From Olegusella massiliensis (lineage in GTDB: Bacteria; Actinomycetota; Coriobacteriia; Coriobacteriales; Atopobiaceae), in NCBI RefSeq assembly GCF_900078545.1, contig NZ_FLLS01000002.1, positions 372,001 through 436,000 on the forward strand: a stretch of DNA of 64,000 bases, written 5' to 3'. How positions within the stretch are numbered: the first letter of the stretch is position 1; each line of letters begins with the position of its first letter. Below are positions 1 to 64,000 of the stretch, piece after piece. Position numbers and translations under genes: made by a program. A model generated the notes under the pieces. It worked only from the letters and a program-made list of their open reading frames with translations, made no database searches and was not told the DNA's origin.

Positions 1-932
1 GCATTAACGATGGATCTCCCGACCATTGCATCGATATACTGCGTGACTACAAGAATCACTATCCAGAGCACATTGTTATCATCGACAAACAAAACGAGGG
101 TGTATGGCGTGGACGGTGGGACGGCATTCAAAAGGCCCGCGGAGAATATATTGGCTTCCTTGACAGTGATGACTATGCTGAACCTGATTTCGCTGAAAAA
201 CTTTATAACGCAGCCAAATCAGTTGATGCTGACCTTGCAGTCTGTGGGTTTAGCCGTATAGATATAGAGACTGGCAAAAAAATCACTCATGAAATGTGTA
301 AAGTTCGTCCCTCTTTCACAATCACTGATGATCCTGGCAGATTAATTGAAATGAATGGAGCACCCTGGAACAAGCTTTGGCGCGCATCGATACTACGCTC
401 TATACATGATCTCCAAGCTCCTCCAAAAGTACTTGACGACATGCTTTTTCAGATGCTAGCTTTTCTAAAAATGCATGGGACAGTCGTATTTACTCCTCAT
501 AGCCTTGTTAATTACATAATCCGTTTAGACTCCATTATCAATACAATCTCTTTGGAAAAACTGCAAACAGGCTACGATGCATTTGTGGAGGTGCGAGGAC
601 TTTATGAGGCAAATAACGCCAGTGAAAAACTGCTATATGCGTTTGACGCAGTGGCATTCGAACATTTAGGTATCTCAATGATGTTCCGTTTATCATGTGA
701 TAAGAACATCAATCTCTCCGATCAAATTAAAATCTGCACCAACTTCTTGAATCAGCATTTTCCCACGTGGAATCACAATCCATACATTAGCTTAGCTTAT
801 GCTCACAAACATGGCGGGGCATTTAAGCGTCTATGGATAGCCCAAAAAATTTATAAAACCCATTTACTTGGACCATTTCTTGCACTCTATCGCTTTGCCA
901 TCGATAAACTACATTTTGATGTGAAGTGGTAG
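1..932 (+). CDS. GT2 family glycosyltransferase, 5' end outside the window
   Basis: The open frame enters from the left edge (first full codon at base 3) and ends with TAG at 930-932, giving about 309 residues. It opens inside a GT-A fold with an INDGS motif, the usual nucleotide-sugar loop of GT2 enzymes, followed by an LDSDD metal-binding motif near residue 50. The rest is the variable acceptor half. The N-terminal strand-loop that carries the start codon is missing, so this is a truncated view and not a pseudogene. It converges on the next gene with a 16-base gap. It very probably transfers a sugar onto a lipid-linked or growing polymer in the cytoplasm; donor and acceptor cannot be read. 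An ATG at 294 lies in the same frame but after the catalytic motifs, so it is not the true start. Confidence 0.85.
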   Translation, partial: INDGSPDHCIDILRDYKNHYPEHIVIIDKQNEGVWRGRWDGIQKARGEYIGFLDSDDYAEPDFAEKLYNAAKSVDADLAVCGFSRIDIETGKKITHEMCKVRPSFTITDDPGRLIEMNGAPWNKLWRASILRSIHDLQAPPKVLDDMLFQMLAFLKMHGTVVFTPHSLVNYIIRLDSIINTISLEKLQTGYDAFVEVRGLYEANNASEKLLYAFDAVAFEHLGISMMFRLSCDKNINLSDQIKICTNFLNQHFPTWNHNPYISLAYAHKHGGAFKRLWIAQKIYKTHLLGPFLALYRFAIDKLHFDVKW

Positions 933-948
933 CGAGCATCTCGTTCAA

Positions 949-2892
949 TTACATAAGCCCTAATAAGAAGAGCAAGCGGACTGCCAGCTCTTCGCTGGGC
1001 TTTTGGCGCAAACGTTTTGCAAAGAAGGCTTTGCTGAGTCGTTTGCCGTCAAGCATACCATCAATGAGTGCGAGGTCATTCGAACTAAGCCTGCATGTAT
1101 AGCGTTCTCTAAAATGTCTGAGCTGATTTTTAATGTCGTCTAGTTGCCCTTTAGCAAAAAAAGTTCTTACACGAAACATCAGCAAAGATAAACCACTGCT
1201 ACCTGTAGGGCTAACGCTGGAGCTTAAACGACGATAGTCAAGCGAAGCAAAATTATCAAAACTAATTTCGCCTAAACCAGCAGCTACTAGTGCCATCCAC
1301 CAGTCATGCGTATATACTCCCTCACTACCATTTGCCAACAATTCTTGGACGAGAGTTCGATTCATGAGAGAGGTATTGCCCGAGCACACGCTTTCTACCA
1401 ACAAAGTTGGAAGTGCTACTCCAATTCGATTGAGCTGAGAGCGCTCAATGAAGTTCATCTCCTCATCGCAAAAATTGTACTCACTACAATACAGCTGAGG
1501 AATGGACTGGTTCCGACCTGCAATCACCCGCAGTGCACGACTAATTCTATCTGCATGCCATATATCATCTTGATCACAGAAGGCAACGAAGTCATAGCTA
1601 TCCCCGGGCATGGCAAGCGCATCAAGAAACGAACCTACCACACCTTTATTCTCCCCTGCCTTATAGCTCAAAAGTCCTTTTGTGGCATATTCTTTCAACA
1701 GCTTAAGCGTGTTATCTTTCGATCCATCATCACGCACAAAAAGATCTACCTTTTTATCCTGAGCAAGTACAGAATCAATTTGTTCAGACAGATATTTTTC
1801 TCCGTTATAGCTAGACATCACCACGGCTACACGAGCGCTGCTTACCAAAGGATCATCAAAACTGAGCACATCTACAGGATGCGAATCACGAGTCGACTTG
1901 GCTATATCGGCCTTGCGCCCCGCCTCATATAGTGCGAGTTCCCAATCCATGCCTATACGCATCGCAGGTGTTGCATTGAGCACATCATGAGCATGACACC
2001 AGCTGAGACGTTTGAGAGGTGGCAATGTCAAAAGCTTTGACATTCCCTCACACAGCTTTTTGTCCTCGGCACTCAAGACCTCACGATAACATTGCAAAAA
2101 AGCTGCCGCCTGCTGCATGCGCGCATCAAGGCCATCAAGCTGCTGGGCACGGGGCAGCAGCTTATGCATGTAGCTTCCTAGCTTTTGAGCAATACTTGCC
2201 GCAGAAGCAGAACTCGCACCAACTGAATTATCTCCGTGTTGGCGATACAACATTGTTGCTTCTGGCACATATCCAATGTGACCGAGAGCTGCAGCGGTCA
2301 GCATAAACCACCAGTCATGCATGATAACCAGAGTACGATTTTGAGGGAGACACATTACGTTATGGTAGAGCGCACGATTAGCAAGCATGACACAACCAGG
2401 GGAGACATTTTGCGCAAGTAAATTTGCGAGTGACACACGCTCAGGATTAAGTCCAGAAAAAACTTGAAACGATGGTGCTATAACTTCAAGTGACTCATCC
2501 ACAACAGCTAAATCAGAAAAGACAAGCAAGGGAACTTCTTTACCATACTGCTCCTCAAGACAACGCATTTCAGCCATCTCACGCTCAAGCTTATCGATGA
2601 GCCATACATCATCTTGATCACAAAATGCAAGGTAGGGAGCAGTCGCCCTTTCCACAAGGTCAAAAAAATTATCGCGTGCATTACCATGCGCATGAGTATT
2701 ACCCACATCACAGATTCTACTATCCTGTGCTGCATAGCGAGCCACTATAGCGGTCGTTGCGTCTTGGGACAAATCATCAGATAGCAGTAACTCCCAATTG
2801 CGGTAACTCTGCGCCAAGAGTGATTCAAGCTGACGCCCTATAAAACGCTCGCCATTGAAGCTTGCCAAAAGAATCTGGATTGAAGCAGCCAT
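949..2892 (-). CDS. tandem two-domain GT2 glycosyltransferase (rhamnosyltransferase-like)
   Basis: This is a 647-residue protein with two complete GT2 domains. Domain 1 (about residues 1-300) has LSDDLSQD and CDQDD at 91-95; domain 2 (about 354-647) has RDDGSKDNT and CDQDD at 439-443. Both carry an HDWW motif downstream, a combination typical of the GT2 subgroup that includes rhamnan and O-antigen rhamnosyltransferases. Both halves keep the DDxS and DxD residues, so both are probably active and may add two different linkages. AAGGTG five bases before the ATG fixes the start. It is transcribed away from the YfhO gene at 2983. The sugar specificity is inferred from subgroup resemblance only. 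Confidence 0.85.
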   Translation of the reverse strand: MAASIQILLASFNGERFIGRQLESLLAQSYRNWELLLSDDLSQDATTAIVARYAAQDSRICDVGNTHAHGNARDNFFDLVERATAPYLAFCDQDDVWLIDKLEREMAEMRCLEEQYGKEVPLLVFSDLAVVDESLEVIAPSFQVFSGLNPERVSLANLLAQNVSPGCVMLANRALYHNVMCLPQNRTLVIMHDWWFMLTAAALGHIGYVPEATMLYRQHGDNSVGASSASAASIAQKLGSYMHKLLPRAQQLDGLDARMQQAAAFLQCYREVLSAEDKKLCEGMSKLLTLPPLKRLSWCHAHDVLNATPAMRIGMDWELALYEAGRKADIAKSTRDSHPVDVLSFDDPLVSSARVAVVMSSYNGEKYLSEQIDSVLAQDKKVDLFVRDDGSKDNTLKLLKEYATKGLLSYKAGENKGVVGSFLDALAMPGDSYDFVAFCDQDDIWHADRISRALRVIAGRNQSIPQLYCSEYNFCDEEMNFIERSQLNRIGVALPTLLVESVCSGNTSLMNRTLVQELLANGSEGVYTHDWWMALVAAGLGEISFDNFASLDYRRLSSSVSPTGSSGLSLLMFRVRTFFAKGQLDDIKNQLRHFRERYTCRLSSNDLALIDGMLDGKRLSKAFFAKRLRQKPSEELAVRLLFLLGLM

Positions 2893-2982
2893 GTTTCACC
2901 TTAGTCATGCATAAACAACAAAATGCCATCCTATTACATTACTATGAAGACGACGCTTGTATCTCAAGAGCTTGGAGCCCGC

Positions 2983-5448
2983 ATGCATCTCAAAAATTAC
3001 CTCTACCTGACTTGGATAGCTCTTGCTTCCTTCGTACTTTTCCTTTTCTGTTGTCGCCATTCTAGGCGACTACTAACTAAAGAAAAACAGCGAAGTAGTT
3101 TCGAGATGCTTGTTCTCCTTTCAATATTAGTTTTAGGCACAGCAACCATTCTTGGAAATCAAATCCTTGGTACAGCTAACCTTACTCTTGGCTTCAGAAG
3201 CAGCGCAAACGATACATTTGATCAATATATTCCTTACTATCTTGACATTATTCATAATGCACAAGCTGGAGCTTTGCCTTTTTGGTCTCATCATTTTGGC
3301 ATGGGATCAAGCTTCCTTGCCAATCAAGAATGGTTGATGGATCCGTTTAATCTTGTTTTAATCCCTCTTTGCCTTAGCTTTGGTGAAGAATTTCTTGCTC
3401 AAGCAATCGCCATTACCTTCGCCTGTCGTGTGCTCTGTGCTGGTTTTTTCTTCTCACATTTTTTGACTCGTTTTTGTTTAACTCCTCTTGCACGTATTTT
3501 TGGTGCTTCTAGCTATGCTTTTGCCGGCTACATCTTTACTGTGGGCAAGCATTATTTCTTTGGGACCGCTTGGGTACTACTGCCGCTTATAGTGCTCGGT
3601 CTCGAAGATCTCATGAGGCGCAAATCAGCTGGATCATTCGCACTTGTGAGCGTTACTACTGCAATTTTTATTTGTTTTAGTGTCTACTTTGCGTTTATGA
3701 CACTTATTTTCTCACCCATTTATGTTGCATTACGCCTTCTGGCCATAACTGAGGAAGGCAAGAAAGGGCATTATTGCCAGCGTTTCTTACTGTGTTCAGC
3801 ATCGGTGCTCACTGGCGTCTTATTGAGCGGAGTCATGCTTTTTCCAACTGCCTATTATATTATCGCCGAGACAAGCCGCGTAGGTGGAACAACGGCTTCA
3901 TCAAAGGGCACGGCCTTTAGTATGCTATCGAGCTTTATTTCACCTCATGGTATTGGTTTCATATTTAGCAGACTTATGGGTAGCGCACTTATAAGCGTGG
4001 GTACAAATTATCAATTTATGCCCAATAATAACGAACTAGAATTTTTTCAAGGTGGCTTAGGCTGCGGTGTATATATCTTATTAGGTCAATATCTCTATTG
4101 GATATACGGCCAGACAAGCATGAGACATCGCATTGCTACTACGCTTGGTTTGCTTTTTATTGCATTCTACTCATTTAACTTCTTTTTTCCCTCACTCATT
4201 ACAATATTTCGCTACCCCACCTACCGAGCCTCTCTCACAATAGATGCGATGCTTATTTGCGCAATGGCAATAGGACTTGAGAAAGGTTTTATTGAACGTC
4301 AGCCCGCACCTGTTCCACTCGGCCTCTCTATACTTTTCTCTGCCTTTATACTCACGTGGTCCTTATATAACACTATCAATTCCCGCTTGCAGTGCATGCT
4401 TTTTATTACGGTTCTGGCACTTTCAATACTATTAATCATCCTTTTCTTTAAAAAACAAACCTGGATTGGAGTACTTACCATAGGCCTCTGTGTGCTATTT
4501 ATTTCGAGTTCTCTCGTAGATTCCTTCTCAGAAATTAATCGCAATCCACGCATAGTGCAAAGCGATAAATTCCCGCCAGCTGCTAACCAAGCACTCAATA
4601 AGGACACAATAACTGCTCTATCAAAGTTACGGTCCCGTGACGATAGCTTCTATCGAGTGGAGCGCGATTTTCATAATCTGACAAAATGGAATGATGCCCT
4701 AAGTTTTAACTATGCAGGCATTTCTAGTTATAACAGTGCCGAGGATGGAGAACTGGGAGATTTCTTTAATCAGCTCTGGCCGGCAGCAATATCTCACCAT
4801 ACGAATAATTTTAGTTGTTATATCTTCCCTATAGACTCCACCAGCTCACGCATGATGGCTGTTACTGGCGTTCGCTATCTCATCTGCCAAACTCCACTGC
4901 CACCATACACAAGCTGGGCAAAGCAGATTGAAGAAGTTAATGGTTTGCATATCTATGAAATAAGTTTTGAGGGCAATACGGTAAGTCCACTCTATCTTAG
5001 GAGTTCCGCACTCAGCCAGTCGGACGCAAAGAAATTGAGTATTACACAGCGACAAGAAGCCCTCGATACCAGCATCATTGTAGAAGATGATCAGCTAGGC
5101 TTAGTTGATATCACTTCGAATCAACAAAAAATTGAAGCAGATGTACAGCTCAAATGTGCTAGTGATAATTCTATCAGTGGCATTATCGATACCAATAGGG
5201 GCGGAGTTGCTTGCCTTTCTATACCTCATACAAAAGGTTGGAATCTCACCCTTGATGGCAAGCCGTTAGAAATTTTCTCAGCAAATTATGGTTTTATTGG
5301 CTTTAATTGCCCAGCAGGCAGACATGTTCTCTACGCCTCCTATACCCCCGCCGGTCTCATTCCTGGAGTACTAACAAGCATTGCAGGAGCCATCTGCTCG
5401 GTCGCTTTCGTTGTTTACCTACATAAGCAAAGAGTTCGTTGTCGATGA
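2983..5448 (+). CDS. YfhO-family polytopic membrane protein (GT-C-like)
   Basis: This 821-residue protein has about a dozen hydrophobic segments and a soluble C-terminal region of about 200 residues before a last membrane helix. The FDQYIPYYLD and HFGMGSSF segments after the first helices, and the final GWNLTLDG...GFIGFNCPAGRH stretch, are hallmarks of the YfhO family (Pfam PF09586). Bacillus and Listeria YfhO-type proteins are linked to glycosylation of lipoteichoic or wall teichoic acid outside the membrane. GGAG six bases before the ATG at 2983 supports this start; an in-frame ATG at 2923 has no ribosome site. A paralogue lies at 38946-41630. The probable role is transfer of a polyprenyl-phosphate sugar onto a surface polymer (inference). 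Confidence 0.8.
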   Translation: MHLKNYLYLTWIALASFVLFLFCCRHSRRLLTKEKQRSSFEMLVLLSILVLGTATILGNQILGTANLTLGFRSSANDTFDQYIPYYLDIIHNAQAGALPFWSHHFGMGSSFLANQEWLMDPFNLVLIPLCLSFGEEFLAQAIAITFACRVLCAGFFFSHFLTRFCLTPLARIFGASSYAFAGYIFTVGKHYFFGTAWVLLPLIVLGLEDLMRRKSAGSFALVSVTTAIFICFSVYFAFMTLIFSPIYVALRLLAITEEGKKGHYCQRFLLCSASVLTGVLLSGVMLFPTAYYIIAETSRVGGTTASSKGTAFSMLSSFISPHGIGFIFSRLMGSALISVGTNYQFMPNNNELEFFQGGLGCGVYILLGQYLYWIYGQTSMRHRIATTLGLLFIAFYSFNFFFPSLITIFRYPTYRASLTIDAMLICAMAIGLEKGFIERQPAPVPLGLSILFSAFILTWSLYNTINSRLQCMLFITVLALSILLIILFFKKQTWIGVLTIGLCVLFISSSLVDSFSEINRNPRIVQSDKFPPAANQALNKDTITALSKLRSRDDSFYRVERDFHNLTKWNDALSFNYAGISSYNSAEDGELGDFFNQLWPAAISHHTNNFSCYIFPIDSTSSRMMAVTGVRYLICQTPLPPYTSWAKQIEEVNGLHIYEISFEGNTVSPLYLRSSALSQSDAKKLSITQRQEALDTSIIVEDDQLGLVDITSNQQKIEADVQLKCASDNSISGIIDTNRGGVACLSIPHTKGWNLTLDGKPLEIFSANYGFIGFNCPAGRHVLYASYTPAGLIPGVLTSIAGAICSVAFVVYLHKQRVRCR

Positions 5449-5482
5449 AGACGCTCAAAATGATTACAGAACGCGCGACGCA

Positions 5483-7303
5483 CTATGAAGTTTTTCTCGT
5501 TAGGCCAGGAAGACATACCCAGACTGGAGCAGAAAATATCAGCGGAGACATATAACGAAAGAGAACAACCGGACCAAGCATAAGGGTAATAAGTAAACCC
5601 AGACAAAGAGCGAGAGGGACAGCCATCTGTTTCTTTTGTTCGCATATTGCATGAGCGAGTACCAATAGCAATGCCCATACATAAAGTCCCGATTTACAAA
5701 TCTGAGCTAAGAGTGGCGTATGAACATAGGGCATCTTCCATCGCTGCTCATCTTTTGGGAATACCTTATCTCCAAATAATTTATCAAGCATCTGCTTATA
5801 TAGAGGAAACTTACTTTGTCGTTCAATGGTTATATAGTCAGAACCCGGAAGTGAAAAATTAGCATAGTCAATATAAGCATGAGCCATTTTGGCATCGTAA
5901 TACTTTATATCTGGATACCATAAGCCATAAGTTAGCTCAAGGTGAGCTAGGATATAACTGCGTGGATACTTCAATCCTAAATTTGCCCAATACCCTATAA
6001 AACTCTGCGGATTCGCGCCAATCAACTCTGTGTTAAGGTGTGCTTTATATTGATCTGAAATCCTATTGTCGCGAAAATAATTATGGGACGTGAGAAAACT
6101 CTCGGGCATATACGTATAAAGCTGCTGAAGCTCCTTCTCGGAAAGAGAATCTTTCTCATAGTTCCATACGCGCGCAAGTTGTGTAGCTGGCACGCTCATC
6201 ATTTCCGTAATAGTAGTATCTTTTTTTGCTCCCATTGAGCTCAATATCGGGCCGTGGAACAGCAAATAAGCTACACATGCCAGTGAAACAATAGAAAACA
6301 GCTTTAAACGCCACACTTTTGGCGATACAAAGGCAAGCATAACTAAAACAAACACTAAAGCATAAAACCCGTTGTTACGACACAGGCAGAGAAAAAGAAT
6401 CCAACATACCGTTCGAGCAGGATATTGCCAGGATTGCCAAAATTTCTCTGGCTCGTTGGTTGCTATAAAGAACAGCATGATGCACATTGCAAAGGCTGCC
6501 ATAAAGGGTGCATCTTGTAAAACAGAAATAGAAATGATGGCCAGACCCAAATTTAAGCAAAAGAATCCTGTACTCAATCCCAATACCCTATAGCCCATAC
6601 GGGTATTTAAAAAATTAAGAATGCGCCACACTACATAGAGAACAAAAGCGAGCTGCAACAGAGTGAGTGTAGCAAATCCCAATTCATACGTGCCAGTGAT
6701 ACTCCAGCTTGTATGAACAAAAAGATAAAAGAGCGCCTGGTAGGGAATAGACCATTTTGACTGTAATATACCGTGACTTATTGCTCGATACCATTCAGGA
6801 GAATCGGCCTCATAGATGCCTGGCCAGAGCGCAAGCCATGTAGCAAACCACACAATACATATCAGAATAAATGCCAGGTAAACATACTTTTTACGAGCGG
6901 GGCAATCTGTGCCTCCCCATTCGCTCATTAATTCCAATATGCATAGTATTAAAGGAAAGAAACTAAATGCATAAAGAAGGATATTTTCTAACACTAGTCT
7001 TAGACAAACAGATTTATCCTGCCAGATAAACTGAGTCCCTAAAGACATGAACAGAGAAAACACGACGCTTAAAACTACCGAAGAAAAAAGATATCTCCCC
7101 GTATGTTTTGTGATAAAAATACGTTTCCACAAAAAGAAGAATGCAAAACAGAGAATAGGCAGTACCAATGAACCTTGGATGCTTTTCTGAGCGGTATAAG
7201 ATGCAAGATAGCGAAGGACTCCGCAAGAGGATATCAGGGCAGAGAAAAGAATGAGAGCTGTCATCTTATGAAGTTCCACTCTATTCACTCTATAACTCTG
7301 CAT
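5483..7303 (-). CDS. DUF6020-type polytopic membrane protein, GT-C-like (last gene of the amino-sugar operon)
   Basis: This 606-residue protein has about 12 membrane spans. Conserved features shared with the two paralogues at 42342 and 45916 are WPGIYEADS after the first third, a CRNNGFY motif in a mid-protein helix, SVPATQLARV after it, and a large extracellular loop with NPQSFIGYW. An acidic residue in the first external loop (the ED of IYEAD) and an RNNG helix fit a GT-C transferase that uses lipid-phosphate sugars. It sits at the end of the minus operon that begins at 11349, three bases downstream of the ArnC-like gene, so it is the natural candidate for the enzyme that attaches the flipped amino-sugar. 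No strong ribosome site precedes the ATG at 7303; ATG 7264 is an alternative. The function is inferred. Confidence 0.75.
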   Translation of the reverse strand: MQSYRVNRVELHKMTALILFSALISSCGVLRYLASYTAQKSIQGSLVLPILCFAFFFLWKRIFITKHTGRYLFSSVVLSVVFSLFMSLGTQFIWQDKSVCLRLVLENILLYAFSFFPLILCILELMSEWGGTDCPARKKYVYLAFILICIVWFATWLALWPGIYEADSPEWYRAISHGILQSKWSIPYQALFYLFVHTSWSITGTYELGFATLTLLQLAFVLYVVWRILNFLNTRMGYRVLGLSTGFFCLNLGLAIISISVLQDAPFMAAFAMCIMLFFIATNEPEKFWQSWQYPARTVCWILFLCLCRNNGFYALVFVLVMLAFVSPKVWRLKLFSIVSLACVAYLLFHGPILSSMGAKKDTTITEMMSVPATQLARVWNYEKDSLSEKELQQLYTYMPESFLTSHNYFRDNRISDQYKAHLNTELIGANPQSFIGYWANLGLKYPRSYILAHLELTYGLWYPDIKYYDAKMAHAYIDYANFSLPGSDYITIERQSKFPLYKQMLDKLFGDKVFPKDEQRWKMPYVHTPLLAQICKSGLYVWALLLVLAHAICEQKKQMAVPLALCLGLLITLMLGPVVLFRYMSPLIFSAPVWVCLPGLTRKTS

Positions 7304-7306
7304 TTA

Positions 7307-8278
7307 CTAACCAACTTCTGAATGTCGAGGTTTAATCTTTTTCTCTGCAGGAAGGTTGACCGTATCATGAACTACATATTGTGGTGTTGAATTAACCGAA
7401 AGCACGATATTGCCCACGTACTCGCCAATCATCCCCAAAGAAAAAAGTATCATGCCAAAGAAGAATAGTAGTAAACAGATGATAGAGGCCCACCCCGCTG
7501 GCATATGAGGATCAGTCATTTTTTGAATGATAACGACAATTCCTGCAACAAAACCCACCACAACAAAAAACATGCCCATCCAAAAAACCATGCGGAGCGG
7601 GAGCTTCGTGTAATTAAAGTATGAAAGCCATAAGTTAATTAACTTCCTAAGGGTATAGCCAGAGCTTCCATATTCGCGCTGGTGATGTTTAACCGTCACA
7701 TTACCAATTCGAGTGGTCATACGAGTGAAGAGTGCATCTACAAAGGGATTGTAATTATGAAACTTAATCATCTGGCTTTTTATTTGGGATGTACACATCC
7801 AAAAACTTGACGTCTTCATATCTGCGGGTTGATCAAGCAGAATATTTCCCGTAACCTTATTGAGCCAACTCGAAAAACGCTTAATTGGACTTAACGAGGG
7901 TCTCTCTTCAAAGACACCATATACCACATCGTACTCACCACTTTCCATTGCATCAAGCAGTAAGGGAATTTGAGATGGGTGTGTCTGCAAATCATCATCC
8001 ATGCAAAGCACCAAATCTCCCTCAGCATAATTAAGCGCACACATTAAAGCACTGTGCTGACCAAAGTTACGCATGAGACAGATTCCGTGAACATTAGGAT
8101 GTGCAAGTGAAAGCTCGCAAATCTTGTTATATGTCTTATCGGGGGGATTGTCATTGACTAATATGAACTCACAGTCATACGTATGAGTTTTTTCAAACTC
8201 AGTCTGTGTCAATTGAACAACATCAGCAAGACTTTTCTCCGAATGAAAACAAGGCACTATAACTGAAACGAGCACACT
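7307..8278 (-). CDS. ArnC/GtrB-like polyprenyl-phosphate glycosyltransferase
   Basis: The N-terminal part is a GT2 domain (SVIVPCFHSEKS, then MDDDLQTHPSQIP, the DDDLQ signature of DPM1-like enzymes). Two C-terminal membrane helices around residues 225-300 complete the layout of ArnC, GtrB and related enzymes that load a sugar onto undecaprenyl phosphate. I chose the GTG at 8278 (323 residues, the length of ArnC) because an AGGGG ribosome site lies just upstream of it; a GTG at 8314 gives 12 extra residues. One oddity is that the usual DDGS loop reads NDNPPD. It lies between the aminotransferase and the DUF6020 gene in the same operon, so the expected product is undecaprenyl-phosphate amino-sugar on the inner membrane face. 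Confidence 0.88.
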   Translation of the reverse strand, partial: SVLVSVIVPCFHSEKSLADVVQLTQTEFEKTHTYDCEFILVNDNPPDKTYNKICELSLAHPNVHGICLMRNFGQHSALMCALNYAEGDLVLCMDDDLQTHPSQIPLLLDAMESGEYDVVYGVFEERPSLSPIKRFSSWLNKVTGNILLDQPADMKTSSFWMCTSQIKSQMIKFHNYNPFVDALFTRMTTRIGNVTVKHHQREYGSSGYTLRKLINLWLSYFNYTKLPLRMVFWMGMFFVVVGFVAGIVVIIQKMTDPHMPAGWASIICLLLFFFGMILFSLGMIGEYVGNIVLSVNSTPQYVVHDTVNLPAEKKIKPRHSEVG

Positions 8279-8317
8279 ATCCCCCTGAACCAGTATTCGT
8301 AATCTTGGAAACACTCA

Positions 8318-9454
8318 CTAGCGATTATGGTAAAAAGACGAGACTGCAGTAACAATTGCCCGTCTATCTTCATCAGCTAAATTGAAATACATGGGTAGAC
8401 GCACCAAACGCTCACTTTCACGTGTCGTAAACTCATCTTTTCCATGAAAACGACCAAACATCCTGCCTGCCGGGGCTGAATGTAAAGGAATATAGTGAAA
8501 AGTTGCTTGAATATTTCGCTCCTTAAGGTAGGAAATTAATGCAGTTCTTTCGCTAAGGTCAGCGCATTTAATATAAAACATATGTGCATTATGAACACAC
8601 TCATTTGGAATATGAGGGAGTTCGATATCTCCCTTTTTGGCAATTGGCTGCAACTTTTCCCAGTAATAATTCCAAGTATTAAGTCGATTATCATTAATTC
8701 TATCTGCAAACTGAAGCTGACCCCAGAGATACGCAGCATTGATATCACTAGGAAGATAACTCGATCCTCGGTCTACCCACGTATACTTATCAACTTGGCC
8801 GCGGAAGAAACGCTGTCGATTGGTCCCTTTTTCACGAATAATTTCTGCACGGTCATTAAAAGCAGAATCATTAATAACTAGAGCACCACCTTCACCCATA
8901 GAGTAATTTTTAGTTTCATGAAAAGAGTAACAACCAAAAGTACCGATGGTGCCCAATGCACGACCTTTATAACTACTCATGACCGCTTGCGCCGCATCTT
9001 CTACAACCAAAAGATTATATTTGCTTGCAATGTCCATAATGCTATCCATTTCGCAAGCAACGCCAGCATAATGTACTGGCACGATAACTCGCGTGCGATT
9101 GGTAATGGCGGCTTCGATTTTTGTCTCGTCGAGATTCATGGTGTCAGGACGGACATCAACAAACACTAAAGTTGCACCAACCATCTGAAAGGCGGTAGCT
9201 GTAGAAGAAAAAGTAAAACTTGGAAGTATTACTTCATCACCAGGTTGAAGATTGCACAGAATAGCAGCCATTTCAAGCGCGGTAGTACCCGAAGTGGTCA
9301 GCAGTGTTTTTTGAGCTTTAAAACGCTTTTCAAGCCACGCATGACAACGCTTAGTGAACGGACCATCACCACTAATTTTATGATTATCCTCCACAGCTTC
9401 ACGCACAAAAGCCATCTCACTACCAATAAAAGGCGGTACATTAAAATTAATCAT
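8318..9454 (-). CDS. WecE/RffA-like sugar-nucleotide aminotransferase (DegT/DnrJ/EryC1 family)
   Basis: This is a 378-residue PLP enzyme that resembles WecE (RffA), which makes TDP-4-amino-4,6-dideoxy-galactose from TDP-4-keto-6-deoxy-glucose with glutamate. The SGTTAL phosphate-binding segment (about 55-60), VEDAAQA with the cofactor aspartate at 153, and SFHETKNYSMGEGG with the Schiff-base lysine at 182 are all intact. The start is the ATG at 9454, seven bases after GGGAG; it overlaps the stop of the preceding small gene as TAATG, which implies translational coupling. The TDP-sugar precursor enzymes (RmlA, RmlB) are not in this window. An ArnB-type UDP-4-keto-pentose substrate is possible but the sequence looks closer to WecE. 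Confidence 0.88.
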   Translation of the reverse strand: MINFNVPPFIGSEMAFVREAVEDNHKISGDGPFTKRCHAWLEKRFKAQKTLLTTSGTTALEMAAILCNLQPGDEVILPSFTFSSTATAFQMVGATLVFVDVRPDTMNLDETKIEAAITNRTRVIVPVHYAGVACEMDSIMDIASKYNLLVVEDAAQAVMSSYKGRALGTIGTFGCYSFHETKNYSMGEGGALVINDSAFNDRAEIIREKGTNRQRFFRGQVDKYTWVDRGSSYLPSDINAAYLWGQLQFADRINDNRLNTWNYYWEKLQPIAKKGDIELPHIPNECVHNAHMFYIKCADLSERTALISYLKERNIQATFHYIPLHSAPAGRMFGRFHGKDEFTTRESERLVRLPMYFNLADEDRRAIVTAVSSFYHNR

Positions 9455-9810
9455 TACGCTACTCCCAGTGAATAAATGGCAATGCCGCACATGATAAGAA
9501 ACAATGCTACGTACTTCCGCAGATTCATTTTCTCATGAAAGATTGTAACGCCAAAAATAGTTACATAGATATAGCTGGTAGCCTCCAATATAGGACCCAT
9601 TGAAAGAGGGATACCTCTATATGCAAGAATCGACATGATAGTTGACCCCACAAAAATAGTGTATCCCCCAATTACAAGCGGATTTAGATATTCTTTTATC
9701 GTTGAGCTGTACTGCTTCATTGCAGATTTCTTGAGTAACACCTGTGCCACTGCTGCAATAAACACCCCAAAAAGCAATGCAAAGACATAGCGTAGGTCAG
9801 CCTTCTCCAT
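9454..9810 (-). CDS. small EamA/SMR-type membrane protein, probable half of a lipid-sugar flippase (ArnE/ArnF-like)
   Basis: This 118-residue protein has four membrane helices, a QVLLKKSA motif after helix 1 and GPILEATSYIYV in helix 3, as in small EamA/SMR proteins. It is the second of two adjacent four-helix genes, the same arrangement as arnE-arnF, whose products flip undecaprenyl-phosphate aminoarabinose across the membrane. A GGAAGG site precedes the ATG at 9810, only two bases after the stop of its partner, and its own stop overlaps the aminotransferase start. A drug-efflux pair such as EbrAB is the alternative, but the position between an aminotransferase and an ATP-grasp gene, with an ArnC-like gene in the same operon, favours a lipid-sugar flippase. 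Confidence 0.75.
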   Translation of the reverse strand: MEKADLRYVFALLFGVFIAAVAQVLLKKSAMKQYSSTIKEYLNPLVIGGYTIFVGSTIMSILAYRGIPLSMGPILEATSYIYVTIFGVTIFHEKMNLRKYVALFLIMCGIAIYSLGVA

Positions 9811-9812
9811 AG

Positions 9813-10193
9813 CTATACCTTCCCCTCACCTGCAGTATCTTCGTCATAGGTATCTGCTGCTGCATAGAGAATGACACCTATAAGCACGACAAGTCCGCCA
9901 ATGAGCTTCAGAATACTCATATTCTCGTGAAAAATAAGGGCTCCCCAGATAAGACCCCATACTACAGTAACCGCCCTATTTGCATATGCAGTAATAAGAG
10001 GAAGATGTTTGATAATCTGTTGCCAACCAAGAGCATAGATGCCCAAAATGCCAATAATGCCGATATAACACAACATAAAAGAAGAACTGGGAAAGGCAAG
10101 ACCTGAGGCAACCTTACTCAGCACCGTGCTAAGAGAGTAAAACATCAATAGCAGTTGCAGCGAAAGATAAACCTTTATCTTAGATTTGGTCAT
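9813..10193 (-). CDS. small EamA/SMR-type membrane protein, probable flippase partner (ArnE/ArnF-like)
   Basis: This 126-residue protein has four predicted membrane helices and a short acidic tail. WGLIWGALIFHENMS in the third-to-fourth helix region is the standard EamA signature, and the HE(K/N)M motif is shared with its partner at 9454. The two lengths (126 and 118) are close to ArnF and ArnE. It starts four bases after the ATP-grasp stop, with GAAAGG ten bases upstream of the ATG. It probably forms a heterodimer with the next gene product in the cytoplasmic membrane. The direction and substrate of transport are inferred from the neighbours only. Confidence 0.75.
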   Translation of the reverse strand: MTKSKIKVYLSLQLLLMFYSLSTVLSKVASGLAFPSSSFMLCYIGIIGILGIYALGWQQIIKHLPLITAYANRAVTVVWGLIWGALIFHENMSILKLIGGLVVLIGVILYAAADTYDEDTAGEGKV

Positions 10194-10197
10194 CAGC

Positions 10198-11349
10198 TTA
10201 ATGCCTTTCAGCAGGTAAATAGGGAATTAAATCCTCCAAATGAGAGGACTTTAAAATATAAAACCCATGTCGAGAGGCACTATCAACAATATCGATGGAC
10301 ATATCTCCGATGGGGCTAACAAAGTCAATTAACTCAGGATATGTTGTCTGAATAGTATTCAAGACATCAATATCGTTCGAATCAAAAATAAAGCGAATCA
10401 TGGCATATGCTGCCGCATGCGAAGGAACTAAACGAGGCTTCTCTCCTAAAGCACAATCAATTACAGCTCCCACAAAATCAATACCTGTAGAAAGCGGGAC
10501 TAAGTCACTCCCTATACAGTCCCCACCCATACGACTACCAATCTCAACAATCTTAATTTCACCAGAGGGCAGCAACATGAGTTCTGAGTGAGAGGCGCCG
10601 TAGCGTACTCCCAGACTTTCAAGCGCATGGGGCACGATCTGCTTAATTTTCCTATAAATCTCTTCAGAAACTGGTGCAGGCTCAAGATGACCTGTCTCTA
10701 TAAAATGAGGTGCTCCAGACGTAAACTTCTTTGTCAAGGCAAGGAAATGATGCACGCCTTCCCAAGAAACATACTCAACGCTAAACTCCTCACCCGCCAT
10801 GTACTCTTCGATTAAAGCTTCTTTTGCAAAGGAAGAATCTATGGCAAGCTTTACCGCAGCTTGAAGAGCAGTCGTGTCAGCAAAATCCAATTTAGTAATA
10901 CTACGACTTCCAGAGCGATCTACAGGCTTAACTATAAGTGGATATGCCATTCCAAAATCTGATATCCGTTCGTCAGCGCGGATGAGCCGACTCTTAGGAG
11001 AAGGGTCTCCATGCTGTTCGAATGTTTGCCGCATGAGATGCTTGTTTGTAGATTTTTCTACTGTTGCAACAGAATTTGCCACCAATCCCAAACGCTCAGC
11101 AACTTGCGAAACGGTAATATTTCCCAAGTCAGAACCAATGGTGCAAATTCCATCTACACCAACCTTACGACAAATATCGCAAATTTCGTCAATTTCAGTA
11201 ATTGAAATCGGATAGTAAAAATCAGCTGTTTTCTCACCGATTGAGCCATCACGCCAAGCAAACACATGAGTTTCTAAACCGCGCTCTTTTGCTTTAAGGA
11301 TAAGGGGATTTTGGAAATCTGAAGCTCCAATAATAGCAATCCTTTTCGG
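10198..11349 (-). CDS. ATP-grasp ligase, first gene of the amino-sugar operon
   Basis: The N-terminal pre-ATP-grasp domain begins KRIAIIGAS. The ATP-grasp domain follows, with PLIVKPVDRSGSRS as the phosphate-binding loop near residue 140, EEYMAGEEFSVE, and KIVEIGSRMGGD with the metal-binding Glu/Asn-type segment. The fold is that of CarB/PurK-like acid-amine or acid-thiol ligases, which activate a carboxylate with ATP. I chose the ATG at 11349 (383 residues) because the family starts with this strand; an ATG at 11400 adds 17 residues that do not look conserved. As the lead gene of the operon it may join an acid or amino acid to the amino group made by the neighbouring aminotransferase, which is an inference. 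The true substrate is unknown. Confidence 0.8.
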   Translation of the reverse strand, partial: PKRIAIIGASDFQNPLILKAKERGLETHVFAWRDGSIGEKTADFYYPISITEIDEICDICRKVGVDGICTIGSDLGNITVSQVAERLGLVANSVATVEKSTNKHLMRQTFEQHGDPSPKSRLIRADERISDFGMAYPLIVKPVDRSGSRSITKLDFADTTALQAAVKLAIDSSFAKEALIEEYMAGEEFSVEYVSWEGVHHFLALTKKFTSGAPHFIETGHLEPAPVSEEIYRKIKQIVPHALESLGVRYGASHSELMLLPSGEIKIVEIGSRMGGDCIGSDLVPLSTGIDFVGAVIDCALGEKPRLVPSHAAAYAMIRFIFDSNDIDVLNTIQTTYPELIDFVSPIGDMSIDIVDSASRHGFYILKSSHLEDLIPYLPAERH

Positions 11350-11467
11350 CATACGAATACACGGATCCTTCCAACAAAATCTGCGAACACAGCACAGCAT
11401 CTTCCATGTCCATCATATGGAGTGACACTCATAGCAAAATCATCTATACACTACCCGGGAAGAATCT

Positions 11468-11485
11468 CCATAATTGTCATTATGG
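11468..11485. promoter_or_regulatory. inverted repeat in a divergent promoter region (possible operator)
   Basis: CCATAAT and ATTATGG form a perfect 7-base inverted repeat around TGTC. It lies in the 258-base non-coding stretch between the divergently transcribed ATP-grasp operon (start 11349) and the DUF616 gene (start 11608), where a dimeric regulator could act on both. No T-run follows, so it is not a terminator. No clear -35/-10 pair could be assigned beside it. Confidence 0.35.
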
Positions 11486-11607
11486 CAAAAAAGTATAGCC
11501 CATATCTCCTTCCAAGCTGTTTACCTTATCAGAGTGGAACTATGACATCATTAGGCTGCAACAAATGTAAACTAAACTGCAATACCACTTTTGCAATGGA
11601 GGATTAT

Positions 11608-12546
11608 ATGTATCGAAGCGAAGTTATACGTATGGTTGAAACTCTCAATCTACGCGCTATCGAGCTTCGTAATTCCGATATCTACGCTGCAGGTATTCGT
11701 GCCAAAAAAATTAATCAACTAATACATCCTTTAAATCCGAGTCATATTCACGATGGCTTTCAATCTTGGCTACGCTCGCGACGTTTTGCCCATGCACCTC
11801 GTCATGAAGAACAATCAAATCTAGACCCCATCGCATGGGAAAAAAGTTTATGCCCAGGCAGTGGAACAAAAAAAGTTGTTGTCTATTCTTGTATCACTGG
11901 TGGATACGACATCCCTCTAGAGCCTTTAATGGAAGTTCCTCAGCTTGACTATGTCATGTTTCTTTCCGCTACAGACACACTTGATTCAACAAAGTGGGAT
12001 ATTCGTCCCATTCCCACTGCAATTCAAAAATTGGGCAATAATACTCTTATAAATCGTTATATCAAACTTCATCCTCACGAACTTTTTGAGAATGACTATG
12101 ACGTTGCAATATATATCGACGGTAATGTTCAAGCAATTTCAGATTTAAGTTATTATGCGGATATCATTCATCCCCAAGCAGGCATTGCCTTACACTACCA
12201 TCGCACTCGCAGTTCTATTGCTGACGAAGTGATTGCTTGTAGTGCACTGGGCAAAGGAAGTCTCCCAAAGATGCAAGCTCAAGTTAATGCATATAGAGAA
12301 CGAGGTTTCCCCACAGATTATGGACTACTCGAATGCAATATCATCGCAGTTGACCTGCATAGTGACCTCAGCAAAAAACTTATAAGTGAATGGTGGAAAG
12401 AATACTGTTATTTTGATAGCGGTCGTGATCAGCTCGCTCTGCCTTATGTGTTGTGGAAAAACAACATCCCTATCGAACGTGTTGCCACGATGGGGTATAA
12501 CGCTTATCGCGATTCGAAGGTTTTTATCAAAAACCACGATGTTTAG
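11608..12546 (+). CDS. DUF616/TOD1-MUCI70-like putative glycosyltransferase
   Basis: This 312-residue soluble protein contains VVVYSCITGGYD near residue 90, the signature opening of DUF616 (PF04765), then IYIDGNVQ as the DxD-like element, and SGRDQLALPYVLW near the end. The family is glycosyltransferase-like and is found in surface polysaccharide clusters and in plant TOD1. The start is set by GGAGG at 11598-11602, five bases before the ATG at 11608; the frame stays open upstream to 11422 but that extension is not family-like and has no ribosome site. It heads a three-gene plus-strand unit with a GT4 and a flippase. Its donor sugar is unknown. Confidence 0.8.
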   Translation: MYRSEVIRMVETLNLRAIELRNSDIYAAGIRAKKINQLIHPLNPSHIHDGFQSWLRSRRFAHAPRHEEQSNLDPIAWEKSLCPGSGTKKVVVYSCITGGYDIPLEPLMEVPQLDYVMFLSATDTLDSTKWDIRPIPTAIQKLGNNTLINRYIKLHPHELFENDYDVAIYIDGNVQAISDLSYYADIIHPQAGIALHYHRTRSSIADEVIACSALGKGSLPKMQAQVNAYRERGFPTDYGLLECNIIAVDLHSDLSKKLISEWWKEYCYFDSGRDQLALPYVLWKNNIPIERVATMGYNAYRDSKVFIKNHDV

Positions 12547-12560
12547 AACGGGATTATCTG

Positions 12561-13670
12561 GTGAAGAAAGTACTAATGGTCTCTTGTGAAGGCCTAGGTA
12601 ATGGCGGAGTACAAGCAGTGATGATGGGTATTGTGCGAGAGCTCAAGCCATACTGCCACTTTGACATGCTACTTTTTACATCAGAGCGCCGTTATTATGA
12701 CGATGAATTTGAGTCAATTGGCAATATATTTCGCATCCCCCACTATGAAGGATCAAATCCTCTTTGCCTTTATTCCGACTATTACCTACGAGGGCGTCAG
12801 CTATACAAGAAAGCCAAAGTGATTTTAAAAGAGCAAGGACCTTATGACGTTATTCATTGCAATAATAACTTTGAAGGAGCTTTATGTCTCAAAGCTGCTG
12901 CTGAAGTCGGTGTGCCTGTACGTGTAATCCAGGCACATGTTGAACTCTCTCTTAGAGACGAGAATATTCTTCGTAGAAGCATCGATCTCAAAAGGCAAGC
13001 GCTTATTCGCCAGTATGCAACCGCATTATTAGGTTGCTCAAAGGCTGTTTGTGATAGTTTATATGGCTCAGATGCACCTTTCTGTGTCATTCCAAATGCC
13101 TATGATGATCAACGTTTCAACAAGAAAATATATCCACCTCATGACGGTTATCTAAACCTCATTCAAATTGGTAGATTTATTGAAAATAAAAATCAATTAT
13201 TCAGTGTGTCTGTTCTCAAGCATATTCATGAATACATTCCAGATGCTCGGCTTAACCTTGTAGGTTTTGGTGATGAGTCCGAATTAACTCGCTTGCGTCA
13301 GACAATTGATGAAGCAGGGCTTAAAGATTTTATTCAGCTACACCCGAGCGATGCAAATACCCCTGAATTACTTAGCAATAGCTCATCTTTACTTTTACCT
13401 TCTCAACATGAGGGTTTTGGTATTGTACTTGTGGAAGCTCAGGCAATGGGCGTCAAATGTTATGTCTCTGACACGGTACCCCAAGATGCCAACGTAGGTG
13501 GTTGTGTCTATCTATCTTTGCAAGACGGCGCTGCGGCATGGGCAAAACGCATAGTAGATGACTATAGGCATGGTCTATGTAAACATAGTAACTATGACTG
13601 CACACAATTTAAGTCATCTACGATTATGAAGAAAATCAAAGATATCTATTTTTCTCATATAAGCTGCTAA
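12561..13670 (+). CDS. GT4 family glycosyltransferase
   Basis: This 369-residue GT-B enzyme has the GLGNGGVQAVM loop near the N-terminus, IQIGRFIENKNQ at the start of the C-terminal Rossmann domain (about residue 195), and LLPSQHEGFGIVLVEAQAMG with the E-x7-E donor-binding motif near 285-295. It starts with GTG at 12561, 14 bases after the DUF616 stop, so the two are co-transcribed. GT4 enzymes of this type use nucleotide sugars with retention of configuration in the cytoplasm. It probably adds an inner sugar to the repeat unit that the Wzx-like protein downstream exports. Confidence 0.9.
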   Translation: MKKVLMVSCEGLGNGGVQAVMMGIVRELKPYCHFDMLLFTSERRYYDDEFESIGNIFRIPHYEGSNPLCLYSDYYLRGRQLYKKAKVILKEQGPYDVIHCNNNFEGALCLKAAAEVGVPVRVIQAHVELSLRDENILRRSIDLKRQALIRQYATALLGCSKAVCDSLYGSDAPFCVIPNAYDDQRFNKKIYPPHDGYLNLIQIGRFIENKNQLFSVSVLKHIHEYIPDARLNLVGFGDESELTRLRQTIDEAGLKDFIQLHPSDANTPELLSNSSSLLLPSQHEGFGIVLVEAQAMGVKCYVSDTVPQDANVGGCVYLSLQDGAAAWAKRIVDDYRHGLCKHSNYDCTQFKSSTIMKKIKDIYFSHISC

Positions 13671-13719
13671 GTATATGGGTGCATGTTTTTTTAGCTAGAT
13701 TACACGAAGAAGGACTTAT

Positions 13720-15249
13720 ATGGCAGACTCGTCTAGGCAAAGGGAAATCGGGGCACTTGTTTCCTATGCAGATACCTTTGTCGCAATGGTGGTTGGTCTT
13801 TTATATGTTCCTTTACTCCTGCGCACCATCGGTCAAGCTGAATATGGTCTCTATCAGCTCATTGGTTCAATTATTGCCTACCTCAATATCATCAGTTCAA
13901 TGCTTGCAGCTGGTGTAACTCGCTACTACTGCAAATTTTTTGCTCTTGGCGATACGGAAGGTATGGCAAAAACACTCGGTATATCCAAGAAAATCTATAG
14001 CGTCGCAAATGTTGTCGTTGTGATTGCAGCTACTATTCTTATTTTTATGGTTCGTACTATCTATGCAGCATCTTTGTCTGCATGGGAACTTAATGAAAGC
14101 AGCGTCATTATTGGTCTGCTTGCTTTTAATCTGATGTTGACCATGAACAACACTCTCAGCATTGCAGTCATCACAGCTCACGAACATTTTGTTTTTCTTA
14201 AACTGTCAAACCTTACTTTAACTGCGCTTCAACCAATTACCGTATTGATAGTAGTTCAGGCAATGCCTTATGCAGTAGCAGTGAGTGCCGCACAGGTTGC
14301 TCTTAATGCCCTACTAAGATTTGTACAGCGAAGTTATGCTATCAAGAAGCTTGGTATGGATACCTCTATTCGTGAATATGATCGAGATCTTGAGCGTGAA
14401 CTTATGCGCTTTTCAGGTAACATCGTACTCAGCACTATTGCAGACCAGATTTTTTGGAAAACCGATCAACTTATTTTGGGTTACCTTTATGGCACCTCAA
14501 TTGTGGCTATTTATTCCGTTGGTATGACTATTAATACGATTTATTTATCGCTTGGTATGGCTGTATCTTCGGTTTTTATGCCACAAGTAAGCGAACTTTG
14601 GCATAAGGATAAAAACATTCATGCCATATCAGACCTTTTTATTCGCGTAGCACGTATTGCTCTTTATCCTCTACTTCTTGTTCTGCTTGGTTTTATAGTC
14701 TTTGGCAAAGAATTCATTTCGCTTTGGGCAGGTCCTAATTATGTTGAAGCTTATTTGATTGCAATTGTTGTCATGGTGCCTTTTACTGTTGATCTCATGC
14801 AAAATATTGGATTGACCATTCTTCAGGTAATTAATAAATATGGATTTAGAAGCATAATTTACCTTACTGCGGCAACGCTTAATATCATCCTCACTCTTGT
14901 TCTTGCTCAAAGCTTTGGTGGCATAGGAGCGGCCATTTCCAGCAGTATCGCCATCATCATTAGTAGTGGAATTATCCTCAACTGGTATTACCAAACAAAA
15001 ATTCATTTAAATATGGGGGCTTTCTGGTCAAGTATTATTCATGAAACTGCACCTCTTATTATCTATGCAAGTATCATGTTTTTCGCTTGGTCACAATATA
15101 AAGCAACCATCCAAGACATTGGGTGGATCCCACTTATCCTTGGCATTTTACTATTCAGTTTTGGCTTTTTAGTCGTGGCCTACTTTTTCTCATTTAATAG
15201 CTCTGAGAAAAATCTTATCGCCCATCTCATCCACTTCAGTAAAAAATAA
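13720..15249 (+). CDS. Wzx/PST-type polysaccharide flippase
   Basis: This 509-residue protein has about 14 hydrophobic segments. The opening has LLLRTIGQAEYGLYQLIGS, the classical first-loop signature of oligosaccharide flippases of the MATE/PST group (PF01943/PF13440), and a FWKTDQLILGYLYGT stretch follows in the middle. AAGGA seven bases before the ATG gives a clear start. It follows the GT4 gene by 49 bases and ends the plus-strand unit, converging on the TupA-like gene four bases away. It is expected to flip an undecaprenyl-linked oligosaccharide. A Wzy-type polymerase is not obvious in the window, though one of the polytopic proteins could serve. Confidence 0.88.
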   Translation: MADSSRQREIGALVSYADTFVAMVVGLLYVPLLLRTIGQAEYGLYQLIGSIIAYLNIISSMLAAGVTRYYCKFFALGDTEGMAKTLGISKKIYSVANVVVVIAATILIFMVRTIYAASLSAWELNESSVIIGLLAFNLMLTMNNTLSIAVITAHEHFVFLKLSNLTLTALQPITVLIVVQAMPYAVAVSAAQVALNALLRFVQRSYAIKKLGMDTSIREYDRDLERELMRFSGNIVLSTIADQIFWKTDQLILGYLYGTSIVAIYSVGMTINTIYLSLGMAVSSVFMPQVSELWHKDKNIHAISDLFIRVARIALYPLLLVLLGFIVFGKEFISLWAGPNYVEAYLIAIVVMVPFTVDLMQNIGLTILQVINKYGFRSIIYLTAATLNIILTLVLAQSFGGIGAAISSSIAIIISSGIILNWYYQTKIHLNMGAFWSSIIHETAPLIIYASIMFFAWSQYKATIQDIGWIPLILGILLFSFGFLVVAYFFSFNSSEKNLIAHLIHFSKK

Positions 15250-15253
15250 TCAT

Positions 15254-16171
15254 TTAACCAATCTCAAGCAGCTTCGCATACTCATCAGCGTACTCAGCGG
15301 GATAAAACTGGTTGTAGCCTGCACCGTGATAGAGCGTAATTTCACTAAAGTAGAACTGTTGGCCCATGTCATAAAAATCGACACGGACATACTTAAAATT
15401 CTTTGCAATCTCCGTACCAATGCGAAGCATTTCATCAAGACATTGTGGGCGCGGCTCAACGATGGGTTTGGTAATTTTTTTGTACTTTGCTTTGGAAGTG
15501 AACTGAAACGGCAGCAGCTGCCAATCAGGTGTAAAGAAAGCGCGGTAGTTATCACCCTCGCGGTCGATAACTTTATATACAAAGGCACATTTCCCATTGA
15601 AGAAATGCAGTTTAATATCGGCGGGCACCCGCCCCTCAGAATCCATAAGAAGCTTTTCGATAAGCAAGCAAGGCTGAATATTTTTGTATTGCCATTCACG
15701 CGTTTCATAGTAATGGTTGAGCGTCATCCACGCATGACAACGACCCCTCAAGCGTTTGTAATCTACTTTATTGCGATCTCGAACAATTTTCCAAGTGCCC
15801 GCACCGCTATTGCATTTAATGATCGTGGGATAGTCTGGAAAAACTTCTTTGGTGACTTCCTTCCAAGAATTGAGCTTTCTTACCAGTGGGACTAGATGCT
15901 CTTCACCAAAATGCTCAGCAATATAACTTCTCACACGATATTTATCCGCCACCATCGTACAAAAATCGCGGTGATCATGGAGCTTGAGCCAGCACATCTT
16001 TTCATTGAGTGTCTGCGGATCATCAAGATTAGGGACATACCCCAGTACCTGCGCAAAAATCTTCTCCTCAAGCTTGCGCTCGCCCATAAGCTGCAGGGGA
16101 AGCTTAAATTTCAAAGTAAAGTACAACCAACGAACGGGATAGGCCTCTTTTAGCTTATCGACAAAGTTCAT
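15254..16171 (-). CDS. TupA-like ATP-grasp protein
   Basis: This 305-residue protein belongs to the ATPgrasp_TupA family (PF14305): DPQTLNEKMCWLKLHD near residue 50, ADKYRVRSYI near 75, PTIIKCNSGAGTW near 115, and VRVDFYDMGQQFYFSEIT near the end with the acidic metal ligands. TupA was named from teichuronopeptide synthesis in alkaliphilic Bacillus, where an amino-acid polymer is joined to polyglucuronate. Such proteins are widespread in capsule clusters and probably ligate a carboxylate to an amine. It lies 40 bases downstream of the UDP-glucuronate 4-epimerase gene on the same strand, which fits a role on a uronic-acid-containing polymer. The exact substrate is unknown. Confidence 0.82.
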   Translation of the reverse strand: MNFVDKLKEAYPVRWLYFTLKFKLPLQLMGERKLEEKIFAQVLGYVPNLDDPQTLNEKMCWLKLHDHRDFCTMVADKYRVRSYIAEHFGEEHLVPLVRKLNSWKEVTKEVFPDYPTIIKCNSGAGTWKIVRDRNKVDYKRLRGRCHAWMTLNHYYETREWQYKNIQPCLLIEKLLMDSEGRVPADIKLHFFNGKCAFVYKVIDREGDNYRAFFTPDWQLLPFQFTSKAKYKKITKPIVEPRPQCLDEMLRIGTEIAKNFKYVRVDFYDMGQQFYFSEITLYHGAGYNQFYPAEYADEYAKLLEIG

Positions 16172-16211
16172 ATGCTTCCCTCTTTCGAATTTTTATTCAA
16201 GTTCGCAGGAC

Positions 16212-17291
16212 CTAGTTGAGATAAAAATCGCGATACCACTCGGCAAAAGCTCGCAGACCCTCACGCAGAGTTGTCTCAGGTCTATAGCCAAACTCGCGCT
16301 CCAGCGCTTCGGTATCTGCATATGTCACGGGTACGTCTCCGGGCTGCATGGCGACGAGCTCTTTATGTGCCTCAAAATCAAAATCCTGAGGCAACACGTC
16401 TGCACGCACCAATTCTTCTTGCAGGGTGCTCACAAAATCAAGCAAACTCTCGGGACGACCACCACCAATGTTGTATATGGCATAGGGAGGCACGGGCAGT
16501 CCGTCTATACCTGTTTTGCGCTCAGGAGCGCGGACAAAAACCCGTACAATACCCTCGATAATATCGTCGATATAGGTAAAGTCACGGCTGCAATTCCCAT
16601 AGTTAAAAATTTTTATAGTTTCACCCTGTAAAAGCTTATTTGTAAAACCAAAATATGCCATATCAGGACGCCCCGCCGGACCATAAACCGTAAAGAAGCG
16701 CAGTCCCGTCGAGGGAATGTCATAGAGCTTGGAATAGGCATGTGCCATCAATTCGTCAGATTTTTTGGTAGCTGCATAGAGCGAAACAGGATTATCGACA
16801 TGGTCATCGGTGCTAAAGGGGACCTTGCTATTACCTCCGTACACCGATGAGGACGAAGCGTAAACCAGGTGTTCCACACCACGCGCTCCCCCATCATAAC
16901 TATGTCGACAGGCCTCAAGGATGTTATAAAAACCAATAAGATTTGACTCAATATAGGAGTCGGGATTTGTAATGCTATAACGCACACCTGCCTGCGCCGC
17001 AAGATTCATCACGATGTTGGGCTGATAGCGCCCAAAAAGGGAATCAACTAAAGCTTTATCAGCAATCGAGCCTCGAATAAAGTCCCAAGAAACCTGAGGA
17101 TTTGCTTTTGCATACTCACCAATCTTTGCGAGGCGCCAATCCTTAAGCGAAACATCGTAGTAGTCGTTCATATTGTCAATACCAACAACATTACAGCCCA
17201 ATCCCAGCAAACGTTCTGAAAGATTCGATCCGATAAAACCTGCAGCGCCCGTTACCAGTACTGTCTTGCCTTGCAAGTTCATATCACTCAT
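16212..17291 (-). CDS. UDP-glucuronate 4-epimerase-like NAD-dependent epimerase
   Basis: This 359-residue SDR-extended enzyme has GAAGFIG at 15-21 for NAD binding, the GIDNMNDYYD signature at 38-47 typical of UDP-GlcA 4-epimerases, catalytic SSS at 146-149 and YAATK with Tyr172 and Lys176. It should interconvert UDP-glucuronate and UDP-galacturonate in the cytoplasm. The UDP-GlcA would come from the Ugd-like enzyme at 47924-49144. GGAG precedes the ATG at 17291 by five to six bases. It is divergent from the CapA gene; the 133-base gap must hold promoters for both. UDP-GlcNAcA epimerase is an alternative within the family. Confidence 0.87.
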   Translation of the reverse strand: MSDMNLQGKTVLVTGAAGFIGSNLSERLLGLGCNVVGIDNMNDYYDVSLKDWRLAKIGEYAKANPQVSWDFIRGSIADKALVDSLFGRYQPNIVMNLAAQAGVRYSITNPDSYIESNLIGFYNILEACRHSYDGGARGVEHLVYASSSSVYGGNSKVPFSTDDHVDNPVSLYAATKKSDELMAHAYSKLYDIPSTGLRFFTVYGPAGRPDMAYFGFTNKLLQGETIKIFNYGNCSRDFTYIDDIIEGIVRVFVRAPERKTGIDGLPVPPYAIYNIGGGRPESLLDFVSTLQEELVRADVLPQDFDFEAHKELVAMQPGDVPVTYADTEALEREFGYRPETTLREGLRAFAEWYRDFYLN

Positions 17292-17424
17292 CTTTACTCC
17301 ATTACTCTTAGCACCTGCTCAGTTACGTGCGTTAAACCCCATATAATCAATACCGTATACTAGCATTCACGCCCATCGAAAGGCTGTCGCTACGGCAACC
17401 TCACCACAAACGAAGGGATCTGAA

Positions 17425-18579
17425 ATGAAACTTTTGATAGGTGGAGATTTCGCCCCTACCAAACAAAATTTTGATCTTTTTGAGCAAGGCGATGCTGAGA
17501 CACTCTATAGCTCTGAGCTTTTGGATTATCTCAAAGCATTTGACTATCGTGTTTTTGACTTTGAGAGCGTATTTGAGGGCAAGGGTACTCTTATTGAAAA
17601 ACATGGACCCCTTATTACCACACCGGTATCCTGTCTTCCCGGCATTAACGCTATCAATCCCAATCTCTTTGTATTGGCAAATAACCACAGTAATAACTTG
17701 GGCGCAGAAGGCATCCAGCACAGTTTTGACATTTTTGAGCAAAACAATATTGCCCACGTTGGAGCAGGTGTAAATCTAGCCCAAGCCCGCGAACCCTATA
17801 TTCTCGAATATGAAGGATTAAAAATTGGTTTTTATGCCTGTGCCGAGCATGAATTTAATGCTGCGAGCGACCAAAAAGCAGGCGTCAATCCCTATGACCC
17901 CCTAGAGAGCTTCGATGATATTCGCCAGGCAAAGACCCTCTGTGACTATCTCATCGTTTTTTATCACGGTGGCATGATTGAATTCCGCTATCCCCTACCT
18001 ACTCAACGTCGGGTATTCAAAAAATTTGTCGATGCTGGTGCTGATCTTGTAGTGGGACAGCATACCCACTGCATCGGCTGTGCTGAAAGCTACCAAGGAA
18101 AAACGCTTTTATATGGACAGGGTGATTTTCTCTTTGCGCGTCCTACCCTCAATGAATATCGCTACTCAGGACTCCTACTCGAAGTAACTATTGATAAAGA
18201 TGGCCTGAGAGTTGATTACAATCTGCGTATCAAGCCGCAAAACACCATTCGCTTGGCTAGCGATACAGAAAAAACTGAAATTCTTGGGGCATTTCAGCAG
18301 CGCGGACAAGAAATCCAAGACCCGGCGCGTTATGCAGAGATTTATCGCACGCGTCTTGAGGCGCGCAAGGGCTTCTACCTTGATAGACTTCTTGGTAAAT
18401 TTGGGCGTTCCCTTATCTATGCTGGCCTTAACAAGCTTACAAGTGGGCGCTATCGCACATGGAAGATGCGCCGACGCTTTGACAAAACCGACTGGCTTAT
18501 TTTAGATAACTGGGTAAGCTGTGAGACACATCGGGAGCTCTTCCGTGACATGATTCAAAGTGAATGGCGAGATCGATAA
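17425..18579 (+). CDS. CapA/PgsA-family metallophosphoesterase-like protein
   Basis: This 384-residue protein belongs to the PGA_cap family (PF09587). It shows GGDFAPT at the N-terminus, FDFESVF near 50, LANNHSNNLG near 93, YHGG near 188 and GQHTHC near 212, the metal-ligand motifs of the calcineurin-like fold. CapA proteins take part in poly-gamma-glutamate capsule assembly, but many homologues sit in other polysaccharide clusters. There is no N-terminal membrane anchor, unlike Bacillus CapA, so it may act in the cytoplasm. AAGGGA lies a few bases before the ATG. Its stop overlaps the start of the next gene (TAATG), so the two are translationally coupled. No CapB/CapC ligase gene is seen here. 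Confidence 0.85.
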   Translation: MKLLIGGDFAPTKQNFDLFEQGDAETLYSSELLDYLKAFDYRVFDFESVFEGKGTLIEKHGPLITTPVSCLPGINAINPNLFVLANNHSNNLGAEGIQHSFDIFEQNNIAHVGAGVNLAQAREPYILEYEGLKIGFYACAEHEFNAASDQKAGVNPYDPLESFDDIRQAKTLCDYLIVFYHGGMIEFRYPLPTQRRVFKKFVDAGADLVVGQHTHCIGCAESYQGKTLLYGQGDFLFARPTLNEYRYSGLLLEVTIDKDGLRVDYNLRIKPQNTIRLASDTEKTEILGAFQQRGQEIQDPARYAEIYRTRLEARKGFYLDRLLGKFGRSLIYAGLNKLTSGRYRTWKMRRRFDKTDWLILDNWVSCETHRELFRDMIQSEWRDR

Positions 18580-19787
18580 TGAAAGAAGTCATACCCCCTT
18601 CTAAATGTACCGGGTGCGGGGCATGTTCCATTGCCTGTCCTGTTTGCACTATCACGATGGATAGCGCTATCACGATGCAAAACACTCCTGATGGGTTTTT
18701 GTATTCGGTTATAGATCAGGAAGCCTGCATTGACTGCAAACGCTGCCGTAAGGTTTGTCCCGTCCTCAATCCGCCTGAAAAAATGCTCCCAAAGACCGTT
18801 TTTGCAGCACAGTCTCCAAGTACTACTGTGCTCCAGCATTCTGCCTCAGGTGGTGCCTTTTTTGAGCTCGCAACAGCATTTTTAGCTGAGGGGGGCAGCG
18901 TCTATGGCGCCGCCATGAAGATTGAAAATTCGCAGGCGGATATTTTCCATCTTGCTATTACCGAACAAGAAGATTTGACTCAATTGCAGGGATCAAAATA
19001 TGCACAGGGACGGTCATATCCCAGCTTTAAGGAAATTCGTGCAAAGTTGATTCAGGGTGAGCAGGTGCTCTTCTCTGGCTTGCCTTGTCAGGTTGCAGGG
19101 CTTTATGGCTATCTCGAAAAAAAATATGACACACTTACCACGGTAGATATTTTTTGCCACGGAAATACGTCACTACAGCACCTTAATTGCTATCTCTCGC
19201 ATCTCAAAGAAATCTATCATGACGATATCGATGAATATATCTTCCGTGATAAAGAACGCGGCACTGGCTACAAACCAAAGGTCACACTCAAATCCGGAAA
19301 AACCATCCGCCAGACGACATTCCAGGAAGCCTACTGGTATCTCTTCCAAAATTCCAAATTCTATCGTGAATCGTGCTACAGCTGTTCTTATGCCAATCCC
19401 AAGCGTATCTCGGATATCTCTATTGGTGATTTTTGGGGCATCGAACAAGTTCGCCCCGAACTTTTATCCAGCCAGGGCGGCAGACTCAACGATCACTATG
19501 GCATCTCAGCAGTGCTTGCAAACACCGAAAAAGGTAAAGCACTCATACAAGCAACACGTCTTGTTTTAGAAGACTCTGCTATTGACGAGGTCGCATCTCA
19601 CGGTGCTGCCATTCGTGAGCCCCAATCAGCTCCAGAGGACCGTGCCCAGGTACTGGAAATGTTTCGTGAGAAAGACTTTGCCCAAGCTAAAGCCTATGCA
19701 AAGCGTCAACTTGGCGTGTACTATTATCTTGACCTACTTTCTGACACGCAGCTCGTTAAACTCGCAAAAAAGATTCTCCGAACTTAG
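18579..19787 (+). CDS. FrhB-like Fe-S protein (F420 hydrogenase/dehydrogenase beta-subunit family)
   Basis: This 402-residue protein opens with two 4Fe-4S ferredoxin motifs, Cys10-13-16-20 and Cys50-53-56-60, followed by the FrhB N domain (HSASGGAFFEL) and the C-terminal FrhB domain with SGLPCQVAGL and SDISIGDFWG, which adds further cysteines. Members of this family occur in many exopolysaccharide clusters, usually next to pyruvyl-transferases, with an undefined redox role. Here the partner is CapA; no pyruvyl-transferase is visible. The start is the ATG at 18579 that overlaps the CapA stop. It ends directly against the convergent DUF6541 gene with no gap. Confidence 0.88.
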   Translation: MKEVIPPSKCTGCGACSIACPVCTITMDSAITMQNTPDGFLYSVIDQEACIDCKRCRKVCPVLNPPEKMLPKTVFAAQSPSTTVLQHSASGGAFFELATAFLAEGGSVYGAAMKIENSQADIFHLAITEQEDLTQLQGSKYAQGRSYPSFKEIRAKLIQGEQVLFSGLPCQVAGLYGYLEKKYDTLTTVDIFCHGNTSLQHLNCYLSHLKEIYHDDIDEYIFRDKERGTGYKPKVTLKSGKTIRQTTFQEAYWYLFQNSKFYRESCYSCSYANPKRISDISIGDFWGIEQVRPELLSSQGGRLNDHYGISAVLANTEKGKALIQATRLVLEDSAIDEVASHGAAIREPQSAPEDRAQVLEMFREKDFAQAKAYAKRQLGVYYYLDLLSDTQLVKLAKKILRT

Positions 19788-21848
19788 TTAATCTGTTAGT
19801 GCATCAATTTTGTACAATCTCATATCACCTTCGTCGAGAACTACTTTAAACCCCGGTGTTTCATTAGTAAGCGATACAAAACCTTGCCAATCTCTACTAT
19901 GAAACTTATCAAAGAGACTTGATTTAGCATACTTGGCATCAAAATTTTTATCTAAAAGCAGAAGGTACTGTGCACCTGTTGTTTTTACTGCGTTTTGCAC
20001 TTCACGATTACTCGCATACTCATTAATCTTGTTTGAAATAAGTTCACTCTCAGGAGTATTTCCTCCTCCAAATTGACGATAATAGGTATTGATATCACTC
20101 AAGGGATAAGCGAAGGCACTACCATCACCAGGTACATTCAGTACAAGATTATCCCCGGTAATACTTTTAACCTTAACAAGAAAATCACGCTCATCTTGAT
20201 CCAAAATTGAGTAGGAAATAGCATTAAATGTATATGCTCGGTTTCTTGTATATCCAAATGCAGTCGAAAGAGTGACATCCTCATACGGGATTGTGATATT
20301 GGGATAAAAAATCATTACAAACGAAACCACTAAAAATATACAAGGTATTAGGAAGCATTTAAAATGGCCTTGCACATCATGAACAGCGAGCTGCCCAAAC
20401 AAATACTGAGCTACTCGCACCATTGACTCCATACCAAGTGCTGCAAGAGGCATCGCCAAAATACAAGCAATAGACGCAAGACGATTCCAGTCGGTATACC
20501 AAAATCCCGTCATATACTGCTTGAAGGAACCATCAAGAGAAGCTGAAATAATAAAGAGCGTGCAAAAAAGAAAGAAGCTTCCACTTATCCAAAGATACTT
20601 TCTACGGTAAAAACTATACAGGACTCCAAGCCATACAAACAAAGCAAGTACAGGCTGGGCAGGCACATCTTTGAAGCCCAAAAATAAAGCTTCTATGGCC
20701 GTAGCGCGAACGGGAGCATAGGCATAATGTATATACTGGGCTACAGAATTAACTAAGGGAATTTCGTAGCAAACTTGCCATGCTACCATGACGAAAAATA
20801 GGAATACCCCAACTGCTACAAATGCACCAAGCCAAGAATTGTGTCTCATATTATTTGTGCATCCACGCCATATTACCCATATGAGATAAGGAATAAGGGC
20901 AACTCCTAAAGTAAAAGCCATGCTTGGATGCGCAAAAACAAGAGCGAGCAATCCAATGACAAATATAGTAATCTTTCCAAACTCATATTTTTTTTGAAGG
21001 GCATCCTCAAACACCATAATGCATACTGCAAGAAATGCTGGAAGCAAAACCATGCCAAAGAAAAACGCATTCTTCGCCTGAGGGATAAGGATGTGCCACG
21101 GAAACACTCCAAAGGCAAGTGGAAGAAGAGCTCCTAAGCGCAAGGCAAGTGTCTTTTCCTTAAGTGTAGTACGCAAAAATAAATATATTCCTGCAGTAAA
21201 ACAAGGTACAAGCAAAATGGTATTTATGACATTGGCACCAAAAGCTGCATTTTGTTTTGTGAAACCCGTAATCATTGCCGCGAGCACATGCCATGCCGCT
21301 GGATAATAAGGCTTTCCCATAATGGATGCATGGGATACATCCTCAAATAAAGAGGAACTAAAAATTGACCACTCCCCTGACTTCACATAACGCCATACCA
21401 GATTTAGGTGCACGGAATTGTCTGTCTTCCAAGTAAAAGATGCCGGCCCATCCAAAGGTCGTATGTAGTAAAACACGCACACAACAAGCGCAATTACAAG
21501 GTAGGGAGCAAAGATTTTGAGCTCTTCTATAAAGCCGATCGACACAGAGCGACTTGCGGCATGATGAGAAACGCTTATCGATTTCTGTTGTGTATGTCGC
21601 AGGTATACACCACCTATATAAATAAGTAGAGAAACGATAATGGAGGGAAGAGCAACGCTTGCCCATGAGGCAAATACACCGAGCCTGACAAAAATGATGC
21701 CCAGCAAGGTATATATCGTTGTTGTAATAAGGGGTGCAAATGCAAAACAAAAGAAGGGGTCATAATTACATGCCCTTGCAAAAAGGTAACCTGGTAAGCA
21801 AACAAATATAAAGCATACCGGCAACGCAAGTAAAAACTGAAGCCACAT
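19788..21848 (-). CDS. DUF6541-type polytopic membrane protein (GT-C-like)
   Basis: This 686-residue protein has about 14 membrane spans and a soluble C-terminal part of about 140 residues. LPGYLFARA in the first loop, the PLDGPASFTWKTDNSVHLNLVW extracellular segment (DNSVH-type acidic/His loop), and YYPAAWHVLAA are features of the DUF6541 family, which is common in Coriobacteriia, Bifidobacterium and relatives and resembles GT-C glycosyltransferases. AGGGGG seven to eight bases before the ATG at 21848 sets the start. A strong terminator separates it from the upstream lectin gene, so it needs its own promoter or depends on read-through. Possible role: attaching a lipid-linked sugar outside the membrane (inference). 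Confidence 0.72.
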   Translation of the reverse strand: MWLQFLLALPVCFIFVCLPGYLFARACNYDPFFCFAFAPLITTTIYTLLGIIFVRLGVFASWASVALPSIIVSLLIYIGGVYLRHTQQKSISVSHHAASRSVSIGFIEELKIFAPYLVIALVVCVFYYIRPLDGPASFTWKTDNSVHLNLVWRYVKSGEWSIFSSSLFEDVSHASIMGKPYYPAAWHVLAAMITGFTKQNAAFGANVINTILLVPCFTAGIYLFLRTTLKEKTLALRLGALLPLAFGVFPWHILIPQAKNAFFFGMVLLPAFLAVCIMVFEDALQKKYEFGKITIFVIGLLALVFAHPSMAFTLGVALIPYLIWVIWRGCTNNMRHNSWLGAFVAVGVFLFFVMVAWQVCYEIPLVNSVAQYIHYAYAPVRATAIEALFLGFKDVPAQPVLALFVWLGVLYSFYRRKYLWISGSFFLFCTLFIISASLDGSFKQYMTGFWYTDWNRLASIACILAMPLAALGMESMVRVAQYLFGQLAVHDVQGHFKCFLIPCIFLVVSFVMIFYPNITIPYEDVTLSTAFGYTRNRAYTFNAISYSILDQDERDFLVKVKSITGDNLVLNVPGDGSAFAYPLSDINTYYRQFGGGNTPESELISNKINEYASNREVQNAVKTTGAQYLLLLDKNFDAKYAKSSLFDKFHSRDWQGFVSLTNETPGFKVVLDEGDMRLYKIDALTD

Positions 21849-21873
21849 ATGCACGCCCCCTATCACTTAATCC

Positions 21874-21908
21874 GATAAAAGAGGATGGCGCTTGAAAACG
21901 CCATCCTC
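21874..21908 (-). terminator. intrinsic terminator after the lectin/L,D-transpeptidase gene
   Basis: GAGGATGGCG (21881-21890) and CGCCATCCTC (21899-21908) form a perfect 10-base stem around an 8-base loop. Reading the minus strand, the stem is followed by TTTTATC. It lies 22 bases after the stop of the gene at 21931, as expected for a Rho-independent terminator. Confidence 0.9.
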
Positions 21909-21930
21909 TAAAAAGGCTATCGAATCATAT

Positions 21931-24576
21931 CTAGTAGGACAGAGCTGTAGTCCCACGAGAAATATTATCGAATATCCACTTGGCATTTCCAATTTCAAGA
22001 CGGCAGCAAGCACCAGATTGACGAGCGCCAAGCCTATTTACATAAGGGTACAGTGTATGCGTTTTCGCATAATAAAGCCGTGAATGGAAAATCAGTCCAT
22101 TGGGGAAATAGGTCCAGTAGTACTCACCGGTCTCATACACAATGCCATTTGGTCCGATATCTCCGTAATAATCCTTTCTGCCTGTACTTCTAAACAGGCC
22201 TTTGGGCGTAGGAGATCCAGGCTTGCCAACAGCACATAGGAAACTCTTATGAGGCGCCCACGTACCATTCTCAAGGTGGTATACATTGACGTAAAAACGG
22301 CTCTGATCAAGAGCAATAAGGTATTTGGTACCACTCGATAGATTATTAATTCTACGATAGCTAGCGTAAGTAGTATATTGCCACCTGCTCCTCTTGCCCC
22401 GCTCATTGACATATACATAGTTGCCGTTACTCAAATCCCAGTGGCTTGTATCTTGGAACGTCCACTTCTGGGCTGCTGTATTGTTGCTTTCCCATTGATG
22501 AATATTAGCCCCATCCCTCTTGGAGGCGCCCGCAATATCCATCATTAAACCGGATCCAAGATTCCTAAAGCTAATCCAGCCACCGTCAGCAATTTCAGCT
22601 TTCCACATTTGGGCAGGAGTAGCGTTGCTTTTGTATTGGTTAACGTTGGCGCCATTAGCTCCAGAGCCGTGATATACATCGACCATCTTGTCAGAGTTGA
22701 CATTCTTGAGAGTAATGCAGCCATTACCTACATTGGTAATTTGGAATTTTTGACTATCATAGTTTTTGAATCTACCAGCAGTGATATTACCACCGTTGCG
22801 ATTGTCAGTACGACCAGCACCCAATACGGTACCAAGCTGAGAAACAACCTTATAGGTGCCATTGGCAATGAGCTGAGCGGCATCAAAGATAAAGTTTTGA
22901 GATGCGGATCCATTCGCAGCAGCCAAAGAGAGTGTGCTGCCATCGCCTGTCATGTTCAAAGCCTTGTTGGTATCAGCGGCATGGTAAAGCGAAAGCTGAG
23001 TACCATTCCAACCAATAACCCATTGATTGTTTCCATCAGCCACAGTAGAACTGCTGCCATTTTGAATAATACGACCACTTACAGGATCGTACGTTACCCA
23101 GCCGCCCGAAGAGGCGGTACGAATGCGATAGAGACCCTCATTTGCTTCAATGAGTTTCACCTCAAAACGCTGGGCACGGGTGCCATTAGAATTATACATT
23201 CTTACCATTGCGCCAGATTTATTTGACCCACTCTGGACATCAAGAACTTTATGAGGATTCAAGAGATTGCTAATCGTATAAATACCCTCATCAAGAAGAG
23301 ATACTTTATCTAAACTAAAGTTTTGTGCAGCAGAATTATTTGCCACAAAGCCTTGAAGGTTGGTGCCACTACGTGCAAGACCGCCACTAATATCCAACAC
23401 AAGACCCGTAGCCTTATTGACAAGGCAGCAACTACCATCAGTATTACCGCGTAGTGCCCACTTTTGATTGTCTTGCCCTCTCTTGGTATCTTGGTACACG
23501 TTAGATCCGGCAACCACACTGTTCTTCATAGTGAGAACCTTGCCACTACCCAACAAATTAAGATAATAGTAGCCCTCACCTGCCGTCTGGAGATATATCT
23601 TTTGAGCCTGATCACCAGATACCCGACGCGCGAGCTGAGCATTTGCTCCATTTGATTTGGAAGAGCCTTTAATGCCAACCAAACAGCTAGAATTAGCTGT
23701 AGCCTTGATAAGATATGCACCGTTCTTCTTATCAACATCGCTCGGAGCTACTTCAGGATGTGCTTTATAGAAATAAAAGCGCTGCGCCAGCGTATCATTT
23801 GATTTATAGAGCCAAATATTTGACTCATTTTCAACCTTACCACCATAGACATCAAGTACTTGCCCCTCATTAAGCTTAGAGACGATAGAATAAGCGCCAT
23901 TGGCAAGTCTCTTTAAGAACCAGAGTTGAGCATCAGAATCTACCTGCTCTTGGCAAATCTCAATATTGTTTTTTTCTTGTGTGTTAACCTGTAACATCAA
24001 CTTAGTACCATGTTTGGCAATGGAGTAATATCCGTCACCCTTGTAGGTCAAATCCCATTGCTGAGCTTCAGAATTATTATTCTCGTAAATCTGAACATTT
24101 GCATGGTCATGCTCTTTGTTATGCCAAACATCAATAACCTTGGAAAGGCCCTTGTAATTTCCTGAACCAATAACATAGGTGCCATTGGCAAGTGGTTGAG
24201 ATTGAGGAGTCTCACGGCGCGCGGTTGCCATGTGACGTGGAGCCGTAATCTCTTCTTCGTTGGGCTCCGTTGGAGTAACTACACTAGCTTCAGGATTCTT
24301 TTGTTCCTCTACAGAAACTTCCTCTTCCTTCTTATCCTCCGAAGAGTTTTGGGCTTGGTCTTCTCCGCCCATAGGAGAATCTGCATTGAGATCTGCAGGT
24401 CCATTTGTATCAGGAGCTGCAGCCGTCATTGCTCCTTCGTTTGGAGCGCTTGCAACAATAGGCGATACCTCAGAACTGCCTTCACCATCTGCCGCAAAAG
24501 CAACAACAGGTGCAGTGGCACCCAAAGCAAAGGCAAGGCCGCAGACTACGATGGAATTCTTTAGACTTGTATGCAT
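21931..24576 (-). CDS. secreted ricin-type lectin repeat protein with C-terminal L,D-transpeptidase domain
   Basis: This is an 881-residue protein. Residues 1-28 are a signal peptide (basic start, hydrophobic core, cleavage near AFA). Residues 29-130 are an acidic, Pro/Ala-rich linker. Residues about 131-710 hold twelve repeats of about 48 residues with the pattern G.Y.I...VLDV.G....GANV..Y.SN..AQ.W, equal to four ricin-B beta-trefoils. Residues about 750-881 form a YkuD-type L,D-transpeptidase (TPKGLF, FHS with His831, and a SGACCR catalytic motif with Cys857), which cross-links or anchors on peptidoglycan. The start at 24576 has AGAGGAT upstream. Downstream is a strong terminator. Its place inside a wall-polymer locus suggests that the lectin part binds the polymer made here. 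Confidence 0.9.
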   Translation of the reverse strand: MHTSLKNSIVVCGLAFALGATAPVVAFAADGEGSSEVSPIVASAPNEGAMTAAAPDTNGPADLNADSPMGGEDQAQNSSEDKKEEEVSVEEQKNPEASVVTPTEPNEEEITAPRHMATARRETPQSQPLANGTYVIGSGNYKGLSKVIDVWHNKEHDHANVQIYENNNSEAQQWDLTYKGDGYYSIAKHGTKLMLQVNTQEKNNIEICQEQVDSDAQLWFLKRLANGAYSIVSKLNEGQVLDVYGGKVENESNIWLYKSNDTLAQRFYFYKAHPEVAPSDVDKKNGAYLIKATANSSCLVGIKGSSKSNGANAQLARRVSGDQAQKIYLQTAGEGYYYLNLLGSGKVLTMKNSVVAGSNVYQDTKRGQDNQKWALRGNTDGSCCLVNKATGLVLDISGGLARSGTNLQGFVANNSAAQNFSLDKVSLLDEGIYTISNLLNPHKVLDVQSGSNKSGAMVRMYNSNGTRAQRFEVKLIEANEGLYRIRTASSGGWVTYDPVSGRIIQNGSSSTVADGNNQWVIGWNGTQLSLYHAADTNKALNMTGDGSTLSLAAANGSASQNFIFDAAQLIANGTYKVVSQLGTVLGAGRTDNRNGGNITAGRFKNYDSQKFQITNVGNGCITLKNVNSDKMVDVYHGSGANGANVNQYKSNATPAQMWKAEIADGGWISFRNLGSGLMMDIAGASKRDGANIHQWESNNTAAQKWTFQDTSHWDLSNGNYVYVNERGKRSRWQYTTYASYRRINNLSSGTKYLIALDQSRFYVNVYHLENGTWAPHKSFLCAVGKPGSPTPKGLFRSTGRKDYYGDIGPNGIVYETGEYYWTYFPNGLIFHSRLYYAKTHTLYPYVNRLGARQSGACCRLEIGNAKWIFDNISRGTTALSY

Positions 24577-24694
24577 AGATAGTATCCTCTCGGCACAAGC
24601 GAAAACAATCACGTATCTAGAACAATATGCTCAGTAATACTATTACGAAGCATAGTTGGAACTTACTTTTTTCTAGCATTTTAACATAAGGAAA

Positions 24695-26851
24695 TCAGTA
24701 GCCACGTGCCTTGATAAATTGATAGGTACGTGCACGATTTTCTTTATCGCGATAGGCATACCACTGTGCAGCTTTTTGCAAATCGACATCAAGGGCCACA
24801 CAGTCATTTTCAAGCACGGAAGTAATTATTTCGACTGTTTCATCTACCGTTGTACCTACAGGACCGGGCAGATCACAAGCAAAATCAATATAACTTCCCA
24901 CATATTCTAGAAACTCTGTCTGATCAAATTGATAAAACACAACGGGCTTATTTTGATACAGTACATCCCAACACACACTAGAGTAGTCGGTCACCAACAA
25001 AGAACACTCCATGATTAGTTCATTGAGCGGGCGTTCCCCCAAAGGTATCAATTGGACACGCGGATTATCCGTATGGAATGCCTCAATAAATTCATTAATC
25101 TTGGGATGGATAAAAAGTTGGAGCGTCGCATCATACATCTCAAGAAGCCCCGTCAACTTTTTATTGGTCAGCAACGCCTGATATGCCTTGTAATAGTCAC
25201 TCTGAACAAAGACATTCATACTCTGTTCTTCAAGCCAGGGACGCCAAGTGGGCATGACAAGAATAGAGGGACGCGCTTTATTGGCGCGATTTTCCAAAGT
25301 ATCCCAACGCGAAAGTCCTAAAACAGCAACTTGATGATCAGCATAACCAAAATGATCAACAATAATCTTTTTTTCTGCCTGTGATGAAGTCAAAAAATAC
25401 GTGATAGAGCTGGCACTATCTGCACCAAATCCTTGGTCAACACGCTTCAAGGCGATAACGCCATGCTGCAAAAAGAGCATGTCATGTTTACGAATACACG
25501 ATTGGACGATATTGGGCTTGGGGCGCCACTGATAAAGATGAGCACTAGAGTCTGAGCCCACATATAGCTTTGCAATTAGGGCGTAAAAAAGATGCTTAAA
25601 ACTCATAAAGCTAATAATATGTCGACCATATTGCTTTACCTTGTCATAAGCGGGAGCATTTTTGTCGATGACATAATAAATATCCTTTTTTTCTTCTGCA
25701 GAAAGTTCTTCCATACAGTAACGAAAAAAATGATAACCATTATCCTCAGCAAGCTCACAAAACTTCTCATACACCAACCAAATGTGCCGATCTTTGTAAA
25801 AAGAACCAAACATCTGCGCACATATACGCGCTGCTATCCCATAAAGACGTGTTAGTAACGAATCATATGGTGAAGCAGGACGCACCGCAAAGGCAAGTCG
25901 ATAAGCTAACAATGTGGGATAAGGGAAGAGCAACAAACCGTTATCAAGCGAAATTGAATCCCCCCATATCGCAAGTCTTTTTATGAGCGCTCTAGAACAC
26001 TTCACAAATGTTTTGACCGTTTTGCCATCTTGCTCAAGGTTAATAAGCAGGTCCCAGTAAATCTCACGAAACTCAAAGGCATTCGTATCAAAGCATGTAC
26101 TGAGATAAATCCAGTCCCCTTGTTCGTAAACAGTTGTATCAAGTACAAAAGAGACAGGCTCGGACACACTGCGATAGATAAGTTCAAGAGCTTTCGCTCG
26201 GTAATTACCTTTACGTAACTTGACTTTAAGAGTTACATAACCGTTACGTTTACACCGAGCGACGTCAGCAATTCCTGAGACAAAACGAGAAAGCAACTCA
26301 TCAGACCAACACACCACAACGGAAAGCAATGAAGTGTTGTTGGCAACATACGCTGCAATTGTCGGGAAATTACCAGCAGTTTTTTGATGAAAAACCAGAG
26401 TATGGGGAGGTATACAATTTGCCGGCAAGGCAACAGGATCAAAATGCACAATTATTTTGTCATCTTGAATGGGATGAGATGACTGAAGCTTAAAGCTCTG
26501 ATAACACACAGGAGCATCAGCTGCAGGTGAAAAAAGAGTAAACAACGCGCGTGGCACATGGTTCTCGCAAAGATGGATACCTATCTCTGCCAGGTCAACT
26601 ACAAGCTGCTGATTAAGCAGCTCTTCTTGGGTAACCAATCGTGCCCACAGTATTTTTTTCTTCTGAGTAAGTACAATCCAAGAAGATGCGGAAAGTATCG
26701 CTCCTTTTGGGAGTTTAATTGTGAGAATTTTTCCCTTTTGCTCAATTGCGACAAAAATAGGTTGAGCCGTAATTCCTTCTAGGCTTTGTTCAATAAAGCG
26801 ATAACCGCCTGTCGTATCCACGCCACCCATTGCTTCTTCACTCATGCTCAT
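24695..26851 (-). CDS. CDP-glycerol glycerophosphotransferase (TagF-like) with N-terminal extension
   Basis: The C-terminal half (about 330-715) is a Glyphos_transf domain (PF04464): FLQHGVIALKRV, LVMPTWRPWLEE, LFIHPKINEF and LLVTDYSSVCWDVLYQ, with the His and Asp residues used by TagF to add glycerol-phosphate from CDP-glycerol. The first 330 residues are a beta-rich region seen in larger teichoic-acid polymerases. The ATG at 26851 lies one base after the stop of tagD, so the two form a unit in which TagD supplies the substrate. It acts on the cytoplasmic membrane face. Whether it is a polymerase or adds a single unit cannot be read. Confidence 0.88.
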   Translation of the reverse strand: MSMSEEAMGGVDTTGGYRFIEQSLEGITAQPIFVAIEQKGKILTIKLPKGAILSASSWIVLTQKKKILWARLVTQEELLNQQLVVDLAEIGIHLCENHVPRALFTLFSPAADAPVCYQSFKLQSSHPIQDDKIIVHFDPVALPANCIPPHTLVFHQKTAGNFPTIAAYVANNTSLLSVVVCWSDELLSRFVSGIADVARCKRNGYVTLKVKLRKGNYRAKALELIYRSVSEPVSFVLDTTVYEQGDWIYLSTCFDTNAFEFREIYWDLLINLEQDGKTVKTFVKCSRALIKRLAIWGDSISLDNGLLLFPYPTLLAYRLAFAVRPASPYDSLLTRLYGIAARICAQMFGSFYKDRHIWLVYEKFCELAEDNGYHFFRYCMEELSAEEKKDIYYVIDKNAPAYDKVKQYGRHIISFMSFKHLFYALIAKLYVGSDSSAHLYQWRPKPNIVQSCIRKHDMLFLQHGVIALKRVDQGFGADSASSITYFLTSSQAEKKIIVDHFGYADHQVAVLGLSRWDTLENRANKARPSILVMPTWRPWLEEQSMNVFVQSDYYKAYQALLTNKKLTGLLEMYDATLQLFIHPKINEFIEAFHTDNPRVQLIPLGERPLNELIMECSLLVTDYSSVCWDVLYQNKPVVFYQFDQTEFLEYVGSYIDFACDLPGPVGTTVDETVEIITSVLENDCVALDVDLQKAAQWYAYRDKENRARTYQFIKARGY

Positions 26852-26852
26852 C

Positions 26853-27278
26853 TTATTTCTGAAGTCGTCCTTTTACATCAGTAGTAGAAATTCCCGGCGT
26901 ACGATCAAGATATACAACATCGCAGCATTTTTTGAGATACTCAAAGCGATTAGAACCCGCCCAATCACCACCCATAACAACGGTGTCAATGTGATAGTCC
27001 TTCACATCACTCAGTTTTTGTTCCCAGTTTTTCTCAGGAATAACAAGGTCAACATAGCGGATAGCTTCAAGCATTTCTTTGCGGGTCTCGTAATCATAAA
27101 ACGATGTCTTGCCCTTGCTCTGGTTGAATTCATCAGTAGAAAGGGCAACTACAAGATAATCCCCAAGTGCCGCAGCGCGACGCAAAAGACGAATGTGTCC
27201 ATAGTGAAGGAGATCAAAAGTTCCATAAGTCAATACACGCTTGAGTCCGGTATATTCCCCGTTTCCTTCAAAATACGG
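26853..27278 (-). CDS. tagD: glycerol-3-phosphate cytidylyltransferase
   Basis: This 141-residue nucleotidyltransferase has LTYGTFDLLHYGH (HxGH motif at 26-29), a middle KxxxFxxYExR segment in which the Lys is part of GKTSFYDYETRKE, and the final RTPGISTTDVKGRL motif, which holds the RTxGISTT signature of TagD/GCT enzymes. It makes CDP-glycerol from CTP and glycerol-3-phosphate. The start at 27278 follows AAGGAGAG; an upstream in-frame codon at 27308 adds 10 residues. It is divergent from the second glycerophosphotransferase gene at 27406 and co-directional with the TagF-like gene that follows one base later. Confidence 0.95.
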   Translation of the reverse strand, partial: PYFEGNGEYTGLKRVLTYGTFDLLHYGHIRLLRRAAALGDYLVVALSTDEFNQSKGKTSFYDYETRKEMLEAIRYVDLVIPEKNWEQKLSDVKDYHIDTVVMGGDWAGSNRFEYLKKCCDVVYLDRTPGISTTDVKGRLQK

Positions 27279-27365
27279 CATGAGAGCAACTCTCCTTGTC
27301 ATAGACAATCAAATCAATGCAAATATTCTACCACCCATTTCCACCTGCTTTATTTGTTCGCCTAT

Positions 27366-27375
27366 ACTTATAAGT
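27366..27375. promoter_or_regulatory. short palindrome between divergent tagD and tagF-like genes
   Basis: ACTTATAAGT is a perfect 10-base palindrome in the 127-base gap between tagD (start 27278, minus) and the glycerophosphotransferase (start 27406, plus). It overlaps TATAAG, which could be a -10 element for the plus-strand gene, although no good -35 was found. It may be an operator or simply AT-rich chance. Confidence 0.22.
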
Positions 27376-27405
27376 ACTATGGATATTTCTCCTAAAGGGA
27401 CTGAC

Positions 27406-28722
27406 GTGAATACACCACATATAAAGCTAAATCAGCTCATACGCACAGTAGGCAAAGCAATTCTACGTTACTTCCCCAGTACTCGTCAGTGGTCTCGTGC
27501 ACGATGGTGGGCACATGAACGCCGGAGGTATGAGCGCCTTACAGCACATATCGCAACAGATTCCAAGGTGGTTGTCTTTAGCTGTTTTATGGGTCGATCT
27601 TTTGCCGACTCCCCTCGTGCTATATATGAGGCAATGTGTGCCAACAGCTACTTTGATGATTATGAGCTGTGGTGGATTTTCCGTGAGGACAAACTCGAAC
27701 AATTTCAAAATGATCCGCGCCTTTCTCGTGCTCATTTTGTCGAACGTAGTACTGAGGACTACCTCCGTATTCTAGCCCGTGCTCAATACTGGATTTTTAA
27801 TGCACGTTGTCCTGAGTATGTACTGCCCAAACCCGACCAAGTTTATGTACAGTGCTGGCATGGCACACCCCTAAAAAGATTAGGTTTTGATGTACAAGTA
27901 AATACAACTAATGCACTCAATACCACACTTGAACTTGCTAATCGTTTCAAAATTGATTCAGCAAAGTGGAGTTATCTTATCTCACCATCGCCCTTTACCT
28001 CTAAGCATCTCAGCGATGCTTTTGGGCTTGAACCAGAACGTCGTTCCTCTACGGTGCTTGAAGTGGGCTACCCCCGCAATGATCGCATTGCGCGTGCGTG
28101 TAAGACCCCCGATAGTCTTACGCACGCCAAAGCAGCCATTATGGATGAACTTAACATCCCTCAAAACAAGAAACTCTTACTCTATGCACCTACATGGCGA
28201 GATAACGATTACAAAGCAGGTATCGGGTATGTCCAGGATACCCTCATTGATTTTAATCTTTTGCAGCGGCAGCTCAGTGACGAGTGGTGCATCCTTTTCC
28301 GCCCACATTATTACATTGCAAATGAGTTTGATTTTGCCAAATATGACAGCTTTGTATATAACGCTGCCGCTGTTGCTGATATCAATGACCTATATATTGT
28401 GGCAGACGCACTAATGACTGATTATTCTTCGGTTTTTTTTGACTACGCTGTTACTCAACGTCCTCTCATTTTCTACTGGCCAGACTTTGAGTTTTATGAT
28501 GATCACGTGCGTGGTTTTTACTTTGATCCCCACACGATTCCTGGTCCTAAATGCAGTACGGGAGAAGAGGTTATCCAGGCAATACAACAACTTGATACAT
28601 GGCAGGAAAACTATGGGGAGGCATATCAGAAGTTCCGCAAATACTTTTTACCTAAAGATGATGGATATGCATCTCAACGAGCAATCGCCCATATCTTTAA
28701 CATGCCTATAGAATCAAAGTAG
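27406..28722 (+). CDS. CDP-glycerol glycerophosphotransferase (TagF/TagB family)
   Basis: This 438-residue Glyphos_transf protein has VYVQCWHGTPLKRLGFD, LLYAPTWRDNDY, LFRPHYYIAN and LMTDYSSVFFDYAVTQRPLIFYWPD, all of the family's catalytic and nucleotide-binding motifs. A GTG at 27406 preceded by AAGGGA with seven-base spacing is the best start; an ATG at 27379 adds nine residues without a ribosome site. It is nine bases upstream of the TagB-like gene. Together with tagD this indicates synthesis of a glycerol-phosphate chain or glycerol-phosphate branches on the polymer. Confidence 0.88.
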   Translation: MNTPHIKLNQLIRTVGKAILRYFPSTRQWSRARWWAHERRRYERLTAHIATDSKVVVFSCFMGRSFADSPRAIYEAMCANSYFDDYELWWIFREDKLEQFQNDPRLSRAHFVERSTEDYLRILARAQYWIFNARCPEYVLPKPDQVYVQCWHGTPLKRLGFDVQVNTTNALNTTLELANRFKIDSAKWSYLISPSPFTSKHLSDAFGLEPERRSSTVLEVGYPRNDRIARACKTPDSLTHAKAAIMDELNIPQNKKLLLYAPTWRDNDYKAGIGYVQDTLIDFNLLQRQLSDEWCILFRPHYYIANEFDFAKYDSFVYNAAAVADINDLYIVADALMTDYSSVFFDYAVTQRPLIFYWPDFEFYDDHVRGFYFDPHTIPGPKCSTGEEVIQAIQQLDTWQENYGEAYQKFRKYFLPKDDGYASQRAIAHIFNMPIESK

Positions 28723-28730
28723 GTCGATTT

Positions 28731-29891
28731 ATGCTATTCGTACTCGGTATAGGTCTTCGTCTACTTTCTGTGTTTTTTAGTCTCTTTCCACTCAAGCGAC
28801 GTGTAGCTTTTTTATCGCGACAAGGTAAAGTCCCTTCTGTTGATTTTTGCATGCTTGCAAGCTGTCTACAAAAAAATGATCCTGAGCTATCTATTGTTAT
28901 TCGCACAAGCAAACCCGAACAGCATGGCTTGGGGCAACTGATACGTCACATGACTTCCCAGCTTTGGTATGCAAGAACATCTAAGGTGGTTGTCCTTGAT
29001 GGCTATAACCCCACCGTTTGTATACCTCATAAACGAAAAGGCGTATTTGTTATACAGTTATGGCATGCCGTAGGCGCTATCAAAAAGTTTGGCTTTCAGA
29101 GCATTGACACAGCTGCGGGTCGTTCCTCCTCATACGCAAGACTTGCTCACATGCATCAAAACTATGATCTCATTATCTCCGCTGGTCCCGGAGGCAATGC
29201 TGCATATGAAGAGGCATTTTTCTATCCTAAAGATTATGTAGTAGCTCTTGGTCTCCCCCGCATTGACCGTCTTCTTACAGGGCCAAGTCAAGCTGAACTT
29301 AAAACCAAATTTGTCGCTGATTATCCCTGGCTCAATAACGGCAATATGAATGTTTTATACGCCCCCACCCTGCGCCCCTCGCACACCAAAGATGACTGGC
29401 AAGAGACTGCTATCAATAGTCTCTCTACTGCATTGGTTGAACTTCCCATTAATCTCATTGTGTCAAAGCATCCCCTGACCACACTCAACAATCCTGACAG
29501 ACTTCCTGCCAACGTATTTGTATTGCCTGGTCACAGCACTGAGGAATTACTTCGTTTAGCAGACGTAGTAATAACCGATTACTCAGCTATCGCTCTGGAA
29601 GCTGGCCTTATAGGAAGTACGGTACTTTTCTTTATGCCAGATTATGAGGAGTATTCTTACTCTCCCGGTCTCAATATTGATCCTCTGCACAACCCACAAC
29701 TGTTTGGCGCAATTCATGCCGAAGACATCGCCACAGCTCTGCATAACCGTGAGTATTTGGCGCGCGTTCAAAAAAATTACTCCGCTTTTACTCAATCCTA
29801 CTTCGAAGGGATAACACCAGGTTCAACTGAACGTATTGCCCAGCTTATTTATGAACATATCGACGAGACATACAAGTCCAAAACAAGATAG
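28731..29891 (+). CDS. CDP-glycerol glycerophosphotransferase (TagB-like)
   Basis: This 386-residue paralogue is of TagB length. A hydrophobic N-terminus (about residues 1-18) may dip into the membrane, followed by FVIQLWHAVGAIKKFG, VLYAPTLRPSHTKDD, VSKHPL and VITDYSAIALEAGLIG. TagB-type enzymes add the first glycerol-phosphate to a lipid-linked primer. AGGTCG lies just before the ATG. It follows the 438-residue paralogue by eight bases. TagB rather than TagF identity is inferred from length and the N-terminal hydrophobic segment only. Confidence 0.85.
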   Translation: MLFVLGIGLRLLSVFFSLFPLKRRVAFLSRQGKVPSVDFCMLASCLQKNDPELSIVIRTSKPEQHGLGQLIRHMTSQLWYARTSKVVVLDGYNPTVCIPHKRKGVFVIQLWHAVGAIKKFGFQSIDTAAGRSSSYARLAHMHQNYDLIISAGPGGNAAYEEAFFYPKDYVVALGLPRIDRLLTGPSQAELKTKFVADYPWLNNGNMNVLYAPTLRPSHTKDDWQETAINSLSTALVELPINLIVSKHPLTTLNNPDRLPANVFVLPGHSTEELLRLADVVITDYSAIALEAGLIGSTVLFFMPDYEEYSYSPGLNIDPLHNPQLFGAIHAEDIATALHNREYLARVQKNYSAFTQSYFEGITPGSTERIAQLIYEHIDETYKSKTR

Positions 29892-29946
29892 CATTATTCG
29901 TGATGATAAAGTTTTAAGCAAAGCTCACACGGTGAAAGAAGCACAG

Positions 29947-32097
29947 ATGACTGCAGTATCGGTAATTGTACCCACATACAATGAGGAAGAATATCTCAGG
30001 CAGGCTCTGGACTCACTCGCTCAACAAACACTCAAAAGCATCGAGATTATCTGTGTAAACGATGGGTCTACTGATAATTCTCTCGCTATCCTACAGGAAT
30101 ATGTCAACCGCTATCCACAATTCAGGCTTATTGACAAAGAGAATGGTGGCTATGGTTGTGCGGTTAATACAGGAATCGCTGCTTCTACTGGCGAATATAT
30201 TGGTATTCTCGAGCCAGACGACTTTATCGATGCGCATATGTTTGAAGATCTGTATCGCTATGCACAGATTGATCTGCTACCCAGTCAAGACATCTTGCCA
30301 TGTGCCCAGTCATATCTTGAACAACATCCTGAACAAACAAAGGCCGATATTGTACGCTCTTCGTTTTACCACTATTGGGATGCCAATGAGTATGAACCTG
30401 CAACGGTAACCACTCCTCCAAGCTATAGAGGATTGCCTTATCGCGTCACGCTTGGCACAGTGCCCGAGCTAGCTTTAACTGTGCGGGATCATCCTGCAGT
30501 CTGGGCATGCATTTATCGTCGTGAATATCTCACCCAAAACAATATTCACTTTATCGAGGCGCGTGGCGCGGGATGGGTAGATAACCCTTGGCTTTTTGAC
30601 ACGGCGCTGAGTGCCAAAACTTTGGTATGGGTACCCAAAGCGTACTACCATTACCGCCGCACTAATGAGAACTCTTCGATGTTTACTACTGACTACACTA
30701 TCCCTTTGTCACGCATGGAAGATATGCTCGCCATCTTTGACCGTTATCCCCAGGCAGACGCACAGATTTATCGTCACTTTACTCGACGAGTACTACGCCT
30801 TACCGTTAGCATTTTTAATGGTATGCAGCTTCAAAAACCTGACCCTCAACTCTTTGAACGAGTAAGAAAAATTTTCAGTCGACTGAAGCCCAAAGCGGTG
30901 CTCGAAAATCCTGAAATAGAAGAAACACGCAAAATTTTTTATCGCGAAGTAATGGGGCTCTACGACAAAAAACTAAAAAAGCTTGAGCGCGTTAAAAGCC
31001 CTGAGCTTACTCTACTGGTAAATGCGCATAATAACTATGCGTTTATCTCAGGTATTTTACGTCTACTCAATACCCAAAACAGCTCTGCACCCATCGATAT
31101 CATTGCATGGGATGAAGGGGGAAGCTGGGATTATTCTGCTATATTTTCCCAGCATGTTGCCAGCTTTGACAAGCGTATCAGCTATCTCAATGGTAATGCT
31201 CACGAAGTCTTTGCTTATATACGTACTGACAAAGTATATGTAGTAGCGAGCAATGCCACCCTGCAAAAGAATAGTGCAGAACAGTTAATTGCCGTTACCC
31301 GTCAAAGCTCAGCAGATATTTTGCTTGTGGATTCACTCAATACACTTGAATGCCCTATTGGGATGAGCACGATTGAGACAATCTACCCTCAACTCTTTGA
31401 ACTCATGCCTACAAACTTTGGAAACTTTTGCATCAAAACAACCTTACTTTCACAGGTCTTTGACCATCTGGAAAAATACCCCTTTGACTATGACCCCTCA
31501 GAGCTCATGTTGCGTACACTACTAACAGCTCATACTCTCGAATGTAGCTCACTAAAATGTATACGCACTCTTAAGCGCGATCGTGCGATGGGCGCGGTGC
31601 GTATCGCTCGTGAGCAAATCAAAGCTGAAAATCTTCGCATGGATGCTCTTGTCCGCATGAAGACTCTTCTCATAGAACAGGGTGCATATGAGGCAGCAGA
31701 AAAATCTTTTGAACATTTTGCTGCTGGTGTCATCATCGAAGATCTCCGAGATGATGACTTTGTCTCATTCAAGTTTAAAGCGCGCTACATTAAAGACGGC
31801 TATATCGCAGCTCTTCTTCCTCATCTTGAAGACCAACATGAGTTTATAGCGCGCAGTCCCGAGGAGCTACTCTACCTCCTAAAACACAATGAGCCACTCT
31901 ACCATAAGCAGATGGGCCTAGAGCGCTATGTCACCATACGTAATCAGCGCAACGATTATCGAGAACGTTATTACGCAGAGCGTATGCAAAACACAAAAAT
32001 TTGGCAAGGGATCAAACAAAAGGGGTTGCAGGGCTTTAGTAGATTCATACTCAAAACGCCGCTTGGTCCAATACTGCGCAACTTACTCAAGCACTAA
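29947..32097 (+). CDS. GT2 glycosyltransferase with a second, degenerate GT2-like unit
   Basis: This is a 716-residue protein. Unit 1 (about 1-300) is an intact GT2: SVIVPTYNEEEY, CVNDGSTD and GILEPDDF, followed by GAGWVDNPWLFD. Unit 2 (from about residue 353, LTLLVNAHNNYAF) keeps the fold pattern but has AWDEGGS where the sugar loop should be and no DxD, so it is probably inactive. The C-terminal 60 residues are charged and helical, ending in a hydrophobic/basic tail. The ATG at 29947 is chosen because the GT2 domain begins there and GAAAGAAG lies upstream; the frame is open to 29836. It is 55 bases after the TagB-like stop and probably in the same operon. Confidence 0.83.
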   Translation: MTAVSVIVPTYNEEEYLRQALDSLAQQTLKSIEIICVNDGSTDNSLAILQEYVNRYPQFRLIDKENGGYGCAVNTGIAASTGEYIGILEPDDFIDAHMFEDLYRYAQIDLLPSQDILPCAQSYLEQHPEQTKADIVRSSFYHYWDANEYEPATVTTPPSYRGLPYRVTLGTVPELALTVRDHPAVWACIYRREYLTQNNIHFIEARGAGWVDNPWLFDTALSAKTLVWVPKAYYHYRRTNENSSMFTTDYTIPLSRMEDMLAIFDRYPQADAQIYRHFTRRVLRLTVSIFNGMQLQKPDPQLFERVRKIFSRLKPKAVLENPEIEETRKIFYREVMGLYDKKLKKLERVKSPELTLLVNAHNNYAFISGILRLLNTQNSSAPIDIIAWDEGGSWDYSAIFSQHVASFDKRISYLNGNAHEVFAYIRTDKVYVVASNATLQKNSAEQLIAVTRQSSADILLVDSLNTLECPIGMSTIETIYPQLFELMPTNFGNFCIKTTLLSQVFDHLEKYPFDYDPSELMLRTLLTAHTLECSSLKCIRTLKRDRAMGAVRIAREQIKAENLRMDALVRMKTLLIEQGAYEAAEKSFEHFAAGVIIEDLRDDDFVSFKFKARYIKDGYIAALLPHLEDQHEFIARSPEELLYLLKHNEPLYHKQMGLERYVTIRNQRNDYRERYYAERMQNTKIWQGIKQKGLQGFSRFILKTPLGPILRNLLKH

Positions 32098-32103
32098 TCA
32101 AGC

Positions 32104-34365
32104 CTACTGATTGCTACTATTTTTTCTTGGCTTAAGCGCTTCACGTATCTTCTTTGCAGGCTTCACAAGGGCTGACCCTATGCGATACGATTTGGAGGAA
32201 AGTAGGCGCCTGTTTTTCTCAAGGGCGTCTCTCAGTGCTGACTCAGCTTTCCTGTGCGCTTGCATCTCTTTCTTAAGAGCCGCAGCGGCAGAGGATGCGG
32301 CATGCTTGTGCGTACGTGCCATCGCCTCCGCAGCACGTTTTGCCACGAGCGCTCTCTCTCTTGATGCTTCAGCATCTTCCATACGTGTGCGGAAGGTGTC
32401 TGGCTCACGTACCAACACCTCAAAATTCCTCTGATCAATCGAGTTTAACGCCCAAAATGCATATTTTTCTGCAAAAGAAAGCTTGTGATAATCACTGCGC
32501 GCATTACGCAGCAATTGTGTTGCTATCATATTTGCGGTTCGCATCTGCTGAGTTACTTCAGACGGATAACGCCACAATTCCGTAAGAACTTCTTGATAGG
32601 CAAGAAAATAACCATGTGCATGTTTGAATTGTTTGGCAGACGTCATGAGAGAATCACTGCGAACACGCCGACGATAGAATGCCTGTGGTATATATCCAAC
32701 TCGCTTAGCATGCCAGAGTGCCTGAAAGGTAAATATATTATCTTCATGTGCAGCTGATTGGTTAAAGCGTAGATGAGACGCATCAAAATAGGATTTATTA
32801 AAAAAGTGTAAGGCAACATTTACGCGATATTCCTCAGCCGCATGGAAGGCGCATAGGAGTTCCTTTCCCCCCCATATGCCAGGGTATTCATGGTAGCGAT
32901 GATAATAGCTTGAAAATTTATAAAACTCTTGCTCTGTTTGCTTACACGGCACTTCTGTATCATCAATGAATGCTGCGCCATCAAAAATAACTTCATCTAG
33001 CTGATCTTTTTCCGCTCTCACCCAAAGGGTCTGAAGCGCATTTGGCTCAATCCAGTCATCAGCATCCAGAAAATAGAGATAATCGCCCCATTGGTGATCC
33101 CAATTCAACGCCGCATTTCTTGAACTGGCACAGGAATGACCCGGTTTATGCTGCGACATCACCGTTATACGTGTATCACGTTGGGCATAGTTCAATACCA
33201 CATCGAGAGTGGTATCTGTAGACCCATCATCAACAATAATTATTTCTATCTCTTGTAAAGTTTGACGAAGTATACTATCAAGGCATTGTCCAATCCATGG
33301 AGCCACGTTATAGGCAGGAATAACAATAGACACCTTTGGCGGAAGAATGGTCGAAGCACGATCCTTGAGGATATAGGGTTCCGTAGAACCTTGTTTTAGA
33401 TTTTTTATCCTAGAGTAATACCTATACGCTGAATCACATCCACAAACACAATCATAATCTCCGCAGCTCTCATAGCTTTCTCGTTTAAAAGCTAATACCT
33501 TCGTTTGTATCAGTTCAGAGTGTGCAATATGACTGCAAAGCACAAAGCGCTCCTGAGCATCGGACATTCCATGTAAACATTGCGCGAGTGTTCTAACAGC
33601 AAAATTTGCAAACGAAAATTCTAGTTCTTCATAACGCTCTCGATTGCACAGTTCAGCATACAATTGTGTTACCGCAGTAAGAACATCTGTTGGTGAGTGT
33701 TTGATATGTCGAAGATTCCCTTTCTTCGTACGATGATGTACTAACTTTTCATTGAGGCTCACGAATTGACTTGCCTCACATAAAGCAAGTGCAATAAAAA
33801 CAATTTCCGTAGTCTTATTAAATGGTGAAAAGCTTAATTTTTTCTCTTTCAGAAAGCTCAAGCTAAACAGCTTATTCCAAATATCAGCTGAAGAGATTGT
33901 CATAATATGCTGAGGAGCATCCTTGTAGGAGAAGACTGTTTTATTACTATAAAACTGAGGCCGCATTTGAGTTGTTGGAACTATTGCATTGGTATGGGAG
34001 TCAAACGTTTCTGCATCAAAAAGCACTACATCTGCCTGACAGGTATTTAGCTGATGTTGTAGGCGTTCTATAAAGATGCTTTCAACATAATCGCCTGCAT
34101 CACAAAAAAAGATGTATTCTCCTGTTGCACATTGAATTGCGGAATTATATATCTCCTCTTGGACGCTATCAGACCCATTAATAATTGCTATACGTTCATC
34201 TCGTTGAGCATATTCAGCAAGAATGACCTGTGATGCATCATTGCTACCCCAATCAATGCAGATAAGTTGAAAGTCATCAGATGTCTGGGTAAGAAAGCTG
34301 TCAAGGCACTGATTCAAAAAAGGCGCATCATTTAACACTGATAGGACAACGGAAATGAAAGCCAT
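32104..34365 (-). CDS. two-unit GT2 glycosyltransferase with coiled-coil tail
   Basis: This is a 753-residue protein. The N-terminal unit (1-340) looks degenerate: the DDGS loop reads CIDWGS and the DxD region reads CDAGDY. The second unit (from about 342, SIVIPAYNVAPW) is intact with VDDGSTD and LDADDW, followed by HEDNIFTFQALW. Residues about 650-720 are an Ala/Glu/Arg-rich coiled coil, and the end carries SKSYRIGSALVKP, a tail motif shared with other transferases here. AAGGAG precedes the ATG at 34365. It is convergent with the 716-residue transferase (six-base gap) and divergent from the four-unit protein. The substrate is unknown. Confidence 0.83.
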   Translation of the reverse strand: MAFISVVLSVLNDAPFLNQCLDSFLTQTSDDFQLICIDWGSNDASQVILAEYAQRDERIAIINGSDSVQEEIYNSAIQCATGEYIFFCDAGDYVESIFIERLQHQLNTCQADVVLFDAETFDSHTNAIVPTTQMRPQFYSNKTVFSYKDAPQHIMTISSADIWNKLFSLSFLKEKKLSFSPFNKTTEIVFIALALCEASQFVSLNEKLVHHRTKKGNLRHIKHSPTDVLTAVTQLYAELCNRERYEELEFSFANFAVRTLAQCLHGMSDAQERFVLCSHIAHSELIQTKVLAFKRESYESCGDYDCVCGCDSAYRYYSRIKNLKQGSTEPYILKDRASTILPPKVSIVIPAYNVAPWIGQCLDSILRQTLQEIEIIIVDDGSTDTTLDVVLNYAQRDTRITVMSQHKPGHSCASSRNAALNWDHQWGDYLYFLDADDWIEPNALQTLWVRAEKDQLDEVIFDGAAFIDDTEVPCKQTEQEFYKFSSYYHRYHEYPGIWGGKELLCAFHAAEEYRVNVALHFFNKSYFDASHLRFNQSAAHEDNIFTFQALWHAKRVGYIPQAFYRRRVRSDSLMTSAKQFKHAHGYFLAYQEVLTELWRYPSEVTQQMRTANMIATQLLRNARSDYHKLSFAEKYAFWALNSIDQRNFEVLVREPDTFRTRMEDAEASRERALVAKRAAEAMARTHKHAASSAAAALKKEMQAHRKAESALRDALEKNRRLLSSKSYRIGSALVKPAKKIREALKPRKNSSNQ

Positions 34366-34443
34366 TATTTATCTCCTTGGAAATATCAGCACCTAATAGA
34401 CTAATCAAATCAGTATTATCACATTAAAAATTATGCAGTTCTT

Positions 34444-34455
34444 CACCATATGGTG
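34444..34455. promoter_or_regulatory. 12-base palindrome between divergent GT2 genes
   Basis: CACCATATGGTG is a perfect palindrome in the 294-base gap between the genes starting at 34365 (minus) and 34660 (plus). It has no T-run and could be an operator for one or both promoters. The remaining gap is AT-rich and holds no open frame I would call a gene. Confidence 0.3.
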
Positions 34456-34589
34456 GATTAACTAAGAAAGTTGAAAAAGTATTAATGGATTCAAATGCGC
34501 ATGCAGATACGCATCTCCACAAGTAAAATTTGAATACCAGCACAAACGCCCTGCAATAGAATGCTCCACAACGAAACATAGAAGAAGGT

Positions 34590-34619
34590 TTGCTTTCTAC
34601 ATTTGCTATAAGAGATAAT
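34590..34619 (+). promoter_or_regulatory. possible promoter of the four-unit GT2 gene
   Basis: TTGCTT (34590-34595) and GATAAT (34614-34619) are separated by 18 bases and lie 40 bases before the ATG at 34660. The match to a sigma-70-type promoter is fair at both boxes. AGAGAG follows as the ribosome site. Confidence 0.4.
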
Positions 34620-34659
34620 AAGGAAGCATAAAAATAAATAGAGAAGAGAGATATTCAGT

Positions 34660-37600
34660 ATGCCAAAAGTATCCGTAATTATTCCAATATTTAATGCAGA
34701 GGAATATCTTGACGAGTGCTTGAAAAGTGTTCTATCTCAGACCCTAAGTGATATTGAGGTAATTTGTGTAGACGATGGCAGTAGTGACTCAAGTCTTACT
34801 ATCCTAAACAAATATGCAAAAAATGATTCTCGCATTAAAATAATAGAACAAAAAAACGCTGGTGCAGGCGCTGCAAGAAACAGGGGAATGGAAATTGCTA
34901 CTGGAGAGTACCTCAGTTTTTTGGATAGTGATGACGTCTTTGAACTGACCATGTTAGAAAAACTAGTTGCTATTTCTGATTTTGAGCAACTTGATGTTGC
35001 CATATGTAGGTGTAACAAATTCATTCACGAGACAAAAGAAACTATTGATACTCCATGGACTATTAAATCTGAGTTGATACCAGCTAATAATTACTTCCAA
35101 GCAACCGATATAAAGAAGGACTTTTTTGAAGCTTTTATTTGGTGGCCTTGGGACAAGCTATTCAGAGCTCAATTTATTAAAGATTCCTCGTTATATTTCC
35201 AGGAACAGCGCACAACAAATGACTTATTTTTTGTGGTAGGAGCCACCCTACTAGCTAATAAAATTGACTATATCAACGATATCTTGATTCATCAAAGGGT
35301 ACACGAAGGCTCTCTAGCTGTTACACGAGAAAAAAGTTGGCACTGCTTTTTTGATGCTCTCATTAAGGTGAGAGATTTTCTCCAAGAAAAAAAACTTTAT
35401 GATCGCTTTGAACAGGATTTCATTAACTATTGTGTCACGTTTACAAACTGGTATAAAAATAGCATTGACATCTCAACGTACCAGAAAATAGTTCCAGCGC
35501 TATCAAGAGCTTTTAAAGAATTAGGTGTAGCAGACAAACCGAGAAAATTTTTTTATGAGACAGATAGCTGGTCTGAAGTACAAAAAGTGCTAAATTGGAA
35601 AACCATCGCAATAAGCGTTATTATGCCCTCACTCAACGTGAGGCCTTATATTCGTGAATGTGTACAAAGCGTCTGCAATCAAACGCTTCGCAATATTGAA
35701 ATCATTTGCGTAGATGCAGGTTCAACTGATGGCACACTAGAAATACTAAGAGAGTTCGAAAAAAATGATCCTCGCGTAACTGTCATAGTTTCAGATAAAA
35801 AAAGCTATGGCCACCAAATGAATTTGGGGCTTAAGCATGCTCAAGGCGAATATATAGGAATCGTTGAAACAGATGATTTTGCTTCCCCAACCATGTATGC
35901 CAATCTCTTTGCAGTTGCTGAGAAGAGGGATGCGGACGTTGTCAAAGCAAATTGGCATCGTTTTCAAACCAAGCCTATCCAGCATGATATTCTGTTTGAA
36001 CGTTATGCTGGTATACCTTATAACAAGGTTCTTACCGTAGGCGAGAAGAAAAAGCTTTTAGATGGTGCATCAGGAATCTGGAGTGGCATTTATAGGAAAA
36101 GTTTTCTTGCAAGAAATGAAATTGATTTTCTAGAAACTCCTGGTGCTTCCTATCAAGATACAGCTTTTTTGTTAAAAGTTATTATGGCAGCTCAATCTAT
36201 AATCCTACTAAAAAAGGGATGGCTGCATTACCGCATTGATAATGACAATAGCAGCGTACATTCTTCAGGCAAAGTATTTTGTGTCTGCGATGAAATGAAA
36301 TCCGTCCATGCCTATATAAATGCACGACCTGCCCTTAAGAAAACTTATCAAGCCGATATCTGGTCACGCACGGCTACTGTATACGATTGGAATGATAAGC
36401 GCCTTGCTGACAGCCTGAGAATTGATTTCTTAAAAGAAGTCCAAGCTGAATTTACCCAAGGACTAGAGTCAGGGTCTTTTAAATTAGACTATCTTACTGG
36501 TAGATATCGCGGATTTATCGAGCAAGTTCTGGAGAGTCCAGAATCCTATGTTGCGCACCACAAGACAATATCTCAGAAATTTGAGTTATCAAACCCTAAG
36601 AATTCACCACTATTCACTATAGTGCTGGAAGTTCGCAATGGAGAAAAAACCCTTCGAACATGCTTAGATAGCTTACACGCTCAAACTTTTTCTAGTTTTG
36701 AAGTTCTATGCTTTGACCAAAACTCACTGGGTAACACTGGTACAATTTTGGCCAAATATGCACATGAGGATTCTCGATTCCAGGTTATCAGCGATGGTGG
36801 AGAATCGTTGCGCAATACCGCAATAAACAAATCGCAGGGTGCCTTTATCCTGTTTATCAATAACTACACATTTCTACAACCATCATGCCTTGAGCTTTTA
36901 GGAGAAATTATTGAAACACAATCTCCTGACATCCTACTCAATAAACAAACATGTTATAACTTAGATTCAAAAAAGCTGGCACAAGAGTCATTCGGATACA
37001 ACGAAGCAATTTACAGCAGCATTTACCCGTTCAATTCAACTACAGCACCAAAGCAATTACTACAAGTTACCTCACCAAGTGTGTTAGGCAAAGTTTATAG
37101 AACAGACTTTTTAAAGTCTCTTTTCTATCAATTCGAGACTAATACATCATTTAGAAACGATGCTCTTCTGTGCTCAATCGCTCTGTTGCAAGCATCAAAG
37201 ATTTCTGCCTGTGATACTGCAGTAATAGTCCAGGCAAGTACTTCAAAAGAACGCAAAGAAAATCATATAAATCCCTATGCATCTGAACTTGCCAAACCAT
37301 GGATAGATCTTCTTGGAGCAAATGGTGTATTTGCATCTAATAAATACAATAACCCACTTGTTCTCTCGAGCGCCCGCGCGTTAGCTGCACATACTATTCG
37401 TAGCGACTTTGATTTATTGACCAGTAACGATGCGCGAAGTATCGCAGTACATGCACTTAGTTCTGGTGCTGTACGCAGCACAGGTGTTTTTGATTTGGCT
37501 TATGAATCATATGAAGAGGAAGCAGATTACAACTTCTTCCAAGGAGTACGAGCTGGATTTGAAAAAATATCCTCATCTGAGGAACGGTCAGAAATAATAG

Positions 37601-38760
37601 TAATTCCTCGAAAAAGCATGACTCAACCATCAATTAGCGTTGTGGTTCCCATATATAACTCCGAAAAATACCTTTCAGAATGTCTTGATTCTCTTGTAAA
37701 TCAAAGTAAAAACGACATTGAAATCATTTGTGTAGACGATGGAAGCATCGACTCCTCCTCCGAATTAATCAAAAATTTTGCTGAAAACGATCCGCGAATA
37801 ATACTTCTACATCAAGAAAATCAAGGTCAGAGCGTCGCTCGAAATACAGGTGTAGGCTATTCAGTAGGAAGATATATTTACTTCATTGATAGCGACGATG
37901 TGCTTGATATATATGCGCTTGAAAAACTGTATACAAAAATGGAGCTTGAAAAACTTGATGTCCTCTTTTTTGAGGGCATAAGCTTCGCACATTCTACCGA
38001 TGACATTGAAACATACCAACACTTTGAAGGAAACTATCAAAGGCATTATCTACACTCAGATGTCCTTAATGGACCTACATTACTAAAAGAATTATGGAAT
38101 GACGGGGACTATTGGGTTTCTCCCTGTATGCAAATGACACGTAGAGAGCATTTTATTAATAATAATCTTTGGTTTCTTCCTGGAATCATTTATGAGGATA
38201 ACTTTTATACGTTCAAGTCTCTCTTACATGCAAGACGGGCAAATTGTATTCATGACTCACTCTACAAGCGCCGAGTCCGCTCAGGATCGACAATGTCAGG
38301 TAAACTTAAGTTCTTCAATTGCTACAGTTATTTTAAAATATTTCTTGCTATGAGTGACGAAATTTCAGCTCACTCTCCAGAGGATGAAGGATGGGCTGTT
38401 GCATGTGAATTGCGCGAATACATGTTGCAGCATGCTAGGGCACAATTTTCAAAGCTCTCTAGTATTGAACAAAACGAACGATGGTTCATGCCTGAACTTG
38501 AGCTCTATCTTTTTGAAAAAAATATCACAAGCTATTGTGAGCTCAAAGAAATTATCAAGGCTCAGAATGATGAGATAAATACTTTAAACAGATTGGCTGC
38601 CTCAAATCTCAGGGCTGCAAATAGATTACAGGATAGGCTCTCCCAGATAAAGAGCAATAAAATTATTAAGTTAGGTTTGAGGTTGAGGCGTTTTTTGAGA
38701 AGGGCAAGAAGGGCACTACGCAATCCAAAACTTATCCTAAGAAAGCTGGGGCTATCCTAG
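34660..38760 (+). CDS. giant modular glycosyltransferase with four GT2 units
   Basis: This 1366-residue protein is built of four consecutive units of about 330 residues. Unit 1 (1-316): VDDGSSD and DSDD at 89-92, then WWPWDKLFRA and EQRTTNDLFF. Unit 2 (from 317): VDAGSTDGT and ETDDF. Unit 3 (from about 649): DQNS in place of DDGS and INNY in place of DSDD, so it is catalytically degenerate. Unit 4 (from about 988): VDDGSIDSS and DSDDV, with YEDNFYTFKSL. A short coiled coil from about 1302 leads to a strongly Arg/Lys-rich, amphipathic C-terminus that may bind membrane. It probably extends the polymer with several linkages in one chain. It stands alone on its strand; base composition looks AT-rich compared with the ruv region. 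Confidence 0.85.
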   Translation: MPKVSVIIPIFNAEEYLDECLKSVLSQTLSDIEVICVDDGSSDSSLTILNKYAKNDSRIKIIEQKNAGAGAARNRGMEIATGEYLSFLDSDDVFELTMLEKLVAISDFEQLDVAICRCNKFIHETKETIDTPWTIKSELIPANNYFQATDIKKDFFEAFIWWPWDKLFRAQFIKDSSLYFQEQRTTNDLFFVVGATLLANKIDYINDILIHQRVHEGSLAVTREKSWHCFFDALIKVRDFLQEKKLYDRFEQDFINYCVTFTNWYKNSIDISTYQKIVPALSRAFKELGVADKPRKFFYETDSWSEVQKVLNWKTIAISVIMPSLNVRPYIRECVQSVCNQTLRNIEIICVDAGSTDGTLEILREFEKNDPRVTVIVSDKKSYGHQMNLGLKHAQGEYIGIVETDDFASPTMYANLFAVAEKRDADVVKANWHRFQTKPIQHDILFERYAGIPYNKVLTVGEKKKLLDGASGIWSGIYRKSFLARNEIDFLETPGASYQDTAFLLKVIMAAQSIILLKKGWLHYRIDNDNSSVHSSGKVFCVCDEMKSVHAYINARPALKKTYQADIWSRTATVYDWNDKRLADSLRIDFLKEVQAEFTQGLESGSFKLDYLTGRYRGFIEQVLESPESYVAHHKTISQKFELSNPKNSPLFTIVLEVRNGEKTLRTCLDSLHAQTFSSFEVLCFDQNSLGNTGTILAKYAHEDSRFQVISDGGESLRNTAINKSQGAFILFINNYTFLQPSCLELLGEIIETQSPDILLNKQTCYNLDSKKLAQESFGYNEAIYSSIYPFNSTTAPKQLLQVTSPSVLGKVYRTDFLKSLFYQFETNTSFRNDALLCSIALLQASKISACDTAVIVQASTSKERKENHINPYASELAKPWIDLLGANGVFASNKYNNPLVLSSARALAAHTIRSDFDLLTSNDARSIAVHALSSGAVRSTGVFDLAYESYEEEADYNFFQGVRAGFEKISSSEERSEIIVIPRKSMTQPSISVVVPIYNSEKYLSECLDSLVNQSKNDIEIICVDDGSIDSSSELIKNFAENDPRIILLHQENQGQSVARNTGVGYSVGRYIYFIDSDDVLDIYALEKLYTKMELEKLDVLFFEGISFAHSTDDIETYQHFEGNYQRHYLHSDVLNGPTLLKELWNDGDYWVSPCMQMTRREHFINNNLWFLPGIIYEDNFYTFKSLLHARRANCIHDSLYKRRVRSGSTMSGKLKFFNCYSYFKIFLAMSDEISAHSPEDEGWAVACELREYMLQHARAQFSKLSSIEQNERWFMPELELYLFEKNITSYCELKEIIKAQNDEINTLNRLAASNLRAANRLQDRLSQIKSNKIIKLGLRLRRFLRRARRALRNPKLILRKLGLS

Positions 38761-38945
38761 CTTTTCCCAACCACAATTTACTCAATAACTGGACGTTTTA
38801 CCACATTTCTTCAGTATGGCGAGATAGCAAGGTCTTCTACAAATCTACTAGAAAAGGATTGTTGCATAGTATTACCAGAAACATACGAAACACAATGCTA
38901 TACAAGCTGATTAAACGCTAAAATATGCATAAAGTAATCAGCCCT

Positions 38946-41630
38946 TTAGGGCAATAAGCTGTCTGAAGTGACAGAAGGATACTTGTCACTCATATCAACG
39001 CTTCTATAGCTATTTTTAAAATAACCTTTAGCATGCTTGCTCTTAGTCTTATCCTTTATTTTTCTTTGATACTTAAAGAAAGACAAGATAATCAGTAAGG
39101 CTAAGCTGATGCCACTAATAACTGCTCCAGCTGCTAAACCAGGGGTATGGTAAACCATTTTAATATCATGGTGTCCTGATGTAAGCGGGACACATATGAA
39201 CGTCTTTCCAAATGTTTCTAACTTCGTTTTTACCCCATCAATATAGCAATTCCAGCCGACATCAACAGGAATCGAGAAAAAGAGCGTCTTTGGCTCAGTA
39301 TATTCTGTGGAAACATAGACCTCATTGCCATCCACTTTAGTGCTTTCGGGAATATTATTTTTTAAGGTGAAGAACGCTTGATTATAGACACTCTCATCAA
39401 TTCTATACGCATAAATTGTATGACTTTTAGTTTCATCTTTTTTATGATGTTTAATCAGAACATGAATCACATCGCCAGTTTTATATTCCCCCAAAGAAAC
39501 TGCATTAATAAAGAAACGATTGCATACCGGCTGCAATAGAGTTCCATTCACATAGATTTCGCAATCGCCTTGCCGTAAATTTCTATGGACATCTCTTCCA
39601 TCAACATACAAATAATAAGCTCCAGCATCCGCAGCAATATCATACGACTCATCCTCGCCTTGACCAGTTTGTGTAATTCTGGCTTTCTGGTACACCCGTG
39701 TTTTCTGTCCTAGCATGACTGAAACAATGAGGTTTTGATTTTTAAATGGGTCTTCTGTATAGGTAATATCCAGATCTGTACCGTCAATTGCGTATGCAAG
39801 GGGTAATACACGATTGTTTTCGTATACCGACCAACCACTAGGGATCTCGCTATTATTCTTTAGCTTAAGCTTTTTATAGCCATATAGGTCTCTCCAGTAA
39901 GCAACATATTTCACATCAAGAAGAGTTTCCATCAACGGAAGTGAGTCATTCCAGTATGTATCGGTCGGATTAACCTGCAAGAGCGGGTAATCAGAATAGC
40001 CAACATTTGCCATAAATTGGTCCGAAGTTGCATCATAAGTCGAACTATAGTGTTCTAAGCTGTTATATCCAAAAATAAACGATTCCCCTGTTGCAACGTT
40101 GGAAATATTCGTACCGTCTAAATATGAATAAGCTTTTTCAATGCGGTAAAACGAGCTATCTAGTCCTTTAATTTCATCCATCAAATTATTTGTTGATACA
40201 TAATAATCCCTATATTTACCAACTGTTTCTGGGAAGCTTCCTGCTGGAAAGCCACCAAGTCCAAAATATGTGCCACAAGTCAATTCAAGACATAACAATG
40301 GAAAAAGGAATGTGTTACAGATATATCTATTTGCAAATATAAATAGAAGGATATATACACTTAGAAGGCCAAGATATATTTTGGCGATATAAACACTATG
40401 AAAAAGTCCTTCACTTGCAAGTAAATATGTAAATACAAAGATTACTACCGCTGAGGCAGTAAACCCAGTAGCTCGCGCTCGGCGCGGTGTATGAGAAAGA
40501 GTTTCAGCCACGTTTGCAGCTATAACCAAGAGAATAGCGCCACTCACGAAAGCAAATCTAAAATAATATGAGTAGCTTCTAACGAAAGCAGTCCAGACAA
40601 GCTCGCCTTCCTTTGTGTGATAGCTGACAAAAAGGAGAAGCAAAAGAAAAAAATTTGCAAACTTATTTTTTATTGTAATCTTGGAAAAGAATGAATAGAT
40701 TACCAAAACTAGAACGACGCCACCAATATAAAGAATGGAAGCGCCCTGTTGGTTGAATGGAGCATCGAGAGCGAATCCAGCAAACACTTTAAGAATTCGC
40801 ATGTTTCGCTCTGTTGTAAAAAAGTTCAGATATAAACCTGAAGCCTTGCCTCCCAGCAAGGACAAGCATGATGGGAGGAGAATAATCGCACTAATTCCAC
40901 AACCTATTAGCATATATATTGTAAATCTACCAAAGCTCCTAAAATTATCTTTCGCACTATTATCAGATAGAATGAGTTCATATAACGAGTAAATGCCTGC
41001 AGCAATACAGACCATATAACCGGTATACCAATTCGAGAGAATTGCACATGCAACGAATACAGATAACAACCAATTCTTTCGATTATTGAGACAGTAATAG
41101 GTTCCCAAAAAGACCAATGGGATAAAAACCACCCCATCAAGCCACATTATATTCCGACAATTAGCAGCGTTATATTTCATTAATGCATAGCTAATAGACA
41201 GCAATATAGTAAATATATTTTCTATCGAAGGATAACGCTTCTTAATATATATAGCTGCAGTTATGCTGCAAGCCATAGTCTTTAGAAGATATACAAACGA
41301 TAAAGCCTGAGGAATCTGCTCTTTTTGAATAAAAAATAAAAAAACACTTGAGATGCTCGATAAATAATAGGAAAAAATACCAATCATTCTTCCGCCGAAA
41401 GATTTCCCGAAAGAATATGAAATGGATGCATTTCCATGAAGCACATCCCATAAATAAGAAAAATAATCTTTGTATTGGAGTCTAGAATCCCAAGAAAGCA
41501 GGAGTCTATCTCCAAATGGATATAAATCACTTAATTTGAAGGCAATCCCCAAAAGAACCGCGGAGACTATCGCACTGATTAGGCATAACTCTCTCAAGTT
41601 AAAGTCAGATAATTTTTTAATCTTGATCAT
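38946..41630 (-). CDS. YfhO-family polytopic membrane protein (GT-C-like)
   Basis: This 894-residue YfhO-type protein (PF09586) has LLLSWDSRLQYKDYFSYLWDVLHG in the first external loop, then SYSFGKSFGG, a NIMWLDGVVFIPLV segment, about 12 membrane helices, a long extracellular C-terminal domain ending WNCYIDGVKT...GHHDIKM, and a last helix with a basic tail. It is closer to classical Listeria/Lactobacillus YfhO proteins than the one at 2983. These proteins are implicated in sugar decoration of teichoic acids from undecaprenyl-phosphate sugars. GGAG seven bases before the ATG at 41630 sets the start, and a perfect TATAAT (41682-41677) lies 47 bases upstream. It is the only gene between two strand switches and looks AT-rich. 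Confidence 0.85.
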   Translation of the reverse strand: MIKIKKLSDFNLRELCLISAIVSAVLLGIAFKLSDLYPFGDRLLLSWDSRLQYKDYFSYLWDVLHGNASISYSFGKSFGGRMIGIFSYYLSSISSVFLFFIQKEQIPQALSFVYLLKTMACSITAAIYIKKRYPSIENIFTILLSISYALMKYNAANCRNIMWLDGVVFIPLVFLGTYYCLNNRKNWLLSVFVACAILSNWYTGYMVCIAAGIYSLYELILSDNSAKDNFRSFGRFTIYMLIGCGISAIILLPSCLSLLGGKASGLYLNFFTTERNMRILKVFAGFALDAPFNQQGASILYIGGVVLVLVIYSFFSKITIKNKFANFFLLLLLFVSYHTKEGELVWTAFVRSYSYYFRFAFVSGAILLVIAANVAETLSHTPRRARATGFTASAVVIFVFTYLLASEGLFHSVYIAKIYLGLLSVYILLFIFANRYICNTFLFPLLCLELTCGTYFGLGGFPAGSFPETVGKYRDYYVSTNNLMDEIKGLDSSFYRIEKAYSYLDGTNISNVATGESFIFGYNSLEHYSSTYDATSDQFMANVGYSDYPLLQVNPTDTYWNDSLPLMETLLDVKYVAYWRDLYGYKKLKLKNNSEIPSGWSVYENNRVLPLAYAIDGTDLDITYTEDPFKNQNLIVSVMLGQKTRVYQKARITQTGQGEDESYDIAADAGAYYLYVDGRDVHRNLRQGDCEIYVNGTLLQPVCNRFFINAVSLGEYKTGDVIHVLIKHHKKDETKSHTIYAYRIDESVYNQAFFTLKNNIPESTKVDGNEVYVSTEYTEPKTLFFSIPVDVGWNCYIDGVKTKLETFGKTFICVPLTSGHHDIKMVYHTPGLAAGAVISGISLALLIILSFFKYQRKIKDKTKSKHAKGYFKNSYRSVDMSDKYPSVTSDSLLP

Positions 41631-41676
41631 AACTAGTCTCCGCTGCCAGCAGTGCGCATGTGACAAGGCTTGCCAT

Positions 41677-41682
41677 ATTATA
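41677..41682 (-). promoter_or_regulatory. possible -10 box for the second YfhO gene
   Basis: On the minus strand TATAAT lies 47 bases before the ATG at 41630, in a TA-rich run. No convincing -35 is found 16-18 bases upstream, so only the -10 is reported. Confidence 0.35.
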
Positions 41683-42341
41683 TATCTAGCCCCCGATTAA
41701 CTGCGGTTGATTTTCATAGTTAACCGAACAGCCAGCTTCAGTCGAGCGTTTCTCATGATAAACGCAACACTGTAAAGGTCGTCTCTGGAAGGTGTGTTGA
41801 TGTTTTGCCTGCTTGAGATGAACGCCTTTGGTGTTTCGATGAGCCTGAGAACAGAGTTATCCATCCCCTCGGAGCCACTTCTCAAAGTGAGCCGAACGGG
41901 TGGGAAGAACGCTTATTACGGATATCTTTTCTACTTAGATATAGGTTTACTTCCTCTCTTGAGATGTGCTTCATTGATAAGGTGAACAGTGAGATCAAGT
42001 TCATCTATCGGAATCTCCGTAACTCCTAGGTAGTCAAGAAGATGTTTTGCAAGATCTTTGTGTGACGCTTTAAGCATTCGGATAGGACTTAAAGATCCTA
42101 AAGACGGTCTGGGTTCTGCGTTCACATGACTCATAATAAGGAGCAATCCTCAGCGGTAAGACTACCAAAGCTCATGCTTTTTATAAGTTGAATGGAATCC
42201 TCCTTAAGACTTAGTAATAAATCTAGTTGTCATCTAAACCACTGGGGATACCATTATGTTTAGTCATATATACCAAGTTATACTGACTTCTATAAGTTTT
42301 TATCTTGCACTGGAGTCTAGACTCGGAGAAGGAGCATTTTG
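41683..42341. other. gene-poor spacer, possibly with a decayed mobile-element fragment
   Basis: This stretch of about 660 bases has no gene I can name. On the minus strand a 71-codon frame (42146-41931) reads NAEPRPSLGSLSPIRMLK and later DELDLTVHLINEAHLKRG, which loosely resembles the last part of IS30-like transposases. A second minus frame (41885-41697) has no recognised family. Both lack ribosome sites and intact family domains. The plus side carries the leader of the DUF6020 gene at 42342. Confidence 0.35.
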
Positions 42342-44270
42342 GTGATTAGTCTCTCAAATCACGAGGCGAGAGCCTATCATGCAAGACATACTATTGCTAC
42401 TGTGGAAAATAAGAACGAGCACAAAAAATGGGAACTCGTTCTCTTTTGCATGTCCGCAGTTTCTTCCTATTTCCTCGCGCGATATCTACAGTTTGGCTAT
42501 GAACTAATTGTATGGGCCTGTCTTACCACAGTAGAGTTCTTTTGTGCCCGTAAGCTGTATCTACAGCACCGCATGCCTCAAAGGGGTACTTGTATAGCGA
42601 TAGTTCTTTTTGCCTTGCTTTTTAATGTCTCTATAGTGCTTGGATATCACATCCACACAGGTGATCAATACTATGGCTTAATAAACGAGAACTATATTGT
42701 TCCGTATTCCTGGGCTGATTTAGTTTCTTTTTTTCTTATCCTTCCTGGCCTCATTGTGCTTATGTTGTCCCCCGCGACAGCAATAGACACTCCGAAATCG
42801 CCGGACCACTGCTTAGTTAATTTTCTTGGCAAGATTTCTTGGCATAAAGTTTTTGTGATCACATTGGTTATCTTTGCTGCCTGGATACCTTATCTTGTTA
42901 CCTATTGGCCTGGGATTGTCCTTGGGGACTCTGTATCAAGCATTCGACAGGCACTCGGGCTTATAGGATACCGAAACCATCATCCGGTTGCTTATACCCT
43001 TTTTCTACAGTTTTGGATAAATATCGCCGCGCTAATGGGCAGAAGTCATGCGGCTGGCATTGGACTCTCATCTATTACACAGATGCTTATCATGTCCGGT
43101 GTTTTTGCTTATATGATTGAATGGATGGTGATTCGTTTCCGTCTTTCGAAGACTTGGTATGCCATCTTAACTGCGCCTTATGCACTGACAACCTATGTAG
43201 CAACGTATGGAGTTGCCCTATGGAAAGACCCCCTTTTTTCTGTTGCACTTGTTGTCCAAACTATCTGTATTGCTGACTTCATTTGGTCAAAGGGTAACTT
43301 TATACGTGTGCATAAGTCGTGGTGCCCTGCATATATTCTAAGCGGCACCGTACTTGTACTTTTTAGAAATAACGGGATATTTGTCTTTGTTGCAAGCGTA
43401 ATCACCATTATGGTAATGGGCATCCATTGGCTCAGAAAATCTTCTATAGCGTGGCGCACTGCCTTATCTCCAGTTATTCCTGCATTAATGATCACTGCTG
43501 TCTATCTTATATTTACCGGTCCTATCTACTCATATCTCAAAGTCACTCCAACCGAAAAAGTCGAAAGCGTTGGTATCCCCCTTAATCAAATGGCTCGCGT
43601 TGCTGCACTTGATGGTGATATGAGCAAATCCGATAGAACATATTTGAATACACTCCTTCCAATTGATGAATACAAAAATTTATATCGCCCATGCTGCACC
43701 GACATGCTTAAATGGAATGAGCACTTTAATGGAGAGCCTCTTAATACGGACCTCTGGAGACATTGGTCTTCCATGCTTATAAGAAACCCACGGGTCTATT
43801 TTGAAGCATGGGAACTTCAGACATTTGGCTTTTGGGCAGTCAATGTGCAGGATAAACCTGGGATTTGGAATGGGAATATTTCATGGGGTGCGATATACAA
43901 TACTGGTGAATATACTGTCCCTAAGGAGTGCCACGTTCACTTTGGATCCTACAATACAAATACGACGTTGACCCATTTATTCCCTACGGATGAGTGGTCT
44001 ATCCCAATAAGTTGGATTTTATGGGTCATGCTATATCTCTGTATCCTTTTTTGTAGCAAACATAAATTTGGGTGGTTGGCAATAATAATTCCTTCGCTTG
44101 CCCTCTTAGGCACTCTTGTCATTGCCTCACCAAGATGTTATTGGCCTCGATATGGAGCGGCGGTCCAATTTCTTATTCCTGTCTACCTGCTGCTTTATTA
44201 CGCGATAGCCTCAAACGAAAAAGGATTATGCAGCTATAGCAAAAACGATTCTGACTTGTTGCATTCTTAA
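42342..44270 (+). CDS. DUF6020-type polytopic membrane protein (GT-C-like)
   Basis: This 642-residue protein has about 13 membrane spans. It shares with the paralogues at 5483 and 45916 a TYWPGIVLGDS segment, HHPVAYT, LWKDPLFS, a VLFRNNGIF helix motif, a GIPLNQMARV segment, and a large extracellular loop containing RNPRVYFEAW. These fit a lipid-linked sugar transferase with its active site facing outward (inference). The GTG at 42342 follows AAGGAG by seven bases; a TTG one codon upstream is less likely. It converges on the GT2 gene at 44309. Nothing upstream indicates an operon. Confidence 0.75.
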   Translation: MISLSNHEARAYHARHTIATVENKNEHKKWELVLFCMSAVSSYFLARYLQFGYELIVWACLTTVEFFCARKLYLQHRMPQRGTCIAIVLFALLFNVSIVLGYHIHTGDQYYGLINENYIVPYSWADLVSFFLILPGLIVLMLSPATAIDTPKSPDHCLVNFLGKISWHKVFVITLVIFAAWIPYLVTYWPGIVLGDSVSSIRQALGLIGYRNHHPVAYTLFLQFWINIAALMGRSHAAGIGLSSITQMLIMSGVFAYMIEWMVIRFRLSKTWYAILTAPYALTTYVATYGVALWKDPLFSVALVVQTICIADFIWSKGNFIRVHKSWCPAYILSGTVLVLFRNNGIFVFVASVITIMVMGIHWLRKSSIAWRTALSPVIPALMITAVYLIFTGPIYSYLKVTPTEKVESVGIPLNQMARVAALDGDMSKSDRTYLNTLLPIDEYKNLYRPCCTDMLKWNEHFNGEPLNTDLWRHWSSMLIRNPRVYFEAWELQTFGFWAVNVQDKPGIWNGNISWGAIYNTGEYTVPKECHVHFGSYNTNTTLTHLFPTDEWSIPISWILWVMLYLCILFCSKHKFGWLAIIIPSLALLGTLVIASPRCYWPRYGAAVQFLIPVYLLLYYAIASNEKGLCSYSKNDSDLLHS

Positions 44271-44308
44271 AAGTAAGAGTGCGCTCAAATTGCTACTTCT
44301 CTACACAA

Positions 44309-45325
44309 TTAGTGAAGTATGCGTCGTTTAATACGACGAGTTTTGTTATAAAGCCAGCTGTAAATTATTACAACGACAGGCGCATACATCAGATAAGCAC
44401 GACGATATTTTGCTTTTATGCGAGACGAACGGACAATACATATTCCATTAACTCTTGAAACCATTCCACCAATTGCTTTTTTAATTTCAGGATCAGCAAC
44501 ATCAAAATTTTCATTAAGTAACTGTATATATGTACAGCAGCGACTGTAGTGACCTTCAAGAATACGTGGAGCGGTAATTTTTAGTCTCTGGATAATATCA
44601 TCCATATCAAACCAGCGGTTATAAATAATTGCCGGATCCTTTACAACAGAAGAAGACCCTGCATTAAACTCACGATAGTAGTAAAGACATTCATCGACAT
44701 AAACAATACTTGCGGCCTGTGCAAGCGTTTCAATAAACCAAGGGTTATCTGCCCAGCCTGCACCAGGTATTTCATGCATGCGAATATTTTTTTCTTCAAG
44801 AAAACTCCTACGATATACCGCAGACCAGATGCTGGGATGATGAAAAAGAAATTTTGCATTCTCCGCAAGAGTAAAACGCGTAAGAGGTTTAATTGTGCTG
44901 TGATAGTAAGCAGCAGGTTGCATATGTTCATGGGAGGTATTAGCATCAATAACACGCCAATATGCCGCTTTTACCACATCGGGAAAATTAGTCTTGCGAG
45001 CAGCAGTTATAAGCTTTTCAAACATATGTATATCTATATAATCATCTGGCTCTATGATAGAGATATACTCCCCTTTTGCATATGAAAGTCCCACATTAAC
45101 TGCCTTGCCATAACCTCCATTTTGCTTATGAATTACTTCAAAGCGCGGATCTTTTCTAACAAACGAATCGATAATTTGAGAAGAAGAATCTGTCGACCCA
45201 TCGTCTATACATATGATTTGAATATCATTAAAGCTTTGCTGTGCCACACTTGCGAGACACTGTTCAAGAAAGCGCTCTACATTGTATATAGGCAAAATAA
45301 CGCTAAGCGTTGGTGTATCTACCAC
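44309..45325 (-). CDS. single-unit GT2 glycosyltransferase
   Basis: This 338-residue GT2 has LSVILPIYNVERF, CIDDGSTDSS and IEPDDYID, then GAGWADNPWFIE and YYYREFN, which place it in the same subgroup as unit 1 of the protein at 29947. The C-terminus is hydrophobic then basic (KTRRIKRRIL). The frame also offers an ATG at 45334, but the AAGG ribosome site touches that ATG and is nine bases before the GTG at 45325, so the GTG is preferred. The gene upstream on the same strand is a decayed fragment. It probably adds one sugar to the polymer backbone or branch. Confidence 0.88.
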   Translation of the reverse strand: MVDTPTLSVILPIYNVERFLEQCLASVAQQSFNDIQIICIDDGSTDSSSQIIDSFVRKDPRFEVIHKQNGGYGKAVNVGLSYAKGEYISIIEPDDYIDIHMFEKLITAARKTNFPDVVKAAYWRVIDANTSHEHMQPAAYYHSTIKPLTRFTLAENAKFLFHHPSIWSAVYRRSFLEEKNIRMHEIPGAGWADNPWFIETLAQAASIVYVDECLYYYREFNAGSSSVVKDPAIIYNRWFDMDDIIQRLKITAPRILEGHYSRCCTYIQLLNENFDVADPEIKKAIGGMVSRVNGICIVRSSRIKAKYRRAYLMYAPVVVIIYSWLYNKTRRIKRRILH

Positions 45326-45370
45326 AGTTGACATCCTTAAAGGAGCTGGCTAGATTTTATGGAATGGCAT

Positions 45371-45697
45371 CTAGTGCATGGAGTATAAAGTGTCTGGAAA
45401 GTGCTTAACCACCCGCCTTTGATTTTGCACCAAATATACAGCATGAGAAACATAGAAGAGAGAACTTAGGACAAGAGATAAGCTATACCGGAAAGCGCCA
45501 TTAACTGGTGAAAGACAACACATGATAAAGACGCCTATTGGCAATGCAAATGGAGCTAGTTTAGCCACTTTAATTCTTCTTGCGGCTGCAACAAAAGCCA
45601 GCGCTATTAACCAACTATATGTCCTAGGTGAATAAAATAGCCTCAAAAAAGGGGGAGCACTCTCCATACATATGCCCATTGGATAAATCCCAGCCAA
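45371..45697 (-). pseudogene. C-terminal remnant of a fourth DUF6020-type membrane protein
   Basis: The frame reads LFYSPRTYSWLIAL and later CLSPVNGAFRYSLSLVLS, which aligns with VNPAGYTW and VSPINGLLRYALPLM at the end of the intact paralogue at 45916. Only the last three or so helices remain. The expected upstream 500 residues, including the RNNG motif, are missing, and no ribosome site precedes it. The fragment lies between the intact paralogue and the GT2 gene on the same strand, so it probably comes from tandem duplication and decay. The rest of 45698-45915 shows no recognisable coding sequence. Confidence 0.7.
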
Positions 45698-45915
45698 AGG
45701 GGCTTTGTACTACTAGAGTGGACGATAACTATATCATCCTGAGCATTACCAACTTTCTCATTAGGACTTTCGGTCGGAAATATAGAGTGTTTTATGCAGA
45801 CAAGCAGCGCGTGTTGAATGGAGAAAAGATTTAAATGTATAGAAATTATCTTCAAAAATAATCCCAAGAATGAACCAAAGACTATTCTATTCCAGTGATT
45901 ACCATTAACTCTGCC

Positions 45916-47769
45916 TCAATCATTATTCCTGAAACAACGACACACAGAAAAGGCAGCAATCGTAGGAGTTGCGGCCATAAGTGGTAATGCATAGCGCAGT
46001 AGGCCATTTATAGGACTAACTACACAAAGCGCCACATTAAGTGCTGCACCCAAGAAAAGCCAAACGGAGTGCCCACGCCCCGTATACAACATAAAACCAG
46101 TAAAAAATAAAAGAAGCCAAGTATAGCCTGCTGGATTAACAAAAAGCGAGAGAATGGGATAAACCTTCCAAATATCAGTATAGGTCCTTATGATATCTTG
46201 CCCTACCCGTGAAAACTCATAATGGAAGTCAAACTCACCCGTTGCAAGAGGTGCTCCCTTAATATAAAAAGGGTAAGATGAGAGTACTTCATGTGCTTCA
46301 AAGGGATAAAAATAGCCATAGGTATTAGCTAAAGTTGCATCAATATAAATCCTCGGATGACGGAACCCCATCGCAAACCAAACTTTAAAGTACTCTATTA
46401 AATCCTTTTTAGAACTTTCCGCCTTAAACCTATCCTTGATATAATCCGCATTATCAGGATGATATCTACGTCCTAGTTGAGAGGCTGGAAGCACTTGATT
46501 GATAGTTTCAAACTCCTCTTTGCTCACTTCGTCTGAACGAAGTTTCATGAAACGCGCAGTCTGCTGAAATGGGACTGAAAGAACTTCTCTAACAGATCCT
46601 GGTACAACACCAAAGACACTCATAAGAGGTCCGGTAACAAGTTTAAAAATTACAAGCATGATGATTGCAGAACTACAGAGATACAAACGTAGGTGCAAAG
46701 TCTTTTTTCCAGCTAGCAAAATAAGAACAATTAGTTGTGGGATACAAAAATAAATCCCATTATTGCGAGAAAAGCTTACAATCAGGCCTAAAAGAAGAAG
46801 TATTAAAGTATAAAAAAGAGGCGATTTCCTAAATGTATTCTCAAAGCTAGCGTTTTTATTCTCCACATAGAGTTGAATACTTAGCGTAAAGAAGAGAGCC
46901 CATGAGGCACAAAATGGTCCATCTTTCATGACGGCTTGGGCATATCCACCCCAGACGGGTAATACTGAAAAAAAGATCAAAGTTGCAATACCAGCACGTG
47001 ATGACCATCTCTGGATGATTCGACAGACTATTGAATAGCAGAGTGCTTCCACAATCGTAAAAAACAGAACACAGGTAAAAATTCCAACATTATTGCTAAT
47101 ATGATTACCCAGTGAAACTAATACTCCGATTAACAAGGTCATGAGATACGGATGATGGTTAGACAGTGGGCTAATTCCAAAAGCTTGGTTTATTTCGTTA
47201 TAACCATCGTATGGCACCGACCCTGGGAAAAAAGCGATCAAGAACGGTGACCATGCAAGAATTAAAACAAAAAAGAAGAAAACTAAAGAGTGGTTTGAAG
47301 GATGCCTGTTCTTATCAGTACCATGCTTAATTTCAACAAAACTATGTTCTAGCCGATTAAAGAGAAAACAAATAGAAGCATCAAATATATAGAAATATCC
47401 CAGCGCCATAAATGCTGAAATAAAAAGTTGTTTTGAATTTTGGAGTATAAATGAGCTATTACCCATATGTGAAAAGCTTATACCTATAAGTGTGCATAGA
47501 GAAAAAAGTAACGCCAGCACATGAGTACTAGGCTTGCTGTAGTGCTGAACGATATAAAATAACTTTCGATGTGAAATGATTACTACTATCGATAACATTG
47601 CTATAGGTAGTGCAATTCCATTAACTGAATTCACAATAATACGAGTAAAAGAGACCTGCTTAGTGGTAATGCCTGTAGCTGCAAGAGCAATAATAGATGT
47701 AGCTGCTAAAAATAGGCTTAAAATATCTGAGCTTAGAGGCTTACGCATATAGCTTAAATCTTGAATCAC
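45916..47769 (-). CDS. DUF6020-type polytopic membrane protein (GT-C-like)
   Basis: This 617-residue protein has about 13 spans. It shows AFFPGSVPYDGYNE, NHHPYLMTLL, VMKDGPFCA, SFSRNNGIY, SVPFQQTARFM and FRHPRIYIDATL, the same ordered motifs as the paralogues at 5483 and 42342. AAGGAG seven bases before the GTG at 47769 decides the start; a TTG at 47787 would lie on top of the ribosome site. The decayed fragment at 45371-45697 resembles its C-terminus most closely. It is divergent from ugd. Predicted role: transfer of a polyprenyl-linked sugar on the outer membrane face. Confidence 0.75.
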   Translation of the reverse strand: MIQDLSYMRKPLSSDILSLFLAATSIIALAATGITTKQVSFTRIIVNSVNGIALPIAMLSIVVIISHRKLFYIVQHYSKPSTHVLALLFSLCTLIGISFSHMGNSSFILQNSKQLFISAFMALGYFYIFDASICFLFNRLEHSFVEIKHGTDKNRHPSNHSLVFFFFVLILAWSPFLIAFFPGSVPYDGYNEINQAFGISPLSNHHPYLMTLLIGVLVSLGNHISNNVGIFTCVLFFTIVEALCYSIVCRIIQRWSSRAGIATLIFFSVLPVWGGYAQAVMKDGPFCASWALFFTLSIQLYVENKNASFENTFRKSPLFYTLILLLLGLIVSFSRNNGIYFCIPQLIVLILLAGKKTLHLRLYLCSSAIIMLVIFKLVTGPLMSVFGVVPGSVREVLSVPFQQTARFMKLRSDEVSKEEFETINQVLPASQLGRRYHPDNADYIKDRFKAESSKKDLIEYFKVWFAMGFRHPRIYIDATLANTYGYFYPFEAHEVLSSYPFYIKGAPLATGEFDFHYEFSRVGQDIIRTYTDIWKVYPILSLFVNPAGYTWLLLFFTGFMLYTGRGHSVWLFLGAALNVALCVVSPINGLLRYALPLMAATPTIAAFSVCRCFRNND

Positions 47770-47817
47770 TACCCCACTCCTTAACAACCTAACACTATCT
47801 AAGCAGTCATCTGCTCA

Positions 47818-47847
47818 TTGGACTCACTAATATATCTATCTTATGAA
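47818..47847 (+). promoter_or_regulatory. possible promoter of the ugd gene
   Basis: TTGGAC (47818-47823) and TATGAA (47842-47847) are 18 bases apart. Transcription would begin just before the perfect inverted repeat at 47862-47891. The match is moderate only. Confidence 0.28.
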
Positions 47848-47861
47848 TACCGTTATTGAAG

Positions 47862-47891
47862 ATTCATGCCTACAATAGAGTAGGCATGAAT
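47862..47891. promoter_or_regulatory. perfect 12-base inverted repeat before ugd
   Basis: ATTCATGCCTAC (47862-47873) and GTAGGCATGAAT (47880-47891) are exact reverse complements around AATAGA. The repeat lies 33 bases before the ugd ATG in a divergent intergenic region, so it cannot terminate any upstream gene. There is no T-run after it. It could be an operator for a dimeric repressor or a stem-loop in the leader mRNA. Confidence 0.6.
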
Positions 47892-47923
47892 TACTATATT
47901 TTCAAATATCTGGAGGCAGGAGC

Positions 47924-49144
47924 ATGAACATTGCAGTTGGTGGCACTGGATATGTTGGACTTTCTTTAGCAGTACTTCTTGCTCAACATAACAGAGTAAC
48001 GGCAGTTGATGTTGTTCCTGAAAAAGTTGACCAGCTCAATATGTGGCGGAGTCCTATTGCAGATACTGAGATTGAACGTTTTTTAAAAGAAGCTTCTGAA
48101 GGTAAACGCCAACTCAATCTTACTGCCACTACTGATGGTGCTAAAGCATACGCTGAAGCTGATCTAGTCGTTATCGCAACACCCACCAACTATGACACAC
48201 ACAAAAACTTCTTTGATACCCACTTTGTCGAACAGGTCATCGAACTTGTTCTTAAGGTAAACCCCACAGCCACGATGGTGATAAAGTCCACCGTGCCCGT
48301 AGGCTATACCGAGTCTATATGTGTGCAATATCCTCAGGGTCACTTTCTCTTTAGCCCTGAATTTTTACGCGAAGGTCATGCCCTCTACGATAATTTACAC
48401 CCTAGCCGTATCATTGTCGGCATGCCTTCAGAGAAGATGCGCTCAGAAGCAGAGCGTTTCGCTACCCTCCTAGCAGAAGGTGCCGAAGATAAGGACGTTC
48501 CTACTCTTGTCATGCATGCTACCGAAGCTGAGGCAGTTAAACTTTTTGCAAATACCTATCTTGCGCTTCGCGTAGCTTACTTCAACGAGCTCGATACTTA
48601 CTGCGAGGTACGAGAGCTTGATACTGCCTCAGTTGTGCGCGGCGTCTGCCTTGAGCCTCGTGTTGGTGACTTTTATAACAATCCCAGCTTTGGCTATGGG
48701 GGCTACTGTCTACCCAAGGATACCAAGCAGCTCTTGGCGAATTATCAAGATGTTCCTCAGGATCTCATAGGTGCCATTGTCCAATCAAACCGTACCCGCA
48801 AGGACTTTGTTGCTGACGAGATTATTGATCGTTGTCGTCTGCTTAAAGAGCAAGGTATCAAACACCCTCTCGTAGGTATTTATCGCCTTACTATGAAATC
48901 TGGCTCAGACAATTTCCGTGCCTCTAGCATCCAGGGCATCATGAAGCGTGTTAAGGCAAAGGGCTTCCAGTGTCTTGTCTATGAGCCCTCACTCAATGCT
49001 CCAGACTTCTTTGAAAGCGAAGTCACCCATGATCTCGTCTCTTTCAAAAAGCATGCTGATATTATTGTTGCCAATCGTTGGAATGATGATCTTAGTGATG
49101 TCTCATGCAAGATATACACGAGGGATCTTTTCCGTCGTGACTAA
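47924..49144 (+). CDS. ugd: UDP-glucose 6-dehydrogenase
   Basis: This 406-residue enzyme oxidises UDP-glucose to UDP-glucuronate with two NAD. The N-terminal Rossmann motif GGTGYVGLSLA, STVPVGYT near 123-129, SPEFLREG at 144-151, Lys206 in EAVKLFANTYLA, and GYGGYCLPKDTKQL with catalytic Cys262 are all present. GGAGGCAGGAG precedes the ATG. It supplies the uronic-acid donor also needed by the 4-epimerase at 16212. It starts a plus-strand unit with the three-unit GT2 and the PTPS-related protein. A prominent inverted repeat lies upstream. Confidence 0.95.
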   Translation: MNIAVGGTGYVGLSLAVLLAQHNRVTAVDVVPEKVDQLNMWRSPIADTEIERFLKEASEGKRQLNLTATTDGAKAYAEADLVVIATPTNYDTHKNFFDTHFVEQVIELVLKVNPTATMVIKSTVPVGYTESICVQYPQGHFLFSPEFLREGHALYDNLHPSRIIVGMPSEKMRSEAERFATLLAEGAEDKDVPTLVMHATEAEAVKLFANTYLALRVAYFNELDTYCEVRELDTASVVRGVCLEPRVGDFYNNPSFGYGGYCLPKDTKQLLANYQDVPQDLIGAIVQSNRTRKDFVADEIIDRCRLLKEQGIKHPLVGIYRLTMKSGSDNFRASSIQGIMKRVKAKGFQCLVYEPSLNAPDFFESEVTHDLVSFKKHADIIVANRWNDDLSDVSCKIYTRDLFRRD

Positions 49145-49178
49145 GATATCGTTGTAATGTAACCCTATCAATACATAG

Positions 49179-49220
49179 TTGAACGGAAGTTTCATGTCTC
49201 TTGAACGGAAGTTTCATGTC
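49179..49220 (+). repeat. tandem 20-base repeat duplicating a ribosome site and start codon
   Basis: TTGAACGGAAGTTTCATGTC occurs at 49179-49198 and again at 49201-49220, with CT between. Each copy holds GGAAG and an ATG five bases later. The second ATG (49216) begins the large GT2 gene. The first ATG (49194) is in another frame and opens an 18-codon reading frame that ends at 49250, overlapping the true gene start. Confidence 0.9.
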
Positions 49221-52200
49221 ACCCAAAATCTCAATTATTGTTCCTATTAGCCATTGCTCTCAACATCTTGACCAAACCCTTTCCAGCGTATGCAAGCAAT
49301 CGCTCAAGGACATTGAGATTATTTGTGTCAATGGAATTGAAGATGGGCAGACAGAGCTTTGGATCAACAACATCATAGGCCATGATTCTCGCGTTAAACG
49401 TATTGATCTTATACACAAAGAAGAGTTCGAGCTTTACAACGCGGGGCTTGAGGCTGCAACAGGTGAATACCTCCATTTTTTGTTACCTAATGACCGCATC
49501 CTTGATTTTGCATATGAAGCTCTCTACAACAAAACTCAGCGATACAACCTTGATTACCTACATTTCACCACTGCGCCTTATGACCGCAAAACAAAACAAG
49601 TACTAGATATTCCACAGTTTAATCTACAAAATTTAGGAGCAGGTGACTTTAACCGCATACTCAACCTTGATGCCACAAGTCCTTTATATACGCTGGATAG
49701 TTCGGCTTGGACTGGTCTATATCGCAGATCATTTCTACAAAAATATGCCATCAATTTTGGTACACATCCCGTACAATTTGAGCTGTTCTTTTTCTGGAGT
49801 ATCATTACGCATGAACTTCGAGCCGCAATTTCTCGCGATTGCCTGATACTCCATGACTTTAGCGAGCCAAAACTACCTGAAGGGAAAAAAGCTTTTGACC
49901 TCTTTAAAAAACATCTTGAGGCACTCGATATCCTGCGCGCCAGCCTGTCAGAACGCGATGTCCCAGAAGACCTTGTCACTATTGCATTAAGTCAGTCCAT
50001 TCGCCCTTGTATTGATGCAAGCTGGCATGCCGCTCTTAACGAGGTCGATGCTCCAGAGGTTAGTCACAAGATTGAGGCTTGTATTAGAACTCTGCCTGGG
50101 CCATTGTGGAACGATGCATTCAAGTGGCTCAAAACAGCACAAAATGCCGTAGCAGCTAATCACCTACCTAGGCCAAAAGCTTACGAAACACTCCCCTTTT
50201 TCCATGAGAAGTCTACGCACCCTGCAGTATCTATCGTAATCCCTACCTATAACCAAGAAGAATATCTCAACCAAGCCCTGTATAGCTTAACAACTCAAAC
50301 ACTTGAAGACTTAGAGTTTATTTGCATCAATGATGGTTCAACTGACCATTCCTTAGCGATTTACCACGAATATGCTACCATTGATAAGCGCTTTCATCTC
50401 ATTGATAAGCCAAATACTGGCTATGGCAACTCCATGAATCGTGGTATCGACATTGCTCGTGGTAAGTATCTCGGCATTCTCGAACCAGCTGACTATGTGT
50501 TACCAGAAATGTATGAAAGGCTTTATTCCATTGCAAATCGGAAATCCCTCGACTTCATCAAAGGTGATTTTTACAAATTCGGCACAGATGCCAACGGTAT
50601 TGAAGATTTGCGTCTTAACTGTCTTAGTCGTGACAACTCCTATTATGGTCAAATCATAAATCCCAGTTCAAATATAAAAACATTTACTTTTATTATGAAT
50701 ACCTGGTCAGGTATTTACTCAATGAACTTCCTCAACAAGTGGCATATTCGCCACAACGAGACACCTGGTGCCTCTTTCCAGGACAATGGTTTTTGGTTCC
50801 AAACCTTTGCACGCGCTACACGCGCCCAGTTTATCAAGACGCCTTTTTATATGAACCGTCGTGACAACGCTGCATCCTTAGTAGCAAGTTCAGACAAGAT
50901 GTACGCAATGACCAAAGAATACGAATATATTCATGACTGGTTATGCTCTGAGCCTGGTCTACTTGAGCGTTATGAGTCCATCTATTGGCGCAAAAAACTT
51001 GATAATGCATTCTTTACCTATCACCGCATGCCCCTTGCAGCAAAGGCAGAGTATGCCGAGCATATGCGTAGTGAGTTCACTGAGCCTCTTGCTCAAGGCA
51101 AAATTAACCGTGAATTAAGCGATGAGGTCCATTGGAAGTTGTTAGCAGAAATTATTGCAGATCCTAAGGCATTTGCCGAAAAAATACGTGTTTCGGTCAT
51201 TATGCCTGTCTATAATGCTGAGCGCTATATTCGCGAGACTCTTGATTGTTTGGTATATCAACAGGACTATACGGTGGAATTCATTTGTGTTGATGACGGA
51301 TCAACTGATTCAACAAGTGAAATCCTTGATGAATATGCTAAAAAATTTGATCATATAAAAGTAATCAGGCAGCAAAATGCAGGAGCGGGTACTGCACGTA
51401 ATGTCGGTATGGAACATGCACAGGGTGAATACCTTATGTTCCTTGACTGTGATGACATCTATGAACCTACCCTTCTACGCACTGCCTATGAAAAGGCATA
51501 TCTTCAGAACAGCGATATTGTGGTATTCCGCAGCGATGACTACTTCGAAGATGCGGGAACATATCGTAAGGCTCTAGGCAGTATATGCACCAACCTCTTA
51601 CCTGCAATGCGACCTTTTGCAGGAGAAGATATCTATTTTGATATCTTCCGTGCCTTTATCGGTTGGCCTTGGGATAAGCTATTCCGTGCTGATTTCGTAC
51701 GCAAATATGACCTAAAATTCCAAGAACAGCGCACAACCAACGATATGCTCTTTGTGTTCTCCGCTATCGTACGCGCTAAGCGTATTTCCACAATTGATAC
51801 AGTCCTCGCTCACCACCGCCGTGCAAGTGGTTCACTCTCAGTGACACGTGAGAAAAGTTGGCGTTGCTTCTATGATGCACTTGTTGCATTAAGAAGCCGG
51901 CTTCATCAGTGGGGTCTTTGGGAACGCTATGAGCGTGACTTCATCAATTATGCGTTAAATTTCGCACTCTGGAATCTCAATACTCTTCGTGGAGAAACTT
52001 ATGAAATGCTTTTTGACCAACTCAAACATGAGTGGTTTGAGGATTTAGGTATTGTTGGAAAACCTGCTTCGTACTTCTATCACCAAGACGACTATGAGAG
52101 CTATATCTTTATCTGTGACAATGAAGCGAGTTTATATATCTCTCGTCGTATTAGTTTGCTCGTTGAAAAGAATCGTAAGCAGGCTGATCGCCTAACTGAT

Positions 52201-52341
52201 ATACGAAGCGATTACCGGAATCTTAATAAGCAATTTAAAGCTAATACCTCACAACTTGAAAAAATTCGCTCTACTTCCGCCTTCAAAGTGGGAACAAAAC
52301 TACTCGCTCTTGGTTATAGCCTACAATTAATCAAAAAGTAG
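49216..52341 (+). CDS. three-unit modular GT2 glycosyltransferase
   Basis: This is a 1041-residue protein. Unit 1 (1-332) is degenerate: the sugar loop reads VNGIEDG and the DxD site reads LPND. Unit 2 (from about 333, VSIVIPTYNQEEY) has NDGSTD but EPADY at the metal site. Unit 3 (from about 656, VSVIMPVYNAERY) is intact with VDDGSTDS and DCDD, followed by GWPWDKLFRA and EQRTTNDMLF, nearly the same as unit 1 of the four-unit protein at 34660. A coiled coil from about 975 ends in STSAFKVGTKLL. The ATG at 49216 follows GGAAG by five bases. It is 71 bases after ugd, probably in its operon. Confidence 0.85.
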   Translation: MSPKISIIVPISHCSQHLDQTLSSVCKQSLKDIEIICVNGIEDGQTELWINNIIGHDSRVKRIDLIHKEEFELYNAGLEAATGEYLHFLLPNDRILDFAYEALYNKTQRYNLDYLHFTTAPYDRKTKQVLDIPQFNLQNLGAGDFNRILNLDATSPLYTLDSSAWTGLYRRSFLQKYAINFGTHPVQFELFFFWSIITHELRAAISRDCLILHDFSEPKLPEGKKAFDLFKKHLEALDILRASLSERDVPEDLVTIALSQSIRPCIDASWHAALNEVDAPEVSHKIEACIRTLPGPLWNDAFKWLKTAQNAVAANHLPRPKAYETLPFFHEKSTHPAVSIVIPTYNQEEYLNQALYSLTTQTLEDLEFICINDGSTDHSLAIYHEYATIDKRFHLIDKPNTGYGNSMNRGIDIARGKYLGILEPADYVLPEMYERLYSIANRKSLDFIKGDFYKFGTDANGIEDLRLNCLSRDNSYYGQIINPSSNIKTFTFIMNTWSGIYSMNFLNKWHIRHNETPGASFQDNGFWFQTFARATRAQFIKTPFYMNRRDNAASLVASSDKMYAMTKEYEYIHDWLCSEPGLLERYESIYWRKKLDNAFFTYHRMPLAAKAEYAEHMRSEFTEPLAQGKINRELSDEVHWKLLAEIIADPKAFAEKIRVSVIMPVYNAERYIRETLDCLVYQQDYTVEFICVDDGSTDSTSEILDEYAKKFDHIKVIRQQNAGAGTARNVGMEHAQGEYLMFLDCDDIYEPTLLRTAYEKAYLQNSDIVVFRSDDYFEDAGTYRKALGSICTNLLPAMRPFAGEDIYFDIFRAFIGWPWDKLFRADFVRKYDLKFQEQRTTNDMLFVFSAIVRAKRISTIDTVLAHHRRASGSLSVTREKSWRCFYDALVALRSRLHQWGLWERYERDFINYALNFALWNLNTLRGETYEMLFDQLKHEWFEDLGIVGKPASYFYHQDDYESYIFICDNEASLYISRRISLLVEKNRKQADRLTDIRSDYRNLNKQFKANTSQLEKIRSTSAFKVGTKLLALGYSLQLIKK

Positions 52342-52447
52342 CTAATAGCATAAATTTAAGGCTTTAGAGAGCGTGCATTATGCCCAATCGCCTTATGGAG
52401 ATTGTAGGAGAATTGAGAATACGTAGAGTGAAAAGGAGTAAAAAAAT

Positions 52448-54274
52448 ATGAGTTCGAGTTCAAATAAATGGTCAATATGTCTTGGCTTCAGCTCCACTCA
52501 AATTCTATTTTTATTAATCATATTTAGTCTACTGGCTAGCATACCCCTTTTTACCTTTGGCTCCTCTTTACCTGCAGGGCATGATCTCAGGTTTCACCTT
52601 GTAAGAATTCTTGGAATTGCGCAAGGTTTATCAGCTGGACAAATACCTGTACGAATACAAGGGGTTCAAATTGCAGGATATGGCTACCCTATTTCTATAT
52701 ACTACGGAGATATTCTCCTCTATCCTTTTGCACTTCTTCACATCGCGGGTATATCTCTAAAAAATTGTTATCAATTGTTGGTAATTTGTATCAATATTAC
52801 ATGCACATATATTAGCTTTTATTCATTCTCAAAAGTGTTTTCTTCAAAAAGAATTGGCTTAATTGCTGCCATTATTTGGACCTTTTCTCCATATCGTCTA
52901 GAATGCGTTTATTTAAGAGCGGCTCTCGGTGAATCAATTTCTTTAAGCCTTTATCCTGCTCTTTTTTATGGAATATATTCTCTCTTTTTCTTTCAAGAAA
53001 AAGAGGCAAGTAAGTTTGGATGGGCGTGGTGTGGTGTCACATTTTCGCTCATTATTTCCACTCATATACTTAGTACCTTTATTTGTTTAATCGTTATAGT
53101 TCCTATAGTGCTCATATTACTGATCAATCATCACAAAAAAGAAGTGTTATATGGATTATTTAAGGCTGCAGGCATTTGTATTGGACTTTCTTTATGGTTT
53201 GTTATTCCTTTTTTAGATTATTTCTGTCAAAGAGGTAGCGAGGTAATTTCTCAAGCGGAAAATACCTTAGCTAAAGCAACCAGACATCCCATTCATCTTA
53301 GGCAATTTTTCTATTTTTTTAGCACAATAGGGGGATGGAGCGAAGCTATAGGAAACAAGCTCGATGTAATAAATGAGATGCCTTTTACCATGGGAATTAC
53401 ATTAACAAGTATGCTGATACTTTGGCCTATTAGTTTCTTCTTAGAAAGAATCAAATATCCACAAAAAGTAGAAAAAAACACCTCCAATTCTTTTGCCTGG
53501 ATATTCTTCTTTGCTACAATGGCACTTCTCTTTATAGCAAGCACCCTTTATCCATGGGGGGCATCCAATTCATTTGCAAGATTGATTAACACTACACTCT
53601 CATCTGTACAATTCCCTTGGAGATTTTTGGGACCCGCAAGTTTTTTTGCTCTCATTCTAGTTGCATTCGTTTTTAAAAAACTTCAAAAAGCAAATAATAT
53701 TCATCTTAAATTTAGTTTTCTACTACTTATCTTATTAAGTTTCTCAGAGGGAATATTTGGTCTCGGAACATATCAAGCGTTTGCTCAAAGAAATTCGTTC
53801 TTTACAATTCCTGACTTTTCTGCACGCTCACTTTGTTCGAGTACTTATTATGGCATTTTTGACGATAAATATATCCCAGTCGGTTCTTCTGGAAAAGACT
53901 TTGGAAAAAATGTAATAATGGAACCTGTTATTCTTTCTGGCTCAGGAAGAATAATTAACTGGGAAAAAAATGATACCCAACTCAAATTGCACATTTCAAA
54001 AAATAAGAATATGACAGAAATAAGATTGCCTATGTTTTGGTATCCATACTACAGCGCAAAAGATGTACTCACCGGCAAAAAACTTACTTTACGAAATGGT
54101 CAAGACAATGCAATGATTCTGCTTGTCCCGAATAATGGTTCTGGCAATTATATTATTAATTTTACTGAGCCTATTCATTGGCGTATTTCTGAAGTCATCT
54201 CAATCATTTGCCTATGTATTATCATTTGGAAGTATCTAAATAAAGCAGATAAGCAATTGATTGAAATAGCCTAA
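52448..54274 (+). CDS. PTPS-related polytopic membrane protein (GT-C-like)
   Basis: This 608-residue protein has about 12 spans. GHDLRFHLVRILGIAQGLSAGQIP in the first external loop (an acidic residue plus His) and YGYPISIYYGD are the signature of the membrane family labelled 6-pyruvoyl-tetrahydropterin-synthase-related (PF10131). It has no enzymatic link to pterins and resembles GT-C transferases. A soluble domain of about 110 residues precedes the final helix (EPIHWRISEVISII). AAGGAG lies before the ATG. It follows the three-unit GT2 by 106 bases. The gene is visibly AT-rich. The C-terminal part matches the remnant at 54719-55096. Confidence 0.78.
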   Translation: MSSSSNKWSICLGFSSTQILFLLIIFSLLASIPLFTFGSSLPAGHDLRFHLVRILGIAQGLSAGQIPVRIQGVQIAGYGYPISIYYGDILLYPFALLHIAGISLKNCYQLLVICINITCTYISFYSFSKVFSSKRIGLIAAIIWTFSPYRLECVYLRAALGESISLSLYPALFYGIYSLFFFQEKEASKFGWAWCGVTFSLIISTHILSTFICLIVIVPIVLILLINHHKKEVLYGLFKAAGICIGLSLWFVIPFLDYFCQRGSEVISQAENTLAKATRHPIHLRQFFYFFSTIGGWSEAIGNKLDVINEMPFTMGITLTSMLILWPISFFLERIKYPQKVEKNTSNSFAWIFFFATMALLFIASTLYPWGASNSFARLINTTLSSVQFPWRFLGPASFFALILVAFVFKKLQKANNIHLKFSFLLLILLSFSEGIFGLGTYQAFAQRNSFFTIPDFSARSLCSSTYYGIFDDKYIPVGSSGKDFGKNVIMEPVILSGSGRIINWEKNDTQLKLHISKNKNMTEIRLPMFWYPYYSAKDVLTGKKLTLRNGQDNAMILLVPNNGSGNYIINFTEPIHWRISEVISIICLCIIIWKYLNKADKQLIEIA

Positions 54275-54633
54275 ACATTCCTACAAGCATGATATTCAAT
54301 ATGTAAACACTTTCTACCCAACATTAAATCGGGCTACTGCATCATAACCGCCTACAAGATTACAATGGAAAAGGAAAAAGGAGTCGTTGGGCTGGATGAT
54401 CCCAATACAGGTTAGAAGGAGCTTAGGCCTAGCTGCCTAGATGCAGAAAATGTCCACAGCCCCTCAAAGACCAGCACCTGTTATTAACTAGCGTTCGCGA
54501 TGGTTATTGCACTGATTTCCTCTCTTATATGTTTCATCTACCAGCGTCTACAATCTCATTAACGAGGGATTCAGCCATAATTCTAAAGACTCAGAAAGGT
54601 TAGGTCGCGTGCCGAATGTAGGATCTCAATTCA
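54275..54633. other. intergenic stretch without recognised features
   Basis: About 360 bases between the convergent PTPS-related gene and the remnant's terminator. Both strands are interrupted by stops and I see no RNA gene, repeat or family match. Confidence 0.5.
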
Positions 54634-54636
54634 TAG

Positions 54637-54667
54637 AAAAACGCCCAAGATAACAACCTCAGGCGTT
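54637..54667 (-). terminator. intrinsic terminator downstream of the membrane-protein remnant
   Basis: On the minus strand AACGCCTGAGG pairs with TCTTGGGCGTT (11 pairs with three G-T pairs) around TTGTTA, followed by TTTCT. It lies about 50 bases after the stop at 54719 and would end transcripts from the GtrB-like gene. Confidence 0.75.
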
Positions 54668-54718
54668 CGGTGAATAGCAAAAATATTAAACATGGTTCTA
54701 CATGTAATTGAGTTTGAA

Positions 54719-55096
54719 TCAACCGAACTTTACTGTAAGCAGTCCATTCTTATTTGTTGATTTCTTAACAGCAGATTGTTTACGGTAAACATATAGAATA
54801 ACAATTGCAATAACCGCTAATAACGAGACCAGCTCGGATACCCTCCAGATAAGTGGCTCAACAAAATTGATAACTATTCGAGACTTTCCCTGTCCTTGCA
54901 ACCTTACAGAAAGTAATCCATTTTCACCTCTAAAACAGTGAGCAGTTATACCGTCTGAACTCGTGGAAACTACTTGGTAGCCAGTATAGTAGAGCTGAGG
55001 TAAAGTTAGCGTTCCGCTATCGTCAACAACTAAATCTACTGTACTTTCGGTCCCCTTTTTATCAAAACTAAGAATCTGAATGTTTTTGTTTGCCAT
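54719..55096 (-). pseudogene. C-terminal remnant of a PTPS-related membrane protein
   Basis: The 125-codon frame ends with RIVINFVEPLIWRVSELVSL, one helix and a basic tail, matching YIINFTEPIHWRISEVISI in the intact protein at 52448. Everything before the last extracellular domain is missing. An ATG at 55096 lies inside the end of another short frame (next entry), so it could be translated by chance. Because the intact relative is on the opposite strand less than 1 kb away, the two fragments may record an inversion or replacement of an older gene. It keeps an intrinsic terminator downstream. Confidence 0.72.
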
Positions 55097-55299
55097 GGAT
55101 TGCTGCGATTACACGTGTCTTTACAGCCTCGACTATCTCTGGGGTAAACGACTCAGAGAACACTGCTTTGAGGATGGCTGTAGCCTCTTTTCTATGAACC
55201 AGAAAGTATATGCACAGAAAGGCTGAGTGACAGATGGACCATACGTAAGGAGCTGAGTCTAATGATTTCAACAAACTACAGATAACGTTTGTGTGATAG
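55068..55299 (-). pseudogene. short unclassified open frame with one hydrophobic segment, probable remnant
   Basis: Directly after the GtrB-like stop the minus strand stays open for about 77 codons and ends KTRVIAAIHGKQKHSDS. It holds one hydrophobic stretch (CHSAFLCIYFLV) and a charged helix after it. There is no clear start codon with a ribosome site and no family I recognise. It overlaps the following remnant in another frame. It may be part of a deleted membrane-protein gene. Confidence 0.35.
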
Positions 55300-56262
55300 T
55301 TAGCACTCTTCTTTGACGATGTACACCGGACGATCCTTAGCCTCGATATAGATTTTTGATACATAGAGACTGAGAATTCCCATGCAGAAAAGCTGAAGTC
55401 CAGACAACAATGTAATGATACACACAAGAGACGGCCAACCTGCAACAGGATCGCCATACAGCGCTGCCCTGAAGATTACAAACAGTAAAGATAAAATGGA
55501 AAGAAAAAACACCGTCAGCCCCACAAACGAGATGGCCACAAGCGGGGCATTAGAAAACGCAATGATGCCGTTGAGGGCATACTTAGAGAGCGACAGGATA
55601 TTCCAGTGTGTCTCACCTGCGATGCGTTCGATGTTTTGGTAGCCAATCCACTCGGTATCATAGCCAACCCACATGAAGATGCCCTTCGAGAAGCGCTCAC
55701 GCTCGCCCAACGACGTTATCGACTCGACCACGTCTTTTGTCATGAGCCTGAAGTCACGCGCACCATCGCGCATCTCGACGTCCGAAACCTTGTTCATTAT
55801 GTCGTAGAAGCGATGAGCAAACCAGCTTCTAATAGGCGGTTCACCCGCGCGCGTCTCTCGGTAGGTCGCGACAATCTGACAGTTTGTCTGTACCATCCTG
55901 TCAAACATCTGAGGCAGTAGCTCAGGAGGATCCTGCAGGTCAACATCCATGACGGCGATATGCGAATCGCCCAAAGTGAGCGCCTTCTTAAGGCCAGCTA
56001 GCAGACCAGCCTCCTTACCAAAGTTACGGGAGAATGAAACAAAATGAAGTGTCGGGCACTCCTCATTGAACTTTCGGAGAATCCCAAGGGTTCCATCTTT
56101 TGATCCGTCATCAATAAAGACAACGTCAATTGGCCGCGACAGATAACCAAGCAGGTCCTTCTCGACCTTCTCAATTGCAGCGCGGAAAGGTCTTAGTGTG
56201 GCCTCCTCGTTATAACAGGGAACCACAACGCATAGGCTGTTTTCACCCCTAAATCCAGTCAT
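55300..56262 (-). CDS. GtrB/DPM1-like polyprenyl-phosphate glycosyltransferase
   Basis: This 320-residue protein has a GT2 domain (VVVPCYNEEATL, FIDDGSKDGT, MDVDLQDPPELL) and two C-terminal membrane helices, with GARDFRLM and AGETHWN as in GtrB and YkoT. It transfers a sugar from a nucleotide donor to undecaprenyl phosphate. AAGGAG five bases before the ATG at 56262 sets the start. Its codons look GC-richer than those of the central locus, closer to the ruv end. No GtrA-type flippase gene is next to it; only decayed frames follow. It may supply one of the YfhO, DUF6020 or PTPS-related transferases in the window. Confidence 0.9.
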   Translation of the reverse strand: MTGFRGENSLCVVVPCYNEEATLRPFRAAIEKVEKDLLGYLSRPIDVVFIDDGSKDGTLGILRKFNEECPTLHFVSFSRNFGKEAGLLAGLKKALTLGDSHIAVMDVDLQDPPELLPQMFDRMVQTNCQIVATYRETRAGEPPIRSWFAHRFYDIMNKVSDVEMRDGARDFRLMTKDVVESITSLGERERFSKGIFMWVGYDTEWIGYQNIERIAGETHWNILSLSKYALNGIIAFSNAPLVAISFVGLTVFFLSILSLLFVIFRAALYGDPVAGWPSLVCIITLLSGLQLFCMGILSLYVSKIYIEAKDRPVYIVKEEC

Positions 56263-56512
56263 ATTGCTCCTTTCTATACCCATCTCTTCCTAAAAGGCCA
56301 CCTTGTTCTTTCGTAAAGGCCAACAACTTGCCGAACACATCGTTTAGGACAGTCACAGTAAACCACATACGACACTTGCCAATACATGGCCTAGGATTTC
56401 CAGCGCAGACCCTTCCTGGCAGTAGCAATCATCGTAACTATGGAGTAGCTCGAGAAAAGTGACACTCTTTAATTCCCGTCCCGGTAGAATGCCTGATACT
56501 TTATAACTCTTG

Positions 56513-57358
56513 TTATTTATTCTCAAAGAAACCTACGGCTATAGCGCCCGGACCAGCATGCGTACCGATAGTGCTTCCCATAGAGTGATATATGAGATTA
56601 TCCACTTTGCCTTCCCATAAATGAGAATTGTCCTCGATATATTTCTTGAGCATGCTGCTCTCAAGTCCTGTATAACCAACCGCAACAGGCATATCAAAAT
56701 CAATGCCACCGCATTTTGCAATCATTTTGGTAAGGAGGTTGTTTGCAGCTTTTGAGCCACGAGCCTTCCCTATGAGACGGACTACGCCATTTTCAGCTGT
56801 AATTACTGGTTTGATAGAAAGTAAATTGCCCAAAACTGCAGCTGCCGCCGGAAGACGACCGCCACGACGCACATACTCAAGCGTATCCAGAAGTGCAAGC
56901 ACCCGAACCCGCTTCACGCGTACCCGCAGATCTTCAACGAGTTGCTCAAACTCAACTCCCTGGTCAACACCACGCAGGGCATATTCAACAAGCACACGCG
57001 TACCAAGCGATGCACTCAGACTGTCAATAACACGAATATCACTGCCGTAGGGTTGAGCAGCGCTTTCAGCACTTGCATACGTACCCGATAGACGAGATGA
57101 AATAGTAATTGCAATTACCTTCTCACCTCTTTGCGTAGCGCCTAAAAACTCCTGATCAAAAGCATAAGGAGTCACCTGGCCAGTGGTTGGCATGATGTCT
57201 GTTTCAAGCAGCATCTCATAAAAACGTTGATTACTCAGGTCAACATTATCAAGATATGTGTCATTGCCAAAGGCAACTGAGAGAGGTAGGACGGTCAGCT
57301 GCTCATGATGAAGATCTGAAACGTCGGCCGCAGAATCGCAAATAATACGTATTGTCAT
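56513..57358 (-). CDS. DegV family fatty-acid-binding protein
   Basis: This 281-residue protein has IRIICDSAADV at the start, PTTGQVTP near 65, TISSRLSGTYASA near 95 with the lipid-phosphate/carboxylate contacts, LEYVRRGGRL near 165 and GTHAGPGAIAVGF at the C-terminus, all standard for DegV (FakB-type) proteins. FakB proteins present fatty acids to the FakA kinase in Gram-positive bacteria; FakA is not in the window. GAGGAG precedes the ATG at 57358. It lies 183 bases downstream of the TagH start-stop unit on the same strand and is probably unrelated to polymer synthesis. Confidence 0.92.
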   Translation of the reverse strand: MTIRIICDSAADVSDLHHEQLTVLPLSVAFGNDTYLDNVDLSNQRFYEMLLETDIMPTTGQVTPYAFDQEFLGATQRGEKVIAITISSRLSGTYASAESAAQPYGSDIRVIDSLSASLGTRVLVEYALRGVDQGVEFEQLVEDLRVRVKRVRVLALLDTLEYVRRGGRLPAAAAVLGNLLSIKPVITAENGVVRLIGKARGSKAANNLLTKMIAKCGGIDFDMPVAVGYTGLESSMLKKYIEDNSHLWEGKVDNLIYHSMGSTIGTHAGPGAIAVGFFENK

Positions 57359-57540
57359 TGAACTCTCCTCAGTTTGTTTATGCATCCTGCGCACCACATA
57401 ACGCCTACAGAGCTGAAACTAGAGTGCGGTCTACACCAATAGAACGTACACTATCTGCTACAACTATCCCTTGAGGATGTTTGCCAAGACACACCAGTAG
57501 CAGTTTACCAACAATTCTGGAAAGCCAAACGAAAGCGTAG

Positions 57541-58395
57541 CTAGTGCTCGTCGTAGTACTGGCAAGCGCCCTCGATGTCACCTTCAAAAACCGAGGATCC
57601 ATGCTGCAACACAATGCCGCGTGTGCAGAACTGCAACGCCTGCTCAGGAGAGTGGGTTACAAAAAGAACCGTCAGATTATCCTTTGCCATGATATCTTTA
57701 ACACGCTCCTCGCACTTCTTGCGGAAGCGCTTGTCTCCCACCGAGAGCGCCTCGTCAATTACGAGAATATCGGGGTTAATTGAGGAAGCAAAAGCAAAGC
57801 CTAAGCGCGCCTTCATACCACTGGAGTAAGTACGAATAGGCTGTTCCATATAATCGCCGAGCTCAGAGAACTCATGCATCTGCGGGATAAGTGCTTCTGT
57901 CTCATCGCGGGTAATACCCCACAGTTGACAACGCATTTCTAGGTTCTCGCGACCCGTAAGATTACCATCAAAACCAGCTGATAACTCAAGTAAGGCGGAG
58001 ATGCGACCATGAACCTCAATAGTGCCACGGGTGGGATAGCACACCCCCGTAATCATCTTAAGCGCAGTGGATTTACCTGCACCATTTAAACCAAGCAGAG
58101 CAAGAGAATCCCCGCGATTGATAGTAAACGAAAGGTTGTCAGTAGCATTGATGACCTTATGCTCAATCTTATTGCTAAAAGTACCCAACAAACGCTGTTT
58201 ATCATTTTTGTACAGATAGTACGTCTTGTATACGTTGCTAAAGCGAACGGCAATAGGATTATTCTTATCACTATCCCGGATAACTTTTGCTTCGCCCTCA
58301 CCTGCCCAACTTACCCGCTCATTTTCTGTAGTAGCAGCTCGCATAGCACGCGCTCTGACAGAAAGTTTTGCCGGATTCTTTTTTTTAGAGGACAT
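57541..58395 (-). CDS. tagH: teichoic-acid/polysaccharide ABC exporter ATPase
   Basis: This 284-residue ATPase has Walker A GLNGAGKST at 102-110, signature YSSGMKARL at 190-198, Walker B ILVIDEAL at 210-217 and the H-loop His near 248. This sequence type is that of TagH, RfbB and KpsT-like exporters of complete polysaccharides. A basic N-terminal stretch of about 50 residues precedes the domain. AAGGAGG before the ATG at 58395 sets the start. It overlaps the permease gene end by 11 bases, which implies coupling. With TagG it should move the lipid-linked polymer across the membrane. Confidence 0.92.
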   Translation of the reverse strand: MSSKKKNPAKLSVRARAMRAATTENERVSWAGEGEAKVIRDSDKNNPIAVRFSNVYKTYYLYKNDKQRLLGTFSNKIEHKVINATDNLSFTINRGDSLALLGLNGAGKSTALKMITGVCYPTRGTIEVHGRISALLELSAGFDGNLTGRENLEMRCQLWGITRDETEALIPQMHEFSELGDYMEQPIRTYSSGMKARLGFAFASSINPDILVIDEALSVGDKRFRKKCEERVKDIMAKDNLTVLFVTHSPEQALQFCTRGIVLQHGSSVFEGDIEGACQYYDEH

Positions 58396-59203
58396 CGGGG
58401 ACCTCCTTGTGCAGACGAGCATAGCTATGCATTGCAAGTATGGTAACCACTACACAAACAACGAGATAGCAAATAAATTCATGATGACTATGCCATATCC
58501 ATTTATGGAAAATAAAACAATCCCTCATGGCCATGCAACCCCACGCAACTGGATTGAAGTACATGATGATACGACCAATGTGCGGAAGTGCTTTGAGGTC
58601 AAAAAGAATCCCAGACAACCAGAAGAACGGTGTGCCTAAAGTACCAATCAACTTAGAAAAGTCACGTGAGATAGCCGAAAGTGGCGAAAGCCAGATAGAC
58701 CACATAGTCCAAAAATACATCATGAGTGCAAATATCAGCGGAAGCTGAATAAGATGAATAGTCAATTTAATGTTGAGAATGAGGCACAGCACGATGGTAA
58801 AAAGCATTGTACCTACAAGAACAATCATTTTTGAAAGCGTAAAGAACGTGGAAATGACTGAGAGCGGAAAGCGGATGCGGTTGACCAAAAACGCATAGCG
58901 GTGATACACATCACTTCCTCCCCCACCAATCATATCGCCCATAAAAAACCAAGGAAAGATACCTACCGCCATCCATAAAAGAAAAGGCATGTGATTAATA
59001 GGTGCTGCTGTGCGCATACCTACTGCAAACGTAAAGTAATACACGCCAATATAGACAGCAGGCTTTACAAATAGCCAAACCCAGCCAAGAGCAGCACCGC
59101 GGTAAGTCTTGACCAAATCAATCTTTGCAAGCTCCCAGGTCTGTTTGCGCCAAGCCCAGTTGTCATGGCACATCTGCAAAAATGTCTTTATGAGAACGAG
59201 CAC
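58385..59203 (-). CDS. tagG: teichoic-acid/polysaccharide ABC exporter permease
   Basis: This 272-residue ABC-2 membrane protein (PF01061) has six helices. LAKIDLVKTYRGAALGWVWLFVKP near the N-terminus is the amphipathic connector typical of TagG, RfbA and Wzm, and FNPVAWGCMAMRD is the late loop motif. GTG at 59203 follows GAGGAGG with five-base spacing. The ATPase partner overlaps its 3' end. The pair is the main candidate for export of the glycerol-phosphate or GT2-made polymer of this locus. Confidence 0.92.
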   Translation of the reverse strand: MLVLIKTFLQMCHDNWAWRKQTWELAKIDLVKTYRGAALGWVWLFVKPAVYIGVYYFTFAVGMRTAAPINHMPFLLWMAVGIFPWFFMGDMIGGGGSDVYHRYAFLVNRIRFPLSVISTFFTLSKMIVLVGTMLFTIVLCLILNIKLTIHLIQLPLIFALMMYFWTMWSIWLSPLSAISRDFSKLIGTLGTPFFWLSGILFDLKALPHIGRIIMYFNPVAWGCMAMRDCFIFHKWIWHSHHEFICYLVVCVVVTILAMHSYARLHKEVPDVL

Positions 59204-59323
59204 GCCCGCCTCCTCTTCAAGACGACAATATCAGCGGTCTATCATATAACAGTCATGCACAGCAAATACTTCATTAGTACCCATCTGCATTGTATTGCCA
59301 GACCAAATACAGCACTGAAGACG

Positions 59324-60574
59324 CTACTTAGCTGACTTGTGACCTGCAAAGAGCATGTTGACACGACGCACAACAACTTGACCTACGCAGGCATCAAACA
59401 AAATGATAGCCAAATAAAAGAGCAAACTAAACAAACTGCCTACCAGAATGAACGATACAAGGCCAAAACCTAATGCCCACATGAGTATTGTATCGGCAGT
59501 AGCATGCCAGCCAACCGAAAAGAAGGCTTGTAATACATAAAAGCCCAAAGTTCCTGCACTCAAAAAAGCAAGAATACGAGCAAGGCGTGGATGCTGAGCG
59601 GCACTATCGACTGGTTGTGCGAGCGCACAGAGCAATGCCGATACCGCCATGACAAAGGCAAAGGATGAGGTAGAGCGATAAGACAGTGAATTTACAGAGT
59701 CTATACCGCCTAGACTCCCTGCAATAAATTCAGCAACTACCATCCCAGTCAATGCAAGCACAAAGACAGGACGGCCATAGCGAAAAGTGCCAGGGCGTAC
59801 ATGTTGGGCAATCCACCCACCCACCAAAAAACTCATTCCATAGCTCACCGCACTCATTAGCTTGCGCCAATCAAGCACCCCCAGATCACCTGTACCCTGA
59901 GAAAAAAAGGCAATGTAGAGGTTCAGCGCATAAACCGCAATAAGCAAACTAATCAGCAGTTGGTTTTGTTTATGGAGGCGCCACCAAAACCAAGCAATAA
60001 AAGGACACAACACCACCAATGCCAGATACACCCAAATAAATTGGATACCAAAACTAATCCAATACCAATCGTTAAGCTCTGCATTGGTAATTTCGGGTAC
60101 AAAATGATGTGCAAGCAGTGCGACAAGCCCATACAGGACAACCGTAGTTAAAATGATGGCAACTCTTCGAGCGGTAATGCGCGCTTGCAGATGCCAATAC
60201 CCTGGCAATACCGAGGTCTCCGCAGCTCGCGGAAGCAAAAAGAAACCCGAGATCATTATAAAGATGTGATTGCCCCAGGCCCCCAATTGATTGATGCTGC
60301 CCATAAGCACAAGTGCCTGTATGGACGCGCGACCATTGGGCGCAAGGGCGGTACCCGCCAAAAAGCCATCCCAATTCACCATGGACTCAAACCAAGGTAA
60401 AAAACTATGAAAGATGGCAATACAGAGAATAGCTATCACACGGAGAGCCTCAATAGACAAAAGGCGTGTATTGGCACGCATTGTTAGTGTACGCGCTGCT
60501 TCTCCCAAAAAATGAGTGGACAGCTGAGTTCTATTCTGCTGGGAATGGACTCTTATGGAAGCTCGACTGCTCAC
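59324..60574 (-). CDS. acyltransferase-3 family membrane protein
   Basis: This 416-residue protein has about ten spans. SIEALRVIAILCIAIFHSF with the conserved His, and HIFIMISGFFLLPR, mark the Acyl_transf_3 family (PF01757; OafA/WecH type). These enzymes carry O-acetyl or similar groups across the membrane onto sugars. GTG at 60574 is used because GGAG lies eight bases upstream and it overlaps the stop of the previous gene as GTGA; an ATG at 60481, closer to the usual family start, lacks a ribosome site. It may acetylate the surface polymer. Confidence 0.85.
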   Translation of the reverse strand: MSSRASIRVHSQQNRTQLSTHFLGEAARTLTMRANTRLLSIEALRVIAILCIAIFHSFLPWFESMVNWDGFLAGTALAPNGRASIQALVLMGSINQLGAWGNHIFIMISGFFLLPRAAETSVLPGYWHLQARITARRVAIILTTVVLYGLVALLAHHFVPEITNAELNDWYWISFGIQFIWVYLALVVLCPFIAWFWWRLHKQNQLLISLLIAVYALNLYIAFFSQGTGDLGVLDWRKLMSAVSYGMSFLVGGWIAQHVRPGTFRYGRPVFVLALTGMVVAEFIAGSLGGIDSVNSLSYRSTSSFAFVMAVSALLCALAQPVDSAAQHPRLARILAFLSAGTLGFYVLQAFFSVGWHATADTILMWALGFGLVSFILVGSLFSLLFYLAIILFDACVGQVVVRRVNMLFAGHKSAK

Positions 60575-60978
60575 TGATCAAGCTCCGCTACCAAAGTCGT
60601 AAACTCCTTGGGCACCACGTTGATGTCAGCACCAAAGCTCTCAGCAACAGCGCAAGCCTGCGCACGGCGAAATTCAGCCGTATCTCTATCCCCAGTACGC
60701 TCATAAATATCAGCTACCCGCATCAGTGCAAAGCTAACATACTCAGCCAAAGACTCGCCCAAACCAGAAAGTACCATCATGGTCACAAGAGAATCAGGGC
60801 TGAGATTCATGGCGACCGCAGGATCCATATCCAAAAGACTTGCAACGTCCTGCTCGACTGAGGCTGCAGCATCGAGGGCACTATGCGGCTCTTTGAGAGA
60901 CTGGGCCGTCCTCAACGCCTTTGAGATGGACTCAACAAACTGCGAAATAAGTTCCAGCAGATAATCTCTCTGCAACAT
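60571..60978 (-). CDS. DUF6483-like small helical protein
   Basis: This 135-residue soluble, mostly helical protein begins LQRDYLLELISQFVESI. The start resembles the DUF6483 family, found in Firmicutes and Coriobacteriia, whose function is unknown. There is no signal peptide, membrane segment or cysteine cluster. GAGGAG precedes the ATG at 60978. Its stop overlaps the acyltransferase start by four bases (GTGA), and it lies 79 bases downstream of ruvB, so it may be read together with either neighbour. Confidence 0.65.
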   Translation of the reverse strand: MLQRDYLLELISQFVESISKALRTAQSLKEPHSALDAAASVEQDVASLLDMDPAVAMNLSPDSLVTMMVLSGLGESLAEYVSFALMRVADIYERTGDRDTAEFRRAQACAVAESFGADINVVPKEFTTLVAELDQ

Positions 60979-61056
60979 GAATACTCCTCGCAACAACTCA
61001 TCAGTAGCTTATCGAAAACAGTTTGGACTCAACGAGCGTAGCTAAACAGCACTATT

Positions 61057-62145
61057 CTAGCCTTGCGAAGGCAAGGCCGCTCCGAGGTGCTCAAAGGCAA
61101 CAACCGTAGCCTGACGTCCCTGAGGTGTACGGATGATTAAGCCTCTCTGCAACAGATAAGGTTCGTAGACATCCTCAAGTGTGGAAGGATCTTCGCCCAC
61201 TGCCGACGCAATAGTGGTAAGTCCCACGGGACGCCCTCGGAATGTCTTTGTAAGAGCCTCAAGAATCTTGGTATCCATCCAATCAAGACCCAGTTCGTCT
61301 ATCTCAAAGAAGGATAGAGCCTCCGCGGCGACTTTCCAGTCTATATCTCCTCCAGCGCGTACCTGAGCATAGTCACGTACGCGTTTAAGTAGGCGATTCG
61401 CGAGACGGGGCGTCCCACGGCTGCGACTTGCAATCTCACGAGCGCCTTGCTCGTCAATCTCAACTCCCAAGATATGTGCCGAACGCGAGACAATCGAAGC
61501 GAGTTCATCAACGTTGTAATAATCGAGGCGATAACTAATACCAAAGCGGTCACGCAAAGGCCCTGTCAAAAGGCCAGTACGCGTAGTAGCACCAATGAGC
61601 GTAAATTTGGGCAGGTCAAGGCGAATCGAACGAGCAGCAGGCCCTTTGCCAATCACAATATCGAGGCAAAAGTCCTCCATCGCAGGATAGAGCACTTCTT
61701 CTACCTGACGGTTTAAACGATGAATCTCATCAACAAAGAGCACATCTCCAGGTTCGAGATTAGTAAGAATCGCCGCAAGATCACCGGTACGCGCAATAGC
61801 AGGACCAGAGGTGGTACGAAGTTTTGCACCCATCTCATTTGCGACAACACCAGCAAGAGTTGTCTTACCCAAGCCTGGAGGGCCCGAAAAAATCACGTGA
61901 TCAAGCGGTTCGTTGCGATCACGCGCTGCTTGGATAAGGACGCGAAGGTTGGTACGCACACGCTCCTGACCAAGATAATCTTCTAGAGTCTGAGGACGCA
62001 GGCTATGTTCCACATCAAGATCTTCAGCGGTAAGCTCAGTACTCACGCTTCGTGAAGAACTCATGCTTTCCATACCAAAAGGAGCGGCGTTGCCGTGGGC
62101 ATCGTCCGCAAAGAGATCATCAGCATCTGCTTCCCATACTGCCAT
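61057..62145 (-). CDS. ruvB: Holliday junction branch-migration ATPase RuvB
   Basis: This 362-residue AAA+ motor drives branch migration with RuvA. Walker A GPPGLGKT is at 88-95, Walker B VDEIH at 138-142, sensor I GATTR near 190 and the C-terminal winged helix ends ...[10 protein letters not shown]. The first 40 residues are a longer, acidic and low-conserved N-terminus than in E. coli RuvB. The ATG at 62145 lies three bases after the ruvA stop with GGAGTG upstream inside ruvA. It completes the ruvC-ruvA-ruvB operon. Confidence 0.97.
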
Positions 62146-62148
62146 GGT

Positions 62149-62781
62149 CTACACTCCCCTCCCCAAACGCTTGAGGGCATATTCAAGCGCTGCTTCTACC
62201 GAAGAGGTGGCACTGTCGCAGCCATCAAGGGCGAGTTCGGCCTCCTGAGGCGTAAAGCCCATGGAAAGCAACGCTTCACTTGCTTCGGTTTTGACATCGC
62301 GTATGGCCGAAGGAGACGATAGTTGATTATTTGTTGTTGCAGATTCAAGACCTACCAAGCTACGAAGCTCCGCATCTTTGGCAAAAACATCCTGCAACTC
62401 TACAAGTAATCTTTGAGCCTTCTTTTTGCCTACGCCAGGCACCGTAGCTGCACGATTGGCATCCTGAGTTGCAACAACCGTTGCAAGGGTCGCAGGAGTA
62501 AAGGTTGAAAGCACTGAAAGAGCGAGTTTGGGGCCCACACCCGAAATCGCCACCAAGCGATCAAAAAGCGAACGCTCCTGGCGATTGGCAAAACCATAGA
62601 GCTCCATCGCATCCTCACGTACCACCATGCGTGTCAACAGCGTAACGCCAGCTTCGCCTACCGCAGGAAGTGTGGCGGCAGTATGCGCCGAAATGCCCAG
62701 CTCATAGCCGACACCCGCCACATCAAGAATTGCATGCGTTGGCAAAACCTCTATGAGGGTACCCGTGAGCTGAACAATCAT
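62149..62781 (-). CDS. ruvA: Holliday junction DNA-binding protein RuvA
   Basis: This 210-residue protein has the OB-fold start VQLTGTLIEVLPTHAILDVAGVGYEL, the first helix-hairpin-helix ISGVGPKLALSVLS near 80-93 and the second VPGVGKKKAQRLLVEL near 115-130, then a flexible linker and domain III (EALLSMGFTPQEAELAL) that contacts RuvB. The ATG overlaps the ruvC stop as ATGA. Confidence 0.97.
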   Translation of the reverse strand: MIVQLTGTLIEVLPTHAILDVAGVGYELGISAHTAATLPAVGEAGVTLLTRMVVREDAMELYGFANRQERSLFDRLVAISGVGPKLALSVLSTFTPATLATVVATQDANRAATVPGVGKKKAQRLLVELQDVFAKDAELRSLVGLESATTNNQLSSPSAIRDVKTEASEALLSMGFTPQEAELALDGCDSATSSVEAALEYALKRLGRGV

Positions 62782-63452
62782 GAGCGAGCCTTCCTCGATG
62801 TGTGTACGCTATCTCGAGTGGAAATACGACTTGTTCTGCTGCTGGGCAGCTGCCCTGCCTGAGCACGAGAAGCGGTTGCCGCCGCAGTAACCTCACGCGC
62901 CTCTGCTGCTGCCTGATCTCGACTGGCAATTTCTGCTTCGCGAAGAGCATCAGCTGCTGCCATGCGACGTGTTGCACGCTGGGTACGTACCAACAGGGCA
63001 TGACAAACTGCCGCAGCAAGCGCATCTGCTGCATGGTCGGGATGCGGATCATGATCTAGTGCCAAAATATTGCGCACCATAAAAATAACCTGATACTTGT
63101 CAGCACTTCCTGTGCCTACCACAGCTTGCTTTATCTGCATGGGAGTGTACTCGCCAACTTCAAGTCCTGCTCGAGAACAAGCAACGATTGCTGCTCCTCG
63201 GGCTTGAGCTGTAGCAATAGCAGAACGCTCGTTTTCACCAAAGAAAATCTTCTCAATGGCAAGCTGACTGGGGTGATACTGATTAATCACATCGCTTATC
63301 TCGTTAAATATGCTACCCAGACGATGATCAATGGACTCTGTAGGACGCGTCGTCACACATCCATAGGCTCTCGCGCGACAAGTATTGCCACGAGCCTCAA
63401 TCACACCCCAACCAGTATGGGCAAGACCTGGGTCAATGCCAAGTACAATCAT
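62778..63452 (-). CDS. ruvC: Holliday junction resolvase RuvC with C-terminal extension
   Basis: This 224-residue endonuclease has the catalytic acidic residues in LGIDPGLAHTGWG (Asp7), AIEKIFFGEN (Glu near 66) and DPHPDHAADALAAA (Asp residues near 138-145). The usual RuvC ends near residue 170; here a further 55-60 residues follow that are rich in Ala, Arg, Glu and Ser. ATG 63452 is chosen because it begins the catalytic strand; an open frame continues to 63488. It leads the ruvCAB operon. Confidence 0.96.
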   Translation of the reverse strand: MIVLGIDPGLAHTGWGVIEARGNTCRARAYGCVTTRPTESIDHRLGSIFNEISDVINQYHPSQLAIEKIFFGENERSAIATAQARGAAIVACSRAGLEVGEYTPMQIKQAVVGTGSADKYQVIFMVRNILALDHDPHPDHAADALAAAVCHALLVRTQRATRRMAAADALREAEIASRDQAAAEAREVTAAATASRAQAGQLPSSRTSRISTRDSVHTSRKARS

Positions 63453-63650
63453 GTTTTGTACCGCCTCTTTGCTCGCCTGCCCACACAAATAAGAACACTC
63501 GTTCTATCATATCCCAAATGAGGACATACGCAAGACCGAGTCATTCTCACCGAGCTAGCAAGTACGCCTTGCCCCTTAGGTGCATCTGAACATGCGTGCA
63601 GCCAAACCAAACTGAGCAATAACGCAACTTAAAGGTTGGCTGGTGGACCT

Positions 63651-64000
63651 TTAGTTTTCGGAAAAGGGGCTAAAACCGTTTCCTGCAAAGCCGCCAAAAC
63701 CCATATGGCCCTCAGCATCGGCAACAATATGTCCATCGGCGTTGTCGGGATTTACCAAGCCAAAGCCTTTCATGTAATCCATGAGATTGGCCATATTCTG
63801 CCGACTATTTTCAGGCTTTTTTGAAATATCGAGCGATCCAAAACTGAAATCAGCGTTTTGCTCTGCTTGTTTTTCTGGGTCAAATACCGAAATCTGTGCA
63901 CCATTCAGCAAATCTGAGAGTGCATCTACAAAGGGATTGTTTGCCTCGACATCCTGCAGACCCGCCTCAAACGAAGCAAGCAACTCCTGTGCCAAAACAG
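63651..64000 (-). CDS. unknown protein, C-terminal 116 residues
   Basis: An open frame enters from the right edge and ends with TAA at 63653-63651. It reads LASFEAGLQDVEANNPFVDALSDLL (split here only for description) and ends in a Gly/Phe/Ala-rich tail, MGFGGFAGNGFSPF. No family is recognised. The TTG at 63995 has no visible ribosome site, so the gene probably begins outside the window. It is 198 bases upstream of ruvC on the same strand. Confidence 0.5.
   Translation of the reverse strand, partial: VLAQELLASFEAGLQDVEANNPFVDALSDLLNGAQISVFDPEKQAEQNADFSFGSLDISKKPENSRQNMANLMDYMKGFGLVNPDNADGHIVADAEGHMGFGGFAGNGFSPFSEN

Follow-up and report, generated by a model that had tools for sequence, protein, structure and literature searches.

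Gene content of the locus

Six tightly packed minus-strand genes occupy positions 5483–11352 of the Olegusella massiliensis window, that is, of the whole stretch of 64 000 nucleotides analysed here. They encode, in the direction of transcription, an ATP-grasp carboxylate-amine ligase (384 aa, 10198–11352; Pfam ATP-grasp_4, 68 bits); two small EamA-type membrane proteins, EamA-126 (126 aa, 9813–10193) and EamA-118 (118 aa, 9454–9810), which score 22.8 and 29 bits, that is, below and above the Pfam EamA cut-off of 28.2, respectively; the dTDP-4-amino-4,6-dideoxygalactose transaminase WecE (378 aa, 8318–9454; NF008687, TIGR02379); an ArnC-type GT2 enzyme with C-terminal membrane helices (322 aa, 7307–8275; Glycos_transf_2); and a polytopic DUF6020 protein (606 aa, 5483–7303; PF19484, 72.8 bits against a cut-off of 28.3). 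A convergent neighbour on the plus strand (2923–5448) encodes a YfhO protein of the GT-C family (Pfam YfhO, 204.9 bits).

All six genes of the original prediction, with the domains claimed for them, were found in the sequence and by Pfam and NCBIfam profiles. Their close packing also held, but the boundaries had to be corrected: the ATG of the ligase gene lies at 11352, just beyond the end previously placed at 11349, and the widest gap, between the GT2 and WecE genes, measures 42 bases when counted from the GTG start of the 322-residue GT2 at 8275, which is preceded by a G-rich stretch. The ATG of the WecE gene and the stop of the EamA-118 gene overlap by one base, and the remaining gaps measure 2–4 bases, including 3 bases before the DUF6020 gene. 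The window as a whole forms a large glycan locus that is rich in GT2 and GT4 enzymes and includes a Wzx-type flippase; an Rfam search of the window returned no match.

The amino sugar and the enzymes acting on it

The aminotransferase surpasses the curated cut-offs of both NF008687 (627.3 bits, cut-off 375) and TIGR02379 (619.5 bits, cut-off 434.85) and matches the solved WecE-type structure 4piw with an E-value of 5e-166, whereas the ArnB model NF008658 (199 bits, cut-off 631) and the PseC model score below their cut-offs. Judged by these profiles, the enzyme is clearly WecE. Over-cut-off matches to rmlA and rmlB are present elsewhere in the same genome, and RmlA and RmlB homologues occur in 15 and 18, respectively, of the 62 WecE loci inspected in the Coriobacteriales. 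The WecE scores and the presence of RmlA and RmlB in the genome together indicate that the sugar is most likely dTDP-Fuc4N, in agreement with the 4-amino-4,6-dideoxy-sugar originally proposed.

The best solved match of the ATP-grasp protein is the L-amino acid ligase BL00235 (1e-24), with BacD matching more weakly. This kinship suggests an N-aminoacyl sugar, and it is plausible that the ligase acylates or aminoacylates the 4-amine of the sugar, perhaps with an amino acid as the donor. In 37 of 39 genomes, a homologue of the ligase is encoded no more than 12 kb from WecE, and 48 of the 56 homologue copies lie within this distance. The ATP-grasp proteins are diverse (45%–61% identity between orthologues, 22%–35% to relatives), and the enzyme could act on another substrate. 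In the literature searched, we found no paper joining an ATP-grasp enzyme, an amino sugar and polyprenyl phosphate.

The closest solved relative of the GT2 is ArnC (9hwj, 4.8e-40), followed by GtrB sll0501, which upholds its earlier description as an ArnC-like polyprenyl-phosphate GT2. Counted from the GTG, it has the length of Escherichia coli ArnC, also 322 codons; it is of the ArnC/GtrB kind and carries C-terminal hydrophobic helices. The NCBIfam models PgfS (156 bits) and ArnC (NF007986, 147 bits against a cut-off of 529) both score below their cut-offs, and we propose the protein as a candidate membrane-linked GT-A polyprenyl-phosphate sugar synthase.

Proposed pathway

We propose, with a probability of roughly 0.6, that the operon is an Arn-like, WecE-based multi-component transmembrane glycosylation cassette for a Fuc4N unit. 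RmlA and RmlB, encoded elsewhere, would produce dTDP-4-keto-6-deoxyglucose, which WecE would aminate to dTDP-Fuc4N, and the ATP-grasp ligase may acylate the 4-amine with a carboxylate that is probably an amino acid. The ArnC-type GT2 would move the sugar onto undecaprenyl phosphate, and a heteromer of EamA-126 and EamA-118 would flip the lipid-linked sugar to the outside, much as ArnE/ArnF do. The sugar would then be attached to a surface polymer by a GT-C enzyme, be it the DUF6020 protein, the adjacent YfhO protein or both. The acceptor polymer may be the product of the surrounding large polysaccharide or teichoic-type locus. Of this scheme, the sequences establish what WecE is, that the GT2 is akin to ArnC, and that the EamA proteins form a pair linked to WecE; the substrate of the ligase, the activities of the flippase and of DUF6020, and the acceptor are inferred.

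Candidates for the final transferase

The DUF6020 protein was originally cast as an analogue of ArnT, and its sequence makes a role as the GT-C final transferase plausible. Across 34 family members, D167 is invariant and D264 nearly so; D167 directly follows a hydrophobic segment (139–164) with the more positive flank on its N-terminal side, and it constitutes an early extracytoplasmic-loop acidic residue as in the GT-C superfamily. When match columns were set by a 50%-gap rule, hhalign comparison of the DUF6020 profile gave values of 45 for PMT_2, 23 for PMT and 18 for ArnT, versus 0.1 for both MFS and Wzx. The PMT_2 profile matched 2 of 36 DUF6020 and 0 of 30 MFS sequences, and the PMT profile matched none. 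The check for a GT-C fold yielded weak likeness to the PMT_2, PMT and ArnT profiles, but no usable model: the AlphaFold prediction from four sequences (mean pLDDT 42.8, pTM 0.36) was too poor for comparison, and Foldseek with this low-confidence model returned nothing at E < 0.001. Searching PDB sequences with this profile retrieved nothing beyond matches that we regard as chance (GPCRs, an antibody), and an hhalign score of 64 between DUF6020 and YfhO was discounted as evidence because it spans only 39 columns. DUF6020 is not mentioned in the papers of the literature searched.

It is a realistic possibility, although we hold it at less than even odds, that the pathway is correct and that its last step falls to YfhO, encoded convergently, or to a different GT-C enzyme of the locus, with DUF6020 transferring, for example, another sugar. 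YfhO is a GT-C protein with experimental support in Gram-positive systems (PMC8035078), and its homologues are the commoner companions of WecE, being located within 8 kb in 38 of the 62 loci, compared with three for DUF6020, two of which belong to the genus of the studied bacterium; furthermore, DUF6020 has four additional matches in the genome, all outside the cassette. The yfhO gene, however, lies on the opposite strand, whereas the DUF6020 gene is a member of the operon, set 3 bases from its neighbour in an order that is kept in Atopobium sp. oral taxon 810 (L009), and it is also found near the EamA pair in L227 and L238. The putative analogy with ArnT stands on motif and profile likeness, and is weakened by the rarity of DUF6020 near the module outside this genus and by the adjoining YfhO, which the original prediction left out of account.

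Conservation across the Coriobacteriales

The expectation that the gene order would recur in other genomes was borne out. Of 391 genomes from the order, 77 carry WecE, 77 carry EamA-118 and 64 carry both (Fisher p 7e-47, the genomes being non-independent), the two genes usually lying close together. In 27 of the 62 loci, the EamA pair is found no farther than 8 kb from WecE, always in the same order and on the strand of WecE, and 26 of these 27 contain a GT2 and 26 an ATP-grasp ligase. Taken together, WecE, the EamA pair, the GT2 and the ligase are found in 25 of the 62 loci, and L009 harbours all six genes in identical order (76%–92% identity), from which we conclude that the arrangement is not due to chance.

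These associations bear on the possibility that Fuc4N enters a polymer backbone in the cytoplasm through ordinary glycosyltransferases, with the GT2, EamA pair and DUF6020 protein serving a different sugar and the operon merely grouping surface-glycan genes. The abundance of GT2 and GT4 enzymes and the Wzx-type flippase in the window fit such a scheme, as does the lack of an EamA-118 match in 13 of the 77 WecE genomes. Nevertheless, we regard it as improbable, in view of the close co-occurrence and proximity of WecE, the EamA pair and the GT2 across many genomes. In a dozen genomes the pair lies 12–48 kb from WecE, an observation that speaks against the proposed cassette. EamA pairs situated away from WecE mostly still adjoin GT2/ArnC-like genes, often together with RmlA/RmlB-like or other, DegT-type aminotransferase genes.

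The small membrane protein pair

EamA-126 and EamA-118, the former with the conserved motif YA.gWQQ.iKR.PLt, represent two distinct subfamilies. SMR drug-efflux proteins possess a conserved membrane-embedded glutamate in TM1 (E14 of EmrE); as read from the sequences, neither subfamily has a conserved glutamate in its first helix. In hhalign, both proteins match ArnE better than EmrE, with probabilities of 90.6 versus 53.8 for EamA-126 and of 94.1 versus 11.3 for EamA-118. The ArnE (26 bits, cut-off 92) and ArnF (20.4 and 19.6 bits, cut-off 99) family models score below their cut-offs. The greater likeness to ArnE and the missing SMR glutamate suggest that the pair is probably a heteromeric flippase for a lipid-linked sugar, consistent with the original view of an ArnE/F-like pair distinct from drug-efflux proteins. 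That the pair is instead an SMR-like exporter with no role in lipid flipping appears very unlikely: weak HMM matches to SMR families, comparable in size to those for ArnE/F, and the EmrE probability for EamA-126 speak for it, but the better ArnE matches, the missing glutamate and the invariable pairing of the two subfamilies, in one order and beside polyprenyl-phosphate GT2 genes, speak against it.

Relationship to known systems and implications

The cassette resembles the enterobacterial ArnBCADTEF system in combining, in a single operon, a DegT-class 4-aminotransferase and an ArnC-type polyprenyl-phosphate GT2 with an ArnE/ArnF-like small membrane pair and a polytopic transferase candidate. 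It differs from it in having WecE and dTDP-Fuc4N instead of ArnB and UDP-Ara4N, an ATP-grasp ligase in place of the formylation and deformylation enzymes ArnA and ArnD, and a DUF6020 protein in place of ArnT, with an acceptor other than lipid A. Pfam detected neither ArnA nor ArnD among the six genes and their nearest neighbours, and homologues of the E. coli proteins were found in one and none, respectively, of the 62 WecE loci. The Gram-positive CsbB/GtcA/YfhO, GtlA/GtcA/GtlB and GtsABC systems (PMC8035078) similarly comprise a GT-A polyprenyl-phosphate-sugar synthase with membrane helices, a small flippase and a polytopic GT-C candidate, with a surface polymer as the probable acceptor; by contrast, the probable flippase of the cassette is an ArnE-like EamA pair rather than a GtrA-type or Wzx protein, and the cassette brings in a dedicated 4-amino-sugar together with a ligase of the amino-acid type. 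With the WecE/WecD/WecF branch of the enterobacterial common antigen the cassette shares a WecE equivalog leading to dTDP-Fuc4N, but it contains the ligase and the polyprenyl-phosphate GT2 rather than a WecD-type acetyltransferase and WecF. Three-component pentofuranose systems (GT136; PMC11127046), like the proposed cassette, rely on a polyprenyl-phosphate sugar, a GT-C enzyme and a small four-helix transporter similar to ArnE and EmrE, yet the sugar, the synthase and the GT-C family are all different.

Collectively, these observations suggest that a Gram-positive lineage of the mouth and gut uses an Arn-like route for decoration with an amino sugar, and offer a candidate, testable function for DUF6020 and for the recurring EamA pair. 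A more specific and rather doubtful proposal is that a Coriobacteriales surface polymer bears N-aminoacyl-Fuc4N, made by WecE and the ATP-grasp ligase, flipped by the EamA pair and, in the genus studied, attached by DUF6020. The suggested aminoacylated Fuc4N would possibly be a charged group on the surface, with potential effects on the interplay with hosts and with antimicrobial peptides and, if the assignment is true, the DUF6020 enzyme would be the founding member of a new GT-C glycosyltransferase family.

Gene order and relation to the Arn system

All six minus-strand genes originally predicted are present as described, starting with an ATP-grasp gene (11352-10198) and continuing with EamA-126 (10193-9813) and EamA-118 (9810-9454), which encode membrane proteins of 126 and 118 residues, WecE (9454-8318), GT2 (8275-7307) and DUF6020 (7303-5483). 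The intergenic gaps are 2-4 bases, except for a 1-base overlap between EamA-118 and WecE and a WecE-GT2 spacing of 42 bases, provided that GT2 begins at the GTG at 8275. Atopobium sp. oral taxon 810 (L009) carries the six genes in the identical order, again followed by a convergent YfhO gene. The Olegusella massiliensis genome is 1.81 Mb in size; its nearest relative among the searched genomes (G213), from the same genus, also has WecE. The cassette fails the ArnB, ArnA and ArnD tests and therefore falls outside the Arn system.

Likely synthesis and proposed modification of the sugar

In HMM comparisons, the aminotransferase scores far above the WecE equivalog and ECA_wecE cut-offs and does not pass the ArnB and PseC models; its nearest solved structure is 4piw, a dTDP-4-keto-6-deoxyglucose transaminase. 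RmlA and RmlB, both above their cut-offs, are encoded outside the cassette in the same genome. Taken together, these observations make dTDP-Fuc4N the most likely product and bear out the 4-amino-4,6-dideoxy-sugar of the original prediction. The ATP-grasp protein has the L-amino acid ligase BL00235 as its nearest solved relative; next come an enzyme with a phosphoribosylglycinamide synthetase annotation and then BacD. Given that the cassette contains no acetyltransferase gene, we infer that this enzyme would couple an amino acid or another carboxylate to the 4-amine. A PLP-dependent ornithine/arginine-decarboxylase-like gene, which might provide the ligase substrate, is found near WecE at L099:4510-5754 and in about six further WecE loci.

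Among solved structures, GT2 matches ArnC best and GtrB second. EamA-126 and EamA-118 represent two distinct conserved subfamilies, both of which align better with ArnE than with EmrE and show no conserved glutamate in TM1, the helix in which SMR transporters require one. The pair looks unlike drug-efflux SMR proteins, in line with the flippase role proposed for it. Because its scores fall below the cut-offs of the curated ArnE/ArnF models, the pair is not classed with these families, though it looks like a functional counterpart of ArnE/ArnF.

Linkage across the Coriobacteriales

WecE and EamA-118 are each present in 77 of the 391 genomes and co-occur in 64 (Fisher p 7e-47, computed as if the genomes were independent, which they are not), with a median distance of ~4 kb and a maximum of 48 kb in the 51 genomes carrying both on one contig. 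The EamA pair lies within 8 kb of WecE in 27 of 62 inspected loci, always on the same strand and in the order 126-118 (27/27); GT2 and the ATP-grasp gene each accompany it in 26 of these 27 loci, and both do so in 25. The close type of ATP-grasp is found in 15/27 pair-bearing versus 3/35 other loci (p 7e-5). An ATP-grasp homologue is located within 12 kb of WecE in 37 of 39 WecE-bearing genomes, and 48 of 56 such homologues fall within this distance. These loci were selected by WecE, the statistics take no account of shared ancestry and family assignments are sequence-based. Most of 14 retrieved loci with WecE-distant EamA pairs still include a gene of the GT2 or ArnC-like type, frequently accompanied by aminotransferase genes of the DegT type and by RmlA/RmlB-like genes; in one of them (L237), RmlB and RmlA occur together with the EamA pair, an ArnC homologue and an ATP-grasp protein of 61% identity. 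A search over the phylum returned a single weak EamA-118 match beyond the order.

The proposed final transfer step

The proposal that DUF6020 is an ArnT analogue with a GT-C fold fared unevenly. In its favour, D167 is conserved in all 34 aligned members and D264 in almost all, D264 is matched by an Asp both in PMT, where that residue is conserved, and in Escherichia coli ArnT, and the family HHP motif aligns with HPP of PMT; acidic residues are required in ArnT and PMT. The hhalign comparison likewise favoured PMT_2 (45), PMT (23) and ArnT (18) over MFS and Wzx (0.1 each), but all probabilities to GT-C profiles were below 50. Individual members match PMT and PMT_2 weakly, and the PMT_2 Pfam model hits one DUF6020 protein of the same genome below its cut-off (5e-4). 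Weighing against this reading, the PMT profile has no matches among DUF6020 proteins, the predicted structure was too poor for use, and the cassette protein has KWS in place of HHP and groups on a long branch with its L009 counterpart and one further sequence. In L227 and L238, a DUF6020 gene lies close to the EamA pair. Two more DUF6020-type genes reside in the window, at 42339-44270 (+; found by genome search, missed by hmmscan) and 45916-47787 (-), and two further matches elsewhere in the genome.

The adjacent YfhO is as good a candidate for this step. It comes from a GT-C family for which roles in glycosylating the walls of Gram-positives are supported (PMC8035078), and 38 of the 62 loci have a YfhO homologue close to WecE, versus 3 with DUF6020.

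The surrounding glycan locus

The neighbourhood includes a PGA_cap capsule-type gene overlapping an F420-hydrogenase-beta/ferredoxin-type gene (17425-19787, +), a polytopic DUF6541 protein (19788-21866, -), with a related cluster near WecE in about nine loci, and a 1366-residue protein matching GT2 over four stretches (34660-38760, +). An 893-residue protein (21931-24612, -) combines several ricin-type lectin repeats with a YkuD L,D-transpeptidase domain at its C terminus, an unusual, wall-associated domain architecture. Finally, three CDP-glycerol glycerophosphotransferase-type genes (24695-29891) suggest that the locus harbouring the cassette also makes a teichoic-type or glycerol-phosphate polymer.

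What the first reader, a model, noticed from the sequence alone, without database searches (positions are those of the whole stretch)
21931..24576. Twelve ricin-type repeats fused to an L,D-transpeptidase inside a wall-polymer locus
Seen: a signal peptide, acidic linker, twelve repeats of about 48 residues (four beta-trefoils) and a C-terminal YkuD domain. Known: L,D-transpeptidases act on peptidoglycan stems; ricin domains bind sugars. Inference: the protein may recognise the polymer made by the neighbouring genes and fix it, or itself, to peptidoglycan.
Basis: partly seen in the sequence, partly recalled or inferred. Interest (0 to 1): 0.65.

Follow-up and report, generated by a model that had tools for sequence, protein, structure and literature searches.

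The report
Lectin-footed wall cross-linking enzyme
An oral bacterium related to Atopobium makes a secreted cell-wall enzyme (an L,D-transpeptidase) on a foot of four lectin domains; in relatives the same enzyme stands on other known wall-binding feet, so the lectins are probably a wall anchor that recognises the bacterium's own surface polymer.

Summary
Window 21931-24576 (-) encodes 881 residues: signal peptide, acidic linker, twelve ricin QxW/QxF/QxI repeats (four confidently modelled beta-trefoils) and a C-terminal YkuD domain with the catalytic His, Cys and Arg intact. It sits between a poly(glycerophosphate) transferase gene and a DUF6541 gene in a wall-polymer locus. All ricin repeats found in the 1.8-Mb genome lie within 43 kb there, in five proteins; three of the others carry peptidoglycan-hydrolase-type domains (NlpC/P60, ELLD/Amidase_5, GH25).

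In relatives of the same family the same YkuD subfamily is joined instead to choline-binding, ChW, CWB2, DUF5648 or Bsp-like modules. Ricin-rich genomes almost lack choline-binding repeats (within-genus permutation p=0.002). GH25 muramidases show the same alternation. Ricin-bearing transpeptidase genes lie within 25 kb of DUF6541 in 18 of 25 cases (0.6 expected).

Best reading: the ricin array is a non-covalent wall anchor, working like choline-binding or CWB2 modules, that holds a peptidoglycan L,D-transpeptidase on the cell's own wall polymer. Distant Clostridia carry similar genes away from such loci. I found no open-access paper on lectin-footed L,D-transpeptidases.

The parts
21931..24576 (-). 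Ricin-array L,D-transpeptidase gene, 881 aa
24490..24576 (-). Signal peptide, residues 1-29 (VVAFA/ADGEG), cleavage site inferred by eye
24196..24489 (-). Acidic disordered linker, residues 30-127
23761..24186 (-). Beta-trefoil 1 (repeats 1-3; pockets intact in 1 and 3)
23299..23727 (-). Beta-trefoil 2 (repeats 4-6; pocket intact in 6)
22876..23292 (-). Beta-trefoil 3 (repeats 7-9; pocket intact in 7)
22447..22866 (-). Beta-trefoil 4 (repeats 10-12; pockets intact in 11 and 12)
21934..22359 (-). YkuD L,D-transpeptidase domain, residues 740-881 (His831, Cys857, Arg859)
24695..26851 (-). Glyphos_transf (PF04464) gene immediately upstream, same strand
19788..21866 (-). DUF6541 (PF20176) membrane protein gene immediately downstream, same strand
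26853..27308 (-). Cytidylyltransferase, TagD-like
27241..29891 (+). Two further Glyphos_transf genes
8318..17291 (.). Polymer genes: DegT aminotransferase, ATP-grasp, glycosyltransferases, flippase, TupA-like ATP-grasp, epimerase
47924..49144 (+). UDP-glucose/GDP-mannose dehydrogenase family
57541..59203 (-). ABC transporter pair (ATPase and ABC2 membrane protein), candidate polymer exporter

Best explanation
A secreted peptidoglycan L,D-transpeptidase that is held on the wall by a non-covalent lectin foot. After export, four beta-trefoils with about six working pockets bind repeated sugars of the cell's own surface polymer (the teichoic-acid-like polymer encoded around it), and the C-terminal YkuD domain makes stem cross-links or exchanges in the peptidoglycan beneath. 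The ricin array is this lineage's version of a swappable wall-anchor module: relatives put the same catalytic domain on choline-binding, ChW or CWB2 modules, and neighbouring autolysin-like enzymes in the same locus carry the same kind of ricin foot. Shown: architecture, fold, intact catalytic residues, locus linkage, module exchange, genome-wide alternation of anchor types. Inferred: that the ligand is the locus's polymer, that the pockets bind sugar, that the enzyme is active, and that its product is peptidoglycan cross-links.
For: Fold and motifs. His831, Cys857 and Arg859 invariant in all 65 sequences aligned. Same YkuD subfamily joined to choline-binding repeats (L028, L033, L098, L099), ChW (L090, L116, L120, L067, L065), CWB2 (L087), DUF5648 (L029, L127) and Bsp-like repeats (L031, L172). 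At least 13 module changes on the catalytic-domain tree, ricin alone at least 4 on well-supported branches. In G000 all ricin hits lie in C2:353833-396576; GH25, NlpC/P60 and ELLD/Amidase_5 proteins there carry arrays too. Ricin-rich genomes nearly lack choline-binding repeats (13 of 16 have none; within-genus permutation p=0.0022; 1 of 37 genomes has at least 10 hits of both). GH25 pairs with ricin in ricin-rich genomes and with choline repeats in choline-rich genomes of one genus. 18 of 25 ricin-LDT genes within 25 kb of DUF6541, 0.6 expected. Pocket residues of the six intact repeats 21/24 identical to the nearest relative against 366/556 background, p=0.018. Known anchors that work this way: PMC5137146 (choline-binding proteins on teichoic acid), PMC10335673 (GW modules on galactosylated teichoic acid).
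Against: No binding or activity measured. Six of twelve pockets are degenerate. The SHGC motif reads SGAC here. Clostridia carry ricin+YkuD genes without an evident polymer locus. LDTs with other modules are also near DUF6541 (19 of 53 within 25 kb), so linkage alone does not point to the ricin part. LicD, a possible choline marker, does not separate ricin from choline genomes cleanly.
Confidence: 0.64

Rival explanations
1. The enzyme covalently joins the polymer, or a polymer-bound protein, to peptidoglycan. The polymer or partner offers a primary amine to the YkuD acyl-enzyme.
For: YkuD enzymes do attach proteins to peptidoglycan in Gram-negatives (PMC12274547; PMC8263019 describes removal of such links; abstracts seen). 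The locus holds TupA-like and other ATP-grasp genes that could add amino acids to a polymer, plus a sugar aminotransferase.
Against: No evidence of an amine-bearing polymer. Wall polymers are normally attached by LCP phosphotransferases (own knowledge). Relatives carry the same domain on many unrelated anchors, which suits a general peptidoglycan role.
Confidence: 0.08
2. The ricin array is an adhesin or nutrient-binding lectin for host or food glycans, with the LDT domain serving to fix the lectin to the cell's own peptidoglycan.
For: Ricin repeats commonly bind galactose-type sugars (own knowledge); host-associated genomes; no LPXTG or membrane anchor.
Against: Such arrays also sit on three hydrolase-type proteins in this locus and alternate with wall-binding modules, which favours a wall ligand.
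Confidence: 0.13
3. The enzyme is secreted against competitors: the array targets other species' wall glycans and the catalytic domain damages or alters their walls.
For: Several ricin-armed hydrolase-type proteins are encoded together.
Against: No immunity gene or release system recognised beside them. A transpeptidase is a poor weapon. Linkage is to the cell's own polymer genes.
Confidence: 0.05
4. The YkuD domain is a dead enzyme or a hydrolase, and the protein acts only as a wall-bound structural lectin.
For: SHGC is replaced by SGAC, and the glycine before the cysteine, kept in 62 of 65 sequences, is alanine here.
Against: His831, Ser832, Cys857 and Arg859 are kept, and the His of SHGC varies widely in this subfamily (39 of 65 have it). 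The nearest relative, at 65% identity, keeps the same SGAC motif.
Confidence: 0.1

Closest known systems
YkuD-family L,D-transpeptidases (LdtMt2, B. subtilis YkuD, Ldtfm, E. coli LdtD)
   Same: Fold, catalytic Cys/His and following Arg
   Different: Known accessory parts listed in the 2025 review are membrane helices, lipid anchors, LysM, PG4 and an endolysin-type domain (PMC12729407); a lectin array is not among them. SHGC motif changed to SGAC.
Choline-binding proteins of Streptococcus pneumoniae (LytA, CbpL)
   Same: Repeat array holds wall enzymes non-covalently on a wall polymer; a set of enzymes shares one kind of foot (PMC5137146)
   Different: Ricin trefoils instead of choline-binding solenoid; ligand unknown; here alternates with choline-binding repeats between relatives
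GW-module autolysins of Listeria (LygA)
   Same: Repeat modules hold a wall enzyme on galactosylated wall teichoic acid, with affinity depending on repeat number (PMC10335673)
   Different: Different repeat fold and catalytic domain
CWB2-anchored wall proteins
   Same: In a relative (L087) the same YkuD subfamily carries CWB2 in the slot of the ricin array
   Different: Different fold; ligand of CWB2 is an anionic wall polymer (own knowledge)
Mosquitocidal holotoxin (2vse) and HA33
   Same: Same multi-trefoil ricin fold
   Different: Only a fold resemblance; the catalytic domain here is a wall enzyme, not a toxin domain

Membership tests
YkuD L,D-transpeptidase | Pfam YkuD over gathering score | tested here: met
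   38.7 bits against 23.4
YkuD L,D-transpeptidase | YkuD fold | tested here: met
   Model pLDDT 89; matches 4xxt, LdtMt1, LdtMt2, YkuD at E 1e-7 to 1e-10
YkuD L,D-transpeptidase | Catalytic Cys, His and following Arg | tested here: met
   Cys857, His831, Arg859 invariant in 65 sequences
YkuD L,D-transpeptidase | Full [S/T]HGC motif | tested here: not met
   Reads SGAC; the His position varies within the subfamily (39 of 65 have it), the Gly position rarely (62 of 65). Because the motif is not strict in this subfamily I keep the family name on fold, profile and catalytic residues.
YkuD L,D-transpeptidase | Transpeptidase activity | not testable with these tools
   Needs biochemistry
Ricin B-type lectin | QxW repeats in threes forming beta-trefoils | tested here: met
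   Twelve repeats, four trefoils
Ricin B-type lectin | Asp/aromatic/Asn/Gln pocket | tested here: met
   Complete in repeats 1, 3, 6, 7, 11, 12
Ricin B-type lectin | Sugar binding | not testable with these tools
   Needs a binding assay
Choline-binding-type wall anchor (works like) | Repeat module shared by a set of wall enzymes in one genome | tested here: met
   LDT, GH25, NlpC/P60 and ELLD/Amidase_5 proteins in one locus
Choline-binding-type wall anchor (works like) | Interchangeable with known wall-binding modules on the same catalytic domain | tested here: met
Choline-binding-type wall anchor (works like) | Ligand is the cell's wall polymer | not testable with these tools
   Linkage and alternation only
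Choline-binding protein (member of) | Choline-binding repeats | tested here: not met
   No Choline_bind_3 match in G000; the array is ricin-type

The most novel reading that the evidence does not exclude
The enzyme uses its lectin array to hold the wall polymer and transfers peptidoglycan stems onto amines of that polymer, so that an L,D-transpeptidase, not an LCP ligase, ties a wall polymer to peptidoglycan.
Probability: 0.05. Interest if true: 0.88.

Novelty: new variant of a known kind. Interest (0 to 1): 0.55.

Why it matters
It adds a lectin foot to the known accessory parts of L,D-transpeptidases. It also shows, within one bacterial family, the same wall enzymes standing on ricin, choline-binding, ChW or CWB2 feet, with anchor type tending to be a genome-wide property. 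If the anchor follows the polymer, the repeat type becomes a readable proxy for the chemistry of wall polymers in these oral, gut and rumen Actinobacteria, which as far as I know are little characterised, and the arrays become reagents for those polymers.

Tried and rejected
Chance repeats or an ORF artefact: rejected. LicD as a marker separating choline from ricin genomes: not clean (8 of 16 ricin-rich genomes have LicD). Plasmid relatives: only partial ricin matches, no full-length one. Literature on ricin with YkuD or L,D-transpeptidase: nothing relevant; the library is open-access only. My first classifier of N-terminal modules missed some choline-binding LDTs and left out genes hidden by opposite-strand ORFs, so the 'other' class on the tree mixes several modules and the change count is a lower bound. 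Sequence sharing between arrays within a genome as a sign of co-adaptation: not pursued; the LDT protein is 65% identical to its ortholog but only about 33% to other array proteins of its own genome.

Full report
OBSERVATION. The gene runs 24576 to 21931 on the minus strand (881 aa; an upstream GTG at 24612 is possible but the ATG has a ribosome site). Pfam finds ricin repeats (E=3.6e-64) and YkuD (38.7 bits, cut-off 23.4). Twelve Q-x-[WFI] repeat motifs lie 42-60 residues apart, mean 48. The AlphaFold2 model, made from ten homologues read from fetched loci, shows twelve consecutive ricin repeats at pLDDT mostly 80-94, after a disordered linker. Foldseek ranks the four-ricin-domain holotoxin 2vse first and aligns one trefoil to ThreeFoil at 1.0 A. 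The YkuD domain, modelled with 65 sequences, has pLDDT 89 and matches solved L,D-transpeptidases.

CATALYTIC SITE. His831, Cys857 and Arg859 are invariant in 65 sequences and Ser832 is Ser or Thr. The usual SHGC reads SGAC; the His of that motif is present in only 39 of 65 subfamily members, so its loss is common, while Gly to Ala before the Cys is rare. The nearest relative keeps the same motif. I take the enzyme as probably active; this is inference.

SUGAR POCKETS. Taking Asp, aromatic (Q-8), Asn (Q-5) and Gln as the pocket, six of twelve repeats are complete (1, 3, 6, 7, 11, 12), with at least one in each trefoil. Their pocket residues are 21/24 identical in the nearest relative against 366/556 for the rest of the array (p=0.018).

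LOCUS. Neighbours are three CDP-glycerol:poly(glycerophosphate) transferase family genes, a TagD-like cytidylyltransferase, a flippase, many glycosyltransferases, a UDP-sugar dehydrogenase, DegT, TupA-like and other ATP-grasp genes, an acyltransferase and an ABC export pair; ruvABC lies to the right of it. The gene lies on the same strand as, and close between, a Glyphos_transf gene and DUF6541. The nearest named relative, Atopobium sp. oral taxon 810 F0209, has the same order. In this genome all PF14200 matches lie in C2:353833-396576, and in the relative in C6:9657-49243. They belong to five proteins: the LDT, an 863-aa ELLD/Amidase_5 protein, an 871-aa NlpC/P60 protein, a 1116-aa GH25 protein and a 1046-aa protein near a sortase gene, with one trefoil.

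RELATIVES. Among 140 genomes of the family, a profile of this YkuD subfamily finds matches in 110 (the weakest of these are ordinary LDTs). I fetched the genes and read their other domains. The catalytic domain is joined to ricin arrays, choline-binding repeats, ChW repeats, CWB2, DUF5648 or Bsp-like repeats (the Bsp-like example L172 is from a Clostridium relative, L031 from the family). On the tree of the catalytic domain the module label changes at least 13 times, and ricin changes at least 4 times on well-supported branches. In genus g31 ricin LDTs (G077, G078) sit beside a choline-type LDT (G081) on the tree; in genus g35 ricin, choline and CWB2 LDTs all occur.

GENOME-WIDE ALTERNATION. 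Sixteen genomes are ricin-rich (at least 18 PF14200 hits); thirteen of these have no Choline_bind_3 hit, the others 1, 2 and 9. Shuffling choline counts within genera gives as few in 0.2% of trials; among 37 genomes strong in either, one has at least 10 hits of both. The threshold was chosen after seeing the counts, and the LDT's own repeats contribute. GH25 muramidases behave alike: ricin-GH25 in ricin-rich genomes (G000, G031, G019, G021, G037, G041, G047, G077, G133, G135), choline-GH25 in G123, G127 and G128. Not every GH25 protein carries either module.

LINKAGE. Of 25 ricin-LDT genes, 18 lie within 25 kb of DUF6541 (14 within 10 kb), in 13 of 15 genomes; 0.6 would be expected at random positions. 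LDTs with other modules are also near it, less often (3 of 12 choline, 16 of 41 other). Outside the family, Clostridia carry ricin+YkuD genes beside ordinary metabolic genes (L177: a symporter, GH25-DUF5648, GH77); annotation there was partial.

INTERPRETATION. A module that replaces, and is replaced by, known wall-binding modules on the same enzymes, that is shared by the wall enzymes of one locus, and that is linked to polymer genes is best read as a wall anchor. Choline-binding proteins and GW autolysins show how such anchors work on teichoic acids (PMC5137146, PMC10335673). The 2025 review of L,D-transpeptidases lists LysM, PG4 and endolysin-type domains as binding parts, not lectins (PMC12729407). 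What sugar is bound, whether the enzyme is active and what it links remain open. Covalent fixing of the polymer is possible but has no direct support.

LIMITS. Some LDT genes were missed or labelled 'other'. Related genomes are not independent, and the linkage count treats them as such. No experiment was possible.

Noticed in passing
L052:5303-6266 and 8508-9471 (G000:C2, left of the window): A 964-bp stretch at 98.5% identity is present twice: the NlpC/P60 end of the 871-aa ricin protein plus a 116-aa ORF, with a DUF6020 gene between the copies; the relative G031 has one copy in the stretch read. It looks like a recent partial duplication that could reshuffle the hydrolase domain.
   Followed up: partly
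L233:2254-5394 (G000:C2:351253-354393): A 1046-aa protein with one ricin trefoil and a Listeria-Bacteroides repeat, near a sortase gene (L052:4370-5149).
   Followed up: partly
window 15254-16171, 17425-18579 and 18564-19787: TupA-like ATP-grasp, PGA_cap and FrhB-like genes are 81-95% identical in the relative, more than the LDT (63%); the polymer may carry amino-acid groups.
   Followed up: no
L090:1049-3286 (G034, same genus): The same YkuD subfamily carries ChW repeats instead of ricin in a member of the same genus that has no ricin or DUF6541 match.
   Followed up: partly
L169, L170, L174, L176, L180: Clostridia and Eggerthellaceae genomes hold tandem clusters of two or three ricin-array genes, some with YkuD.
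   Followed up: partly
window 42339-44270 and 52448-54274: Two large proteins of 643 and 608 aa without any Pfam match inside the polymer locus.
   Followed up: no
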